Source: Chrysophaeum taylorii
Taxonomy: Eukaryota > Sar > Pelagophyceae > Pelagomonadales > Pelagomonadaceae
DNA: 64,000 nt
Direction: 5' to 3'
Assembly: GCA_029834535.1 (NCBI GenBank)
Contig: JAQMWT010000330.1
Span: forward strand, 372,001-436,000
Positions within the stretch are counted from its first letter, which is position 1. The number at the start of each line of letters is the position of its first letter. Position numbers and translations under genes: made by a program. The notes under the pieces were generated by a model. It made no database searches and was not told the origin of the DNA. It saw only the letters and a list, made by a program, of their open reading frames with translations. Below, in pieces: positions 1-64,000 of this stretch.

Positions 1-504
1 AATAAAGCCGCCTGGCTGCGAAGGGCCTGAATCGTCGAAATCCGCGCTCTCCGGGCGATTCTGCTAGTGTTTCGGTTATAGGCTTTGTCATTCAAGGCGT
101 CATTTGCGAACAGCCAAGGTCAGGATCACCGACAAGAAGTGGCGTGCGGTAAAAAGCTACGGGAAGAGAAGAGGAGTTCGGGCTATTTGTCACTTGGCGT
201 GATCAACTGGTTCGGTCCTCGATTTGGTGCGCGCGGATGGGTTTCCGTGGGCCGAAGGCATGTGCTCGCAAGCGGCTCTGAATGGCGAGCCCGTAGTCCA
301 AAGAGTGGGTGCGTGCCAAAGACTTTCTCTGGGACGAAGAGCCGTGCTCTTCGGGGCTTTCCCCAGGGCGTGCGCTCTATTGCTACTCGTGCCAATACCT
401 GAACGAATGATGGCCATGCGAAGAGGCCAGGCTTCATGTTCATCACGCGTCGTACATTACCCTTACCCTGATCGCCGACCGCATGGTTGCGATGGAGGAC
501 GGTG
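1..504. other. No recognisable gene (window edge)
   Basis: Several overlapping open frames exist on both strands, but none shows a domain, a biased codon pattern or a similarity to anything else in the window. They look like chance frames in GC-rich DNA. The stretch may belong to the 5' part of the repeat that becomes recognisable from about 505. Confidence 0.4.
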
Positions 505-820
505 CCTCATGAATCCTGAGCCTTGCGAGGGCATCCGCCCTCCCGGCGTAGGTTGGCACCTATTCGCCTCCCGGGCGGGCCGGTTGGCAGCCGGAACGTT
601 CGCAGTGGGACGGGGTATGGCCGGGGGGCGCAGACGGAAGGTTATCGACGAGTTGGTTGTCAGTCACATCGCGGTCTCCTCGTCGCATGGCGACAAGCTT
701 GATGATCACTCTCCGCCGACCCACCTTTCGGCGCCCCTCGTCTACAGGCCCGCGATTCCGGACTGGCTCCTGTCGGTCCGGCCTGGCTCCCATGCTCGGG
801 AGAGGTCTGAAGTTAGTTAA
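505..820 (+). repeat. SINE-like dispersed repeat, copy A
   Basis: This copy matches 13,270-13,485 (same strand) over its last 200 bp and 19,222-19,440 (opposite strand) over its 5' and middle part. It ends in a GTTAGTTA tail. The last ~65 bp (ctggctcctg ... gagaggtctgaagttagtta) are also the 3' end of a LINE fragment at 50,238-50,431. Sharing only a 3' tail with a LINE is the usual hallmark of a SINE moved by LINE machinery. I cannot see a clear tRNA-type A/B box, so the class of the 5' head is unknown. Confidence 0.6.
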
Positions 821-1337
821 GTTACGCGTCGTCTCCGCCTCCTTCCTCCCCGCAGCAATCCATTCCACCCACCCGTCATCCATCCTCGGACCCTATACGT
901 TATACCGGTTCGTACTTCACACACTTTTTCGAAACTTTGCTCAAATACACATCACATTCGTTCGAATCAAAAGCCCCCAGCGCAGGGCTGCACCTTGACG
1001 TCAAGGTCGTCAACATTTTGACGTCAAACACCGTTAATGTTGACCTTGACGTTTTCGTGACTTGTTGTGACCACTTTTAGCGAGCTGGTCACGGTCACGG
1101 GATTTTTACGTGACGTCGTCGTCGGCGAAGACGGAATCGGCTCCAGTGCATGTATGCCAGCTCGTGTTGGACGAGGATGTCAGCGGGGCGGAGGAGGAGG
1201 AATACGACGCGAGGCAGTACATTCCACCGGAGCAGTATCGGGATAACACGCCCGCCCGGGAAAGAAAGCCGGGAGGAGAGCGGCGCCTTCTGGGGTTTGG
1301 AGGCACGTTAAGCGCCTGACAGGGGATCACCCAGAGC

Positions 1338-3666
1338 GTGCGAAGAAAGACTCGGACTGCAGTAAAAGGACGCACTGCTGCATCTTTCGCGATCCGACGA
1401 GCGGCAGGACGTGTTACGACCTGCTGCGATGCCAAAAACACAAGAAGAAGGGGATTTGGAATACGACGGCGGGGCTGGCGCACTTCGAGAAGGCGCACCC
1501 GGACTCCGAGGTTGGTTGGAACCAGGCGGAGAAACGGAAAGTGAGGGAGGATTGTCAGAAGCGTTGGAAGTTGCCGCAGACGAATCCGCGGTGAGGAGGA
1601 AGACCGGGGGTACTCTGGACAGCTACATTTCGGTGACGACAGGTTCCTCCAACAGGAAAGCTGTCGCGCTCGGTTTCACAGCTCGGCATGTTGTCTTTGG
1701 CGCGCAAAAAGTGTCGATGGTTGCGGTGAACTACCGATACTTTCGGGAAATAAATCAGACCTACTTTCAACTAGGCAGCAGCAGAGGCGGTTCGTGTCCA
1801 CACTTCCATCGCAATGGGCTCGGGTTCTGGGTTAAAGCTGAGTTCATGAACTTCGTGCGGTGATGAAACATATCTTTGAGGTCGAAGTCGGAGCCGCCGC
1901 CGAGGGAAACCCCTTCGTGCAGTCGATACATGACGGCGGCACACTCAAGGACCACCACAAGAAGCGTGTCGCTGTCGGTATCCAGTTTATTCCGAAGGAG
2001 TGGGCTCGCAACCTCGTCATCTGGGTGGGGTTCCGAACGGTGACCGACTGGGCGAAGCAGACAACGGAGCGCGCTCTCGAGGAGATTCACATCAACATCA
2101 CGGGCGTGTCATACAGAACCGCCGTCGCGAACGTCGTCTCCGACCAGGCTGCGTTGGGTGTCGCCGAAGAAGTAAACTTGATCGGCGACGTCTGCGACAT
2201 GCACAAGGTGAGTAAGATCTCGCGATCCTGCGTCGGAGATCTGACGCGGTCAAAAAACAAGAAGATCATCAACCGTTTTTTTCCCCGAGGGCCAGGCTAT
2301 CATGCAGTTGGCTCACGACATCGCGAAGCACTTCTCCTACGGGACCGATCGCACAGACGCTCTCTTCAAACTGTGCAAGCTCACCCACTGCCCTCGCATC
2401 AAGCCCAAGCTCGACCTGAACGGCACCCGCGTCTCTGCGCGCCACGCTCTCCTGCGCTCTGTGCTCCAATTGACGAAAGCCCTCCACATCTACGCGGTCC
2501 AACACAAGAAAATCGATTGGGCGGCCACCGAAGAGGACTTCGAGACGATGGCGGAGTTCGAGGCCATCACGAATATCACCGACACCGCCGAAAAGCTCGT
2601 CCAACTATGAGGGCCTCTTCATGGGCGCGGTCTCGTGCGAGCTCAAGCGCCAGATGATCACCAAGCTGGAAGCGGATAGTTTCTCGCTCATCGATTACGA
2701 GGGCGACACCACGGGCCGCACGCTCCCTCGTCGCATCAAGGCCATCGATGATTTTTTCACCGAAACCGGCAAGGAGTGCCACAGGCGCGCCATCCTCGAA
2801 GCTCAGCGACGCTACTGCGGGAACAAGGGCGAGTCGATCATTCCTTTCTTGGAGTACAATCAGAGATCCGATCGCGAGCTCATTGCTGCTCTGCTCGACT
2901 TCCGCACCATCAGGATTAAGCCCAAAGCCATTCCCCACCTGAAGAAGCTGTATGTCGAGTACGGCAACGATATCCATGCCCAGCGGCTCGAGCAAAAGGC
3001 TGCAGCTGCGGCGACGTCTACGCAAAAGGATGCTGGTGCCGCTGGTGCTGCGGACGAGACTCTTGTTACTGCCGATGGCGGCATGGACACTTGCGCGGAT
3101 GCGGCCGTGGATAATGGCGGCATGTTAAATTTTGGGTTGTGGGGCGATACGTTGCAGGTGGCGGATCCGGAGCCGACGCCGACACCAGCGGAGGAAGAGA
3201 CGGCTGTGGATTTTGGCGAGGAGTTTAACGAGTCGTTCCCCCGGTGGATCAGGTTCGCGAGCCTAATCAAATGGATGCAGGAGTTTCCGGCGGAGCTCAA
3301 AGACTGTACCCAGCCTCTTGACGTTGTTGATGATCTCCTTCCACTACACGTCGGCAAGCTCTACCAACGTGCGGAGCAGAACCCCGACCTTGGCTTATTT
3401 CCCAAACTTGTCGTTGCCTCGCGCGGTGCTATCGGGGTGCTACCGGCCGAAAGCTTTTGCGAGCGCGTCATCTCCGCTGGAAACACTTTCACGGACGACA
3501 AGAGCACTTGCCTAGGCTCTGAGATATATCTGAGATGCCGACAGTCCTCCGCGTTAATCGGGAGTTTATGGAACGGGCACGAGAGAAGTACGCGAACACC
3601 AAGCTCATCTCCAAGCACCATGAGATTTCGGACGAGAATAACGACGCTATCGACCTGGCCTCTTAA
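1338..3666 (+). pseudogene. hAT transposase (BED finger + C-terminal dimerisation region), damaged
   Basis: The N-terminal part (about 1340-1590) reads as a BED-type zinc finger, with spaced cysteines followed by TAGLAHFEKAHP. The central part reaches CDMHK at 2192-2207, where a GTGAGT...CCAG intron (2208-2295, 88 bp) interrupts; the next exon continues AIMQLAHDIAKHF in frame, giving the hAT C-x2-H motif. The C-terminus has the diagnostic hAT dimerisation pattern LPAESFCERVISAGN, then LRVNREFMERAR. At least two frame breaks separate these blocks (near 2606 and near 3535), so this copy probably makes no full protein. A related C-terminus lies at 28,991-29,420 on the other strand. Confidence 0.85.
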
Positions 3667-3782
3667 CTCGTCTCTCGTACCTCCCTCCGCCTGCTGAAGC
3701 ACAAGAAAACACACTTTAAAAGAATGGCATTATTGGGTAATACGGGATATGGTGGGCTTGGGTGGAAAAGGCTTTAGACGAG

Positions 3783-3862
3783 TTGAGGCGAGGAAGACGC
3801 AAACAGCGCGTGTGGGACGTTTTTGAGGCGAGGAAGACGCTACCTGCGCGTTTGGGACGTTT
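3783..3862. repeat. 40-bp tandem repeat, two copies
   Basis: Two neighbouring copies of a unit beginning ttgaggcgaggaagacgc and ending tgggacgttt, with a few differences. It lies in the right subterminal region of the hAT element. Confidence 0.85.
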
Positions 3863-4060
3863 CCAGCCTCAGCCGGCCTCTGTCGGCCGCTTGTTGCCGC
3901 TTTTCTCTTTTTCGTGATGTTGACTTTGACTTGACCATCATGAAGGCAGTCATACTGAAAGTTGATTTTGACGTTTACCAGATCTGACCCCTGTCATCGT
4001 GACGTCAAAGTCAAGATTTTTGATGTGACTAAACTTTCGAGTCACGGTGCAGCCCCAGCG

Positions 4061-4879
4061 TCACACCCCTCTTTAATAATTTCCAAAAACATTTCGTCTC
4101 AGTTCACCTCCAAACTGCACTCGTTAGCTCTTTACTGTGATAGAAGATTCAACTTGCGTCAATTTAACGAAATGTGATTCTGACATCATTGTGAATCAAA
4201 TTTCTTCGAAGCAAAAGAACGAACCTTCGAGCAATGGATGGAAAGTGTGGCGTCCGAAACAGCGTCAGAGTCGTCGAACCCGTGCGTACGAAGACAACGC
4301 AACTCCTAGATAACGGCGTATCAACGCTTCGAAAAATTTGGGTTGACACGTTCAGTAAGAAGAAAATGCATGTGTCGTGTTGTTTTCGCTTGTTGGCTAT
4401 CGCGGCCGCCGTGGATTTGTCGACCGAGTCGAAACTCTCCGCGCACTCAACGTAGCTTTGGAAGAGCCGACACGAGACTTCGCGCATGGGCTGCTTCAAA
4501 GCCGGGGATTCGACGAATCGTACTCGTGCTCGTACTACGCAACCACGCCCGTCCTCGAATATGTCGCGGCCTCCTACTCGTTTGACACAGACGCGTCGGA
4601 CGACGGTACCTAAGTACGCTTTCTTCTCTGGCATCACACGACATAAACCGCGATTGGTGCGGGTTGCTGACTTGCCACACCGCTCCAGATGATCATCCAC
4701 TTGCAGCGCATCTTTTTTCTTTCACTTACCCCCCCTAAATGCCGACTTCCTTCTTGTTTTTAACACCGGCACGGTTTGACTGACTGACTGACTGACTAAC
4801 AGATTGACATTAGGAGCCTGCTCGAGACTCCTCTTCGCCCCACTGGTCACGGGAATGGTAAATAGAAGCAATTCGAGTC
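4061..4879. other. Intergenic stretch; short (TGAC)n run
   Basis: Frames of up to about 180 codons on the - strand and 70-80 codons on + show no recognisable domain and overlap one another. A short (TGAC)n microsatellite lies near 4780-4797. I see no RNA gene here. Confidence 0.4.
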
Positions 4880-6193
4880 ATGGGGGCTTGCGTGCGTATA
4901 TTGGGCGTGCATCAGATTGATTCTAAGGGGCGACCGACTTTTTTTTGCACGAGTCGCAGAAAGACTGTGGTGTGTAGGCTTACCCCTCGAGCTCCTAGAG
5001 TGATGCTGCAGCGGCTGGGCACTGAGTACCACGCGACGCTGAGCGCCGCGCAGTTGGCGACGTCGGCCCCGCCTGCGGGTCGGTACTATCGTCTGTCCGA
5101 GGTGGCGAAGCACCGGAGTCGCGATGATGCGTGGATAGTCGTGGACGAGCGCGTGTACGACATAACGCGGTTCGTTGCGAACCACCCCGGATGGAGCCAG
5201 GCCGGGCAGACGTCGACGATTCTGGCGATCATGCGGAACATTGGGACGGACTGCTCTGAGGAGTTTCACCAGGTACACACCGAGTCGGCCAAAGCTCTGC
5301 TCCCTCAGTATTTCGTCGGTTACCTCGCGTCGAGGTCGCAGCTGCCGGGAGACGTTTTGGACGCCATCCTGAGCTTCGCGCACTGGAGGGACGCCGTGGG
5401 GTTTCGGGTGTGCAGGAGGGTGCGGTCTGCACCGCTCCAAGTCGACGGCCGCGACTTGGTTGCTGCGGGGGGCGTGACGATCGAGGGGAGGGTTGTGACA
5501 AAGGACGAGACGCAGGGTCTCGGCGAAGCGCGGATCGCAGCCCCCCTCGAGGCCATTGGGGTGTTGCATTTCAAAATTCGCACGCTCCGTAGTCTGCGGC
5601 TCTTCGTGGGGGTCCGCGCGGCCGACGGCCGGTCGTGCGCTTTTGATTGCGCCGCCGCCGTCCACGTCGACGGCGCGCCAGCATCTTACGGAGAACGCGT
5701 CTCCCCGGGGAGCGTCGTCTCGATGGCCTGGCGCGACGCGGGCCTCGTCTTTGCGGTCGACGGCCGGTCCCTGGGCAAGGCCCACACCCTTCGCGGTCCG
5801 CTCTCCCCTTTCGTCAAATTCGAGAACGCCCCGGGCGACTCGGTCGAGCTCGTCTACGCGCGCCTCGAGCTAAAAGATGCGGGCGTCGCCCGGCCCCACG
5901 CCCTGGACCACCGCATCGTTGTCAAGATGTTGGGCCCCGAGGCGACCAACTTCGCCTCCTTTAATCTCGATCCCCGCCGCGCTACCGTCGCAAAGCTCAA
6001 ACGTCTCCTCAAGATTGTCCTCCGTTCGAGATTCGGCAACAACGCGGTCCCTCCCGACGCCGATCTCGACATCCTCATCCACGGCTTTGTCGTCGACCAA
6101 GACGACCTCACTCTCGCCGACCTGGGCGTCTTTTTCATCGGCACCACCCAGAACTGTGACATCTACGCCAACCTCCCCCACACCGTCAGCTAA
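4880..6193 (+). CDS. Cytochrome b5 / SPRY-like / ubiquitin-like fusion protein
   Basis: Single-exon gene of 437 codons. A second in-frame ATG at 5003 lies closer to the first domain and may be the true start (396 aa). Counting from 5003, residues ~27-105 are a cytochrome b5-like haem domain: YYRLSEV, DERVYDITRF, the first haem His in NHPGW, and the second in HQVHTESAKALLPQYF. The classic HPGG is HPGW here. Residues ~165-290 look like a SPRY/B30.2-type beta-sandwich (GVLHFKI, LFVGVRAADG, SMAWRDAGLVFAVDGR). The last ~90 residues resemble a ubiquitin-like fold (ILIHGFVVDQDDLTLADLGV), without a C-terminal diglycine. No signal peptide or membrane anchor is visible, so a soluble protein is expected. 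Haem domain: confident; the other two domains are inferred from pattern only. The combination is unusual. Confidence 0.8.
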   Translation: MGACVRILGVHQIDSKGRPTFFCTSRRKTVVCRLTPRAPRVMLQRLGTEYHATLSAAQLATSAPPAGRYYRLSEVAKHRSRDDAWIVVDERVYDITRFVANHPGWSQAGQTSTILAIMRNIGTDCSEEFHQVHTESAKALLPQYFVGYLASRSQLPGDVLDAILSFAHWRDAVGFRVCRRVRSAPLQVDGRDLVAAGGVTIEGRVVTKDETQGLGEARIAAPLEAIGVLHFKIRTLRSLRLFVGVRAADGRSCAFDCAAAVHVDGAPASYGERVSPGSVVSMAWRDAGLVFAVDGRSLGKAHTLRGPLSPFVKFENAPGDSVELVYARLELKDAGVARPHALDHRIVVKMLGPEATNFASFNLDPRRATVAKLKRLLKIVLRSRFGNNAVPPDADLDILIHGFVVDQDDLTLADLGVFFIGTTQNCDIYANLPHTVS

Positions 6194-6221
6194 CTGCGCG
6201 CCCCTGTGCCCTAATTGGAAG

Positions 6222-6274
6222 TCTCTCCCCCCTTTCTCCCCCCTTTCTCCCCCCTTTCTCCCCCCTTTCTCCCG
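6222..6274. repeat. C/T-rich minisatellite
   Basis: About five copies of a 10-12-bp unit, ccccctttctc, sit between the b5 fusion gene and the sulfatase gene, upstream of the sulfatase ATG. Confidence 0.9.
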
Positions 6275-6360
6275 AGTAGTACAATATCGACTGGTCCTCC
6301 GCTTTTTGCATTGTGCTTGCAGGCGCATCCATATCTCTCACGCGCGAAGAGTCTTTTAGA

Positions 6361-7944
6361 ATGGCGTTGTTGTTGTCACGAGTCGCGGGACTCTTTGTGG
6401 TCGCCTCCGGCGACAACAAGAAGAACGTGCTGCTCCTGGTGGCCGACGATCTACGTCCCGAGCTCGGGGCATATGGGTCGTCGTGGATGGTGACGCCGCA
6501 CTTGGACGCACTAGCGCGGGAGTCCTTGGTGTTCGATGCTGCGTTCAGCAACTTTGCAATATGCTCGCCAAGCCGGAACTCGTGGATGTCGGGGCGCATG
6601 CCCGACATTACGCGGACCTGGAACTTCATCGACGATTTCCGGCACTCGGGTCAGTCGCGGTTGGCCTCGGGCGAAGAATGGACGTCGCTGCCGCAGTTTT
6701 TCAAGAGCAAGAACTACTCGACGCTCGGCCACGGGAAACTGTATCATCCTGGGAAGCCCCCGAACAACGACGAGCCCTATTCGTGGACGGATCCCTACGT
6801 CGAACTAGTCACGACATCTTGCGGCAACGGCGAACATTTTTGCCCGCGCGAGGGCGCTTCCGACGACGAGTTTTCTGACTACAACACGACAATTCGAGCG
6901 TTGGAAAGGCTCCAAGCTGCGACCGCGCCGTGGTTCGTGGGGCTCGGGCTCCACTTCCCGCACTTGAGCTGGGCGACGCCGCTGTGGTGCGTGGACGCGT
7001 ACGAGAACGCGACTATAGAGATTGCGAAGTTTCGGGACTCGCCCGAGGGCTGTCCCGACGTCGCCTTCACCGCCGAGATCGACGGCGCGGAGAACATCAA
7101 ACTCAACATGTCGGACTTTCCGACGACGACGACAAATATGGAAGGCGTCCACACCTTTCCCGTGCCTATACCCGGAAACAACAGCGTGCCGCCCGAGGTC
7201 GACTGGCTCATGCGCCTCGGCTACTACTCGGCCGTCACCCACACCGACTGGTTGTTCGGAAAGATGATCGACGCGGCGGCGCCGACGAAAAACGAGACCG
7301 TGTTGGTCGTGACGGCCGACCACGGCTACCAACTGGGCGAGCGAGGCGAGTGGGCGAAGCACACGCTTTTCGACAACGCCTTGCGAGTCCCGCTTTTAAT
7401 TCGCGCTCCTTGGGCGCGGGAAATGATGGGCAAGCGGACTCCCGCCTACTTCGAGTTGATCGATCTCTACCGGACCTTGGTGACGCTCGCGGGCCATTCC
7501 GTTGCGGACGTCGAGCCCGACGTCGACGGGCTGGACCAGTCCGAGCTCGTCTCGGACCCCGACGCGCGGCCTTCCCGGGACGCGGCCTTCGCGCAGTACA
7601 GCCGCTGTCCCCAATCCGGAGGGGTCCCCGCCTACCACAAAAACAACTGCGAGCACGTGGTCGCCGCAAATATCTCCGTCATGGGCTACACGCTCCGCGA
7701 ACCTCTTTTTCGCTTCACCGACTGGTACGAATTCCGCAACTGCCAAGCCGACTTCGACGCGATTCTCGCCACGGAGCTCTACGCGCTCCAGCCACCCAAC
7801 GCCACCATCGACTTCGACATGGGCGACAACCGCAACCTCGCCGCCCTCGACTCCTTCGGCCCCGTCGTCGCCCGCCTCCGCGGCAAGCTCAGAACACGCT
7901 TCGACATCGGGGGAGGGTGTGGGTGCCCCCCTGCAAGACCCTAG
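6361..7944 (+). CDS. Sulfatase, iduronate-2-sulfatase-like
   Basis: Predicted 527-aa single-exon sulfatase. The ATG at 6361 is preferred because it opens a hydrophobic signal-like segment (MALLLSRVAGLFVVASG) just before the catalytic domain; the frame is open further upstream but without an ATG. Residues 26-34 (LLVADDLRP) supply the metal-binding Asp pair. C68 in CSPSRNSW is the C-x-P-S-R site that is oxidised to formylglycine in type I sulfatases. TADHGYQLGERGEWAKHTLF is the distal metal/substrate motif, with the spacing seen in iduronate-2-sulfatases. HGKLYHPGKP also matches that subfamily. Such enzymes hydrolyse sulfate esters of polysaccharides in the secretory or lysosomal system or outside the cell. 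An alga may use it on its own or on environmental sulfated glycans (inference). The next gene starts 12 bp after the stop. Confidence 0.92.
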   Translation: MALLLSRVAGLFVVASGDNKKNVLLLVADDLRPELGAYGSSWMVTPHLDALARESLVFDAAFSNFAICSPSRNSWMSGRMPDITRTWNFIDDFRHSGQSRLASGEEWTSLPQFFKSKNYSTLGHGKLYHPGKPPNNDEPYSWTDPYVELVTTSCGNGEHFCPREGASDDEFSDYNTTIRALERLQAATAPWFVGLGLHFPHLSWATPLWCVDAYENATIEIAKFRDSPEGCPDVAFTAEIDGAENIKLNMSDFPTTTTNMEGVHTFPVPIPGNNSVPPEVDWLMRLGYYSAVTHTDWLFGKMIDAAAPTKNETVLVVTADHGYQLGERGEWAKHTLFDNALRVPLLIRAPWAREMMGKRTPAYFELIDLYRTLVTLAGHSVADVEPDVDGLDQSELVSDPDARPSRDAAFAQYSRCPQSGGVPAYHKNNCEHVVAANISVMGYTLREPLFRFTDWYEFRNCQADFDAILATELYALQPPNATIDFDMGDNRNLAALDSFGPVVARLRGKLRTRFDIGGGCGCPPARP

Positions 7945-7956
7945 CTACGGCGTAAA

Positions 7957-9165
7957 ATGATAAAACTGCTCTCTGCTGCTGCTCCTGCTGCTGCTGCTGC
8001 TGGTGGTGCTACGAACAGTACCACAAACACGACGGCTCACGACGACAATGCGCAGGCTTTGTTCGACGATGCGGTCCTGGTGAGCATCGTGATGGCCGCT
8101 ATGCGGAGCATGCTTCGCGTCGCGATCATAGGGTCGATCGGGGGCGCGCTCGCGATTTGCGAGGTCCTCGACACCCACGCCCGCAAGAGCCTCGCGCGGC
8201 TCCTAACGTACGCGCTCCTTCCGCTGTTGCTGTTCACCAAGGGGAGCGCGGCGGTGAACCGCGCGATGGGCCCCGCCCTCCTCCACTGGCTGATCGTCCC
8301 GGCGTACGCGGCTATTCACGTCGGCCTCGGACTCGCGATCGCTGCGGTAACCGGATGTCGACGCCGACGCACATTTTCGCCGTTACCCTCGACCGAAAAC
8401 GAACCGCCAGACTTGCGCGGTGCCCTCGTGACCCTCGCCGTCGCCTTCCCAAACAGCGGCTCGCTTCCCCTCGCCCTCGTCGAACCGCTCTGCGCGACGA
8501 TCGGCTGCGACGTCGACGCGGCGGTCGGCTACGTATCCTTTTACATCGCCGCACTCAATCCGATTCTCTGGGTCGTGTGCCCGCGCTTGTTGTTGAGACA
8601 GTATCCAACCGATGACGCGGCTTTCTCGACGAGACGATGGCTTCAGAGCATTCCCCCCCCCGCCGTCGCGGCTGTCGGCGGTGCTTTTTTTGGCGCTGTC
8701 CCGAGGCTCTACGACCTCGCACTCAGAGACACCGTCCTCGGGAGCGCCCTCGACCTCGTCGCTAATTCGGCAGTCCCGATTGGCATCATCAACCTGGGCG
8801 CCGCTATCGCCGCCAGCGCTCGTCGCGCCAAAGACCCCGCCGCGGACGCGATAGGCGCCGCCTCTCTCGCCAAGGCGACTTTCTTCAGACTTCTTTTCGT
8901 TCCCGCGCTCTCGATCGCCGCTACTTATAACCTCAGAGCGCACAACGTCTTCATACCTAAGCGCAACATCCCGCTGGCCCTCGTCCTCATGCTCGAGAGC
9001 TGCTCCCCCCCCGCGATGCAGCTTATCATATTCCTACAGCTCTTCAACCTCACACACCTCGAAAGACCCATGGCCCAGCTCCTCGTCGTCATGTACTTGA
9101 TCTCTCTCCTCACCCTCACCGCCTGGATTGCCATCATCCTCGCCGTCCTCACCTTGAATGAATGA
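7957..9165 (+). CDS. PIN/PILS-type membrane transport protein (auxin efflux carrier family)
   Basis: A 402-aa polytopic membrane protein of the Mem_trans family. After an Ala-rich, low-complexity N-terminus (encoded by a GCT-rich repeat) come hydrophobic helices: LRVAIIGSIGGALAI, LTYALLPLLLFTK, a central region with LVTLAVAFPNSGSLPLALVE (the conserved N-x-G-x-LP-type crossover motif), and a C-terminal bundle with LMLESCSPPAMQLIIFLQLF. A hydrophilic central segment (~residues 125-145) separates the two halves, as in short PIN or PILS carriers, which place the protein at the ER or plasma membrane. The substrate is unknown; in non-plant algae it need not be auxin. It starts 12 bp behind the sulfatase stop, so its promoter must lie inside the sulfatase gene unless the two share a transcript. 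Confidence 0.88.
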   Translation: MIKLLSAAAPAAAAAGGATNSTTNTTAHDDNAQALFDDAVLVSIVMAAMRSMLRVAIIGSIGGALAICEVLDTHARKSLARLLTYALLPLLLFTKGSAAVNRAMGPALLHWLIVPAYAAIHVGLGLAIAAVTGCRRRRTFSPLPSTENEPPDLRGALVTLAVAFPNSGSLPLALVEPLCATIGCDVDAAVGYVSFYIAALNPILWVVCPRLLLRQYPTDDAAFSTRRWLQSIPPPAVAAVGGAFFGAVPRLYDLALRDTVLGSALDLVANSAVPIGIINLGAAIAASARRAKDPAADAIGAASLAKATFFRLLFVPALSIAATYNLRAHNVFIPKRNIPLALVLMLESCSPPAMQLIIFLQLFNLTHLERPMAQLLVVMYLISLLTLTAWIAIILAVLTLNE

Positions 9166-9999
9166 ACGCATATGGAAAATGATGGTCGCGCCGAGCGAGT
9201 GACGCCCGCCGTGCGCGCACGCAGCCAAGGTGTGTTTTATGTGTGAGTAAGCACACTTCTTCTTCTGTCGACGAAAGTCCACGGCACGGTATTATTATCG
9301 CCGCTGCGCTATGTGGCTCACCTCGCTGCAAACTTGCATTTGGTTCCTCGCTTGTTCCTTCCACGCTTGTTGCTTCCACGTTTCGACGACGACGACGACG
9401 CTTGTACGCAAGAAGCTCCTCGAGCCAGAGGGAGTTGCAACAAAAAACTATACACTGGCTTTGTGTGGAGCTCGGGAGTTGCGCACCATAGTAGTTATGA
9501 GCCTCGGAGTTGTAAAGCACGATGATAAAAATGAATGCAATTTTTTTGTGGCCCCTGTAGTGTCGCCTTTCTTCGTCACGGGCGATGTTCTGCTTCGATC
9601 CTGTATCGTGGTGGCGATCTTGTCTGTGTGGCTCAAAACAAACATACGCCCTTCTTCTTATTATTATTATGAGTTTCCGCCGTCCTTTTGACAACTTCCC
9701 GCCTTTTAGTTGCTTGCTTGCTTGCTTGCTTTCCACGACCCTTGTTTTTTTTTTTTTTTTTGCGTGCTGGATCATCGCATTTCACCACGGCGGCAGTAGT
9801 CATGAGCGAGTGAGTACCCAAATAATAGACGTAAGCCCTGAGAACAACTGAAGAGCGAACGAAGATGAAACTAGCGGCGCCAAGAGACATGATATTTTTC
9901 GACTGACTGCTGCCGCTGTCTCCGCTCCCGGGAGGTGCCTCCTCTTTTTTTCTAAGTCCCCGATGTGGTCAGCAGGGGAAGAGAGACACGGGCAGCACA
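9166..9999. other. Intergenic low-complexity region
   Basis: Contains (TTGC)n at about 9715-9732 and a poly-T run at about 9743-9760, which would be poly-A on the other strand. Open frames here are Lys/Arg- or Ile-rich products of this composition. No gene is supported. The sequence is less GC-rich than the genes on either side. Confidence 0.5.
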
Positions 10000-10800
10000 T
10001 CAACATTGATCCGGATTAGGTGGTTGCTGCAGGGCGAGGACGAGAATGGGGTCGAGGAAGTTGATTTGGTCGAGTCTCTTCTGGCAAAACGCGAAGTCGC
10101 CTTCTTCTTGTTGGCGCATTGCTTCGGGCGCCCTAAAGGGGACCGTGACGCTGCGAACGGCCAGATTCGCGTGGATCGCGCGGATGACAGGGACAACCTG
10201 GGCGTCCCAGAGTTCGCCCGCGTTGGCGATCCAGAGGTTGGCATGGCGCCTGCGCAGCATGAACGGACCAAAATGCCAGTCGAGCGGCGCGTCAAAAGAT
10301 GCGAAGGTCTTAGCCGCGCAGGAGACGTAGGCGTTGGCGAAGGACTCGCTGAAGTACTGTTCGATCGGGTAGGTTTGTTTGAAGAGGTCGGGGTCGCGCG
10401 CCGGAACAACGACGTCGGCTTCCCCGTCGAGCGCGCACGCACGCCAGTGGTTAAGCATGTCGGTTTTCTCCGGTTCCTGCCAGCAAAGCCAATCGTCGTC
10501 TGAGACGGCGAGGTCGCGCGCCACCGCGAGCGCCTCGCGCAGCGCTGCGCCCTTCTTCCCCTTGGAGACTTGCTTGTGGACAAGACTGCCGCACCCGCGC
10601 ATCGCCTCGCGCACGCTCTCGTCGGGGGAGGCGTCGACAACAACGACCCGTATCCCCAGTTCGGATGCGCGTCGGAGCGAGGCCAGGCAACACTCGCACC
10701 GGACGTCGTCGACGCGGGCATAGAATGTTGCCGTGAACACGATCAAGCCGCCGCCGCCGCCGCCGCCAGAAGAAGAAGAAGAAGAAGATAGTGCTGACAT
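10000..10800 (-). CDS. GT-A-fold glycosyltransferase-like protein
   Basis: Predicted 266-aa protein. The ATG at 10,800 is the first true ATG of the frame. After a Ser/Gly homopolymer stretch the fold begins LIVFTATFYARVDD. RVVVVDASPDESVREAM resembles the Rossmann-like nucleotide-sugar segment of family-2 glycosyltransferases. SKGKKGAALREAL and DDDWLCWQEPEKTDM correspond to the region where such enzymes bind the donor. A later PIEQYFSESFANAYVS segment could be acceptor-side. The exact donor and acceptor cannot be told. No membrane anchor is seen. It lies head-to-head with the selenoprotein gene, ATG to ATG only 35 bp apart, so the two probably share a bidirectional promoter whose core lies partly inside transcribed sequence. 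Confidence 0.65.
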   Translation of the reverse strand: MSALSSSSSSSGGGGGGGLIVFTATFYARVDDVRCECCLASLRRASELGIRVVVVDASPDESVREAMRGCGSLVHKQVSKGKKGAALREALAVARDLAVSDDDWLCWQEPEKTDMLNHWRACALDGEADVVVPARDPDLFKQTYPIEQYFSESFANAYVSCAAKTFASFDAPLDWHFGPFMLRRRHANLWIANAGELWDAQVVPVIRAIHANLAVRSVTVPFRAPEAMRQQEEGDFAFCQKRLDQINFLDPILVLALQQPPNPDQC

Positions 10801-10835
10801 CACGGCTGACGTCACCGCCGACACGTCACACTACG

Positions 10836-11491
10836 ATGGCCGCGTCACCGCCCTACGATGCCAAGCTCGTGGAGCTAGGGGAAGGTGATGTCCTTTGCCT
10901 CGTGTGGCCTGAGAGGTTGCGTTAAACAGCCAAGCGCGAGCTCGCGTCGCACGAGCTGTGGGCGTCGAGTCCGAGGTGCGTCCTCAAGAAGGTGTGCCCT
11001 TGACGTCCCTGCGCAGTGTCGTGGTCGTTCTGCGCCGACCTGGGTGACCAATGTGTCGGGCCGAGGCCCAGCGCGTCTACGCTCGCAAGGCCGAGCTTGA
11101 CGCGCTCGGCGTTGCGCTCTGCTGCACGGTGAAGGAGGACCTCGACGACGAGATCAAAGAATTTCGGCAAGGCTTCTGGCCCGAGGCACCGATCTACCTC
11201 GACGCTGGGATGGCGTGGTACAAAGCCGTCCAGGGGGGGGGCCTCACCAAGTCCACGCTCGCCGGTTTCCTCGCAAAGCTCCTCAACCCCTTCAGCCGTC
11301 TCAGTGCGAACCTTAAAAGGTCCAAGGCGGTCGAGGGCAACATGAAGGGCGAGGGGTTCATCCACGGCGGTGTGTTTGTGATCCGCAAGGGTGCGAAACG
11401 AAATGAGGCCGCTGTCTTTTCCCACGCCGAAAAAGAGCTGGGGGACGGCCCCCCCACCGATTCCATTATCGATGCCGCGAAGAAGGCATAA
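10836..11491 (+). CDS. SELENOU: Selenoprotein U-type peroxiredoxin-like protein (PRXL2/FAM213 family), UGA = Sec
   Basis: Three exons, 10,836-10,884, 10,930-10,975 and 11,017-11,491, separated by GT-AG introns of 45 and 41 bp, give a 189-aa protein. After splicing, ELWASSPSVVVVLRRPG is followed by an in-frame TGA (11,045-11,047) and then PMCRAEAQRVY. In SelU/PRXL2 proteins this site reads RRPG-(U/C)-x-x-C-R-x-E-A, so the TGA falls exactly at the catalytic Sec/Cys of the U-x-x-C redox motif (residue 42). Downstream, LDALGV, APIYLDAGMAWYKA and GGVFVIRKG match the thioredoxin-like fold of the family. The likely role is a cytosolic thiol/peroxide redox protein. Both splice choices restore one frame, and the family motif spans the second junction. 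I could not identify a convincing SECIS element by eye in the 3' UTR. Confidence 0.85.
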
Positions 11492-12358
11492 TTTTCCTTC
11501 CTTCCTTTCTTTCTCTCTTTCGAACAGAACCCTCCTCGATGAAGATGACGATGACGGTACCACCGCGGCAGTACCTGAAACCTGCAATCAACGGGCAAGT
11601 GTGACGTTTGAAAATCGAAAGGAGCCTCCCGACGCGCTCCGTTGGATGACGGAAATTCACACTTCCATCCATACACATGCGGCATGGCACGGCCGCTTTT
11701 TTTATTCTGCGGAGGTCAGCTCCATTTCATCATTACCATGGTGTTGTACTCTGTTGAGTTCAATTCAGCCTTATGCCAGTTCGGTAAAGCACGTCGAAGT
11801 ATACGACGTCAACGTAGTCAGTGTGTCGAAGGGGCAATGCGAAAAAAGGAACTGTGGAGAAGATGATGCCCGCTTTCTTCATAGAGTTTGATGACTCGGG
11901 ATCTGACGAGCGCCAGTGCGCAAAGGCGTGTCGTTTGGGAAATTGCCGCTACCAAAGCACAAACGGGACACCGCCAGTCAAGGTACATAAGAGTAACAAA
12001 AATCGAGCCGCCGGTCTTTCTCGCCCTCGCCCCAAGTCGCGAGCTCTGTAAAGTGAAACCGCTGAACAAGAAATACCGCGAGCCCGTTGCAGCGTGCTTT
12101 GCTAGGATCGAGACTTCGAAGCAGGATGACCCGACGCTGGCCAAGGTCTTGTGCGGTAGCGTCTTCTGCCCGAGTAGTAGCGAGCTTTACTTAGTACGGC
12201 ACGCACAGCGAAATGAGGAAGTTGATACAACAGAGAGACGCGTCGTTACTAGGGCCAACCTAGTCCGCTGATTATCATATTGCAAGGCGCCGAAACATTG
12301 TCAAGCGAAGCACATCGCTCGCGCTGATCGTGAAGACTTATTATTACAAATAATGGTC
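11492..12358. other. 3' flank of SelU; no clear gene
   Basis: The first ~180 bp should be SelU 3' UTR. It contains an 8-bp inverted pair, aagtgtga (11,597-11,604) and tcacactt (11,657-11,664). A frame at 11,888-12,271 (+, 127 codons) and an antisense one at 11,818-12,144 show no recognisable domain. One of them may be real, but I cannot choose. Confidence 0.35.
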
Positions 12359-12700
12359 GTAGTATGTATGAAGTTCGGTTCCAAGATGAAGAATCATACA
12401 TTCAGTTGTAGTATGTATTGAGATCCGTTGCGATAATCCTTAGGTGTTGAAAAACTGATCCTCTCGAAGATAGGAGGTTTTGACCAAAACCTCTGCAACG
12501 GCATTCTTCCGTATTTTCTCTAAACTTGCTAGAAAATAGAAATTACCGATAGGACGCAAGATCTTTCGGACGTCTTCCGGTTTTTCTCGCAATAAACCGC
12601 GTCGCGCCTTACTTTTTTCTCAACGGATCGCAACGGATCACAAGCATAATGCCTTTCGTTTGTGTCCGTTTGCATTTTCCAGCGAATCTTCATACATACT
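12359..12700. mobile_element. MITE-like element with 15-bp terminal inverted repeats
   Basis: Perfect inverted repeats gtagtatgtatgaag (12,359-12,373) and cttcatacatactac (12,686-12,700) bound a 342-bp, AT-richer segment without coding capacity. Further inside, aacggatc/gatccgtt motifs recur in both orientations. The size and structure fit a non-autonomous DNA transposon. I see no clear target duplication, so the superfamily is open. Confidence 0.6.
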
Positions 12701-12804
12701 ACACCGCATCAATGATTTATTAAACAACGGATCTCGACTCTCTTCGTTTCAGAGAGAATGGCGAGCTCCCATAATTTCGAACATTAGTTTTAGATTTATA
12801 TTGG

Positions 12805-12890
12805 TTTGCAACTCCCGGGCTCAAAAAGAGCCAGAATGGATGATCGCAGAGGAGGAAAGAGAAAGAAAAAAGAAAAGTCCGTTGACTACC
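12805..12890 (+). repeat. Dispersed repeat with GGCTC...GAGCC hairpin and purine-rich tail
   Basis: ggctcaaaaagagccagaat is followed by a GA-rich stretch. The copy at 63,385-63,460 is alike over ~75 bp, and a shorter related piece lies at 13,484-13,520. The element is unknown. Confidence 0.6.
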
Positions 12891-13056
12891 GTGGTGGAGC
12901 AGGAGAGTTCAAGTGGAAAGAGACAGGAGAGAAGCTGAAACGCACATATGTAGGGAGGGGTCCAGAACGAGTGTTTAGGGGAGAATGAGGATAGGACTTG
13001 GCTCAGAAGCAGGGCCGCCGCAACCGCCGTCGCCGCCAATACCACCAATGTCATAG

Positions 13057-13245
13057 GGCAATAAAAAATTCCGCCGCTTGTACTCGGGCGGGAGAGTGAT
13101 CCCACTCAACGCAGGTTTGGACGCATGTTGTGGAAAGAGGAAAGAGAACCCAAAGCACTGTATTGGAGAAGGAGGTGGGGCAATCCCAAGGCCGCCGTTT
13201 GTAGGAAGGCGGGAGTGTAATCCCGCTCAGCGCGTGTTCTCATTG
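13057..13245 (+). repeat. Imperfect direct duplication, ~65 bp spaced by ~120 bp
   Basis: Units at about 13,057-13,120 and 13,178-13,240 both read gggcaat...ccgccg.ttgta...ggcgggag.gt.atccc.ctcagcgc with scattered differences. It may be a tandem array reduced to two copies. No gene is visible. Confidence 0.6.
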
Positions 13246-13269
13246 CTTTTATTGTAGTTTGCAACTCCC

Positions 13270-13485
13270 GGGGTGTGGCAGGGGGGCGCAGACGGAAGGT
13301 TATCGACGAGTGGGTTGTCAGTCACATCGCGGTCCGCGTCGTATGGCGACAAGCCTGATGCTCACTCTCCGCCGACCCACCTTTCGGCGCCCCTCGTCTA
13401 CAGACCCGTGATTCTGGACTGGCTCCTGTCGGTCAGGCCTGGCTCCCATGCTCAGGAGAGGTCTGAAGTTAGTTAGTTAGTTGAA
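13270..13485 (+). repeat. SINE-like dispersed repeat, copy B (5' truncated)
   Basis: Nearly identical to 617-820 but starting later. It ends in a cleaner GTTAGTTAGTTAG tail. The shorter 5' side and the simple-repeat 3' tail fit target-primed reverse transcription. Confidence 0.7.
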
Positions 13486-13533
13486 ACTCCCTGGCTCCAA
13501 TGGCCAGAATAAAATTTAATAATAAAGAAGGTC

Positions 13534-13740
13534 AGCTCCTCTCCAGAGAGGTGGGTAGGGACCGTGATCCGGTCTAAGATGAAACTAGACAATTCCTCCA
13601 CACGACATGCTACTATCGTGATCAAGAAGCTTTTACTTCATAGGCGACATTGCGCCGGCTAGTTTTCACACTGGCAGAGAGAAACAGCTATCGTTAGGAT
13701 ATGCCGTTGGATTCAGCATCTTACGGCACGCAGCGGTAGG
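13534..13740 (-). repeat. Dispersed repeat matching 29,868-30,075
   Basis: Read on the - strand this segment aligns with 29,868-30,075: both contain tgcgtgccgtaag, ccagtgtgaaa, tagtagca and ttgtctag or tggtctag blocks at the same spacing, about 70% alike by eye. It shows that the left end of the low-GC element in the 30-kb region is itself repeated. Confidence 0.55.
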
Positions 13741-14040
13741 GCTGGCGCGGTGACATGGTAGTTTCCCTACACCGAGCACTTCCTCTTCTGGCAGTGGCAG
13801 GAAGGAGAGTAGGACTTACAAACATCAGACCCCCTGGGTGGTCGCGTACCAGTGGCGACTCGGACCTATTTATAAAAAGAAGGGTAATTATGATGCCACA
13901 TAGTAATTATTTACTTGGTTGGCGACAAAATTGTCCCGATTGCCGTCCCCCTGGCTTCAATACGTGGACAAGTTGACATCTGCCTCTAAGATACGGTCCA
14001 TAGATAAAGCGGATTCGTGAGAGGTTGAGTAGAGAGAGAG

Positions 14041-15972
14041 ATGTTCTACGCCAGCAAAAGATGGCGGCGCGAGGAGCTTCGGTGTCTCGACGAGCTCGAG
14101 CGGCCGTTGTGGGTGTGCGATTTGGCGGACACGGGCTCGGTGTGGTGGGGCAACAGGGCTGCGCGGGATGCGGACCAGGCGGATCTTCGAATCACGCAAA
14201 TGATGGTGAGCAGCAGCAGCCTCGGGGAAGAGGGAGTTGTGTGGAGTCGCGGGATAAAGATAGAGGATGGGCGGGCGGCGCGGTTGTTCCAGGGGTCGAC
14301 CAAGGTCGAGATGGCGGCGAGGCGGAGCACCAAACTGTGGCAGCAGCTGCCGTGGCCGATCGAGAGGGTGCGCGCTCGCGGGGGCGTCGTGCTCGAGCGG
14401 AACGCGGCCGCCGAGGACGAATTCGGAGAAAGTACCGAGTTCGTGGACCGGTTCGTGGATCCCGCCGTGGGTCGGGCATTTCTCAAGTCGCTCGAAAGCG
14501 TCGAGGCGCGGCTGCGAACGCGTCGGGGGACGCGATGGTTTGCCGTGGAAGCGACGCGGCACCCGTGCGTCGGTCTCGTAGTAAGTACTCGCGACATCGA
14601 CGAGCGCAAAGCTCGCGAGACCGCGATGGCCTACAACAAGTCCGAGTTCTTCGCGGCGATGACCTACGAGATCAGGACGCCGTTGAGCGGCGTCGTCGGC
14701 TTCGCCGAGCTCCTCGCCGTGACCGAGCTCACCGAGACCCAGCGCGGCTGCCTGACTTCACTCTGGAGCTCGGCCTGCGCTGTCATGACGATTCTCAACG
14801 ACCTCCTCGACCTCACGAGCCTCGAGGCCGGCCGGATGAGCTTCGAGACGGTCGCTTTCGACCCGCTCGACGTCGTCCGCGGCGCCCTCCAGGTCGTCCG
14901 ACCCAAGGCGCGCGAGGCCGGCTTGGAGCTGCGCCAGGAGACCCCCGAAGCCCTTCCGATCGTCCTGGGCGACCCGAACCGCGTCCGGCAGATCTTGCTC
15001 AATTACCTCTCCAACGCCATCAAGTTCACGCCGCGCGACGGCTCGGTGACCTTGAAGGCCAGAGTCTCGTCTCGATCTTCGTCTTCGACTCCGACTCCTC
15101 CTCCCGCGGAAGAGAAGAAGCGGCGCGTCCGGTTCGAAGTTGTCGACACGGGGCCGGGCCTGAGCCCCAAGGATCGGGCCAAGCTCTTCGCGAAATTCTC
15201 GCAAACGGACGCATCCGTCGCGCGAAAGTTTGGAGGCACGGGTCTCGGCTTGGCGATTTGCAAGGCGATCGCCGAGCGTCTCGGCGGCCGCGTCGGCGTC
15301 TCGTCGCAAGTCGGTCGAGGTAGCACCTTCTGGCTCGAGCTCCCCTTCGATATCGTCGTCGACATGCCCCCTCCCGACAATACGACGACGACGACGACGA
15401 CCAGGCACCGCGCGCTGCCCTCGCCCGTCGACGACGACGGGACCCCGAGCTTTCGCGTCCTCGTCGTCGAGGACGACGCGTCGAACCAAAAGCTCATCGG
15501 CTGCATCCTCGACAAGCTCGGCCACACCTTCCACCTCATACCCGACGGCCAGGAGGCCCTCGAGACCATAAAAACGCGCACCTTCGACCTCGTATTCATG
15601 GACTTCCAGATGCCTCAAATGGGCGGTCTCAAGGCGACCGAAACTATCCGCGCGCTCGGCTATTCGCGCGACGAGCTCCCCATCATTGGCATCTCGGCCG
15701 ACTACCGCAAGCTCGACCACGCCACCTACGTCGCCTGGGGCCTCAACGACTGCCTCGGCAAACCCTTCTGTCTCCCGCAGATCCGCGCCGCGATCGCCAC
15801 CTGGGGAGGATCCGCGTCGCGCCGCCGACGGCCGGAACGCGATTCGACGTCGAATACGACGCAGCGTCGTCCTCGTCGGTGGCCCTCGAGCCCGACGCCG
15901 TCTGACGACGACGACGACGACGACGACGTCGATGTCGACGACGAGAGCGTCTTTGTCCCGACCCCGAGTTGA
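14041..15972 (+). CDS. Hybrid histidine kinase with receiver; H-box His replaced by Tyr
   Basis: A 643-aa intronless protein. Residues ~15-195 form a divergent sensor region (PAS-like opening LERPLWVCDL). The dimerisation helix carries FFAAMTYEIRTPLSGVVGF; families have His where Tyr209 stands. The ATPase part looks functional: N-box ILLNYLSNAIKFT (N325), G1 VDTGPGL, F-box FAKFSQTDASVARKFGG and G2 GTGLGLAI. Residues ~472-590 are a receiver with acidic pocket VVEDD, phospho-acceptor Asp521 in FMDFQMPQMGG, Ser in IIGISAD and Lys574 in LGKPF. The tail is poly-Asp. Without the His it cannot run the usual His-Asp relay in cis. It could take phosphate from another kinase or act as a dimer partner or ATP sensor (inference). 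No membrane helix is visible, so it is probably soluble. Its 3' end faces the FKBP gene, 25 bp apart. Confidence 0.93.
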   Translation: MFYASKRWRREELRCLDELERPLWVCDLADTGSVWWGNRAARDADQADLRITQMMVSSSSLGEEGVVWSRGIKIEDGRAARLFQGSTKVEMAARRSTKLWQQLPWPIERVRARGGVVLERNAAAEDEFGESTEFVDRFVDPAVGRAFLKSLESVEARLRTRRGTRWFAVEATRHPCVGLVVSTRDIDERKARETAMAYNKSEFFAAMTYEIRTPLSGVVGFAELLAVTELTETQRGCLTSLWSSACAVMTILNDLLDLTSLEAGRMSFETVAFDPLDVVRGALQVVRPKAREAGLELRQETPEALPIVLGDPNRVRQILLNYLSNAIKFTPRDGSVTLKARVSSRSSSSTPTPPPAEEKKRRVRFEVVDTGPGLSPKDRAKLFAKFSQTDASVARKFGGTGLGLAICKAIAERLGGRVGVSSQVGRGSTFWLELPFDIVVDMPPPDNTTTTTTTRHRALPSPVDDDGTPSFRVLVVEDDASNQKLIGCILDKLGHTFHLIPDGQEALETIKTRTFDLVFMDFQMPQMGGLKATETIRALGYSRDELPIIGISADYRKLDHATYVAWGLNDCLGKPFCLPQIRAAIATWGGSASRRRRPERDSTSNTTQRRPRRWPSSPTPSDDDDDDDDVDVDDESVFVPTPS

Positions 15973-15997
15973 ATATTTTTATCTTTTATTTACTATA

Positions 15998-16513
15998 CTA
16001 GAGTGCGCGAAGCGCTCCGGGCTTGCAAAGCAAGGGTGCCGTCATCTGCGCACTCGGATAGGTGCACACGTTAAAGTTCGAGATCCCCTTGACGGCGCGG
16101 AGCCGGACGGTCACGTAGTACGTCTCCTCGCCGATTTTTGTCTCGAAACGCCGTACCCCGCCCGGTCGCATCGTCCGAATAGCGTCGTCCAGCACGGGGT
16201 CCACGGCGTTAGTCCCAATAGTGAAGAGGATGGGCATGCGGGACTTGTCGCCCGACGACTCCACGACGGGACCCTCAAAACCGCCCTTCCGAACTTGGTA
16301 TCCAATGATAACGGCGGTTTTCGCTTTGTACGCGCGACCTTCGAATCGATCCTCGCCGACTTTCACGTCCTCGTACCCCTGCGCCGGCTTGCTAGCCACT
16401 CCACACGCCATCGTGCCCAACACCCAACGCCGCGTTTTCACCCCGCACGGACTGCTTGAGAGCGCCAAACTCCTCCTCGTCGTCGTCGCGACCACAACTA
16501 ACGTCAACAACAT
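15998..16513 (-). CDS. FKBP-type peptidyl-prolyl isomerase, probably organelle-targeted
   Basis: 171 aa, no introns seen. The first ~45 residues (MLLTLVVVATTTRRSLAL, then CGVKTRRWVLGTMACGVASKP) look like a hydrophobic signal plus a basic transit region, as in proteins imported into a secondary plastid or its thylakoid lumen. The rest has FKBP features: VIIGYQVRKGGFEG, a core LFTIGTNAVDPVLDDAIRTM, and RPGGVRRFETKIG, corresponding to the family's F-x-(I/L)-G...V-I-x-G-(W/L)...M-x-x-G-x-x-R. The insert VESSGDKSRMP precedes it. The C-terminal ~30 residues are unlike the family and may form an added tail. Plastid targeting is inferred from the N-terminus only. Convergent with the kinase gene. Confidence 0.75.
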   Translation of the reverse strand: MLLTLVVVATTTRRSLALSSSPCGVKTRRWVLGTMACGVASKPAQGYEDVKVGEDRFEGRAYKAKTAVIIGYQVRKGGFEGPVVESSGDKSRMPILFTIGTNAVDPVLDDAIRTMRPGGVRRFETKIGEETYYVTVRLRAVKGISNFNVCTYPSAQMTAPLLCKPGALRAL

Positions 16514-17254
16514 CTATCTATCTTCGCGGCCCGTTGAAGACGAGGAGGACATTTTCCCGAGGGTTTAGTGTCAAGTTCCTTGTTCGGCCACCCACTAAAA
16601 CCAGAGTCGCCTGCCTCCCCGTCAAAGCTGGGTGCGACGATAGTGGCACATACAGACTAGTGGTAAAACTACGTTTGTCTGTAGACGCTGCTCACAGCGT
16701 CGCTACTTCCCAAGGCCAGGGCGCCGATCGACGCGCCATCGACCTCCACCTTTGACATCCAGTTTCGATGATTTTAGCCCAAAACCTGCCAAAGTCGCGT
16801 CTGCGTCACACGTGCTGAGTAGTACGCAGGGCGTTCAGTGGTAAGGGAGTTAATTTAAAGAGTTTGCGAGTAAACTCAAAGGTTAAGGCAAAGCGGGCGC
16901 TGATAAAAGCAGGTCAGGTTGGCTGTTGGGGTCGGAGCGTCGAGCTGGAAGGAGAGCTGGAGGATGATCCTTGACGAACGAACCCATTTGAAAAATAATA
17001 ATAAAGGGTTAGGGAGTACATTACATCTGCTAGTTAGGGTCTGCAGTGTTTCTTGATTTTCGCCTGGCGCTGGATGCGCGTCGCTGAGGAGCCGCCGAGC
17101 GCGATAACAGGTCGGCTGCGCATGTTCCGGAAGTGGTGCTGGACACTCCTGCTGCAACTGTTGATGGCCTCCACAGACGAAGAACGCTTCACACGAACAC
17201 GGCTCCACGGCTTTTAGAACTCGGGTTACAAGCATAACAAGCTTCGCCAAGTAG
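16514..17254. other. Intergenic; contains a copy of a short dispersed repeat
   Basis: No gene is recognised. The stretch 16,868-16,945 (gtaaactcaaaggtt...gcgctgataaaagcag) resembles 20,584-20,660. Long - strand frames here have no domain. Confidence 0.45.
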
Positions 17255-18520
17255 CGACCAACGTGCCAGATCCCAACGTTTACGACAAAGACGACGACGA
17301 CGAGGTCGACCTCAAGATCGATCCTACACTCAACCGCCCTCTTGAAAGGGTCTTCGTCTTCGAGAGCGGCGGCGTCAGGTGCTCTCCAGAAGCTCAAGAT
17401 TGGCAAGCAGCACCAAGGCTTTTGGGACTCGGACAATTTACTTCTTCAGGTCGAGGACGTCCTCGATATCATGGAGATTTGGTTCCATCATCACCAGTTC
17501 CTTATTTAGGTCGACCACTCGTCGGGACGCGACAAGTTCAAACCGGACGGACTTAATTTCAACAATATGTCCGCCGGCGTCGGCGGCAAGACGCTGCGCC
17601 TCCTCCGAACCTCGACGAAACTCGATGCGGACTGCATCGGACCCCATACGGTCATCGTCGAACTCAAGGTGGGCAGCGGCAAGGGCAAGCGGCAGAAGGT
17701 GGTCCAGTCATGGAACGTCGAGCTCGGGCCAAGACCAGCACATTATATTCCAGCCGGGTGATCCGCCGCCATTCAAGCACCCGACTGGAAGCCCGAGGCC
17801 TACGTCGGCAAAGCGAAGGACATTGACCTAGCCATCTTCGAGCGCGGTTAATTTGATCCCGAGAACCCGCTGTCGCGTAATACTCGCTCTGTGGCCAGCT
17901 CGACAAGTTCGGCGACGTCGTTCCGGGGACCTCAACCAAGGAGATCCTCGGGAATTGAATTGCCCGGACTTTAAGAACGAACTCAACCATCTCCAGCAGC
18001 TCGTCCTTGACGTGGCCACATCCTACTCTCGTCGTCAAAATGCCACCCAGAGCTCACCAACAATGGCATTGAGAACTGCTGGGGCCAGTCAAAGCGGCAC
18101 TACCGCCGACATAACACCGGAAGAGAAAGAGAGATGGTGCGCCGACAACGTGAGCGCGTCTTCGACAGCACTGGCCCCGAAAACCATCTGCCTCTCCGGC
18201 TCACACGGTTCCCTCGCGTCGCCGGTGAGCACAACTCGTGTACCGCTCCGAGGACGGGGGCACCGCCGAGTTCGAACACGCCAAATTCGAGCGACAGAGA
18301 GAGGTCGCGCGTCTCGAGCGCGATCACTCCTCCCATCGCGCGCTCGACGCATCAATTCTATCCGCGGAGCCTCTCTGGAGGATATCGTCTCTGGATAGCT
18401 ACATGCATGACTCAGGTGATGGATGACCTTGGTACTCTAAAAGCGTGGCAATATGACAAGGAACAGTCCCCTCGCGCATCGGGGCCGCTCTGCGATCTGA
18501 GTTGAGTCGCTTCCGACCGC
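17255..18520 (+). pseudogene. Remnant of a DDE-superfamily transposase
   Basis: Fragments in several frames read like one decayed protein. The best block, around 18,037-18,107, is CHPELTNNGIENCWGQSKR, which fits the C-H-P-E-...-G-I-E-x-x-W-G-x-x-K motif around the last catalytic Glu of a DDE endonuclease family common in fungal and algal transposons. Upstream pieces (DADCIGPHTVIVELKVGSGKGKR near 17,625-17,700; LNRPLERVFVFESGG near 17,330) are open and conserved-looking but in other frames. At least four frame breaks or stops lie between blocks. Terminal repeats were not found. Confidence 0.45.
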
Positions 18521-18734
18521 TGGCGGCACGTAGGGAGCCGAGATTGGACTCGCCAGACCGTCGCCAACTTCGGGCAACGTGTCCTTAAGTCATGCGGGCT
18601 CGCCCGGGGTCGCTTGTACCTTCACGGCCAGCCCAAGTGGACCCTCTCCGAGGCCCGAACGAACCTCCAGTCCAAATCGACCGATTTCCACGTCGAAATG
18701 CCAGCAGACTCAGATGGGTCGACTGCTAACGGGG

Positions 18735-18776
18735 GGGGGGGGGGCTTGAGGATTTTAAAGGTCGACTGCTAAGATG
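18735..18776 (-). repeat. Short shared motif CTTAGCAGTCGACCTTTAAAA next to a G-run
   Basis: Read on -, cttagcagtcgacctttaaaa occurs beside a C/G homopolymer. Near-identical words occur at 28,787-28,812 and 63,491-63,515, each just beyond a repeat-rich zone. Confidence 0.6.
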
Positions 18777-18821
18777 GGGGTCGCGTGTGGGTTGATGGTC
18801 GAATGTCATTCATTACTGCCT

Positions 18822-18835
18822 CGAAAAATGTGGTT
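18822..18835 (+). promoter_or_regulatory. Candidate snRNA promoter box, U1 variant
   Basis: gaaaaatgtggtt lies about 95 bp before the U1-like 5' end. The same box stands at the same distance before the second U1 gene (19,973-19,985). Flanking bases between box and gene differ, so the box stands out as conserved. Its role as a proximal sequence element is inferred. Confidence 0.5.
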
Positions 18836-18918
18836 ATGCCGTGGCCACCCACTGGAGCGAGTCGTGCAGCTACCGCAGCCACGTATACACGCGCGCGCGC
18901 CCCGGCGTCTCATATGGC

Positions 18919-19090
18919 ATACCTACCTGGGCAGCGCCGAACACGCTCAGCATTGTTGTGTTTGGCGACACGTGTGTCAAATGGCATCGCACTCCTCCGG
19001 GCACGCACGTTTGATCCGCGTGTTTTATCGCATCAGCGTTGAGACATGCCACAGCTTTTGAGTTTGAGGTGGAATGTGAGTCTTCTCCCC
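18919..19090 (+). ncRNA. U1 snRNA-like gene, diverged copy (possible pseudogene)
   Basis: Aligns over its whole length with the U1 gene at 20,068. The 5' end is atacctacctgg instead of atacttacctgg, so its pairing with 5' splice sites would change at one position. The U1A-loop equivalent is atcgcactcc (canonical attgcactcc). The Sm-site equivalent is agcttttgag, poorer than aatttttgg. These changes at the three key sites suggest a decaying or specialised copy. Confidence 0.7.
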
Positions 19091-19221
19091 TCCGCTGCCC
19101 CGATCAAAACAAAAAAAAATCCAACAATACGAAACACACCCCAAACTCCTATGGCAATACCTGCACCCGACCACACCCCAGTATACCATCGCTGCGGTGC
19201 GCCGTAGCGCGTGGGACATTA

Positions 19222-19440
19222 TCACAAGGCGTGAAGACTAGGGGCGCTGAAAGCAGCGTCGGGGGGGAGTTGACGCCGGTCGCAATGCGACGCGGAGACC
19301 GCGATTTGAGTGACAACCCCCTCGTCTTTTACTCTTTCTTCAACGTCCCCCGGCCTTAACCCATCCCTCTGCGAACGTCCCGGCTTCCAACCGGCCCGCC
19401 CGGGAGGCGACAGGTGCAAACCTACGACGGGCGCTCATCA
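19222..19440 (-). repeat. SINE-like dispersed repeat, copy C (lacks the 3' tail)
   Basis: Its reverse complement matches about 530-720 of copy A: caacc.gcccgcccgggaggcga and gcgacg.ggagaccgcgat are shared. It does not reach the common GTTAG tail, so it is a fragment. Confidence 0.6.
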
Positions 19441-19734
19441 TGATTTTTAATAAAAGAAAAAAACAGACGGCGGTGCACACTCTTATTATTAAGTGTGTCG
19501 CGGCATCGGCGCTCTAGCCGGCAGTGTTAAGAAATACCGGGCGCAAGGAGGAGCGAGAGAGAGCAAAGGAAGAGCCTTCGAAGAAAGCAATAGGGGTGGG
19601 GCGTAACCGCACTTATTAATGCGAGAAGCTACGTCTGAATTTGCGTTGCGCTGATGCCCCGGGCGCTACTTACTGCGACGGTGATGGCGCCGGTCACTCA
19701 CGATTTAGGGAGCACCGCTCTCACTCACCATGTG

Positions 19735-19912
19735 GGGACCAAAACACGCTCAGAAATTGGTCCAAGTGACGCGGGTGCCGAACGGCGTCGCACTTTTACA
19801 GGAACAGGCTATTATATTGGTCCTCTTGTTTAGTCGTCTAAGCTTTGACACGTTGTGGCTGGGGCGGTAGGCATTTCTCCGCCCCCTATGAATACCTCCG
19901 AGTCGATCCGAG
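19735..19912 (+). ncRNA. Weak U1-like fragment
   Basis: aaaacacgctca, gacgcgggtgccgaacggcgtcgcac and ctaagctttgacac...ggctggggcgg follow the order of the U1 gene at 20,068. Loop and Sm sites are not preserved. Probably an old U1 copy. Confidence 0.35.
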
Positions 19913-19972
19913 TAGGTGCGATTTTTCGCTGCTTCCGGCGTCACTGAACCCGCGCAGGTCCGTTGATTGTTG

Positions 19973-19986
19973 AAAAAATGTGGTTC
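19973..19986 (+). promoter_or_regulatory. Candidate snRNA promoter box, U1
   Basis: gaaaaaatgtggtt, about 93-95 bp upstream of the U1 5' end, shared with the diverged copy at 18,822. A proximal sequence element role is inferred from position. Confidence 0.55.
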
Positions 19987-20067
19987 CTGTCGCGCCTAAT
20001 AGTTTGTGAAGTTGGCAGGCTGTCGCGCCCGCACCCATACGCGCGCGCACGTACACCCTGGTCAAGC

Positions 20068-20240
20068 ATACTTACCTGGGCAGCGTCGAACACGCTCATC
20101 AATGTGTTTGGCGACGCGGGTGTCGAACGGCATTGCACTCCTTCGGGTACGCACGTTTGATCCGCGTGTTTCATCGCATTAGCTTTGAGACATGCCACAA
20201 TTTTTGGCTGAGGTGGAAGGTGAGTTTTCTCCCCTCCGCC
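20068..20240 (+). ncRNA. U1 spliceosomal snRNA
   Basis: The 5' end atacttacctgg is the universal U1 sequence that pairs with 5' splice sites. The stem-loop II loop contains cattgcactcc, the U1A-binding sequence. Further on, aatttttgg (20,199-20,207) is a perfect Sm site, followed by a terminal stem (ggtgga...tccgcc with a tttt loop), which sets the 3' end near 20,240. Together these leave little doubt. Transcription is expected by RNA polymerase II from the upstream box. Confidence 0.93.
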
Positions 20241-20440
20241 GCCCTCCCCCCAAAAGAAACACTCATCACCCCAAACCACCCAAAACCAACCTGCGCGGTA
20301 GCTGCGAAACAAAACGCGCTCGGCCCTCCGATCTTGCGCTTTGTTCCGGCCGTTAAACGGATACCAGGCGCATAGCCACGCACGTTTTTCGTTGTACCCA
20401 CTCGGCTCCAGGGTTGTGGGGTAACCTCAAAGGATAACGG

Positions 20441-20512
20441 TGGGGCGTGCGAGGCGTGCGGGGCGTGAGGGGCGTGAGGGGCGTGAGGGGCGTGAGGGGC
20501 GTGAGGGGAGCG
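20441..20512 (+). repeat. GGGGCGTGAG minisatellite
   Basis: About seven head-to-tail copies of a 9-10-bp G-rich unit. The G-runs could form a quadruplex. Confidence 0.9.
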
Positions 20513-20583
20513 GGCCTGATCAGGACGTTGAGCGAGGCAAGAGTACGAAGAGAGCAGAGCAGAGTGGGGAGAGGCGGCAGGGT

Positions 20584-20660
20584 TTTAGGAGTAAAGTCAA
20601 AGGTTGGCGAGCGTGCGCTGATCAAAGCAGCTTAGATTGGCGTGGGGGGGGGGGGGTGGA
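20584..20660 (+). repeat. Short dispersed repeat, partner of 16,868-16,945
   Basis: gtaaagtcaaaggttggcg...gcgctgatcaaagcag.ttagattgg parallels the 16.9-kb copy and ends in a G-run. Confidence 0.5.
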
Positions 20661-21859
20661 GCAGGGGCCCTAGGTTGAATGGTAGACGCATTCGCCAGAG
20701 TCTGTCGCGCGCGTCTCGACACGTACATGTCCAAGAAGAATATTGGATGATGCTCGGAGAACGAGAAAAGCTTTTTAAACACACCGCGCTTCGGTGAAGC
20801 CCGCGCCTTGGGGTCACTCAGTCACCCTCCTATGTACATCGGCTCGGGGCTGCGGCGCCTCGTTCGCCTTACGCGCGCGGCGTCTTTGCGGCGCAAACCC
20901 AGCCGTGTATACACTCCTCACGGCCCGCGGTTTATACGGCGACGAGAGGTGGTATTTTGTTGCGAAGACTACGAAAGACTGGCGGATCCACGATGGCAGG
21001 GTAGGTACATCTGGGTGGTGCCCGCAAAGTACCCGAGCTTTGACAACGCCCAATGCATGCGCTGAACGGTGCCTAGGGACTCAAACCTACGTATCGCCCA
21101 GTCGCCCAGGTGGCTCCAGGGAGCTTCCGTAGTACGCACCGATCAGGCTCCGTGTCGCTGGCATCACACAGCCGACTAGGTGGCGCCCGGGCGGCATTCA
21201 AGAAGCGCAAGGGCTCTCCTGTGTGAGTGCCGCATCGGTGTGAGCCTCCAATGTCGCTCCCGTTTGCCCCAACATGGCCCGTAGGTCGTGACAAAGTAGC
21301 TCGTGGGTCATGCCTATGATGATGTCGCACCTTGATCGTTCTTAGGCCGCTCCGATGCGACATTTGCGCGCCAAAACGCCACCCACGTGCGAGTACTCCG
21401 GAAGGTGCGTGAGTGGCCCCTCGGCACCACGCTATTTAGGGCCGGTACGCTCTCGTGGTGATGTCGTAACGTGGTCTCGATCCAACCCAGAACCGGGTGT
21501 GCCTACATAATAAATCCTCGAAGACACCTAGTCCTGTCTGGGTGTCACCGCACACCCAGCCCGGAGGTCAGCCCCACGTCCTTTGAAGTCACGGGAATAT
21601 CCGTGGTGGCCGTCCTTGGGGCTTGACGCTCAGGTATCGCATATACTCCCGTTTTACCCATGGCCAGCAGTTTCGCGCATGCGCCTCCAGACCCCTCCTT
21701 CTCATTTGCAGGCGGCTATTAAAGAAAAAAAAACAAATAAATAAAACATTCCCGCTGGCCCCGTGCCCTACACCCGGGCGGATGTCGGGAGTTAAAGGCG
21801 ACCGCGCACTACATGCATCTCAAAAAAAGTGGGGCAGTTCTGTCTCTCCAATGGATGCA
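20661..21859. other. Intergenic, no gene supported; one strong hairpin
   Basis: Only overlapping short frames. An 8-bp perfect stem, ctgggtgt (21,538-21,545) with acacccag (21,552-21,559), has a 6-base loop. It may be structural RNA or chance in GC-rich DNA. No tRNA is seen. Confidence 0.35.
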
Positions 21860-22618
21860 TTAGAGACCGCACGGGTCATCGGTAGGATCGGAGTCCTCGA
21901 CGTCTCGGATGAGCGCGGCTTGGATGATGCAATCGTCGTCATCGTTTACTCTCGCGTTTTGGCGGGTGTAGGCGGCCGCGACGAGGCAACAGTTGGTGCA
22001 AGCTAATCCGCGCTTAAGAAGACAGTTAGCCGCGCCTCTGCTGCAGCCGGCGCAGCACTTGGCGGCGTACTCGAATACATGATGCACAAGGCCAGAGACT
22101 AGGACGAGTGCGAAGAATGCCAACGGCACGACAACGGCGCCGACAGTCAGGGCAACGTCACCGGGAGCCTCGTCGAGTTTTTCCTGGTGCATCATGGTGC
22201 CGTCGCTGTGATATACCTCGCACCAGACTTTGGTGCCGAGGGCTCTCGCGAAGGCAACGAGGAAGACAGAATAAACGAACAACAAGACCGCGAGCGCCGA
22301 TTCAAACCATCTCACCCTCGCATCGTGGCGGTGCCTTGCGGCAAGAGTGGGTGCGGGAGGCTGCAACTGGAGCGAAATCGTTGCCGCCCCGACGGCGAGG
22401 GCCACGGCGACGCCGATCGCCCCAATCACCACGAATACCTTACTTGTTTTCAAGGTCCTGGGATAACTCGTTCGAAGGCGCTCGCCCTCCCCAATCGGAA
22501 TGCGTTCACATTTTCGCTTGTTGTGGCGGCTCATTCTCGCGCCCGTTTTCGCCGTCGCGAGGAGCAGGCACGAACACGAGAGCAACCCGATTGCCAACAA
22601 AGCACCCAAAGCCTTCAT
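21860..22618 (-). CDS. Unknown membrane protein with Cys-rich C-terminal region
   Basis: 252 aa from an ATG at 22,618. It opens with a signal-like hydrophobic segment (MKALGALLAIGLLSCSCLLLATA), then a basic stretch RHNKRKCER. Three further hydrophobic helices follow: VFVVIGAIGVAVALAVGA, FESALAVLLFVYSVFLVAFA and VALTVGAVVVPLAFFALVLV. After the last comes a Cys-rich segment (AKCCAGCSRGAANCLLKRGLACTNCC) and an acidic tail. I do not recognise the family. The topology, the codon bias toward G/C at third positions and an ATG followed directly by a signal sequence make it a credible gene. Confidence 0.65.
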   Translation of the reverse strand: MKALGALLAIGLLSCSCLLLATAKTGARMSRHNKRKCERIPIGEGERLRTSYPRTLKTSKVFVVIGAIGVAVALAVGAATISLQLQPPAPTLAARHRHDARVRWFESALAVLLFVYSVFLVAFARALGTKVWCEVYHSDGTMMHQEKLDEAPGDVALTVGAVVVPLAFFALVLVSGLVHHVFEYAAKCCAGCSRGAANCLLKRGLACTNCCLVAAAYTRQNARVNDDDDCIIQAALIRDVEDSDPTDDPCGL

Positions 22619-22659
22619 AATTTACAAATTGAAGAAAGGTTGAACAGGACGTTGAAGAA

Positions 22660-23940
22660 CTGTATGTTTTAATTTTTTTTTTTTGAACTCATACTGACAA
22701 CTAAAGTCCTGAGCTCGGAAGTATAATTATAGCAAAAAAAGAGAGATAGGCGACGGTGACTACTACGGTAAGCAGCTCCCAGATCTACAAGAGGCAGAAG
22801 TGACGGGGAAGCAACTCCCAAGTTTAAAAAAAAGGCAAAAATGGCGAATCGCAAATACGGACAAAAAAAAGAGGAAAACAACCATCGAGCAAGTGGGGAG
22901 CGGGCGAGGAAAAGAGACAGCCAAGCACAAACGAGGACAGAGGCAAGCAACAGGATCGTAAAGGGGGGCTCAAGAAGAGCACGGAGGTCGACGAAAGAGC
23001 TCCGGAGACTCACGAGAAGAGAAACACTGAGAGAGAAGCGGAGGAAGGAGGAGCAGAGGCTTGGATGGCCAGCCTTTCAAAAGATTCAGATTAGGAGTAG
23101 ACGACGGTGCGAGAGAATCCAAGACGTGCGGCGAGGTATGAGACGTTGGTCTCGTAGAGTATTGGCGATATTGAAGGACAACCGCGCGCTATAGCATCAA
23201 CTTTTTTATAATTTCGAGAAGTCGAAGAGCCGGCTGCGAATGGTGACACAATTCGCGACGCGCAATCGAGTACCACAAAGCATCTTCAACTAATAAGAGA
23301 ACAATGAGATAAAATCGTGGAACGAAAAAGAATAATCACAACAAGAACTGCGCCATAAAGGGCGCGTCGGATTGGAAGAAATGCTTGAACGAAGAACGCC
23401 AGGCAGCAGCCGGCTTGTGTGCAAGAACTGCGTGTAGGGCGCGCTCGGCCAATACACAAGTGCAGGCACGAGCAGAGTGTGCACTTGCGCACCGAACAAG
23501 ACGACGCGACGGCGGTTGCTACGAGGACGATACCAGCTTATCCCGATGCGCGAGCGCACGCCAAAGCGATTGCATATTTGCAAGTGCGAGCGGAGGAAGG
23601 AGACCATACGATACTAGCTACCCATGCAGCCGAGAGTGCACGCAAACCCAGCCCTCCGGGCTGAGGGGTGCTGGCCTCTCCTTTCAGGCAGGTGGTGCTG
23701 GAAAGGAATACGTCGACGATTATTGATGGAAGCTACTCCTCCTGATACTAATAACTAAAGAAAAGCAAGCAAAGCAAAGCAAAGCAACGCGAAGCCATGG
23801 CTTTGATTTATAGCGCGAGCTCTAGAAATTACTATTGTTTTGGTGCAATGCGAAAAGAAAGGAGAAGGAAGTTCGTCCTCGTCTCGACGCTGATGGGCCG
23901 AGCTCGTACCTCGCTCTCTCGCGCCCTATCTAGCTTGCGC
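22660..23940. other. Purine-rich intergenic stretch; (AAAGC)n run
   Basis: The + strand is strongly A/G-rich from 22,840 to 23,160, which by itself makes Lys/Arg-rich frames on + and hydrophobic ones on -. I therefore do not call the 114-codon hydrophobic - frame at 22,669-23,013. An AAAGC microsatellite lies at about 23,757-23,790. Confidence 0.45.
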
Positions 23941-23941
23941 A

Positions 23942-25270
23942 CTATCTGTCTTCAGTCAATGCGGCAAGCGCGAGAATTAACACTAAGTGTCGCTCGTTGC
24001 GAGCGCACAACCAGGCTGCGGGTAGCCATCTGCGTACTGTGATGGCAGCCTGCTCAAGTTCGACGCTTACCCAGGACGTGTAGTGAACTCTGCCGTCGTG
24101 CTCAAATACCAGGTCTTCCCGACTTGGTGTGCAGCGACTGTACTTCATTTCTTCGAAGGTCCCGTCAGCGTCGATCTCCGAACAGTGATGTCCAAAAGCA
24201 AAGTCGACTAAGCATTGGCCGGGGACTAGACCGCCGATCGAGTCGGTGCTGCCGAACAAGTAGTGACGGTCGCAGGGCGGAGTGCAGTCGACGGCACGAA
24301 GACCCGACGGCCTCCTTGAAACGCGCACCGCAAAGTTGGGGTCGAGTGACAGCTCGACGATGGCGTCAGGGTTGTCCTCCGATCCTCTCGCAACCACGTC
24401 GCGCGCCATCTCGACATGCGCGGCAGTGATTTAGTCGACGCAAATACCGCGCTTCAGGAGAACCTGCCGCACGCTACCGCGGTAGCCGCAGTGCCCGTCG
24501 CCCACCTTTTTCTGCCGTCGGCGTCCGCATTCCACCATTTGCTCGTTGATAAGACTGCGCGTCACGTCGGCGAAATCTGCATTGCGTATGATCCGAAACC
24601 AAGGGGGCGGTTCCGAAGCCGCGAGCCAAGTCAATCCCTGTAGTGCGACGGGGACAACAAGAGGTCGTCTACCGAGTCGTCCATTCGCACTGAACAGAGC
24701 GCCGTGTCGGCTTCCGCAGGATGGAGGGCAGTTCCTTGGCTCCAAGAGCGACCGCCGTCAGCCAAACGAGACATAATTGTCCATCCGCGCGGGAGCTCGT
24801 CCGGGATGACGCCTCGCGATCGAGTGCTGTCGGTACAAACCGAGACGCTAGAGCTCTGTACTCTTGTCGAAGGCGCCGAGTCCACACAAATTGCTTGGAT
24901 TCACATCGGTCACGTCGCCGTAGAGGTCAATCGGGCCGGCACTTCCATGAGTTGGCCTGGCCGGCTCTGCTTCTGACATCATCTCATTGTGTACGTCGTC
25001 CTCGTCGTCCTCGTCGTCACGCACTCCACCGTTGTCCCCGACGGGCTTGGCTCGTTTCCTCGCAGCTGATCGCGGCTGGAAGAATGCCCTTCGAGCCTCT
25101 GCAGCAGCGCCGTTGCTTCAGCTACCCGCTGCTCCTCAGCACGCTTGTCGCGTTCAATCTCTTCGTTGGTACGGCGCTTTCGCTGCTGAAGGCCCCTCTC
25201 CCGCGGTCAGTGGTTGGTCGGTGTTGCTTGCTCGTCAAAAAGTCTCGAGCAGCACGCCGCAAAATTAATG
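23942..25270 (-). other. Possible spliced gene or pseudogene, unknown product
   Basis: Several - strand blocks look coding but lie in different frames. About 25,200-25,060: a charged coiled-coil-like piece, RRTNEEIERDKRAEEQRVAE. About 24,990-24,850: acidic DDEDDEDDVHNEMM followed by IDLYGDVTDVNPSNL. 24,885-24,631: VIPDELPRGWTIMSRLADGG. 24,745-24,431: FADVTRSLINEQMVECGRR. 24,409-23,942: a Cys/His-containing 155-codon frame from an ATG. Short introns, as seen elsewhere in this genome, could join some of them, but I cannot place the junctions. Nothing matches a family I know. Confidence 0.3.
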
Positions 25271-25331
25271 CTGACGTGTGACGAGCTATTCTGGCCTCTC
25301 GTTCGCTGCTGCTGACGTGTGACTAGCTAAA
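25269..25331 (+). repeat. Short direct repeat, gctgacgtgtgac(g/t)agct twice
   Basis: Two near-identical 18-bp units about 42 bp apart, between the unresolved gene and the reductase 3' end. Confidence 0.7.
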
Positions 25332-25435
25332 CAAACCAATCAGCGTTCAGTTTAGCTCGTCATATTTCTCGCACTACAAAGTCAGCCCCGAAGGCATCAC
25401 GAATGACTTGAGGTCTATGAATCAAAAAATTACAT

Positions 25436-27750
25436 CTAGAGGGTCTTTTTAGATCTCTTTTTTTTTGCGCCGGCCGAGGTGAAGTTTTGCTGTAGGAAGT
25501 CGAGGGCCGAGGCCTTCCAGCCAGTGGGCATGTCGAAGACGTCGCCCGGGTTGGCGGTATCGATGTTGGCCGCGAGGCGGAAGCCCTGGTCGATAGCGCG
25601 CTTGGCGTCGAGCTCGGCAGCTTTCTGAGCGCCGCCAATGAGGAAGGCGGGTATTTTGGCGGCATTGAGTTTGTCAAAGAGGTCGTTGACGGCGACCTGT
25701 CCGGCGCACAAGACGACGTCGTCGACCTCGAGGTCGACCTCGGTGGTGGTGGTGGGGGGGGCGTCGGCCTTTCTGACGCGAAGGGCGCCGTCGACCAAGC
25801 CGACGTAAGCGACGCCGCTCATCATGTCGACGCGGCGGCGGCGGAGGGCCGCGCGGTGGATCCAGCCGGTGGTCTTGCCGAGGCTGACGCCGTGGGGGGT
25901 TGTCTTGCGCTGGAGGAGGTAGACCGTGCGCTTGGGGGGGTCGTCATTGGGGGTCTTGAGGGCGCCGCGGGTCGAGAGCGAGGGGTCGACGCCCCACTCG
26001 TCGTAAAAGGAAACGTCGTCCGCGTGCGTTAGGAACTCGGCGACGTCGAAGCCAATGCCGCCGGCGCCGACGACGGCGACGCGGCTGCCGCAGGGGTCGG
26101 CCCCCGCACGCAAGACCTGGGAGTAGGAGCGCACGCGGGGCGGGGCAGCCGCGCCCGGGAGGACGGGGATGTCGACACGACGCGGGACGACACCCGTCGC
26201 GACGACGACCTTGTCGAAGGAGGCGCACTGCGCAACGTCGACGACGGGCTCACCGAGGCGGACCTTGACGGAAGACTTGGCCAGGATCGCACGGAAGTAG
26301 CGCATCGTTTCGCGAAACTCCTCCTTGCCCGGGACGTTTGCCGCGAGGTTGAACTGACCACCAATCTTGTCCGAGCCCTCGAAGAGCGTGACCTTGTGGC
26401 CGCGGTCGGCGAGGGCCGTCGCGCACGAGAGACCGGCCATGCCAGCGCCGACGACGGCTATATTGAGAGGCGCGCGCGTCGGCGCCAAGTTTAGAGAGGT
26501 TTCGTGGCCGGCTCGCGGGTTGACGAGGCAAGAGACCGGGAGGAGCTTGAAGGTGTGGTCGAGGCAGGCCTGGTTGCAGGCGATGCAGGTGTTTGTCTCG
26601 TCCTCGCGGCCCTCGAAGGCCTTGCGCACGATGTCGGCATCGGCGAGGAAGGGCCGGGCCATCGAGACGAGGTCGGCGCCGTCCTCCAGAACGGTCTCGG
26701 CGACGCCGACGTCGTTTATGCGGTTCGTCGCACACAACGCGAGCCGCCGGCCCGCGGGTAGGGCCTCGGCGAGCTTGTGGGTCGCGAAGGCGAAGGCGGC
26801 GCGCGGCACGCAGGTCGCGATTGTCGGGACGCGCGCCTCGTGCCAGCCGATGCCCGTGTTGACGACGTCGACGCCTTCCGTCTCGAGGCGCGTCGTCAGG
26901 TCGACCGCCTCCTCGAAGGCCATGCCGTTTTCCACGAGTTCCACCAGCGAGACGCGAAAGATGATTGCGAAGCCCTCGTTTCCAACCGCGCGACGACACT
27001 CCCTCGCGATCTCGACCGCGAGCCGCGCCCTGTTCTCGGCCGAGCCGCCGTACTCGTCGTCGCGTGAGTTGGTCCTCGGCGCGAGAAATTCGTTGATAAA
27101 GTAGCCCTCGCTCCCCATCAGCTCGACCCCATCGTACCCCGCCTCCTTCGCGAGCGCGGTCGTCTTCGCAAAGTCGGCGACCGTCGCGGCGACGTCGGCC
27201 GTCGTCAGCGCCCTCGGAGTGAACACGTTGATAGGCGCCTTGAGCTTGGAGGGCGCGACCGCCCACGGGTGGTATGCGTACCGCCCCGCGTGCAGAATCT
27301 GCATTGCGATCTTACCGTCGTTCTCGTGCACGGCTTTCGTGACGACCTTGTGGTGGTCTGCTTCGTGCGCGGTCGTCAGCTTACCCGCCATCGGCATTAC
27401 CCATCCCTCGCGGTTTGGAGCGACGCCCCCGGTCACGATCAGACCCACCCCGCCCTTGGCCCGCTCGGCATAAAACGCGGCCATCTCGTCCAGGCCCCCT
27501 GTAGGACCCAGCTTCTCTTCCAGACCCGTGTGCATGCCTGCGCATAACCGGGAGCTGAGGCACATTCTGTATAAAGAACGACTGATCTCGACGACCAATC
27601 AACAACCATCACACACGACGCACTACCCATGACGATGCGGTTCCGGAGCTCGACCCCGCTCGGGAGCACGAGGGGCTCGAACACTCTCTTGTAGGTGGGG
27701 TGCGGCCCGGAGCACGCCGCCATGCGCTGGATGAGGCCCTTCTGCAACAT
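25436..27750 (-). CDS. NADPH-dependent 2,4-dienoyl-CoA reductase, FadH type
   Basis: Two exons, 27,750-27,624 and 27,537-25,436, split by an 86-bp intron (27,623-27,538; GTGCGT...GCGCAG). Splicing rebuilds RNRIVMGSMHTGLEE, the strictly conserved start of the flavin TIM barrel. The 742-aa protein has an Old-Yellow-Enzyme barrel (AFYAERAKGGVGLIVTGG, GYDGVELMGSEGYFINEFL), then a 4Fe-4S cluster motif C-x2-C-x3-C-x11-C (CIACNQAC...), then FAD- and NADPH-binding Rossmann folds (VVGAGMAGLSCA; VAVVGAGGIGFDVAEF). It reduces 2,4-dienoyl-CoA during oxidation of polyunsaturated fatty acids. The ~20 residues before the barrel (MLQKGLIQRMAACS) could be a mitochondrial presequence; the C-terminus ends KKTL. 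Start: ATG at 27,750, with a second at 27,723. It is divergent from the SAP gene, 83 bp away. Confidence 0.93.
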
Positions 27751-27833
27751 CGCGGAAGGAAGCAGCAAATCGGCGTTCTCAGTGCCAACGGTCTCTTAAC
27801 GGAAAATATACTTCCCTCCCTCCTCGACGAGGG

Positions 27834-28430
27834 ATGGTGGTCGATCTCCTCGGCAGCGATGACGAAGCGCTCCAGGCGCCGCCGTCGAAGAAGGCCAAGG
27901 CCGATGAGGATGACGACATCGAGATCTCGATGCAGACCTTCTCGGCGACGGAACTTGCCCAGAAACGCATGTCGGACGCGATCAACAGCGGCGCCGTGAT
28001 TGACCTGTGCGACGACGACGATGACGACCACCACCAGAATCAGCAGCCGACCGCCCCCATTCTGGACCCGAGCGAGCATCTTCTCTCGCAGTACCTGCAA
28101 ATCAAGACCTTGACGCCTTCGATGCGGCGACTGGTCGCGCGGGCGGGCGGGGCGGGAAACTTGCTCCGACTCCTTCAGGAAGCCGGCCCCGGCCCCTCTG
28201 TGATGCCGCGGCCCGAGGACTGCGACTCCGCATACGCCGCGCTTAGTGCCACCACCAAGGTCGAGCTCAAGGACCTCTGCCGCCAGCACGGCCTCAAAGT
28301 TTCGGGGAATAAGCCAGAGCTAATCAGCCGCCTCGTCGAATATGCCATGTCAGTACCCCCCCCAAGAGCCAGCGCGATCATCGATAAAGCAATCATCTTC
28401 GGCTTCGAACAGCGTCTTTCTCGCTATTGA
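27834..28430 (+). CDS. SAP-domain nuclear protein with SUMO-interaction-like motifs
   Basis: 198 aa from an ATG at 27,834. The N-terminus VVDLLGSDDE and a second site, VIDLCDDDDDD, are hydrophobic-acidic motifs of the SUMO-interacting type. PSKKAKAD between them is a short nuclear-localisation-like stretch. Residues ~140-175 (LSATTKVELKDLCRQHGLK, then GNKPELISRLVEY) form a SAP domain, which binds AT-rich DNA or scaffold regions. The protein is therefore probably nuclear, linked to chromatin, repair or SUMO signalling (inference). The last ~25 residues after a run of prolines fit less well. A short intron near 28,350 cannot be excluded, and then the true C-terminus would differ. Confidence 0.75.
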   Translation: MVVDLLGSDDEALQAPPSKKAKADEDDDIEISMQTFSATELAQKRMSDAINSGAVIDLCDDDDDDHHQNQQPTAPILDPSEHLLSQYLQIKTLTPSMRRLVARAGGAGNLLRLLQEAGPGPSVMPRPEDCDSAYAALSATTKVELKDLCRQHGLKVSGNKPELISRLVEYAMSVPPPRASAIIDKAIIFGFEQRLSRY

Positions 28431-28895
28431 ATATACGAACGATGACAACGAGGGTCATCGTCTCTGGACACCGCCGCGATTATCGAGCCAAAGCACCACT
28501 CATCATCCCAAAAAGGGCCGACGATGGATGACCCCCCTCATGCTAAAAAAGAGGAGGTTGTGCTTTGTGCTTCCTTCCTACCTTCCTTCTCGCGTCCTCT
28601 TTTCTCGGCTATCGATGTCGAGATTCGACGATGCGCCGCCTATTAATCCTAACGTGATCTCGACCGGCCGCCCGCCCGCCCGTATCCCCGGATGGTGCTC
28701 GTTGCACGTGGAGACGGGGCGAGGCTAGGCGCCGGTGCTGGCGTTTCCCCGCTTCTCGCTGGGCAAGCGGCTTGCCACGGATCCTAGTCCCATCTTAGGA
28801 GTCGACCTTTTAAAACCCTACATACTACAGTTCCCAGTTTTGATTTGAAACTACAATATTGTGAGCCAAGAAAACGGGCGTTGCATTTTTACAAT
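28431..28895. other. Intergenic; short motif at 28,787-28,812
   Basis: No gene is recognised. Contains cttaggagtcgaccttttaaaa, a near copy of words at 18,750 and 63,495. Confidence 0.45.
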
Positions 28896-28896
28896 A

Positions 28897-29570
28897 GGGT
28901 AAAGTAATAAAGACTTTACTCTGAGGTCGCAACGGACAATTTTCAAAGTAAAGTCAAGAGGCCACTCTAGTGGTTATCGAGTCGAGATGATCAAGTAAAG
29001 TAAGGCGAAGTGATGCAAAATAAAGTAAGACTGCAATCATTTTCGTGTCCGCCGAATACATGGTATTCGCAAGCCGTCGTAAGCTGTCTACTCTTCCGGC
29101 GAGTCTGTGTCGCCCTCTTGTTGTCTTCTTCGGCGGAGATCGTCGTTACGTCGGCGACGTTGCCGATCTTGCCGCATTTGCCTCGGGCCCACTCCATGAA
29201 CTCACGGTTCATGCGCAAGAGGACGAGCATCTTGCATTCTTCGTCGCCAATCAGCGAGCTATCCTCGGTCAGAATAATGTTGCCGGCCGAGATGATTCGT
29301 TCGCAGAAACTCTCGGCAGGAAGCGTGCCGATGGAACCGCGCGATTATCTGGCGATCTTAGGAGGAAGCCGTACTTGGAGTCTGTCTCGGTCTTCTTGTA
29401 GAGCTTGCCCACTTCGCCAGCTCACCACATGGGTAAAGTAAAATTTTTGACTCTACGTGGAGCGAACGAGAGGGGTAAAGTAAAAGTAAAAGGCAAAGCA
29501 AAGTCAAGTCAAGTATTTTTTTTCCCTATTCTCTTTACGTGTAGAGTAAAGGTGTAAAGCTGAAAAGGGC
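28897..29570 (-). mobile_element. hAT-derived remnant
   Basis: Two AT-rich flanks full of gtaaagtaa words (28,897-29,030 and 29,425-29,560), in largely mirrored arrangement, enclose a transposase C-terminus. This suggests an internally deleted hAT copy. Exact ends and target duplication are unclear. Confidence 0.5.
28991..29420 (-). pseudogene. hAT transposase C-terminus, fragment
   Basis: The - strand reads GSIGTLPAESFCERIISAGN, followed by LRMNREFMEWARGK. It is clearly related to the C-terminus of the hAT transposase at 3,400-3,666 (LPAESFCERVISAGN). One or two frame breaks lie at its upstream edge. It contains only the dimerisation region. Confidence 0.75.
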
Positions 29571-29639
29571 TAAGGGATCGGTCAAGTTTTATCAAAAGGA
29601 TTTATCAATTCCTTTGAAGTTTAATCAGTAATTTGTTTC

Positions 29640-32600
29640 AGCGGGTTACACCCTTATCTTATATGATTCCCTGGTACTCCAATACACCGCATCTGGTCCA
29701 CAGGACCACTCCTCGCTCCTTTTCATTTTAGGGTTTTGCCTCCGAGTCCTAATCACGGCTTTCCCTCAGAATCCTTACCCTCCCTGTCTTCCTTCCGCTT
29801 TTATTTGAAGCAACGAGACAACTAGCTCGTCTGGTTCTCCTTCCGACCTTGGATAGTTCCACCCTTGCGTGCCGTAAGGTCCAGCGTCTATTGTTTATCT
29901 GGCAGTAGCTCTGTATCTTGCTACCAGTGTGAAAGCTTCTCCGGGCGTATGCCCTTGGGAGGTGAGGAGCTATTCCTGCAATAGTAGCACATGCTATGGC
30001 GGAATGGTCTAGTCACATCATAGACCGAACGCGGTCTCTATCATACCTCAGGAGAGGGTCAAACCTCTCCAGGTTATGGGCCCAGATTCGCGAAGATGTG
30101 TTAGTGTATGTTTATCCGATGCAACTTGTCACCACGCCTCGTCGCAAGTGCGAATCGACAGTGTTCTTGGTGAGTCGGTCTGTTGTACATAATAATCCAT
30201 CGACGGTGCACGCCCGCTTCGCTATGAGGTATGCGAACGAAGGGCCGTTTGCCGGACGTGCACAACTCGGATGATTACCGTAATAAATCTCTTTTCCGCG
30301 CGCTTGTACAGAGACATGCAAGCAAAGTTATTCCCTTTCCCTTTTCTTTTGGATCGTCTAGCGACGGATCGTGTGCATCCTTGTTAGTCTCATGTTGCAA
30401 TGTTTATATGGCACTGTTTAATGTTTTATCCTGTACATAGACTTCACGCTTTAGTAGCGCAAGCTCACCGCGTAATGCACATAGTCGCACATGCGAGACC
30501 CCTCTTTCTCACATGTGTTGACACCCAACTTTCTTTCGTTCCTTTTCTCTGACTGTCACATAGGTTAACTCTCATGATATTATCTTGCCCAAGCACAAGC
30601 CCATCACCACAACCGACATCATTAAGCTCGAGCAATCATTGGCCGATAAGTTAAAGGATGGCCTTCGGTTTCAAGAAAACACCACCAAGGTAAGTTTGCA
30701 ATTAGAGTTGCTACGGCGACTTTTATCTTTGCGCACGCCGATGCGCTCTTTTCATATGACTCCTGGGACGCTGTTATAAGAGCCGCCCCGGAGTACAACG
30801 CATTATTAGATATGTCCACTAACGAGTTGTTCGTTGCTTCGCAACAAGAGCTGGTTATTGCTCTGGGTCTCTCTGCTATTGATGAGCTGCCCAACCATTC
30901 CAAAGGTTGGTTCTATCTTCCTGCATATCATAATCTCCCTTCGGAGGAGAAGAAAACGCTAACCAAACTGTTTTCTTGCAACAGTTATAATCTCGCTCGC
31001 CCTGAGCTTGACCAGCAGATCAAAGACGTTATCCGAGATCTAAACGACCAGTTCCCGTGTCTTATTATCTATGACGGATCTTTAGATGACCGTGATTATA
31101 CGGGCGTCCCCAAGACTGACTGCCAGAAGCATACGGAGGCCTATTCCACCTTTCTGTTCACATTTTTCAATCTAAAGACGCTGGACAAACCGTCGTGGGC
31201 TATATGGCCAGAGCTTAAGGAACTTTGTGCTATGCCTGGTCATCCTAACAAGTGCCGTGCGATTATGGTGCTCGCGCTTTATTATTATTCGTCGGTCACG
31301 ACGACCGACGTTAGTGAGTTCAAGCAACAGTTTAACAGGATGTCGCTCAATGCATCCTGGTACGCCCACACGCTTGTTGAAAAACTACTGGCTTTCCAGA
31401 AGCAGCCTAAGCTTCTCAATATATATGAGCTAATATTCAGTTTTCTGACACTGTTTTTACTCAGAAAGCTCATGAAGAACTTTATCGCAATTATCGCAGT
31501 CCTACCGATCATGACTGGTACACTCAAGCTCTATTTGAGTGGCGCAAGAAGTATGAGACTAGGACTTCTACCAACCATGACGACGATGAAGTCGCTAGAC
31601 TAACGAGCCCCACTGACGTACGTGCTTTACTGGAATTTCTGCTTCAGGTTTATAATGACGCCAAATACTCTAGTCAGCGCCGCTTAGACAAACCCGCAGC
31701 ATAGATCCCTTATATTTCTGGTGCTACTCTCATGAAATCTCCTAAGTTTCTTCTGATGGACACTATAGAGCAGTCCCTGAACAGCATTGGCGCTATGTAG
31801 TCTCTCTTGGCTACAGTTGCCGGTAAATCTGGTTTGAATGCTCGCAAGTTGCGCAATGCCAAAGATACGGCTTCCCCTATCTCGCCTCGGGACACGAGTT
31901 ACTTTCGGCCGCCAAGCAACTACAACACTGGCACTAGCCATGACCGTCCTTTGTATCCTCGGTCCGGTGATCGCAGTTCCCGGTCAATTATATTATCAAA
32001 CTGAACGCTTGAAACACCCATTTCGCAAGCTTCAGGACGCCAATCCTACTCCTAACACAAAAGTTGAAAACGTCCAGGAGGAGATGAAAACGCTTCTCGA
32101 CACCCTGTTGACCACAGCCTCTTATGCTTCTACTAAGACACTTGACAACGATGAAGCTGCCATGGTTCATGATCAAATGTCGTATGTTGATACCTTGGAT
32201 GACGCAGCCGAGAATTATATTACTCGATCTCCAGATTCATCCCCAGCCACTACTGTTCCAACAGCTTCCCCAGTGATGCGGTGCAGCGGGGGACAACTGA
32301 TGATGTGATTCAGTACTCAAGACTCTATTGATATGCAGCGATGACGCACTGGATATAAGCGACCGAAGATTCTCTTGCAGCAATAGGCGCTAAGACCGCC
32401 CAACCTGTTATGCGTCGTGATCACTCAGCTGCAGCACAGCCCACCACTACGGATGATAAAGGTGAGGAAGAAGAAGACGGTGATGACGATACGTCTCCAC
32501 CTAAAGCTGATTCTGGCTTGGATGCTGGCATGACTATGATTATCTCACCATCCGAACACGCCCAGATCTTCTTCACTAAATATATTTTTGACAAGTCCGT

Positions 32601-33000
32601 GAGTCACGTATATGCCTTGATACTTCAACTGTATAATGAGTACGAGATTCCTCATCTCTGCGCGCCTGGTTACGCTGACAGCTGTGCCTCTCATCATGTT
32701 CCAGCGAAACGCTTATTCGTATCGTATAGTCCAGCTGCCCTCGTCTGTATCACCTACGATTCGGACAGCTACCTTTCATCACGAGATCACTCATGCTATG
32801 GTCACCCGTGTGGTAATTCCTTGTCTCCCAAAGCACCCGCATATTGGTTATGTTAAGCTGGATGTTGCGCTCTACCTGCCAAAACGTAACGAGACCTTGA
32901 ATCCCGACCTACATATTATCAGTCTTCCGCAATGGACTGAAGACAAGCTTGCTTTGGCTGAGCGAAGAGAGCTTCCAGGGGGGCGAGGACTACGAGATAC
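29640..33000 (+). other. Left part of a lower-GC element of unknown type
   Basis: Composition is clearly less GC-rich than the host genes, and most frames run on +. The longest, 30,812-31,603 (263 codons), begins MSTNELFVASQQELVIALG and contains KGWFYLPAYHNLPSEEKK and CRAIMVLALYYYSS. It is followed by weaker frames at 31,838-32,308 and 32,410-32,860, the latter with an acidic linker. I recognise no polymerase, integrase, protease or capsid signature, so neither virus nor transposon is proven. It seems to continue at 59,000 beyond the gypsy nest. Its left end (29,868-30,075) is repeated at 13.6 kb. It is treated as a fossil of unknown kind, broken in many places. Confidence 0.4.
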
Positions 33001-33100
33001 TTGGCGGGGGTGTCGCGACCCCCCAGCGCTAAAGTTACGTGCTGGGTGGAGGTCTGCGACCCCTAAGCGCTAAAATTTCAAGCTGGGCGGGGTGGGGTTC
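33000..33100. repeat. GGGGTCGCGACCCCC-AGCGCTAAA module
   Basis: Two copies here of a palindromic G/C block followed by agcgctaaa and a cgtgctggg-like word. Relatives stand at 33,625-33,710, 34,270-34,380 and 58,835-58,945, so they mark the edges of the inverted repeat and of the split element. Confidence 0.6.
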
Positions 33101-33153
33101 CTGGCAGCGCACACGCACACTAGGAGCGCGCACCTACGCCCACGCGCCAGTCT

Positions 33154-33627
33154 CTAGCCCTCGCTAGTCGCGAGGAGGTCGCAAACGCGAGAGTAAACCT
33201 TCCTTGCTTGCCAGGCGATCTTCAGAGCCACCATTCTACGGACCGCCGCTAACTGGGGCTCGGCGGCTCTGTCGGGGGGAGCGCCTCTGAGAGCCTTGCG
33301 CTTTTCTCGGGCACGGGCTTTAAAGGCTCGGAACAGAGGGCGCGCCGCTGCAGAGAGATCACTGTGCCGTAGCCAAACGCGCGACTCCGAGCCGTAGTAC
33401 TTGACGAGGTACTGAATGCGACCAGTTTTCGGCTCGGACCGCCAACTTTCTTCAGTTTCCGGGATGCGACGATCTGCCGCAATGCATGAGGGGCTTGCCC
33501 AGGGTCCAAGCGGGACTTCGGTGAGCTCTGAGCACCCGAGGTGCACCCGTGGGGCCCCCTCGGGCTTGGCGACAGCCGCATCCGGGGGGGGGCGCGCGAG
33601 AACACGACGAGAACCCACCCCCAGCAC
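33154..33627 (-). other. Chromodomain-like fragment, left arm of an inverted repeat
   Basis: The - strand frame contains RIQYLVKYYGSESRVWLRH, a pattern like the chromodomain core (YLVKW.G...W.....L). It is followed by a basic helix-rich stretch (RAREKRKALRGAPP). The same protein pattern recurs in opposite orientation at 33,990-34,270. It may derive from a chromodomain-bearing integrase or from a host chromodomain gene. Fragment only. Confidence 0.5.
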
Positions 33628-33989
33628 GAAAGCTTGGCGCTAGGGGGTCAGTGTCCCCTCCACTAGGCCATTCCTATAGCGCTGGGGGATCGGTGACCCC
33701 CCCTAGGACGACGAGCACTGCAGCACCTGAGTGGCTCTACAAGGTAGGCTACAGTTTTGGCAGGGGCATTGGGTTTCGAGGGGGTGTTTGGCGACGCTGA
33801 ATGGGTCGCAAGGAATGTGGCGGCCTCAAGGTAGAATGCGGCGTTTGCGAGGTCCATGAGGTAGTCGCGGAGGTTCTCCTCGGGAGCGGGGCTCTCATCC
33901 TCCTCCTCCTCGAGGGCGTGCTCGTCGAGAGAGTTTGGCTCGTTGGCCTCGCCATGTTCACCGGGGGCGGTTCGTTGTCGACATCATCG

Positions 33990-34270
33990 CTGTCTTGAGG
34001 ACAGAACGCGTACAATACCTCGACAAGTTTTGCTGCTCGGAGTCGCGCGTATGGCTAAGGCACGGTGATTTTCCTGCAGCCGCGCTCCCTCTGGTCCGAT
34101 TCTCAGACGCCTATGCCCGCGAAGAGCGTGAAGCTACCAGAGGCGCTCCCTCAGGGACGAGTCGCTGGCACCCAGTCCGTGGCCGTCCGTAGGTCCATAG
34201 CTCTGCTGGCCACCTTGGAGCTCGGCAAGCATTCAAGGCCTCTTCTAGCGTACGCACGCGGCGGTCAGAC
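33990..34270 (+). other. Chromodomain-like fragment, right arm of the inverted repeat
   Basis: RVQYLDKFCCSESRVWLRHG and then AREEREATRGAPSG mirror the left arm at about 75% DNA identity by eye. The two arms with ~360 bp between them would form a large foldback. Confidence 0.5.
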
Positions 34271-34473
34271 ACCCCTCTAGCACGAAACTTTCGTGCTGGG
34301 AGGTCGCAGACTCCCCCCGGGCGCAAAACTTTGGCGCTGGGGGGTGGCGCCACCCCCGCCCAGCAAAACGCTGCTCTCGCGCCCCCCCCTCGGATGCGGC
34401 TGTCGCCAAGCTTCGTGGTTACCGTCGCACGCCAAAATCCTCCCTCCAGCCCCAAATGCCCTGCTGATAATGG

Positions 34474-34788
34474 TGTGGCGTAAGGAGAATTTTAGGGGCT
34501 ACCTGGCGTGCCTTCGAATCCTGGCTCGCCGCTCGCGTCCGTGCCCTTGGTGGAGTCACTGGACGAGGATGGCCGTTCTCCCGCCACACAACCACAAACA
34601 ACTTCCGTGCCTGGTCCTCACAACTTGAGGATCGGCTGTTGCTTTATGATTAAGAACACTTGAATCACAGAAATCAGGGAAGATGATGTCATAGAGAAAA
34701 CTGACATCATCAGAACGGAGTAGGGTGCCCCTGATAAGGGGGGGGGCTAGAAGAGGGTAAGCCTTAGGAGGCGGGAGTTGCCGCCACA
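34474..34788 (-). repeat. 3' LTR of inner gypsy element
   Basis: 315 bp, TGTGGCG...CCGCCACA. Next to it on the internal side lies a purine-rich accaggggagtcc, a polypurine-tract candidate, also present beside the third element's LTR at 53,040. Confidence 0.93.
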
Positions 34789-34829
34789 GGACTCCCCTGG
34801 TAAGAATTCGAGCTGCCCCAGCGAGGTGC

Positions 34830-36260
34830 TAGCGCGAGGAGCGCGGCTTCGCCTTACGAGCATCTCGTGAACGAATCTTCTGGTAAACGCGGGTGATGAC
34901 CGGTTCAGGAACTCGGCCACTGCGTAAAGTAAACTTGGGGATCAACACATCAATCTCGTGCGGAGCGAAATCCGTGACACAAGGAGTTGTGTTGGAGGAA
35001 ATTCTGGACTTGTCGGTGAAACTTCGACCTTCAACGTCCTTGAACTCGGGCTTGAGCTTGCGGTGCGAAAGGTGAGAGGTCGGCTTGAAATAAGCGACAT
35101 CATCGTTCGGACCCAAATCGGAATAGAAATGTAGAGCAACACGATCATTTTGGTAATCGTAAGGCTCGTAAACTTCAGCAACATAAATCTTCTTGCGCCA
35201 ATCAGAGCGCTTCCGGTCAGGAATCCGGAAAACAACAAACTTACCGTGCTGATAATCATCACGGAAGGTTTCTTCGGGTTTGCGGATGGTTTGATCAACG
35301 ATCGGAGGTACCATCACAGGCGTGATCTGACTAACATGAACACGTCGTTCTTCGGGCGGAGAGTCGAGAGACTCAATCCTATAGGTGACCGGGAAAAGGC
35401 GTTCCTTGATAATAAACGGTCCTCGCCATTCCGGTCGAAGTTTGTTCTGAAGGAAAGGAATGTAGAGCAAAACGTGCGATCCTTCCTTGTATTCAACATC
35501 AACATGATCGGCATTGTAGGCCAATCGTTGTTTCTTCAAAGCTTTATCACGAGCCTCGCGGACGATCTTCGTATAATACTTCAATCGTTCACGAGTTTCG
35601 GCGACTGCATCAGAGCGAGTCTTCGGCAACAATCGCGTATCAAAGTCCATAAGCGTGTAGTCAGTCGGCAGCATCGGCTGACGGTTCAGGCGCAGCATAA
35701 AGGGAGAAATCTGCGTGCCTGGAATAAACTTGCGGTTGTAACAAAACGCAATATAATGAGCAAAGTCGGGCCAATCCGTGATGTTCCGGCCCTGAAGGCA
35801 AGCACGGAGGAAGGCCTTGACAAATCGGGTTTACGCTCAGCCGGGTTCGACTGGGCATGATAAGGAATCGTAGTTTGGTATCGTGTGTTGAAGAGATGGC
35901 AAAACTCGCGCATCAACTTGTTCACGAACTCTTTACCGTTGTCGGTACGAATCATCTGGGGCAAGTAGCCCTTGAGGAGGATGTTAATGACAAAGACTCG
36001 AGGACAGACTCAGCAGTCTTATCGTTCAAAACATCCAGAATCAAGAAATGCGAGAGCGGATCAAAAATTACTAGAAGATACGTCTCGGGACCAGCGCTGG
36101 GCAAGGGTCCAAATAAATCCATGCAAAGAACAGCACCATCACCATCGTAGACGGGCTGCTGCAAGAGTCCAGCTCGTTTCGGCTCAGGCGTACGAGCTTT
36201 CTGGCAAACTAAACATTCAGCAATGAAGACTCCAACTTCGTTCGACATGTGGGCCACCAA
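34830..36260 (-). mobile_element. Inner gypsy: integrase core and C-terminal region
   Basis: The integrase core shows MDLFGPLPSAGPETYLLVIFD and IRTDNGKEFVNKLMREF, the Asp sites and spacing of the D-D-E retroviral-type integrase, then TIPYHAQSNPAE. The C-terminal part has KLRPEWRGPFIIKERL, the GPY/F-type module of Ty3/gypsy integrases. A long tail follows with a repeated pattern (RKLKPEFKDVEGRSFTDKS) also kept in the other two elements. Confidence 0.9.
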
Positions 36261-38440
36261 AATCGTTCTTGGATAGCCTGGACGGTACTGTGACGTCCCA
36301 TATGACCACCGTTAACCGGAGTGTCATGGTAGAGTCGAATAATGCGCTTGCGCAACGTAGCAGGTGCAACAATCATCGGGTGCAAATCAGCAGAAATGCG
36401 GTAAAGAACGTCTTTAACGACTTCGAATCGTTCGTTCGCTCGGGAACGTCGCGGCGTCTGACCTTGGGCCATTCGGTAGCGAATATCCTCGCAAGTAGCA
36501 TCAGATTCTTGCTCACGTGCGATCTCAGCGAGCGTCATATTATCGGGTATCTTATCGATATAATCTTTGTAAGCGGCTGCGTCCTTGAAGATCTGTGGCT
36601 CATCGCGCGCACGGTTCTTCCGACGTTGTCTCGTAGCGTGAGACGTAGCCAATTTCATCGGATCCTTTTCAGGATCTTCTTCCTCGTCTTCCGGCAGTTC
36701 GGTCGTAACAAACGACATTATGAAGTGGCAGCCGGATGCGGGAATTCCTTGGTCATCGACAGGTCGGGGAAGCTCTTGGAACACCAAATAAGCGTGGTTC
36801 AAAGGTTCTCCAAACTCGTCAGTCTCGATGACATGATCTATCGGATTGCGGGAGAGACAGTCAGGGATACTCATTCCCGGCGACTTTCCCGGCTTGTAAC
36901 CAAGTTCAGGGTCAAAGTTGGCGAGGCGCATCGCCCAACGAGCAAGCTGCCCAGACGAGTGCGTCGCCTTACGTAAAAACGTCAAATTTCGGTGATCGGT
37001 CTCCAAAACAGTCCGGTGCCCTTCGATGTAGGCTCGAAAGTGCTCTAGAGAAAGTATAACTGCCAGCAGCTCTAGCCGACGGGGCTCATAATTGCGCATC
37101 TCCTTCGGCACAGCTCGGCTCCAATATTCAATCACTCGTTCTTCTCGAGTCACTCTTCCGGCATCGTCCTTGACTTCGACAATCGGAAAGAGATACGCTC
37201 CAAGTCCATCCTTGGAAGCACCGGATCGGATCTGAAAAGGCAGATCATAATCGGGGTGATAGACTCCTCGGGAATCTACCAAAGCTTCAATTATCGTATC
37301 CCAAGCTATCTGATACTCGGGCGTCCACTCGAACTTTACACCTTCGAGGCATAATCGTCTCAGCGGTTCCACGATCTTCGAGTAGCCCTTCACATATCGC
37401 CGGCAATAATTACTCATGCCGATGAAAGAGCGTATCTGGGTCTTCGGGGAAGTATTCGGTAAAGTACCTGGAATCGGCATCTTCTGCAGTGCTTCCAGCG
37501 TCTTCGGACTCGGCTTCAAGCCTTCTGGGGTCGATATGTGTCCCATAAATTCTATATCATCCTTGAGAAGGTGGAACTTCGCGGTTCGACCGCTGTACCC
37601 TCTCTGTGCCAAATGACACATCACTTCGATCAAAACTTGTAAATGTCGATGAAGATCGTCGGATCCCATCATAATATCGTCAACAAACGCAACCAAGTCT
37701 CGATACATCCATTTCGAAAGGTCGCTCGCCATTTGCTTGCAGAAAAGAGCTCCGGCCGTCTTCACACCTAGAGGTAATCGCAAGAAACTATGAGCGCCAA
37801 GTGGGCTAACCATCGTGACAGCGTCTTGCGCTGCCGGATCCAGACGAAGGTTGTGGTATCCCCATCTAATATCAATGCATGTCCGCCATCGTCGCATAGC
37901 GAGAAAAGCTAAAGCATCATCTTGTCGAATGTTCGGCCAACTGTCATTGACCAATTGATCGTTGAGCTGACGTAAGTCAACTGCAGCACGGAACGCGTTT
38001 GACGTTCCAATCTCAGCTCCTTTCTTCGGAAGCATCAACACAGGAAAGCCCCAAGGTGAGTTGGCCGGACGAATGACTCCATCCCGGCACCACTCGCTGA
38101 TCTGCTTGCGGAGACAATCGAGCTTCGCAGGCGTCAATCGGTAGGGCGTCATCTTAATCGGTCGCGGATTCGCGTCTTTGAATCGTAGAGACACAGGAGG
38201 CGAGTCCACAGGTCTCATAATCGGGTCGAAAAAGGCCCAAGAATATTGCACACAGTGACGGAGCATCAGTTTCGCCTCGTCATCTAAGTGCGGATTGTCA
38301 GGAATTCCCAGCTCCTGAACAACCTTGTCAACTTCTTCCTTCGTAGGAATTTGAACTTTCATGGCTTCGTTATCCTTGACATGCTCGGGAGTTTGCGGCA
38401 GCGGTGCACCCTCAGCATCGCGCGGCGCATCTTTCCATGG
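36210..38440 (-). mobile_element. Inner gypsy: reverse transcriptase, RNase H, integrase zinc region
   Basis: RT motifs: RPIKMTPYRLTPAK, PWGFPVLMLPKKG, CIDIRWGYHNLRLDP, LPLGVKTAGALFCKQM and catalytic VAFVDDIMMGSDDL. RNase H: QIRSGASKDGLGAYLF and TDHRNLTFLRKATHSSGQLARW. The integrase zinc-binding HHCC region starts with YHDTPVNGGHMGRHSTVQ. The relation to Ty3/gypsy (Metaviridae-like) is clear. Confidence 0.95.
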
Positions 38441-38499
38441 CACATCGAACTTTTCTCATATTTTAGTCTCACTTCCGGGTGGCTTTTGTTGATCCTCTC

Positions 38500-39880
38500 G
38501 CCTTTGACACGAACACTCGGCTCGCTCTTAATCTTCGGTTCCCGATCTCGCTCAGGATCTGGCGGAACATCCAAATTTGGTTGTCGGGGGGGGGCAGCAA
38601 AAGAAGCATGAGACGTCCCCGGCTCATCTGTTGCAGGCGGAATCAACGGTACCTCTGGAGGTTTCCATTTGGTGCGATCTTGGAGATCATCAGTCGACAC
38701 CCATCTTACGACACGTGTGCGCGTGTTTAACAGCGGAGCTTGTACGTGACGAAGGGTGGTTTCGTCAATTTGCAAATAATAATCAAACGGTCGGTCTGCA
38801 GGACTCAACGCGGACGGCAAGGCTTCGCCGCTCAGGTGAAAATCCTTGGTCACAGAGTTGTGCAGATCGAGTAAAAATAATGTCATCGTGTCTGGTGGCA
38901 CGACGGACGCCAAGTGTTTCAACGAGGTCGTCCTGGAGAAGCCGGCCCAATCGAAATCAAGGGGCATCGTCAGCAACTCCGAAGTCATTTTCAGCTTCAG
39001 AGATCTGTGATCGGAACGGTGCGGTCCTACGCGAAGCGGGACACGCGTAACGGTATAAGCTGCGTCTGTCGCGGCTCGTGATGATCCTGAATTGTTCATC
39101 TGAAGTAAATGTCGTTCGTCAGCGTAGCCAAGCGCAGCGGCGAACTCTTGCTGCATATTCTTGCAAGTCTTTGGAACTGCGCGCAAATGGAGCGGATGGC
39201 TGGAAACCAACAATCGCACGCGACAGCTCATCAAACTGGGCGTTATGTCGTAAAAATTGACGACGTACACGTAAGGGTGCAAACGTGCAACGTAAGAAAT
39301 AATCGAGGCCTCCTGCTCTATCAACCACATGAAGAAACCAGCCATCTTGCATAATTTCATCGTCCAGTGGGTAGCGGTGACTCCCTTCCCAACATCTCTG
39401 GAAGTCAAGTTGCACAGAGCGGAGTGTACGCAGGGTGGCGACGCGATACACATCGACGACGACCATTCCGCGTTGGGTAAATAAGATTCAATCAACCGTA
39501 AGGTTGTAACATAGCGACCACACAGTGTGTGCTGCACCACAGGAATGTTTGGAAAATTCTTATGGTGGATCTGGTTGGCGGTGTCCGACGCATCGAGTGC
39601 TAGCACGACTCGAAACGACGTCCCACACATTTCGTTGGCTCGTTGGAGACCTAAAGTACTGCCTCCGGCTCCACTGAACAGCATCACCACCTTGCGATAA
39701 GTGATTGGAAGCCATTGAACCTTTTCGTATCGGCGGCGGATCTCCGCTTCGGTGATCTCGCGGCACTTCTTTTCATCTTCTTCCGACCTTCGAGCGAAAT
39801 CGTCGTTGCCTTCGGGTCGTTCGAGGGTGGACTTGTCCGCCATAGCGGTCGTAGCGTCCTTCTGCGCCGTGCTCAGCAAC
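38500..39880 (-). mobile_element. Inner gypsy: cytosine-C5 DNA methyltransferase domain
   Basis: Lies between protease and RT. Motif I (AdoMet binding) VVMLFSGAGGSTLGLQRA at ~39,690-39,635; motif IV with the catalytic Cys, CIASPPCVHSALC, at ~39,450-39,410; a motif VI-like WLIEQEASI; motif VIII MSCRVRLLVSS at ~39,225; and motifs IX-X in LKMTSELLTMPLDFDWAGF, then KHLASVVPPDT, at ~38,990-38,890. This order and spacing is that of DNMT/Dcm-type 5mC methyltransferases. The target-recognition stretch is short. The same domain is present in the outer element. Established: C5-methyltransferases have been reported in retrotransposons of dinoflagellates and of the green alga Klebsormidium. Inference: the domain helped the element methylate its own copies or interact with host silencing. 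Confidence 0.88.
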
Positions 39881-39889
39881 ATCGGCGGG

Positions 39890-41005
39890 GGAGACGTCGC
39901 AATGCGTCAAATGACTAGCGACGGAAACGGTGAAAGAAAGGTTCCCCTTGTCGTATCCTTCTTCACATTCTTTCGTAAGTTCGTTGATCGTAGAGACGTT
40001 CAACTCATCTTCGTACCTAACGATATCGCCAATCGCAAGGACTTCGCCTTGAGTGACGACCGTCGGCACTTCTTCCGCGGCAGTAACCGCAACCCGAGCA
40101 GCGGACCGGTCGTGCTCTTCGCAAGAAGAACACATTCCTTCGACAACTCCCAACTGCTCGTTCTCAGCAAACGTAGCGACGAAAACCTGTCCCATTTCCA
40201 TAGGTTTCGACAAAATAACCGGTAGATTGTAAGTTCGACCGGGCTCGATTTGAAGCGTGCGCGCATCGTATGCCACTACTTCTCGCGCGCCTTCTCCCGG
40301 AGCTGGGGAGAGTTTGTTCGTAGCATGTCCCCGCGTAGCCAAGGCTACCGTACGTTCCGGCGGCGGGCTTCGGAGATCTTTAATCGTGCTCAAACGAGCG
40401 TAAACTCGAGTCTTGACCAGGTCGAGACTCTTCCGAAAGGCATCGTGTTGATGATTGTAAATCGGTACGGTTATCGGATCTCGATCGTAAATAGATCGAA
40501 AGCTCACGATGGGCGCATCGACTCGTTCATCCTTAACTTGAATCTTCTTGCGCCCGTAGACGACTTGGGTTCGATAAAAACAGATCCGATCGTAGGGGTA
40601 GTCCACGACGGCTCCTAAAACTCGTATATCGCGCCCTCCCAACAGGAACAGATAGTTCGTATCGGCCACAATAGCGACAATGGGGGCGGCGATGTTGTCG
40701 GCGAGGGCGACCCGAATCGCGATCCAACGAAAGATCGTCGTCGTATTCAACCCTGATCCGTACAGCTTGCGCTTAATCGGAAGTTCGCCTTCATCGAAAA
40801 TCAACTGATCTTTGGCCAACTTTCTGACCATTTCTCGGCAAATATAAGAAACATCTGCCATTCCATCGACACCGATGGTCGTCGAGAATTTCGGTCCGTC
40901 ACGATTCCTGTAGATGTGACAGGCCATAAACGTAAGAGTACCCGTATCTAAACAACTGAGGGTAACCAAATCATCTTCGATCGTCTTGCCCTCTCGCGGC
41001 GTCAA
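39890..41005 (-). mobile_element. Inner gypsy: aspartic-protease-like region
   Basis: A segment with VDGMADVSYICREMVRKL, then YLFLLGGRDIRVLGAVVDYP and RICFYR, follows the retropepsin order (active-site strand, then an I-L-G-x-D-x-L-type strand). Assigned from order and the parallel region in the outer element. Confidence 0.6.
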
Positions 41006-41039
41006 CGAAGTGTGAGCACATCGGGCTCTGACTCGCTCA

Positions 41040-43920
41040 TCTCAGGGGTTGGGCATCGATACCGCGGCTTGAGCTTTCGTATCATCTGTTGTTGGCGTCA
41101 TCGACGTAACGCTCGCGGCAGCCTCTTTATCTGGCGGCTTCCGCTCTTCCTCCAAGACAATCTCGGAGGGAATCAGTGCTGGTAGGGGATCCTGGTCTTC
41201 GTAGTTCTCGGAAGCAAAGGACCCCTCCCATAAATCATTCATTTCGTCTTTCCAGAATGCATATGCAAATTCATTCGTCATCGGTTGATCATCACCCTCA
41301 TCGGCGATCGGTTCCGTGTCGGCTGCAGCTTTGAGTCCGTCGCTGAGCGGTTGTTCTGATGGCTTCTGTAGCAAGAAGCTCCGAGTTCTCGTCCACCAAT
41401 CCTGCAGGTTCCACGTCGGCTCGTCTTCGTCCCACTCGAGAACGCTGCTAATCTTCTTCTTAAATCTATCCTTTTCTTCCGGCGGCGTGTCCGTGGCTCG
41501 ATCCATCGTGGCCGAAACCGTTTCGGGGGGGTCCGCAGGAAAAGATGGCGTCGTCCCCGACGTCAACTCTATCGTAAGATCGTCGTCTGCATCACTCGCG
41601 ATGGTCATCGTCTCGTCCGTCGAATGATCACACGAGTTATCACTGCAGAAATCCATGTCTGGCTCACAGCCAGTTCGGTCGCCAAGGGTCGTCCCTGGAG
41701 GGTCCAAAGATAAGCCGACGGCGTCGAGGGCTTCCTCGTCAAAAACAAACGGTGTGTCGTCAGTGGACGACTCGTCAAATAACGTTATCGCGGACACTGG
41801 TTCACAAGGTGTAGCTTCTTCATCTTACGAGTCTGAATCGCCTTCCCAGTACCGTGGAGCTTCGAGTTCATCGCTCGAATCTTCAAGTTCATCGCTCGAC
41901 ATCTGCTCATAAATCTGTGCCAAAGACCGACGATCGGTCAGCACTACGTGGGGTGGCTCGTCCATCAGCGGGCGAGCAAGATCGTCGAATGCGGCCGCGG
42001 CAAGGGCGTCGGCTGCGAGGTCGGGGCTGGTGGCCGTGTTCGGGTACACCATCACTCCTAATGATAACTGTTGACCGCAAGGGGTCGTGAACGCGAGCGT
42101 TGCGCTCAAAAAAAACAAATTATATTGGTGTCGGCCTCCGTCGTATTCGTCGTCGCGCGATCGGCGTCGTCTGTGCCGGCGCGAACTTCGACTGGGGCTC
42201 TTGTTATCTTTGTCTCTCTCTGGCGTCAGTTCGGCAGGTCCTAGTACCTCTGGATCGTCCCTGTAGGCGACTGGTGCTCCCAAGCCTATCCGAACTGTCT
42301 CAATCTTCTCGTCTATTGGAACATCGACACATGCGTCGTCTTCTTGACAAAACTCCGACCAAACGTAAATTAACTCTCCGTTGGCGAATAAATCCATGCC
42401 TCGGGGTCGGAATTGCACTTCTTTCCGCTCTGGCGGTTTCTTCCTCAGGAAACAGTGAGCTCGCATCCATATCGTCGGTACGTTCATCTTCCTCTTATCC
42501 ATGCTGATCGTCCCATCCAAATTCGATTCCGGGCGGCAGCTATACTCATCCCTCATGGTATGTTCGGGATCTTTCTTTATCACATAGCCATCATCATATG
42601 CAGGCTGAAAATCTTTGAACTCTTCGTTCGTGAGTAATACGCCAGGGCTTTCACTGAGCTCCAAAGGCAGTTCATGCGCTATAAGATTCTACACCTCTTC
42701 CGCTTTCGTATTCATTTTCTCGGCCGTTTCACTCGGCCTATCATCCACTCCATCGCTTAGAATATCGGCAATCGCCTCGTCACTAAAAATGCCGGCACAC
42801 GAAATGTCTGCCATCGTCAAAGGGAATAAAACATCTGCAAAAACGTCTGCAGTCGGTTCGTCGGGGGGGGCTGCAAAAGAAGAAGGCGTCGTCCCCGTCG
42901 TCATATCCGTCAAGAAATGGCCACCAAAGGGCACGTGACGTTCGATGGGCGTGTAAACAGGTGCGCGCTTATCATTCGAGATAATCCTCTGCGACGCATT
43001 GTCGATCGATCGTGGAGACGAAGTGTCATCCACTTGAGTGTCCGGAGGTAGACTCATAGCATCGAGCGTAGCAGCGGCGGGTCCCTTCCTTTGGGCGTCA
43101 CCAGCTGCACGGGGCTCGTAAATCGGATTTACACATAACTCCGGCGCGTCGTCAAAACCGAGGGTTGTGTCAGCTGACGACAAATCATATCGTGCCACCA
43201 ACGGTGACACCGGGTCAGAAGCGGTTGTCGGCTTCGGCCCGTAGTTTAACGACGTTTCGGTCAGATTCTCCGATTCTGTGGGGATTTTGGTTTGGGTGAG
43301 CTCCTTCGACTTGGATTGCGCTTGCTCGTAGTTTAACGACGTTTCGGTCATCTCGGACGACTCGTCGTCGTCGTCGCGCGGCTTTCTAACTTTCGCTCGC
43401 GTTCGCGTGGGCGGCGGTACCTCCGAGGGTCGGAATTCTCCCTCAAGAGTGCTCGCTCGCCTCGGGCGACTCGGCGTACGCAATTCATCCCCCTCTCGCG
43501 GGTCAACAATCGCACTTGCTCGTGTATTTTATCTAATCGAGCGTGTTCGTGCCGCATTTGCTCTCGCCTTATTTTTATCTTCTTCTGGTGTAGCCATTCA
43601 CGCCGTATCTCTTCTTCTATCAGCTGGATGAGGATTTCTTTCTCTTGTGCGCGCTTATTTTCTCGGCGTATCTCGCGTAAATGGGCTTTGTAAATCTTTG
43701 CAACGTTCGGTGGTTCATCATCTCGCGCACGTTCTGGATGGGCTGCCGGTTGTCTCGCCGGCGGCGCCCTCGGCAGTTCATCGCCGTTGTAGTTCAGCTC
43801 TTCTTCCTCATCATCATAATCAGTATCATCATCATCGTCCCCCTCGCTCGTCTCATCCTGACGGCCTGGCGGTTCGTCACATCGCGTCTGCTCGTTGGCA
43901 GCATCATCGTCTTCCATATC
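41040..43920 (-). mobile_element. Inner gypsy: acidic and coiled-coil N-terminal region
   Basis: Asp/Glu/Thr-rich frames with a recurring module of the form TGTTPSSFAAPPDEP (near 42,860, 41,530 and again near 38,600) and a charged coiled coil (RREQMRHEHARLDKIHEQVRL) toward the 5' end. A counterpart of the acidic part and of the coiled coil exists in the outer element. Specific function is unknown; the position is that of gag and its linkers. Confidence 0.6.
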
Positions 43921-44378
43921 GGCTCTGGCTCGTTCTAATCGGCCGAGATCAGAGCGGTCCCAAAATGGTTGAATCGTCGTCGTTCTCGTGCTCCTTCGAC
44001 TCTGGAACTTCTACTCGTCCACGACACGCGTAATATCGTCGTTGCGTGCGTCTTCCACCGACAATCTATCAGTCCGGTGGGCGGCAGAATTCGTCTCTGC
44101 CCGGCAATCAATGCCTCAGTGAGTTGCGACCTCACTCCGCTCGCCTGCGGCAGCGGTACCCGGGTTGTGCGTCGGCTAGCACCGAATCGCGCGTCGTCAC
44201 TTCCGACGACTAGCGTATCCGGCCGGGGAACTTTCCCACGGCAGTGGTCCTTCTGGAATTCCTTGTCGGCGCGCTTGATCAGGGCGCGCACGGCTTGTCC
44301 GGACCGTGTAGAGAATGCAAGATGCACTCGTTCGCTGCGACCGATATAGTCGCTCGAATCTCGTATTCCTCCACCACC

Positions 44379-44695
44379 TGTGGCGTAAGGAGAATTTTAT
44401 GGGCTACCTGGCGTGCCTTCGAATCCTGGCTCGCCGCTCGCGTCCGTGCCCTTGGTGGAGTCACTGGACGAGGATGGCCGTTCTCCCGCCACACAACCAC
44501 AAGCAACTTCCGTGCCTGGTCCTCACAACTTGAGGATCGGCTGTTGCTTTATGATTAAGAACACTTGGATCACAGAAATCAGGGAAGATGATGTCATAGA
44601 GAAAACTGACATCATCAGAACGGAGTAGGGTGCCCCTGATAATTGGGGGGGCCTAGAAGAGGGGTAAGCCTTAGGAGGCGGGAATTGCCGCCACA
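44379..44695 (-). repeat. 5' LTR of inner gypsy element
   Basis: 317 bp, nearly identical to 34,474-34,788. Just inside it (on the coding strand) is TGGTGGAGGAATACGAG, a candidate primer-binding site whose complement ends in CCACCA like a tRNA 3' end. Confidence 0.92.
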
Positions 44696-44863
44696 AATGG
44701 CAGACGCGAAAACAAGGCTAGCTCAGGGGTTGCCTACCTAGACACGCCGGCACCTCTAACACTCGAGGTCGTCGGCCTAGGCAGGGGGTGCGCCTCGTTC
44801 GTCGCCACAACAATCACTCGCCAAGACCTCTACTCTGAGGTTGGGAGATCGTTTACTTGTATG

Positions 44864-46330
44864 TATTGAACGGCGCTATATTATATTACCAAAAATATAG
44901 TATCGTTTTTTTTTCCGTTTTATATTGATATTATATAGAAGCCATTTTAAAATAAATAACGCCCATACAAAATTAGACTAACCAAAAGCCAACAGCCCAA
45001 CTTATATCTCGGAAATGCTCTCGTCGTCGAGCACTGCGGCGACAAAGGGGGCGTCATCGGCGACTGCGGCTGGGTCTTCGTAGTCGGAGCGCCCGGCCTC
45101 GAGAGGGGGCTCGTCCTCGTCGTGGCAGTTGCTCAGCGTCTGCATGAGGAAGTCGCCGAGCTCCTCAGTGCACTTGTTGAGGAGGCGGAGGTTGATGTAG
45201 GTAAAGAGAAGGCGATGGACGGTGAGGGTGTAGAGGCGGTTGCGCGTCTTGGTGTGGATGAGCTTGTGGGTCTTGCAGACTCGCTCGACGTCGGCAGACT
45301 GGACAGCCATCTCGTCGATGCGGATGGCGATGGGGGTGATCTTTGGGAATTGCTTGATGCCGGTGATTCGCCAGTCGTCGGCGACGGACATCATCCGCGA
45401 CTGCTTGAAGATCTCGCGCTCGGTGGACGTCTTGAGTCGCATGTCGGCGGGCGGTTTGATGAGGGACTGCTTGCGTTCGATGAGCGCGCCCCACTGGCCC
45501 GGCGGAGAGCGATCTGCTTGAGCTCGGTGAAGGCCACCTCGCGATCAGTAGAGTCTGGGTAGAACCGCTCGATTATCTTGATGCCGTGGTCTTCCCAGTC
45601 TGTCACATTAAGAAGCTCATCATACGTCGGCGTTGTGAACGGGTCTACCAGCCAGGCGAAGATGTGCAGCGAGTCCAGGAGACCAACCTGCCGCGATGGA
45701 GAACGGGAGAGCGCATCCGACAACGAACTTGGTGATCGTCGCGGTGATGCGCTGTGCACGCGCGTCATCACAACGGTCAAAGCAGCCAGTGACCCGGGCC
45801 TGCTTACTCTTACTGCTCGCGGCTGGCTCGGACTCGGCTGTTCGCTTAGAGGGGACGCAGATCGATTCAGACATGGCGCACGTCACCAGTTCCGTGGCCC
45901 TCTTCTCCATAGTGCTCAAAAAGGCCCGCGTCTTCGTCGTACTGGTAGACTTGGCGACGGCGATTTTGACCTCATCAGTAGTAAACTTGCACCCAACAAT
46001 ATGATCCGCCCAGTACGACGCCGTCCATGTCTGCGTCTCCTTCGAATAGGTGCAGCCATGCGCCGCACAAGAATACGTCGTTGATTTTCGCAATTCGTAG
46101 GTCCCTTGACGACGTAGTCCGCGACGATGCTCTTTTTGCGACCAACCTTCGGCGCCATCGACGCAACCGCCTCTCAAAAGTACTGGACAACCAAGTACTG
46201 ACGCGCTGAGAGGGTTTTCAAAGCGAAAATTGAAAAAATACAAACGAAACGATATAATGTTAAACTAATATCGATATAAAACGAAAATATATTTTGGCCC
46301 GTTATAAAAAACGTTTAAAGCTGTTCAATA
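44864..46330 (-). mobile_element. BED/hAT DNA transposon inserted in the outer LTR
   Basis: Exact 8-bp duplication cttgtatg at 44,856-44,863 and 46,331-46,338. Terminal inverted repeats TATTGAAC(G/A)GC at both ends, and AT-rich subterminal stretches with mirrored tttatat.gatatta words. The right LTR of the outer element shows the uninterrupted site, which confirms the insertion. 1,467 bp, short for hAT, so internally reduced. Confidence 0.92.
45002..46157 (-). pseudogene. BED/hAT transposase, internally reduced
   Basis: Starts MAPKVGRKKSIVADYVVKG (ATG at 46,157). A BED-type finger follows (SCAAHGCTYSKETQTW, then HIVGCKF). QRITATITKFVVGCALPFS matches the block before the catalytic domain, LLDSLHIFAWLVDPFTTPTY a middle block, and IHTKTRNRLYTLTVHRLL with YINLRLL the hAT C-terminal dimerisation block. 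The piece between middle and C-terminal blocks is far shorter than in a full transposase, and frame breaks near 46,095, 45,690 and 45,490 show that it is dead. It could be moved only in trans. Confidence 0.85.
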
Positions 46331-46486
46331 CTTGTATGATAGAAGATACTCTTAAGATTTTCATGAGGTTGTGACGTAGCCGTCACAGAAAAGGGTAAGG
46401 AAAAGAATGTAGGGTAAGCCCTAAGACGTAGGGCAAAAAGCTTTAAGAGGCAGGGTAAGCTTTAAGAAGCAGGAGTTTCTGCCACA

Positions 46487-49400
46487 GGACTCCCCTAGTT
46501 GGATAACGAGCTGCCCTCGGCGCTTGGCTCGTTTTCGCTTAGCGCGAGCTTTTGCATCTTGAGCATCTCGGAACTTGACGAGGTCGTAAACGCGTTTGAT
46601 AACGCTATCCGGCACCTTGCCGCTGTACAAACTGATTTGGGAATCAACACATCAGTCTCGTTAGGAGAGAAGTCAGTAACACAGGAAGTGGAATCTTTGG
46701 TCAGCTTCGACCTATCGGTAAAGCTACAACCATCAATATCCTAGTATTCGGGCTTGAGCTTGCGAGTAGGAAGATGAGATAAAAGGAGGAACGCTTGTCA
46801 TTAGGACCGAGCTCAGAATAGAAATGCAAAGCAACACGGTCATTCTCGAAATCGTAGCATTCACAAACTTCAGCAACATATATCTTCTTGCGCCAATTTG
46901 ACTTTTCGTGATGGGGAATCCGGAAAGCAACGAACTTGCAAAGCTTGTAGACGTGCCAGAAAGTCTCTTTCGGCTTAGGAATAGCACGACCGATCATCGG
47001 AGGGACCATAACAGGCGTGATCTGCTGAACAGAAACTGTCCGTCGTTCGGGCGGGGAGTCAAGAGGTCAATCTGATAGGTAGTGGGCGAAAGTCGCTTGG
47101 TGATGACAAATGGTCCGCGCCACTCAGATCGCAGCTTGTTCTGCGAGCGAGGAATATACAGCAAGACATGGGATCCTTCCGCATACTCGACATCGACTTG
47201 ATCAGTGTCGTAGGCCAACTTTTAGTTGCGCTTAGCCTTCTGGTGAGCTACGGCCACTACTTGCGTGTTGAACTTCAACACATTTTGACTTTCATTCCAG
47301 GCACCAGCACGGGCTTGGGGCAATCGGTGTATCGGTTGAGCAAGCAAAGTGTAGTCACTCGGGAGCACTGGCTGGCGGTTCTGATGAAGCACAAACGGTG
47401 AGATTTGAGTACCGGGAGTGAACTTGCGATTGTAGAAAAAAGCAACGTACTTCGCAAACGCGGGCCAATCAGTGATACTCCGACCTTGGAGACATGCTCG
47501 AAGAAAGGTATTGAGAAAAACGGTTCACACGCTCTGCAGGATTAGCTTGACCATGGTAGGGAATCGTGGTCTTGTATCGCACGTTGAAAAGATGGCAGAA
47601 CTCTTCTATCAACTTATTGGCGAATTCACGGCCGTTGTCCGTACGAATCATGTGTGGCATATGCCCACGTAACAAGATGTTCGCGACGAAAGACTCAAGA
47701 ATAGCCTCAGCGGTCTTAGTATGAAGCGCATCCAAAATCAAGAAGTGAGAAAAAGGATCGAAGAGTACGATAATGCACGTCTCGAGACCGGAACTAGGCA
47801 AGGGTCCGAAGAGATCCATGCAAGGACAGAACAATCACCCTCCTAGACTGGCTGCTGAAGTAGACCAAACTCCTTCGGTTCGGGCGTGCGAGCTTTCTGA
47901 CTCACAAGGCACTGAGCAAGAAAGGCACCAACTTCGTTTGACATGTGCGGCCACCAGAAGCGTTCTAAAATCGCCCGAACAGTGCTCTCGCGACCCATGT
48001 GACCACCGTTAACAGGTTTTTCATGGTACAATCGAATGATGCGGTCGCGCAGCTTCGCAGGGGCAACAATCATAGGATGAAAATCGACAGCAATGCGATA
48101 TAGCACTCTCTTGATTCGTTCAAAACGAGTATTAGCTCCATAACGACGAAGGGAATGGCTTTGAGCCGTCCGAGAGCGAATATTCTTGCACGTCGGACCT
48201 TCCTTCTGGGCTCGGATAATCTCATCAAGCGTCAGGTTTTATGGAATCTTGTCAGTATACTCCTGGAAAGCGGCAGCATCGTGCAAGGGATGGGTCGAGT
48301 CTGTAGACGAAGCTTCTGAGGTTGAGCAGTCGCACTGGATACAGCTAGGTACATAGGATCGTCTGGAGGTTCGCCTTTCTCCTCAGGTATGTCGGTCGTA
48401 ATAAAGACAACATGACATGACATCCAGGCAGGGATACCCCGCTCTTATCAGTAGGCTTTGGCACCTCTTGGAAAATCAAATAAGCGTGGTTGAGCGGCTC
48501 ACCAAACTCGTCTGTCTCGATCACGTGATCTACTATAGAATTGCGAGAGGGACAATCAGGGATGCTCATTCCCAGCGATTTACCCGACTTGTAACCAAGT
48601 TCAGGGTCAAAATTCGCGACTCGCATTGCCCATCGGGCGAGCTGGCCAGACGAATGAGCAGCCTTCCGGAAAAATGCCAGATTGCGATGATCCGTCCCAA
48701 CAAAAGTCCTATGTCCTTCGATGTAAGCTCGTAAATGCTCTAGAGAGAGAATGACAGCCAACAGCTCCAAACGGCGGGGCTCATAATCCAAACGGCGGGG
48801 CTCATAATGTCGCATCTCCTTCGGCACAGCACGGATCCAGTACTCAGGCACTCGTTCGTCTCGATTAACTCGCCCGTTCTCATCTTTGTCTCGACAACTT
48901 GGAAAAGGTATGCGCCAAGACCATCTTTGGACGCATCAGAGCGTATCTGGAACGGCAAATCGTAATCTGGATGGTACACTCCGCGAGATTCGAATAAAGC
49001 GGCAATAATCGTGTCCCAAGCCTTCTGACACTCGGGTGTGCATTTGAAAGGCACACCTTTGAGACACATGCGCCTCAGCGGTTCCACGATCTTGGAGTAG
49101 TCCTTTTCGTATCGGCGGCAATAGTTGCTCATCCCGACGAAGGATCGAATCTGAGTCTTCGGTGAAGTATAGGGCAGAGTTCCCGGAATTGGCATATCTT
49201 GCAGTGCCCCCGGCGTATTAAGATTCGGCTTTAAACCATCAGGCGTAGAAACATGGCCCAAAAATTCGACATCATCGTTAAGAAGATGAAAATTCGATGT
49301 TCGACCACTGTATCCTTACTGAGCTAGATGGCTAAGAACTTCTATCAACACCTGCAGATGACTATGGAGATCGTCCGTTCCCATCATGATGTCGTCAATG

Positions 49401-50237
49401 AAAGCAAATAAGTATCTGTACATCCACTTCGACAGATCACTAGCCATCTGCTTGCAAAAGAGAGCTCCACCAGTCTGTACTCCCAAAGGTAAGCGCAGAA
49501 AAATGTGGGCTCCTAGAGGACTGACCATCGTAACAGCGTCCTGGGCTGCAGGGTCCAGACGAGTATTATGATATCCCCATCGTATGTCAATACAGGTTGT
49601 CCATCGGCACATCGCTAGAAATGCTAGCACGAAAAGCGTTAGACGTACCAATTTCAGCTCACTTATTAGGCAGAATGAGCACAGGAAATCCCCAAGGTGA
49701 ATTCGCGGGCCGAATAACTCCATCACGACACCACTCGGTAAATCTGCTTGCGAAAGGCAGTCGAGCTTGACCGGAGTCAGTCGATACGGCGTCATCTTGA
49801 TCGGCCTAGGATTAACGTCCTTGAAACGCAACGATATTGGCGGCGAGTCTACTGGTCTCATGATCGGATCGGGAAACGACCACGCGTCTCGAACGCAGTG
49901 ACTCAGCATAAGCTTCGCATTTTTATCCAATTGCGGATTATGTGGTATTCCAAGCTCCTTCACGACTTTCTCAGCTTCTTCTTTCGTCGGAAGCTTGACT
50001 TTCATAGCGCCATCATCCATCACGTGCTCCGGAGTCTGCGGCAAAGTTACACCATCCTCATCTCGCGGCGCGTCCTTCCAAGGAACATCAAACTTTTCCT
50101 CAAATTGGAATCTGACCTCAGGGTGACTCTTGTTAATCTTCTCGCCGTTGACTCGCATTTTCATCCAAGTGCGGATTATCTGGAATTCCAAGCTCCTTCG
50201 CGACTTTCTCGAATTCTTTTTTCGTCGGAAGCTTCAT
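46487..50237 (-). mobile_element. Outer gypsy: integrase, RNase H and RT region
   Basis: Integrase C-terminal region about 46.5-47.2 kb (KLRSEWRGPFVITKRL). Integrase core about 47.5-48.1 kb (IRTDNGREFANKLIEEF). RNase H about 48.4-49.2 kb (QIRSDASKDGLGAYLF). RT about 49.3-50.2 kb (CIDIRWGYHNTRLDP; FAFIDDIMMGTDDL). Order as in the inner element but clearly diverged, so two subfamilies. Confidence 0.9.
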
Positions 50238-50431
50238 ACTTACTAACTAACTAACTTCAGACCTCTCCCGAGCATGGGAGCCAGGCTGGACTGGCAGGAG
50301 CCGGTCCAGGATCACAGAAGAAAATCACACAGTTGGGGTAGAGGGTGCGAGAGACGAGTACGAGTTGATGGCGGACCGCCACTGCGCGCGGTCTTGTGCG
50401 AAGTCGTGCCACGAGTTGAAGGGGATGTCAC
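50238..50431 (-). mobile_element. LINE 3' end inserted in the outer gypsy element
   Basis: Interrupts sequence that is continuous at 49,990 (gtcggaagctt | actttcatagcg). On - it encodes FNSWHDFAQDRAQWRSAI and ends a few residues later. W-x-D-x-A-x-D-R-x-x-W-R is the motif closing the ORF2 protein of many LINEs. The 3' UTR after the stop is the ~65-bp tail also found on the SINE-like repeats at 820 and 13,480, and it ends in (GTTA)n. A 5'-truncated insertion. Confidence 0.8.
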
Positions 50432-53400
50432 TTTCATAGCGTCATTATCCTTCACATGCTCCGGAGTCTGCAGCAAAGGTACACCATCCTCATCTTGCGG
50501 CGCGTCCTTCCAAGGAACATCACATTTTTCCTCATATTTGAATCTGACCTCAGGGTGCCTCTTGTTAATCTTCTGGCCTTTGACTCGCACGCTCGGCTCG
50601 CTCACTTTCGGTTCGCGATTCTGCTCAGGATCTGGTGGAATATCCAATTGCGGTCGGAGGGGGGAGGGGGGTCCAAAAGAAGCATGTGACGTCCCCGTCG
50701 CATCTGTCTAAGGCGGCAATAAGGGCACTTCGGGTGGTCTCCACTTGGTGGGATCCTGTAGGCCTTCAGCTGACACCCATTTGACGACGCGGGTGCGAGT
50801 GTTTATCAATGGAGTGTGCAAATGGCGGCAGGCGGTATCAGTAACCTTCAAATACCCATAAGAGGGTTGGTCCGTAGGACACAAAGCGCTGGGACGGACC
50901 TAGCCGACATGTCTGAGTCCTTTGGGCACAGAACTGTACGGATCGGTGGCCAAAATAGCAAGAGAGTCGGGTGGAACGATAGAAGCCAAATGTTTGAACG
51001 AGGCGGCTTTCGATAATCCAGCCCAGTCATAATCCGGTGGCATAGTCAGCAGCTCGGCGGTCATCCCCAGGGTCAACGGTTTGGTGTCGGGGCGATGAGG
51101 TCCCATTCGAAGAGAGATGCGCGTGACCGTGTAGGAGGCATGGATAGCGTCTCGGGACGAGCCTAGGTTATTCACCTGAAGCAAGTGCGATTCGTCACCA
51201 TAGCCTCGCTGTTCAGCGAACTTGGTCTGCATATCCAAGCAAGTTCTGGGTGCTTCCTGGAGGTGCAAGGATGTCTCGAAACCAAGAGACGCGCGCGTCG
51301 GCTCATCAGGTGCGGCGTGATATCGTAGAAGTCAACGACGCAAACAAGCGTGTGTAAACGTGCGACATAAGATACGATCGAGGCTTCTTGCTCGATCAGC
51401 CAAAGCAGAAAACCGGCCTACTTGTACATCTTCATGGTCCTGTGGGTTGCAGTAACCCCTTTGCCAATATCACGGGAGGTCAAGTTGCAAAGCGCAGAAT
51501 GTACGCAAGAAGGTGAGGCAATACACATAAACGATGACCATTCTTCCTTTGGTCAGTAGTCATTGATCAAACGCAAGGTCGTGTCATAGCGCCCACAAAT
51601 CGTGTGCTGAACAACTGTCATATCCTCCGCCACTTGTCCTCTAAGAAACGTTCCCGACTTTCAGGACACTGGGGGTACTCACAGTCACGCCGGAGAACTC
51701 TACACTCAAGGTAGGCTCGGGCTTGGGGTCGGCTACGCGTCCTCACAAAACTTGTTCACGCTCGCCAAGCCTCTCAACTTGAGGCTGACTAGTTGCTTTA
51801 TGATAACTAGATACTCTTGACAGAGAAAACTGTGTGACGTGGTGTCACAGAAACAGAATGACATCACTTGACATCATAAGGTAAACGGGAAAAGGCGACC
51901 CGTTAAACGGGGGCTAGGCCTTGAGAAGTGAGGTAAAATCATCAGCGTCTCGGAAAATGCTCGGTTGGGATCGCACACGATATTTCTGGCGTAGTCTCGT
52001 ATCGTGAGATGTAGCCAACTGCATCGGATCGTCGCGACAATCTTCTTCTTCTTCTTCAGGCAATTCAGTCGTGATAAACGACAAGATGACATGACATCCA
52101 GCTAGTGGTGCTCCTTCGTCATCAATGGGCCGAGGAAGTTCTTGGCACACCAAATAAGCGTGATTCAAGGGTTCACCAAACTCATCCGTCTCGACGTCGT
52201 GATCGATAGGATTGCGAGAGAGGCAGTCAGGGATACTCATTCCCGGTGACTTCCCTGGTTTGTAGCCCAGTTCAGGATCAAAGTTGGCAAGTCGCATCGC
52301 CCATCGAGCCAGCTGCCCAGATGAGTGTGTCGCCTTCCGCAAAAACGTCAGGTTGCGGGTCGCATGTTTTGCTCTACATTCCTTTTCTTCAGAACAAGCT
52401 TCGACCAGAATGGCGCGGCCCGTTTATTATCGTGGAACGCCTGTGACCGGTCACCTATAGGATTGTGTCTCTCGACTCTCCGCCTGAACGACGTTGTGTT
52501 CATGTTAGTCAGATCACCCCTGTGATGGTTCCTCCAGTGTTCGATTGAGCCGTGCCTAAGCCCAAGGAAACCTTCCGGGACGATTTTAAGCACGGTAAGT
52601 TTGTTGTCTTTCGGATTCCCGATCGCAAACTGTCCGATTGGCGAAAGAAGATTTACGTTGCTGAAGTTCACGAGCCTTATGATTACGCGAATGATCGATT
52701 AGCCCCGCATTTATACTCTGATCTCGGTCCGCATGACAAGGTTTCTTACTTCAACCCAACCTCACATCTCTCGACTCGCAAGCTCAAGCCGGAGTACAAG
52801 GACGTGGACGGTCGCAGTTTCACCGACAAGTCCAAGGTCACCAACAGTACCACTCCCTGTGTCACCGACTTCGCTCCGTACGAGATCGGTGTGTTGATTC
52901 CGAAGTTTACTTTGCGCAGTGGACGCGTTCCCGAGCCCGTCATCACGCGCGTCTACAAGAAAATCCATTTAAGAGATGCTCAACCAGCCAAAGCTCGTGA
53001 TTCTCGCTGGGCCACTCGCTGAGGGCAGCTCCTATTCTCACCAGGGGAGTCCTGTGGCGGCAACTCCTTCTCCCGAAGGCTTACCCCACTTCTCAAGGCC
53101 TAGCCCCCGTTTAGCGGGTCGCCTTTTCCCATTTTCCTTATGATGTCAAGTGATTTCATTCTGTTTCTGTGACACTACGTCACACAGTTTTCTCTGTCAA
53201 GAGTATCTTATTATCATAAAGCAACTAGCCAACCTCAAGTTGAGAGGCTTGGCGAGCGTGAACAAGTGTTGTGGCGACGCGTAGCCGACCCCAAGCCCGA
53301 GCCTACCTTGAATGTAGAGGTCTCCGGCGTGACTGTGAGTACCCCAAGTGTCCAGAGAGTCGGGAACGTTTTTTAGAGCCGCCACAAGTTTGCGCGATGA

Positions 53401-53700
53401 ACCATATTCGCGTATTCTGAAGAATCCAGAGCTAAGACTACACGAATAGATGACGGGCCATACACTTCGTTCGCACGTTGCAGTCACAAAGTGCAGCCTC
53501 CAGAGCCGCTGAACATCATGACCACTTTCATATATGTGAGCGGAAGCCATTGGGCTTTCTCATAACGCTAGCGAATCTCACACTCAGTGGCGCAGCGTCA
53601 TCTCTGCTCTTCCTCATCGGATTGACGAAGATAAGAGTCGTAATCATCGTCCTTTTCGCCAGGTGAGGGCATCGACTGACCCGATACATGCGAGCAGCCA
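50432..53700 (-). mobile_element. Outer gypsy: methyltransferase region (split by the third element)
   Basis: Motif IX-X block LGMTAELLTMPPDYDWAGL and KHLASIVPPDS at ~51.0 kb; the motif I neighbourhood at ~53.5 kb. Both parallel the inner element's C5-methyltransferase in sequence and place. Presence in two diverged elements makes the domain a family trait. Strongly broken. Confidence 0.75.
51633..53386. mobile_element. Third gypsy fragment with LTRs in inverted orientation
   Basis: The right LTR (53,053-53,386; TGTGGCGG...CCGCCACA) reads on +. The left LTR (~51,633-51,935) reads on -. Between them the left half (51.94-52.35 kb) encodes RNase H-region protein on - and the right half (52.36-53.02 kb) integrase C-terminal protein on +. 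Thus two 3' ends of the same family meet head to head. It sits inside the outer element's methyltransferase region. Fossil. Confidence 0.8.
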
Positions 53701-53889
53701 ACTGTCGCGCCAAGCAAAATCGGTGGGGGGGAGTTGTCGGCCTGATCGAGGTGACTTCTCACTGATACATTGAAAAAAATGCTTCCTTTTCGTCAGACGT
53801 CGTGGTCGCGTCCCCCTTTCGCCAACAGCGGAGACCACTTCTAATTCGTTTTGACCCGAACAATGTCGCCAAGAGCCAGAATCTGGCCT

Positions 53890-55910
53890 TGCATCACCGT
53901 TGTCGGAGCCCCCTGCAAAGACGACACGGCGACCCTAGCAGAATGCTTGTCCTGGACATCGCACGAAGAACAAAAGCCGCACACCAGGCCTGGCTGTTCG
54001 TAGCCAGAAGACGTCGCAACGAAAACTTGACCACTTCCAGAGGCTGTGAAAGCGTCACAGGAACATTGTAGGTTCTGCCTCGCTCGACCATCGGTGTCCG
54101 TGCGGTATAAGCGACAACGTCAGATTCGGATTCCAACGACACCCGCGCGGGTAGATCCGGCAGTATTCCAATCGTCGTAGATGCAGATTGACGCTCGGGC
54201 GGCGGCCGTCGCAAATCAGCCGGGAGGTACGCCCTAGCGAACTTCATCGCCTCCACATCGATGAGGCTTTGCTTCAGCGCAGAATGCTGATCTGAAGATC
54301 GCGGCGACTGCGGGTTGGCGTTCGTCGGTCGGTCTGTACGTCAGAATCGGAGAGTCGACGAACTCGCCTCGGCATCGTATCGTTCGACGTCCGTGTGCGA
54401 CTTGGGTTCGATAAAAGGAAATTCGATCGTGCGGATAATCCACCACAGCGTCCAGCGCTCGAATATCGCAGCCTCCAAGCAGAAGCAGCCTGTTGGTTTC
54501 TGCGACTTTATCGGCAATCGCAACACTTAAAGTAATCCACTCGTAGATCGTGGTTTGGTTCAATCCTGACCCCAAAAGCGTTCGCTTCACTGGCAGCTTT
54601 CCCTTATCAATAATCTTGCCATCGCACTTAAATTGAGCAGCCAGATCCCTGCAAATATACGTAACATCGGCCATACCATCAATGAAACTTTTGTACTTTT
54701 CGTGTCTTATAAACTTGGCACGGCACGAACGTCAACGTGCCCGGATCCAAACAGCTAAGAGTCTCCAATCCTTCTTCAATCACCTTTCCGTATTGCGGTG
54801 AGAGCACCGTGTGATAACACCTAGCCTCTGGCTCAGCATCTCCTGGATCTGACATCGATACATGCGCAATGCTCGAAAGGAACGACTTCGTCCTCGTCCA
54901 AAATCGGAGCTATCCTCGGCAGCTTCATCCTGAGAATCTTGGATCTCTCGGGCGTCGGGTCAGCAGAGCTCATTACCTCTATCTCGGCTTCTTCTTGGTA
55001 GTCGACAAGCGCTTCGGAATCTTCCCAGAATGACTCCATCAGTTCGTCCATCGACACGTCCGAACACACATCGTCCACTTGTCGAAAGTCAGACCAAACG
55101 CCAATCAGCTCCACGCCGGGAAATGTGTTCTGGCCCTGCTGGCGGAATCGCACCTCCTTCCCTTCTGATGGTTTTCTCGCTAAGAAGCTTCGGGCTCGTA
55201 TCCAAATCTCTGAACACTCGACTTCATCTTATCAGCGCTGGTCGTCGAATCCAGCCTTTTCTCTGTGCAGCAGCTCATTTCATCATCGATAGTCCGCTCG
55301 GGACCTTCGTCGGTCACACAGCCTTCATCAAGTACTGGCTGCAGATCCCCACAATTCTTCATAGGCATCACATCAGAGCTTTCGTCTGGCTCCAAAGGCG
55401 GTTCCTGCATAATCGTCTTCACGAACTCTGGCGACTAAACTTCTTCCTCAGTCGCTTCGCTCGGAGCGGAATCGGCTTTCTCGCTTAAAACGCCCAAGTT
55501 CGGCTCGTCGGGGGGCCCTGGAAAACAAGCAGGCGTCGTCCCCGGCGTCAATGTCGGAAGCAAGTGGCCATCCGTGGTCACGTAAAAGTCGACCGGTGCG
55601 CTAAAGGTTGCGCTATCATTTTCCGAGATTTCGCTCTCCGACGCATCATTGATCAGCTCGGGAATCGAAGTGCCATCATCATCGATATCGGACTCAAGCG
55701 GCGAATCAAGGTATAAGCCCACTGCATCAAGGGCAGCATCGTCAAATCCACCATTTGAGACATCGTCCACGAAACCTGTCACGTAGGCAAGATCAGAGCT
55801 GTCAGACGTCTGAAGATCCGCGAGAGAGTCAGCGTTTGTCTCTGAGTCATCTGTCCAATAAGGCGAGTCACCGCGGAATTCCTGTTCAGCAGCTTGGCGT
55901 AAGGCAGCTT
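53890..55910 (-). mobile_element. Outer gypsy: protease-like and acidic linker region
   Basis: Protease-like part about 53.9-54.7 kb (MADVTYICRDLAAQF, RLLLLGGCDIRALDAVVDYP). Acidic linker about 54.8-55.9 kb, with the TPGTTPACFPGPPDEP module near 55,520 equivalent to those in the inner element. Confidence 0.7.
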
Positions 55911-56079
55911 CCAATTCGTCACCAGTTACCTCGCCAATGACCTGTACCGAGTCAAAAAGGCGGGAGGGCCTGTGGACGCAAAAGAAACACTAGCCATCAA
56001 CTGCTGCGGAGGAGTGCGATTAGACACGTAAGCACCTGTGGTGTTGGTGGGATAGTGGGTCTGGGTGTGCTCGTTCAAC

Positions 56080-57940
56080 TCGAAACAACCGCCGTAAGTC
56101 AGCGGCTCGTCCGGGAAGGCTCGCACGAAAAAGGTGGCACTCGAATGAGCGGAGTCTTCATCGCGGTCGTTAAAATATCGGCCTGCATCAGTGCGCTCGC
56201 TCCGCTTGTCGTCATCGCGGCAGCCTCTGCTCCGTCCGCGGCGACTACTTTTAGAGCGGGATCGTGACGAGGAAGTCGAATTGGAACTTTCCGTCTTATG
56301 CTAGTAAAAAGCCTCCCTGTTCGTTGAGGTCTGAAATTTGTATGGTGTTGGCAGTGGCGTTGGCGTCATTGGCGTTATTGCGGGCTACTCGCGCTTCGAT
56401 CTTCTTGCTTGCGGCAGTCGCGCGGGTTGTCGTTCTTTCGTCGATCACGAGGGTCGGGTCGACGTTCCCATTGTGAGCGGGAGAGAGGCTGTCGTCCGCT
56501 CTTAACGCGAGCGCACATCGCTACGTTGTACGGATCCGCGTCGCGCGTACACACCAGCGTGCCATCGCCTTGCTCGTCGTGGGTCGACAAAAAGAAGCCA
56601 CGATGCTTACACGTACCCTCCGCCCATCGACGGGGATCGTCCACAAGGTTGGGCGGTCGTCCATCGGAGTCTTTACCAGCAAGCTGCGACGTGGCCATGG
56701 CGCGAGATCCGCGCCCGCGAGGAGGGCCATTCGGTTTCCGGGGAGGTCTCGGCGCGCGTTCCTTTCTTTCTTCCATGGCGGCCCAGTGATCATTATCGTG
56801 TCGTAATATCCGTGCCATCGTGTCCAAAAATTTCACATATTCCCCGGGTTGCACTGTCCGAGTATTGCGCACCCGACGTCGCAGATCTTCGCTGTCCAAA
56901 CCTCGGATGAGGTGGTCGGCGATTTCCGCATCATCAATCTTGCGCCCAGACACGGCACAGAACGCCAAAGCCTCGTTCTAGAAGGCAACGCAATAAGCTC
57001 GAACGTGACGTTATCCATCCTTATTCGGGGTCGTCGCCTGTGTAATACCGCTTAGCCCTCGCAATATCTCTTCCTGAGTGCGAGGCGGTCGGCACGTAGA
57101 TCGGAAATATTCGAGAATGCGCTGCATGTAGGGTGTAGTTCAGTCTGCGGAACTCTCGAACGATCGCCCATGGTCTGCATCGTGTTCCTCCAATTTCAAA
57201 TAGAAGTGAGGGGGGTTCTCCAGCCGGCTGCACAACGCGTTGTACTTGTCGAGATGCCCCTGAGAATACGGCAGCGCTATGTCGCGCATTTTTTGCGTTA
57301 GGTTCATTCGACATTTCCCCATGTTGTAGTGGTCGTCCGCTAGAGTACGGCGGCAGCGTCGAGATCGAACTGATTCTGGTCACGGTCCTCGACCTTCAAG
57401 TTAGACGTCTCGGTCTTGATGCCACCACTCGACTTCTGACTCGACTTGGCCGCCTTGGCCATGGCGGTGCCCAGGGCTTCGGAAAATTTTCGGAGAGACT
57501 TCTTCTCGTCGTCCTTGTTCTCGTCACGCCTGACGCTTCTTTCAGAGCGATACAGCGACATCGGCTTCGTAGCCTCGCGCAGCGGGCTCTTCTGGGGTCC
57601 GTCGACTCGGTCTTCTGCCCGTCGGCTCCTTAGCGCTTCTGCTCGCGGATATTTCTTCTTCACGACGCTTTAATCTTTCTGCTTCTCGTTGCGTTTCACG
57701 AAGTTCGTCGCGTACTCGGCGCAGTTCGCCTTCTAATTCAGCCTTCTTCCGCCGCCGCCGAAGTTCGGCCTTTTCCCGGCGACGCCCTTTAATATCTTCG
57801 TGGAGAGCGCGCATCTCTACGCAGCTTGATCAATCTCGGCTCGAATAATAGCCGCCTCATCGTCATTTTTCTTCTCCTTCTTCGACTTCTGTCGCCCTAG
57901 ATCGCGCCGGCGCCGGTTCGTGACGCGTTGGGGCCGGCGT
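56080..57940 (-). mobile_element. Outer gypsy: gag-like core and coiled-coil region
   Basis: DAEIADHLIRGLDSEDLRRR, then YVKFLDTMARILRHDNDHW, has the look of a retrotransposon gag helical core. A Pro/Arg/Gly-rich basic stretch follows (PPRKPNGPPRGRGSR), perhaps nucleic-acid binding. Further 5', a Glu/Arg coiled coil (EGELRRVRDELRETQREAER). Confidence 0.65.
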
Positions 57941-58516
57941 GGTTGGCGGACTCATCATCATGATCATCATCATCGTTATCATCCTCGAAAAGACGTCGAA
58001 CCGGTTCAGGCTCGTACGCCAGCTCATCATCTGTCTCTCGTGTTGCCATCGTAGCTCACTCGAGACGCCCTCTCGACGAGCGATTCCACAAAGGGACCAG
58101 CGCAGTTTTCACTTGCGGCGTGCACGTGGGCTAATACGCTATGCCCGCGACACGATTCGTTAATCCGGATCGCTCGTAAAACGCAAACCACGTCGATACA
58201 AAGACGTGCGAGGACGCCCTCGTTTCCGGCGCTTCTTCTGACGCCTGTGGTTGGCCACACACCCGCTTCGCTGAACTCGAGCGGAACAACAAAGAAAATA
58301 TACGTACCGCGATCCGCGCACACTCGTACGATCCGAAAGCACGTGCGAGATTTGAAATCCGCGTATAACTAAAGCGCGCAGCAGCTCGGTCGAATAGTGT
58401 AGCTCGGCGGGCTCGATCAGGGCGCACGGAACTCGCTCGAACCGCAATAATCCGAAATACGGAACACAAGTTCGTCGACGCCCGGTATAGACGCCGATCT
58501 CGTGGACTCTACCACC

Positions 58517-58783
58517 TATGGCGGCAAGCGAAAACAAGGCTAGCTCAGGGGTTGCTCGCCTAGACACGCCGGCACCTCTAACACTCGAGGTCGTCGGCCT
58601 AGGCAGGGGGTACGCCTCGCTCGTCGCCACAAACAATCACTCGCCAAGACCAGCTGACTTGAGGTTGGGAGATCGTTCATGATAGAAGATACTCCTTATG
58701 AGGATGACGTAGCAGTCACAAAATGAGGTAGGGTAAACCCTAAGAGGTAGGGTAAGCCCTAAGAAGCAGGAGTTTCCACCACA
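58517..58783 (-). repeat. 5' LTR of outer gypsy element
   Basis: Begins tatggcgg and ends accaca. Shows the empty site for the hAT insertion (gggagatcgttcatgatagaag). Confidence 0.88.
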
Positions 58784-59000
58784 CTGATCTGTAGCTTGAC
58801 GAGTAGAGACTGTCTACCGCAGCAATGGCGGTCGTCCCGGGGGGAGGGGTGTCCGAGACCCCCTAGCGCTACTGACAAGCTCCGGGAAGGGAGTCCCCGA
58901 CCCCCCAGCGCCATATTTCGTGCTGGGGGGGTGGTCCGTCGTGTCGTCGCCCTCCCCACCCCCCCCTGGAAGCGGTCTTCGCACAGCCTTTCCACTTGCA
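58784..59000. repeat. GC-palindrome modules at the right side of the gypsy nest
   Basis: Copies of the block ggggtgtccgagaccccctagcgct and ccccgaccccccagcgcc...cgtgctggg, as at 33.0 and 34.3 kb. They support the view that the unknown element was continuous before the gypsy insertion. Confidence 0.6.
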
Positions 59001-61850
59001 CTAGGAAGTATAAACGCAAGTCCCTTATTACTAGTGACTTAGACGATGACATCCAGATTTTTCTTTATCGTCTTGAGAACATGCTTCCCACTTTACCCAC
59101 GTATACCTTTGCGCAAGCTAAGTTACAGAAGATGGAATTACGCTCGCTGCACTTCCCCTTATCTCTATAGCAAGAGCAACGGGAACGAGAAGTGTTGTAT
59201 GCCAAACTGCTCGAACGGGTCATTCCGTGGTATAAACCCACTTTACAGAGCTTGTATGAGAACCATCTCCATATTCGCAAGAAGCTACCGGCTCCTTTGT
59301 GACGCAAGGTTAACCCTTCCATATGGCACACCGCATCCACTGACTGTAGCTCACGCAAACCAACAGTCATATTATTGTGCGCCGGTCTATCTAACCCAGC
59401 GTCCCTTGCTTGTGCAACTCAAGATTGCGTCTCAGCATTTCTGTCAAAGTTATTCTTGAGAGCGATGAAGCGCCTGTACACACGCTTCGAGCACGTTTTG
59501 GGAACTCTATTGAAATATTCTCGTCTCTCCTAAAGTTCTTGGCCTATCTGCACCGCTCTTCCGAGCATGAACGGCCAAAATATTACAAGGAGATAGTGGA
59601 GTTAACAGCTCCCTGCACGAACCGCAGTGTGATCAACGGGAGGGCCATATCCACTTTCGAGCGCGATACGGACGATTCTCTATTTCCAAGTGCTGTAATT
59701 ATTTGGAACTCCTCAAAAAACTCGTGTTATTGGTGGAGATGACGCCGCCACATGCTAGCTCGTATGAGGATCATATCAGGATCGCTAATTTATTATTTTC
59801 ATCCACGCACTATACTGTCGATGTTTGCGATCGATTCCCATGTAGCATGTGTGGAGACTTTCAGTCTCGCGATAGATGGATACTCGTCGCACGGAGATAC
59901 AATACTGGCCCCTTGGATCTCCTTAGCTGGCCAAACGAGCGTGTTACCTCGTTTGTTGATATTGGTGACCACAGCAACGCTCTCAACCGCGAATTATTTG
60001 TCGATCAGGACTGGACCCATGTCTTTCCTGTTGTTTCTTATGAAGCAGAGGCCAAAACCTTCTACGAATATAGTCGCGCTGGTTCTGTGCGTTCGACAAT
60101 GGTTGAGCTGGAAACACTCACCATACTTTTTACAAGATTACGTTCGCAAAAATCTGTCGAGCATCCTTTGCAAGACAACATGTCCTAAGTGTCTTTCCTT
60201 TAGGCTTTAAAAGGAACTCAAGAGAGCCTTTAGCCTCCCTTGGCATTGAAAGCGCTTGTACTCTTGTATATGCATTCGGTTGCCTTCTTCCAAACAAAAC
60301 CACCAAACCCGTGTCTTTTCGCATTAAATTTTTTGAAACGGACCAATTATCCCACAGGTTACTTCTCAACAAATCTCTTCCACATCCCCCATATATTTTC
60401 TTACAGGAGGTAGACATACGGGAGGAGATATTACCATCACCAACCCAACTTGTAAGTATCACGCCACAGTCAACACTTTTGGCGAGACTTATACGTTGCT
60501 GTCAAACGATACTTCTATACGCATTCTATCGAGAAAACCACAATTTAAGAGTTTGCGACAGGATTTTTATGGCTATGTCGTGTCTACCACCACTCTAAGG
60601 AAACAACAGACACTCGCCGTTTGATCAGTACTCGCATATCCCGCAGCAGTCAGGTTCTGTAAGATTCACTCATCCACTACCCGAAAGAGGATTGACTCGA
60701 GTTCATCGATCGTACATTTGCACTTGCAGATTTGCATTTGTCTCAAAGCAGATACTTGGGACACTTAAATTCCGGTGACGAAGGTACGGGCGCTAAGGTG
60801 CTTTACTTATATGCTCCAATGCCAGCTATCATAGGCTCCTCTAACATGCTTTTGTTTGATGCTCGTGTCAATCGCTCAAGGCTTTTCTCACGCAATGAAT
60901 TAGCACGCGTTAACAACTTCACCGTGTACCAAATCAACATCCTTTTATCATTGTCACCGGACTTATGTTGTGGCATGATTGCCAGTGCTATTCCTGTTGG
61001 TACCTATCATGTTTTGTATACTTAGTTGTGCAAAGTCGTTTATGATATGCGCAAACTCGCTTTATCACCATCGCCTGATCCCGATAACGCACAACTAACC
61101 AAAACTCTCAGGTCCACCTTTTCCAACAATGATTACACTCCAAACACAACCTGAGTCTTATCATCACCAATTATATCTTCTCTAAAATCCTTTTCGTGTC
61201 TTGACACCATGTCAATTTGTGTCGCACCCCCACACTTGACGTTTTTATGCCTGTGCATGTGCACTGATGTTTAACATTCCCTCCTTAGATGATACATCTC
61301 CAACATCTACATCCAAGACCACTAAAGCAAAACAAATTCCGTTTGTTACAACTCGTCAAAAGAATGAGAAGCATGCTGCACTTGACAAGAAAGTACATGC
61401 TCGTGGTACTCTCGCTTTTTGCGATGCGCAGGAACGTGCTACTCGCTTTCATGATACGCATCACGCGTTTGACTCTCAAGCCATTGAAGCTATTCAGGTA
61501 ATTGCCAAACCTGGCACTATGCGTCAGAAGGGGGTCTCAGTCGGCTCGCGAGCTTGAAGATGCGCAAGCACGTTATGAAAGGTCGTTGGCAAGTGCACAC
61601 CACTTCCAGACTGTTCGTTTCTGCTCCTAAACCATGGCAATGCGCAACAAGAAGCGTCGCTTACACCAGCAGAGCCTCAGCCGATGTTCATAGTAATGGG
61701 CGCATTGAAGCAATCAAAACGTGCCCCTTGAATCTGGAAGTTGTTTACCATGGTCATAGTCTCAGCACATTAAGCCCAACAATTCACCTTGCCACAGCCA
61801 GCTCTGGATGCCCCAAGACTCAACCTCGTGAGCTCAACTGCCGGTAAAGC
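59000..61850 (+). other. Right part of the lower-GC element of unknown type
   Basis: Lower GC, + strand frames at 59,703-60,188 (DVCDRFPCSMCGDFQSRDRW), 60,732-61,025 (KVLYLYAPMPAIIGSSNM, GMIASAIPVGTYHVLYT) and 61,267-61,557 (lysine-rich). The second resembles a beta-rich structural protein by eye, but I cannot name a family. May be the continuation of 29.6-33.0 kb. Fossil, broken many times; virus-like origin is possible, not shown. Confidence 0.35.
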
Positions 61851-63384
61851 CTCACGGGCACCGTAACCTCAACGCACAAACACTCAGACAATGTGGCGTT
61901 GCACGCGTGATGTGCTCCGACCTCACCCTTGTCGCCTTACATCTTTCTTCAGACGGCCGACAGCCGCCGTAGACTGCGGGTTTTTAGTTCCCGCTCTTGC
62001 AATTGCACGCGTTTGCTCGTACCAATTTCCCAAACCCAAAGTTGATTACACCTGGCGAGCGGAAGGTATAGTACTCAACTTCGACGTAGCAACGTCTCGA
62101 GCCTGGTTTTTCGTCGTCTGAGTGAAACGTAGGGTCTTGATTTTACCCTCAGAGTGGCGGGAAAAGGCACGGATCTGAGAGCAAACCCGGCGACAGCACG
62201 GCTTCTTACAACGTTCAAGCTCGAGCTTGAGATTAGAACCGAAAGGTACGAACTGCAAATCGAGAGTAAATCGGCAAGGCACGGATTTTCTCGCGTCCGA
62301 GCTAGTCTTTCTCGATGAGATGATTTGCGATGCTGAATATGGTGCAAAAACTAGAGGCGAGCCATTTTAGGTCCTGTTCCGGTATCTAACGAACGACGAG
62401 GGCTTGAAGATCAAGAGCACGGCACGATGATTTGATCATTATTACAGAAGAGGAAGTAGCGGCAAGTCAACGCAACCACAATATGAGTTGCCGTGCAGGT
62501 CGATTTCAAGCGGCGGTTGTGGTGTGATTTCTGCGGACGTGCTACAGAATGAGCTCGCCGAATCACACGAATACGTCGACGTGATGTGCAATTTACGAGA
62601 ATGATGTGGATGCCCACTATGTCCTGCGGGAATGCTTTAGATTCACATACGAAAACTCGCGCTGTATGCGTTCGAATGGCACCAGACCATCAAATTTGCC
62701 TCAACTGACGCAGCGGCTTGTCGTAATTCGCATTGATGTTATTCTTTGAAGACGAAAAAATTGATCCTACGAGGAACAGTTACCAGGTGGGGGGGACCGT
62801 CAGACACGGTCCTAATCTCCGATGGACACCCTGCGTCCCTCTCAACAATACCAGGCACAACCAACCCACGCGCTCCCGTTTGTGTCGTTTAGTTTAATTG
62901 ACCACCTGCTTATGAGCAGTCATAGCTTCAGTTTCGTTCTATGATAAAAGAGGCAGTTGGATCTTTAACCATAGGCCAGCAGTCCACTGTATTAGTGCCG
63001 CATGAACCCATGTACCTCCCCCCCACTCCAAGCAGGCGCCTTTCAAAACCCTATGAGGGCTCCCATGCCCAGCCCACCCTAGCTAAGCCGCACAGCGCGA
63101 CGGGGAGTGAATTCGCAGGACTGTGCACTATGGAGTCCCTGCCGAGTCCTCAAAATGTGGTTAGCTCGGCGTGTGCGTGGGAGGTGTATTATAGTATCCG
63201 AGCTTGCGCCGTGATCGACACGAACGCGTGGCTATCGTACTGTAGGAGCGTCCGATCCGCAGTCGGAAAGAACGAGTAATGGGGATATACATTCACAAAC
63301 TCGATGCTGCACCTACCTTGTTGGATCGCCCAGCGAGGTCGACGTTAAAAATGCCCGATAAGCTAGTTATGATGGCATGCGAGT
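61851..63384. other. No gene supported
   Basis: Short overlapping frames only (longest 112 codons, 62,941-63,279). Composition returns gradually to host-like GC. No RNA gene, terminal repeat or transposase motif is seen. Confidence 0.45.
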
Positions 63385-63460
63385 TTCCTGGCTCAATCAA
63401 AGAGCCAGAATAATGGATCGCAAAGGAAGAGAAAGAAACAAGAAGAATCCAGCGTTGTGA
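63385..63460 (+). repeat. Dispersed repeat, second copy of the 12,805 family
   Basis: ctggctcaatcaaagagccagaat and then a GA-rich stretch, like 12,815-12,890. Confidence 0.6.
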
Positions 63461-63490
63461 ATTCACCAGACGAAATGACGCACCCCTCCC

Positions 63491-63515
63491 CGCTCTTAGC
63501 AGTCGACCTTTAAAA
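63491..63515 (+). repeat. Shared motif CTTAGCAGTCGACCTTTAAAA
   Basis: Third occurrence of this word (see 18,750 on - and 28,790 on +), again following a C-rich run. Confidence 0.6.
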
Positions 63516-63829
63516 ACCAAGTTAACACACATCAGGCCACCACGGTCACCATGCAAGTCTGGTGGAGTGATTTGAAGTGAACACGTCGCCGTACGTGGCG
63601 ATCGTGAATCTTTGGTGAAGTGAACACCACCTCATTTTTTCCGGGGGGGGGTTACGTCTGCGCCGGTTCCAGCAGCGCCCCGTCAAGTCCGTGCCAGCCG
63701 CCCGCTATTGCCAGGGCCTGTTGCTCTTAGGTTCATTCGCGTTTTGGGGCGAAGGAGGAGTCAACGGCCGTGGATAGTATTCTGCATAACACGCCTTAGT
63801 CGATGTGAGCGACCTCGGTATATTCATCT

Positions 63830-64000
63830 TCTTTTCCTCATCAACCTCCAGATGTCCCCGAAGTGTCTTCGGTGATTATGCTCTCCGCGTTTCTTCACTC
63901 ACCCTCGGCGAGGTCGCGGAACTTGATCCGGGCCGCCGCGATGAAACTCATTTTCGTAAGCAGGAGGGCAACTTTATCCGTCTCGCCCGCGCCGAGCCGA
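63830..64000 (+). other. Open frame running off the window edge
   Basis: From about 63,830 a + frame stays open to the end (GDYALRVSSLTLGEVAELD, then RRDETHFRKQEGNFIRLA). It could be the start or an exon of a gene, or chance. No family is recognised. Confidence 0.25.

Follow-up and report, generated by a model that had tools for sequence, protein, structure and literature searches.

Can a retrotransposon carry a cytosine methyltransferase of its own, and what would it do with it? The question is raised by a 64,000-nucleotide (nt) stretch of the genome of the alga Chrysophaeum taylorii (hereafter the window), taken from an assembly of 70.8 Mb in 697 contigs. Retrotransposons are normally targets of cytosine methylation. 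An initial annotation of the window had described a C5-cytosine methyltransferase (C5-MTase) inside a Ty3/gypsy element and proposed that this could let the element influence its own methylation. We found that a Ty3/gypsy family carries a C5-MTase-like domain, which is fused in Pol between a protease-like region and the reverse transcriptase (RT) and is kept by purifying selection.

A methyltransferase-like domain in gypsy Pol

The window contains two related elements, one bounded by an LTR pair (inner) and one decayed (outer). Their features are as follows.

34474-44695, minus strand: inner Ty3/gypsy LTR element, 10.2 kb, delimited by its LTR pair and target duplication and collinear with a sister copy's open polyprotein
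34474-34788, minus: 3' LTR, 315 bp, from alignment to the 5' LTR
34832-36364, minus: integrase region (H2C2 zinc finger, core, C-terminal part), from an H2C2 match and tblastn of the sister polyprotein
36914-37327, minus: RNase H (PF17919 and PF17917; residues 377-514 of ORF 36209-38455)
37535-38029, minus: RT (RVT_1, E 6.6e-12; residues 143-307 of the same ORF)
38797-39741, minus: C5-MTase-like domain, 315 aa, from PF00145 and HHalign against shuffles
39773-41041, minus: ORF upstream of the domain that includes a protease-like region and a linker, from a motif reading of the translation
44379-44695, minus: 5' LTR, 317 bp, from alignment to the 3' LTR
46559-55767, minus: outer element, an older decayed relative of the inner-element family, from collinear tblastn pieces (34-75% aa identity)
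50876-51624, minus: main part of the outer element's domain, with stops (tblastn, 56-73%)
53385-53576, minus: motif I part of the outer element's domain, with stops (tblastn, 67%)

The LTRs of the inner element start with TG, end with CA and differ by 6 mismatches and 2 gap columns. A 5-bp target duplication, AATGG, bounds the element (34469-34473 and 44696-44700), and a candidate tRNA primer stretch adjoins the 5' LTR. Stops and frame changes break the coding sequence. ORF 36209-38455 (minus) contains RVT_1, RNase H and the integrase zinc finger, while the integrase region as a whole is spread over several frames, with C-terminal Pfam matches that are weak and below cut-off. No Pfam protease match was obtained in the inner element, and its retropepsin-like region was read from motifs alone. 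The sister copy (L045) is a single open frame of 3063 aa with the order PF00145, RVT_1, RNase H, H2C2 and integrase core (rve). In both copies the Pol order, with RT followed by RNase H and integrase last, is of the gypsy type. Just left of the inner element, we also noted an inverted repeat of 144 nt (33277-33420 and 34007-34150, 78% complementary).

The profile search that the initial annotation had called for was positive. ORF 38359-39906 (minus) matched PF00145 with E 4.4e-5 and 23.5 bits, and the 315-aa core did so with E 1.2e-5 and 25.4 bits, above the cut-off of 22. All nine copies of one alignment (A1) matched at E <= 1 (best 1.5e-6). The match to the core spans only profile positions 2-52 of 324, and in the full 3063-aa frame of the sister copy PF00145 reached 18.4 bits, which is below cut-off. 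When one domain copy was compared with 24 DNMTs by HHalign, the score was 46.9; none of 60 shuffles exceeded 22.4, and none of 8 further stretches of this polyprotein exceeded 20.1. This match is limited to residues 17-112 (motifs I-IV), with motif I at F22-G27 and PPC, including C104, at the expected place. In the C-terminal half, similarity did not reach significance. As judged by these comparisons, the statistically secure part is the motif I-IV half only, with the predicted S-adenosylmethionine (SAM) pocket and the PPC cysteine. All motif strings read by the initial annotation (I, IV, VIII and IX-X) are present in the sequence; statistics back I and IV, and VIII and IX-X are plausible readings outside the statistically supported part. 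The domain is very probably a retained C5-MTase relative.

Structure prediction from the window domain alone gave a pLDDT of 33. With an alignment of 16 viral DNMTs, the pLDDT was 57.7 and the pTM 0.62; residues 21-70 and most of 251-290 reached a pLDDT of about 80 or above, and mid-domain residues about 40-50. Foldseek ranked C5-MTases first for this model (best E 3.2e-9, TM-scores about 0.5-0.6). We discounted this ranking as circular because the input alignment of the model consisted of DNMTs.

The outer element has the same domain in the same place, as initially proposed, although it is stop-ridden and split. Its pieces (53385-53576, 51244-51624 and 50876-51268) are collinear with the inner-element domain and are separated by about 1.7 kb of related-element fragments in both orientations. 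The ends of the insert at 51639-53378 (51639-51936 and 53081-53378) are inverted copies of each other, 93.6% identical. A direct repeat around the outer element (44691-44853 and 58512-58677, 91% identical) could represent the ends of another element.

Copy number and selection

A protein search of the genome returned 1506 first-look candidates; 84 of these were scored and all 84 matched (weakest E 3.4e-256). A 26-base word of the domain was found at 322 genomic places and an RT word at 335, with up to 3 mismatches allowed, and the reversed control words gave 0 and 0. Of the exact matches listed for contigs C1-C409, 67 of 94 domain places are followed by an exact RT word at a distance of 1.0-2.6 kb, and the domain word precedes 67 of the 99 RT places. 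A protein match to the domain adjoins 9 further RT places, so that on these contigs at least 76 of the 99 are accompanied by it. The domain-bearing Ty3/gypsy family numbers several hundred copies, and the domain is not a one-off capture.

We calculated median dN/dS (Nei-Gojobori) from 33 domain copies (38 rows minus 5 duplicates), which are mostly best-scoring loci, a choice that favours intact ones. For the domain (33 copies in all), the 466 pairs inside the main subfamily gave a dN/dS of 0.21, and the 62 pairs between the main subfamily and two diverged copies, L043 and L044, gave 0.049, the latter comparison being saturated because dS is 2.1. The RT gave 0.124 within (24 copies, 253 pairs) and 0.030 across (23 pairs). 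Values were 0.27 within and 0.19 across for the linker after the domain, and 0.33 within the main subfamily for the protease and linker. Since dN/dS across subfamilies is about 0.05 for the domain (RT, 0.03), we conclude that purifying selection keeps it. The low value and the many copies bear out the earlier view that the domain was retained through subfamily divergence. Neither of the two outcomes that the initial annotation had named as counting against its reading was observed.

Relatives of the domain

Pairwise comparison of the gypsy domain, expressed as Z against shuffles, gave 8.5 for phage protein L059 and 7.1 for phage protein L056, a lead that is partly selected because the gypsy domain's own search had fetched these two. 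The closest phage proteins were weak matches (E 0.2). Z was 2.4 for each of host DNMT2, phage L057 and viral L062, 1.3 for host DNMT5, 0.6 for the domain of a copia family (see below), 0.4 for viral L070 and -0.2 for phage L058. Human DNMT3A, the one DNMT3 sequence compared, showed no likeness beyond shuffles (Z -0.1). The best PDB sequence matches were DNMT2 chains (human DNMT2; E 0.057 and, more weakly, 0.27). The best tree places the gypsy domain and DNMT2 apart. Constraining the gypsy domain to a clade with the copia domain (AU p 0.294), host DNMT2 (0.131) or host DNMT5 (0.225) was not rejected. Several origins of the domain are compatible with the tree, and an independent acquisition, one of the two possibilities raised in the initial annotation, may apply. 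Pattern scans of IMG/VR returned no relative of the gypsy or copia domain, and a pattern scan of the genome_contigs collection returned no relative of host DNMT2.

The host and copia loci are the following.

L001:1501-2490, plus: host gene resembling DNMT2
L055:68-6325, plus: host gene resembling DNMT5, with a C5-MTase part followed by helicase-like matches that fall below cut-off
L048:4330-7698, plus; L049:704-6307, minus; L003-L008, L046 and L047: loci of the copia family

The Ty1/copia family resides in the same genome and has its own diverged PF00145 domain after a protease-like region; PF00145 adjoins RVT_2 within one frame. Motif I of the copia domain is degenerate, and the second Arg of motif VIII is gone. 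The gypsy and copia families may each have acquired a C5-MTase just after the protease and, under purifying selection, each lost different canonical parts (in gypsy, VI and VIII are doubtful). We consider this rather unlikely; if true, LTR retrotransposition would share a use of this fold, perhaps a noncatalytic or an RNA- or cDNA-directed one.

Retrotransposon-borne C5-MTases are documented from dinoflagellates and Klebsormidium, as the initial annotation had stated. The accessible text of de Mendoza et al. 2018 (PMC5890265) describes them in Symbiodinium LINE and DIRS elements and, as a DNMT3, in a Klebsormidium gypsy element. According to the same text, isolated SymbioDIRS-Dnmt3 domains methylate CG in yeast; the KnitGypsy domain was inactive there, a result that its authors call inconclusive. 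KnitGypsy-Dnmt3 of Klebsormidium nitens resembles the family reported here in having a C5-MTase in the gypsy Pol polyprotein, many copies and purifying selection. It may differ in the class of its domain, which is DNMT3, whereas the gypsy domain here shows no likeness beyond shuffles to human DNMT3A, the sole DNMT3 compared. It does differ in its repeats, which, as far as described there, are DIRS-like, whereas we found ordinary terminal LTRs and a 5-bp target duplication. SymbioDIRS-Dnmt3 and SymbioLINE-Dnmt likewise are constrained retroelement C5-MTases in hundreds of copies (PMC5890265). Their bodies, in the same accessible text, are of the LINE or DIRS type (tyrosine recombinase), unlike the LTRs, gypsy-type RNase H and DDE (rve) integrase found here.

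A 2025 survey (PMC12344493), in its accessible part, lists DNMT3 in LTR Copia and DIRS elements and cites the 2018 work, whose LTR element is gypsy; taken at its word, it would report a copia element with a DNMT, as in the copia family here. The Dam-type methyltransferases of DIRS elements are also retroelement-borne, but these are adenine enzymes and are described as structurally unrelated to C5-MTases in the accessible portions of PMC5890265 and PMC6338049. The accessible text on a brown-alga transposon (PMC12477816) concerns another kind of enzyme, a methyltransferase of the N4-cytosine or N6-adenine type that is carried by a Sola DNA transposon. The available part of a paper on diatom DNMTs (PMC9998398) makes no mention of a DNMT-carrying retroelement in stramenopiles. 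A literature search, largely confined to papers outside subscription, returned no recognised description of a C5-MTase carried by a gypsy or copia element of a fucoxanthin alga; such a gypsy element in a stramenopile may be implied in print already, as far as the accessible literature goes.

Possible functions of the domain

Traces of CpG methylation were looked for in the copies. The inner element had a CpG observed/expected (o/e) ratio of 1.29 and the 3063-aa frame one of 1.35, compared with 1.26-1.47 in six host gene loci; the ratio was 1.08 in the outer element and 0.98-1.16 in copia sequences. C/T differences per C were 0.026 (CG), 0.020 (CA), 0.021 (CC) and 0.033 (CT) among 28 gypsy copies and 0.083, 0.050, 0.075 and 0.110, respectively, among 8 copia copies. 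Thus, no CpG depletion was detected in the inner element or the 3063-aa frame and no CG-transition excess among the 28 gypsy copies, and the 8 copia copies had no CG-specific transition excess. In the two copia elements checked, CG is scarcer and TG and CA are commoner (o/e 1.14-1.22) than in the checked host loci (0.56-0.92), which would fit some CG loss or another composition. The missing CpG scar does not exclude methylation because a DNMT5-bearing host may methylate without strong CpG depletion. The proposal that the element could influence its own methylation gained no support: both kinds of trace are absent from the copies, and the catalytic residues are ambiguous (see below).

The mechanism that we favor begins with the most certain step: the domain would be made with the RT as part of Pol and carried in the virus-like particle. 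With less certainty, it would bind SAM through motif I. Least certain is that it would act on nucleic acid of the element itself, either while reverse transcription proceeds or immediately afterwards; the most likely act would be cytosine methylation of the new cDNA, by which the copy may resemble host DNA or be shielded at integration. The PF00145 match above cut-off, the conservation of C104 and of the motif I glycines in 32-33 of 33 copies, low dN/dS, the occurrence of the domain word at 322 places and of the RT word at 335, and long open frames fusing the domain to Pol are consistent with this mechanism, as is the CG methylation that the accessible text of PMC5890265 reports for SymbioDIRS-Dnmt3. 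The unfixed register of motifs VI-VIII, the lack of a CG scar and the inactivity of the KnitGypsy domain in yeast (same text) count against it. Taken as a whole, the mechanism is quite possible, if short of probable.

A different reading turns on the catalytic residues. Among the 33 distinct copies, F22, G27 and C104 are each kept in 32 and G24 and G26 in all; E142 and R176 are likewise present in all 33 and R174 in 32, and C104, E142, R174 and R176 occur jointly in 31. MAFFT placed E142, R174 and R176 on the catalytic Glu/Arg places in 6 of 28 runs and other residues in 22. In these 22 runs and in all 20 pairings with phage L059, the catalytic Glu was aligned to N162, S169, S173, S180 or S181, and the Arg pair of motif VIII to A224 and D226. 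No domain Glu faced the catalytic Glu in 46 of 60 pairwise runs. The alignments give motifs VI-VIII no fixed register, and those that lose the catalytic Glu and Arg outnumber those that keep them. The domain might be a retained pseudo-methyltransferase, with the SAM-pocket half kept and the catalytic Glu and motif VIII Arg lost, that serves to bind nucleic acid or to fold Pol. A noncatalytic DNMT relative is known in DNMT3L. Strong constraint despite doubtful catalytic residues and the missing CG scar agree with this reading. The conservation of E142, R174 and R176 argues against it, as do their catalytic placement in the 6 MAFFT runs and one further comparison, the placement of E142 on the catalytic Glu in 14 of 20 pairings with phage L056, and the retention of C104, which is required for catalysis alone. 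We regard it as possible though doubtful.

DNMT2 methylates tRNA, and an RNA methyltransferase that similarly modifies the element's RNA or primer tRNA is an unlikely alternative: human DNMT2 is the best PDB sequence match, DNMT2 came first in the fold search (circular, as the model was built on a DNMT alignment), and methylated RNA would leave no CpG scar. A functionless passenger or a chance resemblance to DNMTs would account for the short Pfam match, its fall below cut-off in the full L045 frame and the dissimilar C-terminal half. The dN/dS of about 0.05 across subfamilies contradicts a lack of constraint, and with an HHalign score double that of the best shuffle and PPC at the expected place, we consider this very improbable. 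A high-copy family with a constrained relative of a methylating enzyme makes the idea of self-methylation testable in a further lineage, and the coresident copia family provides a built-in second case.

Host-type genes in the window are the following.

4862-6190, plus: cytochrome b5 domain
6280-7941, plus: sulfatase
7945-9162, plus: membrane transporter
14029-15969, plus: hybrid histidine kinase with response regulator
25436-27595, minus: NADH:flavin oxidoreductase

Elsewhere in the genome, 84 matches to light-harvesting proteins were found (contigs C88, C539, C390 and others), several of them in tandem arrays of near-identical genes. These genes mark the host as a photosynthetic alga of the fucoxanthin type, probably an ochrophyte: the one match compared scored best in the PDB (258.9 bits) with fucoxanthin chlorophyll a/c proteins, entries that come from diatoms.
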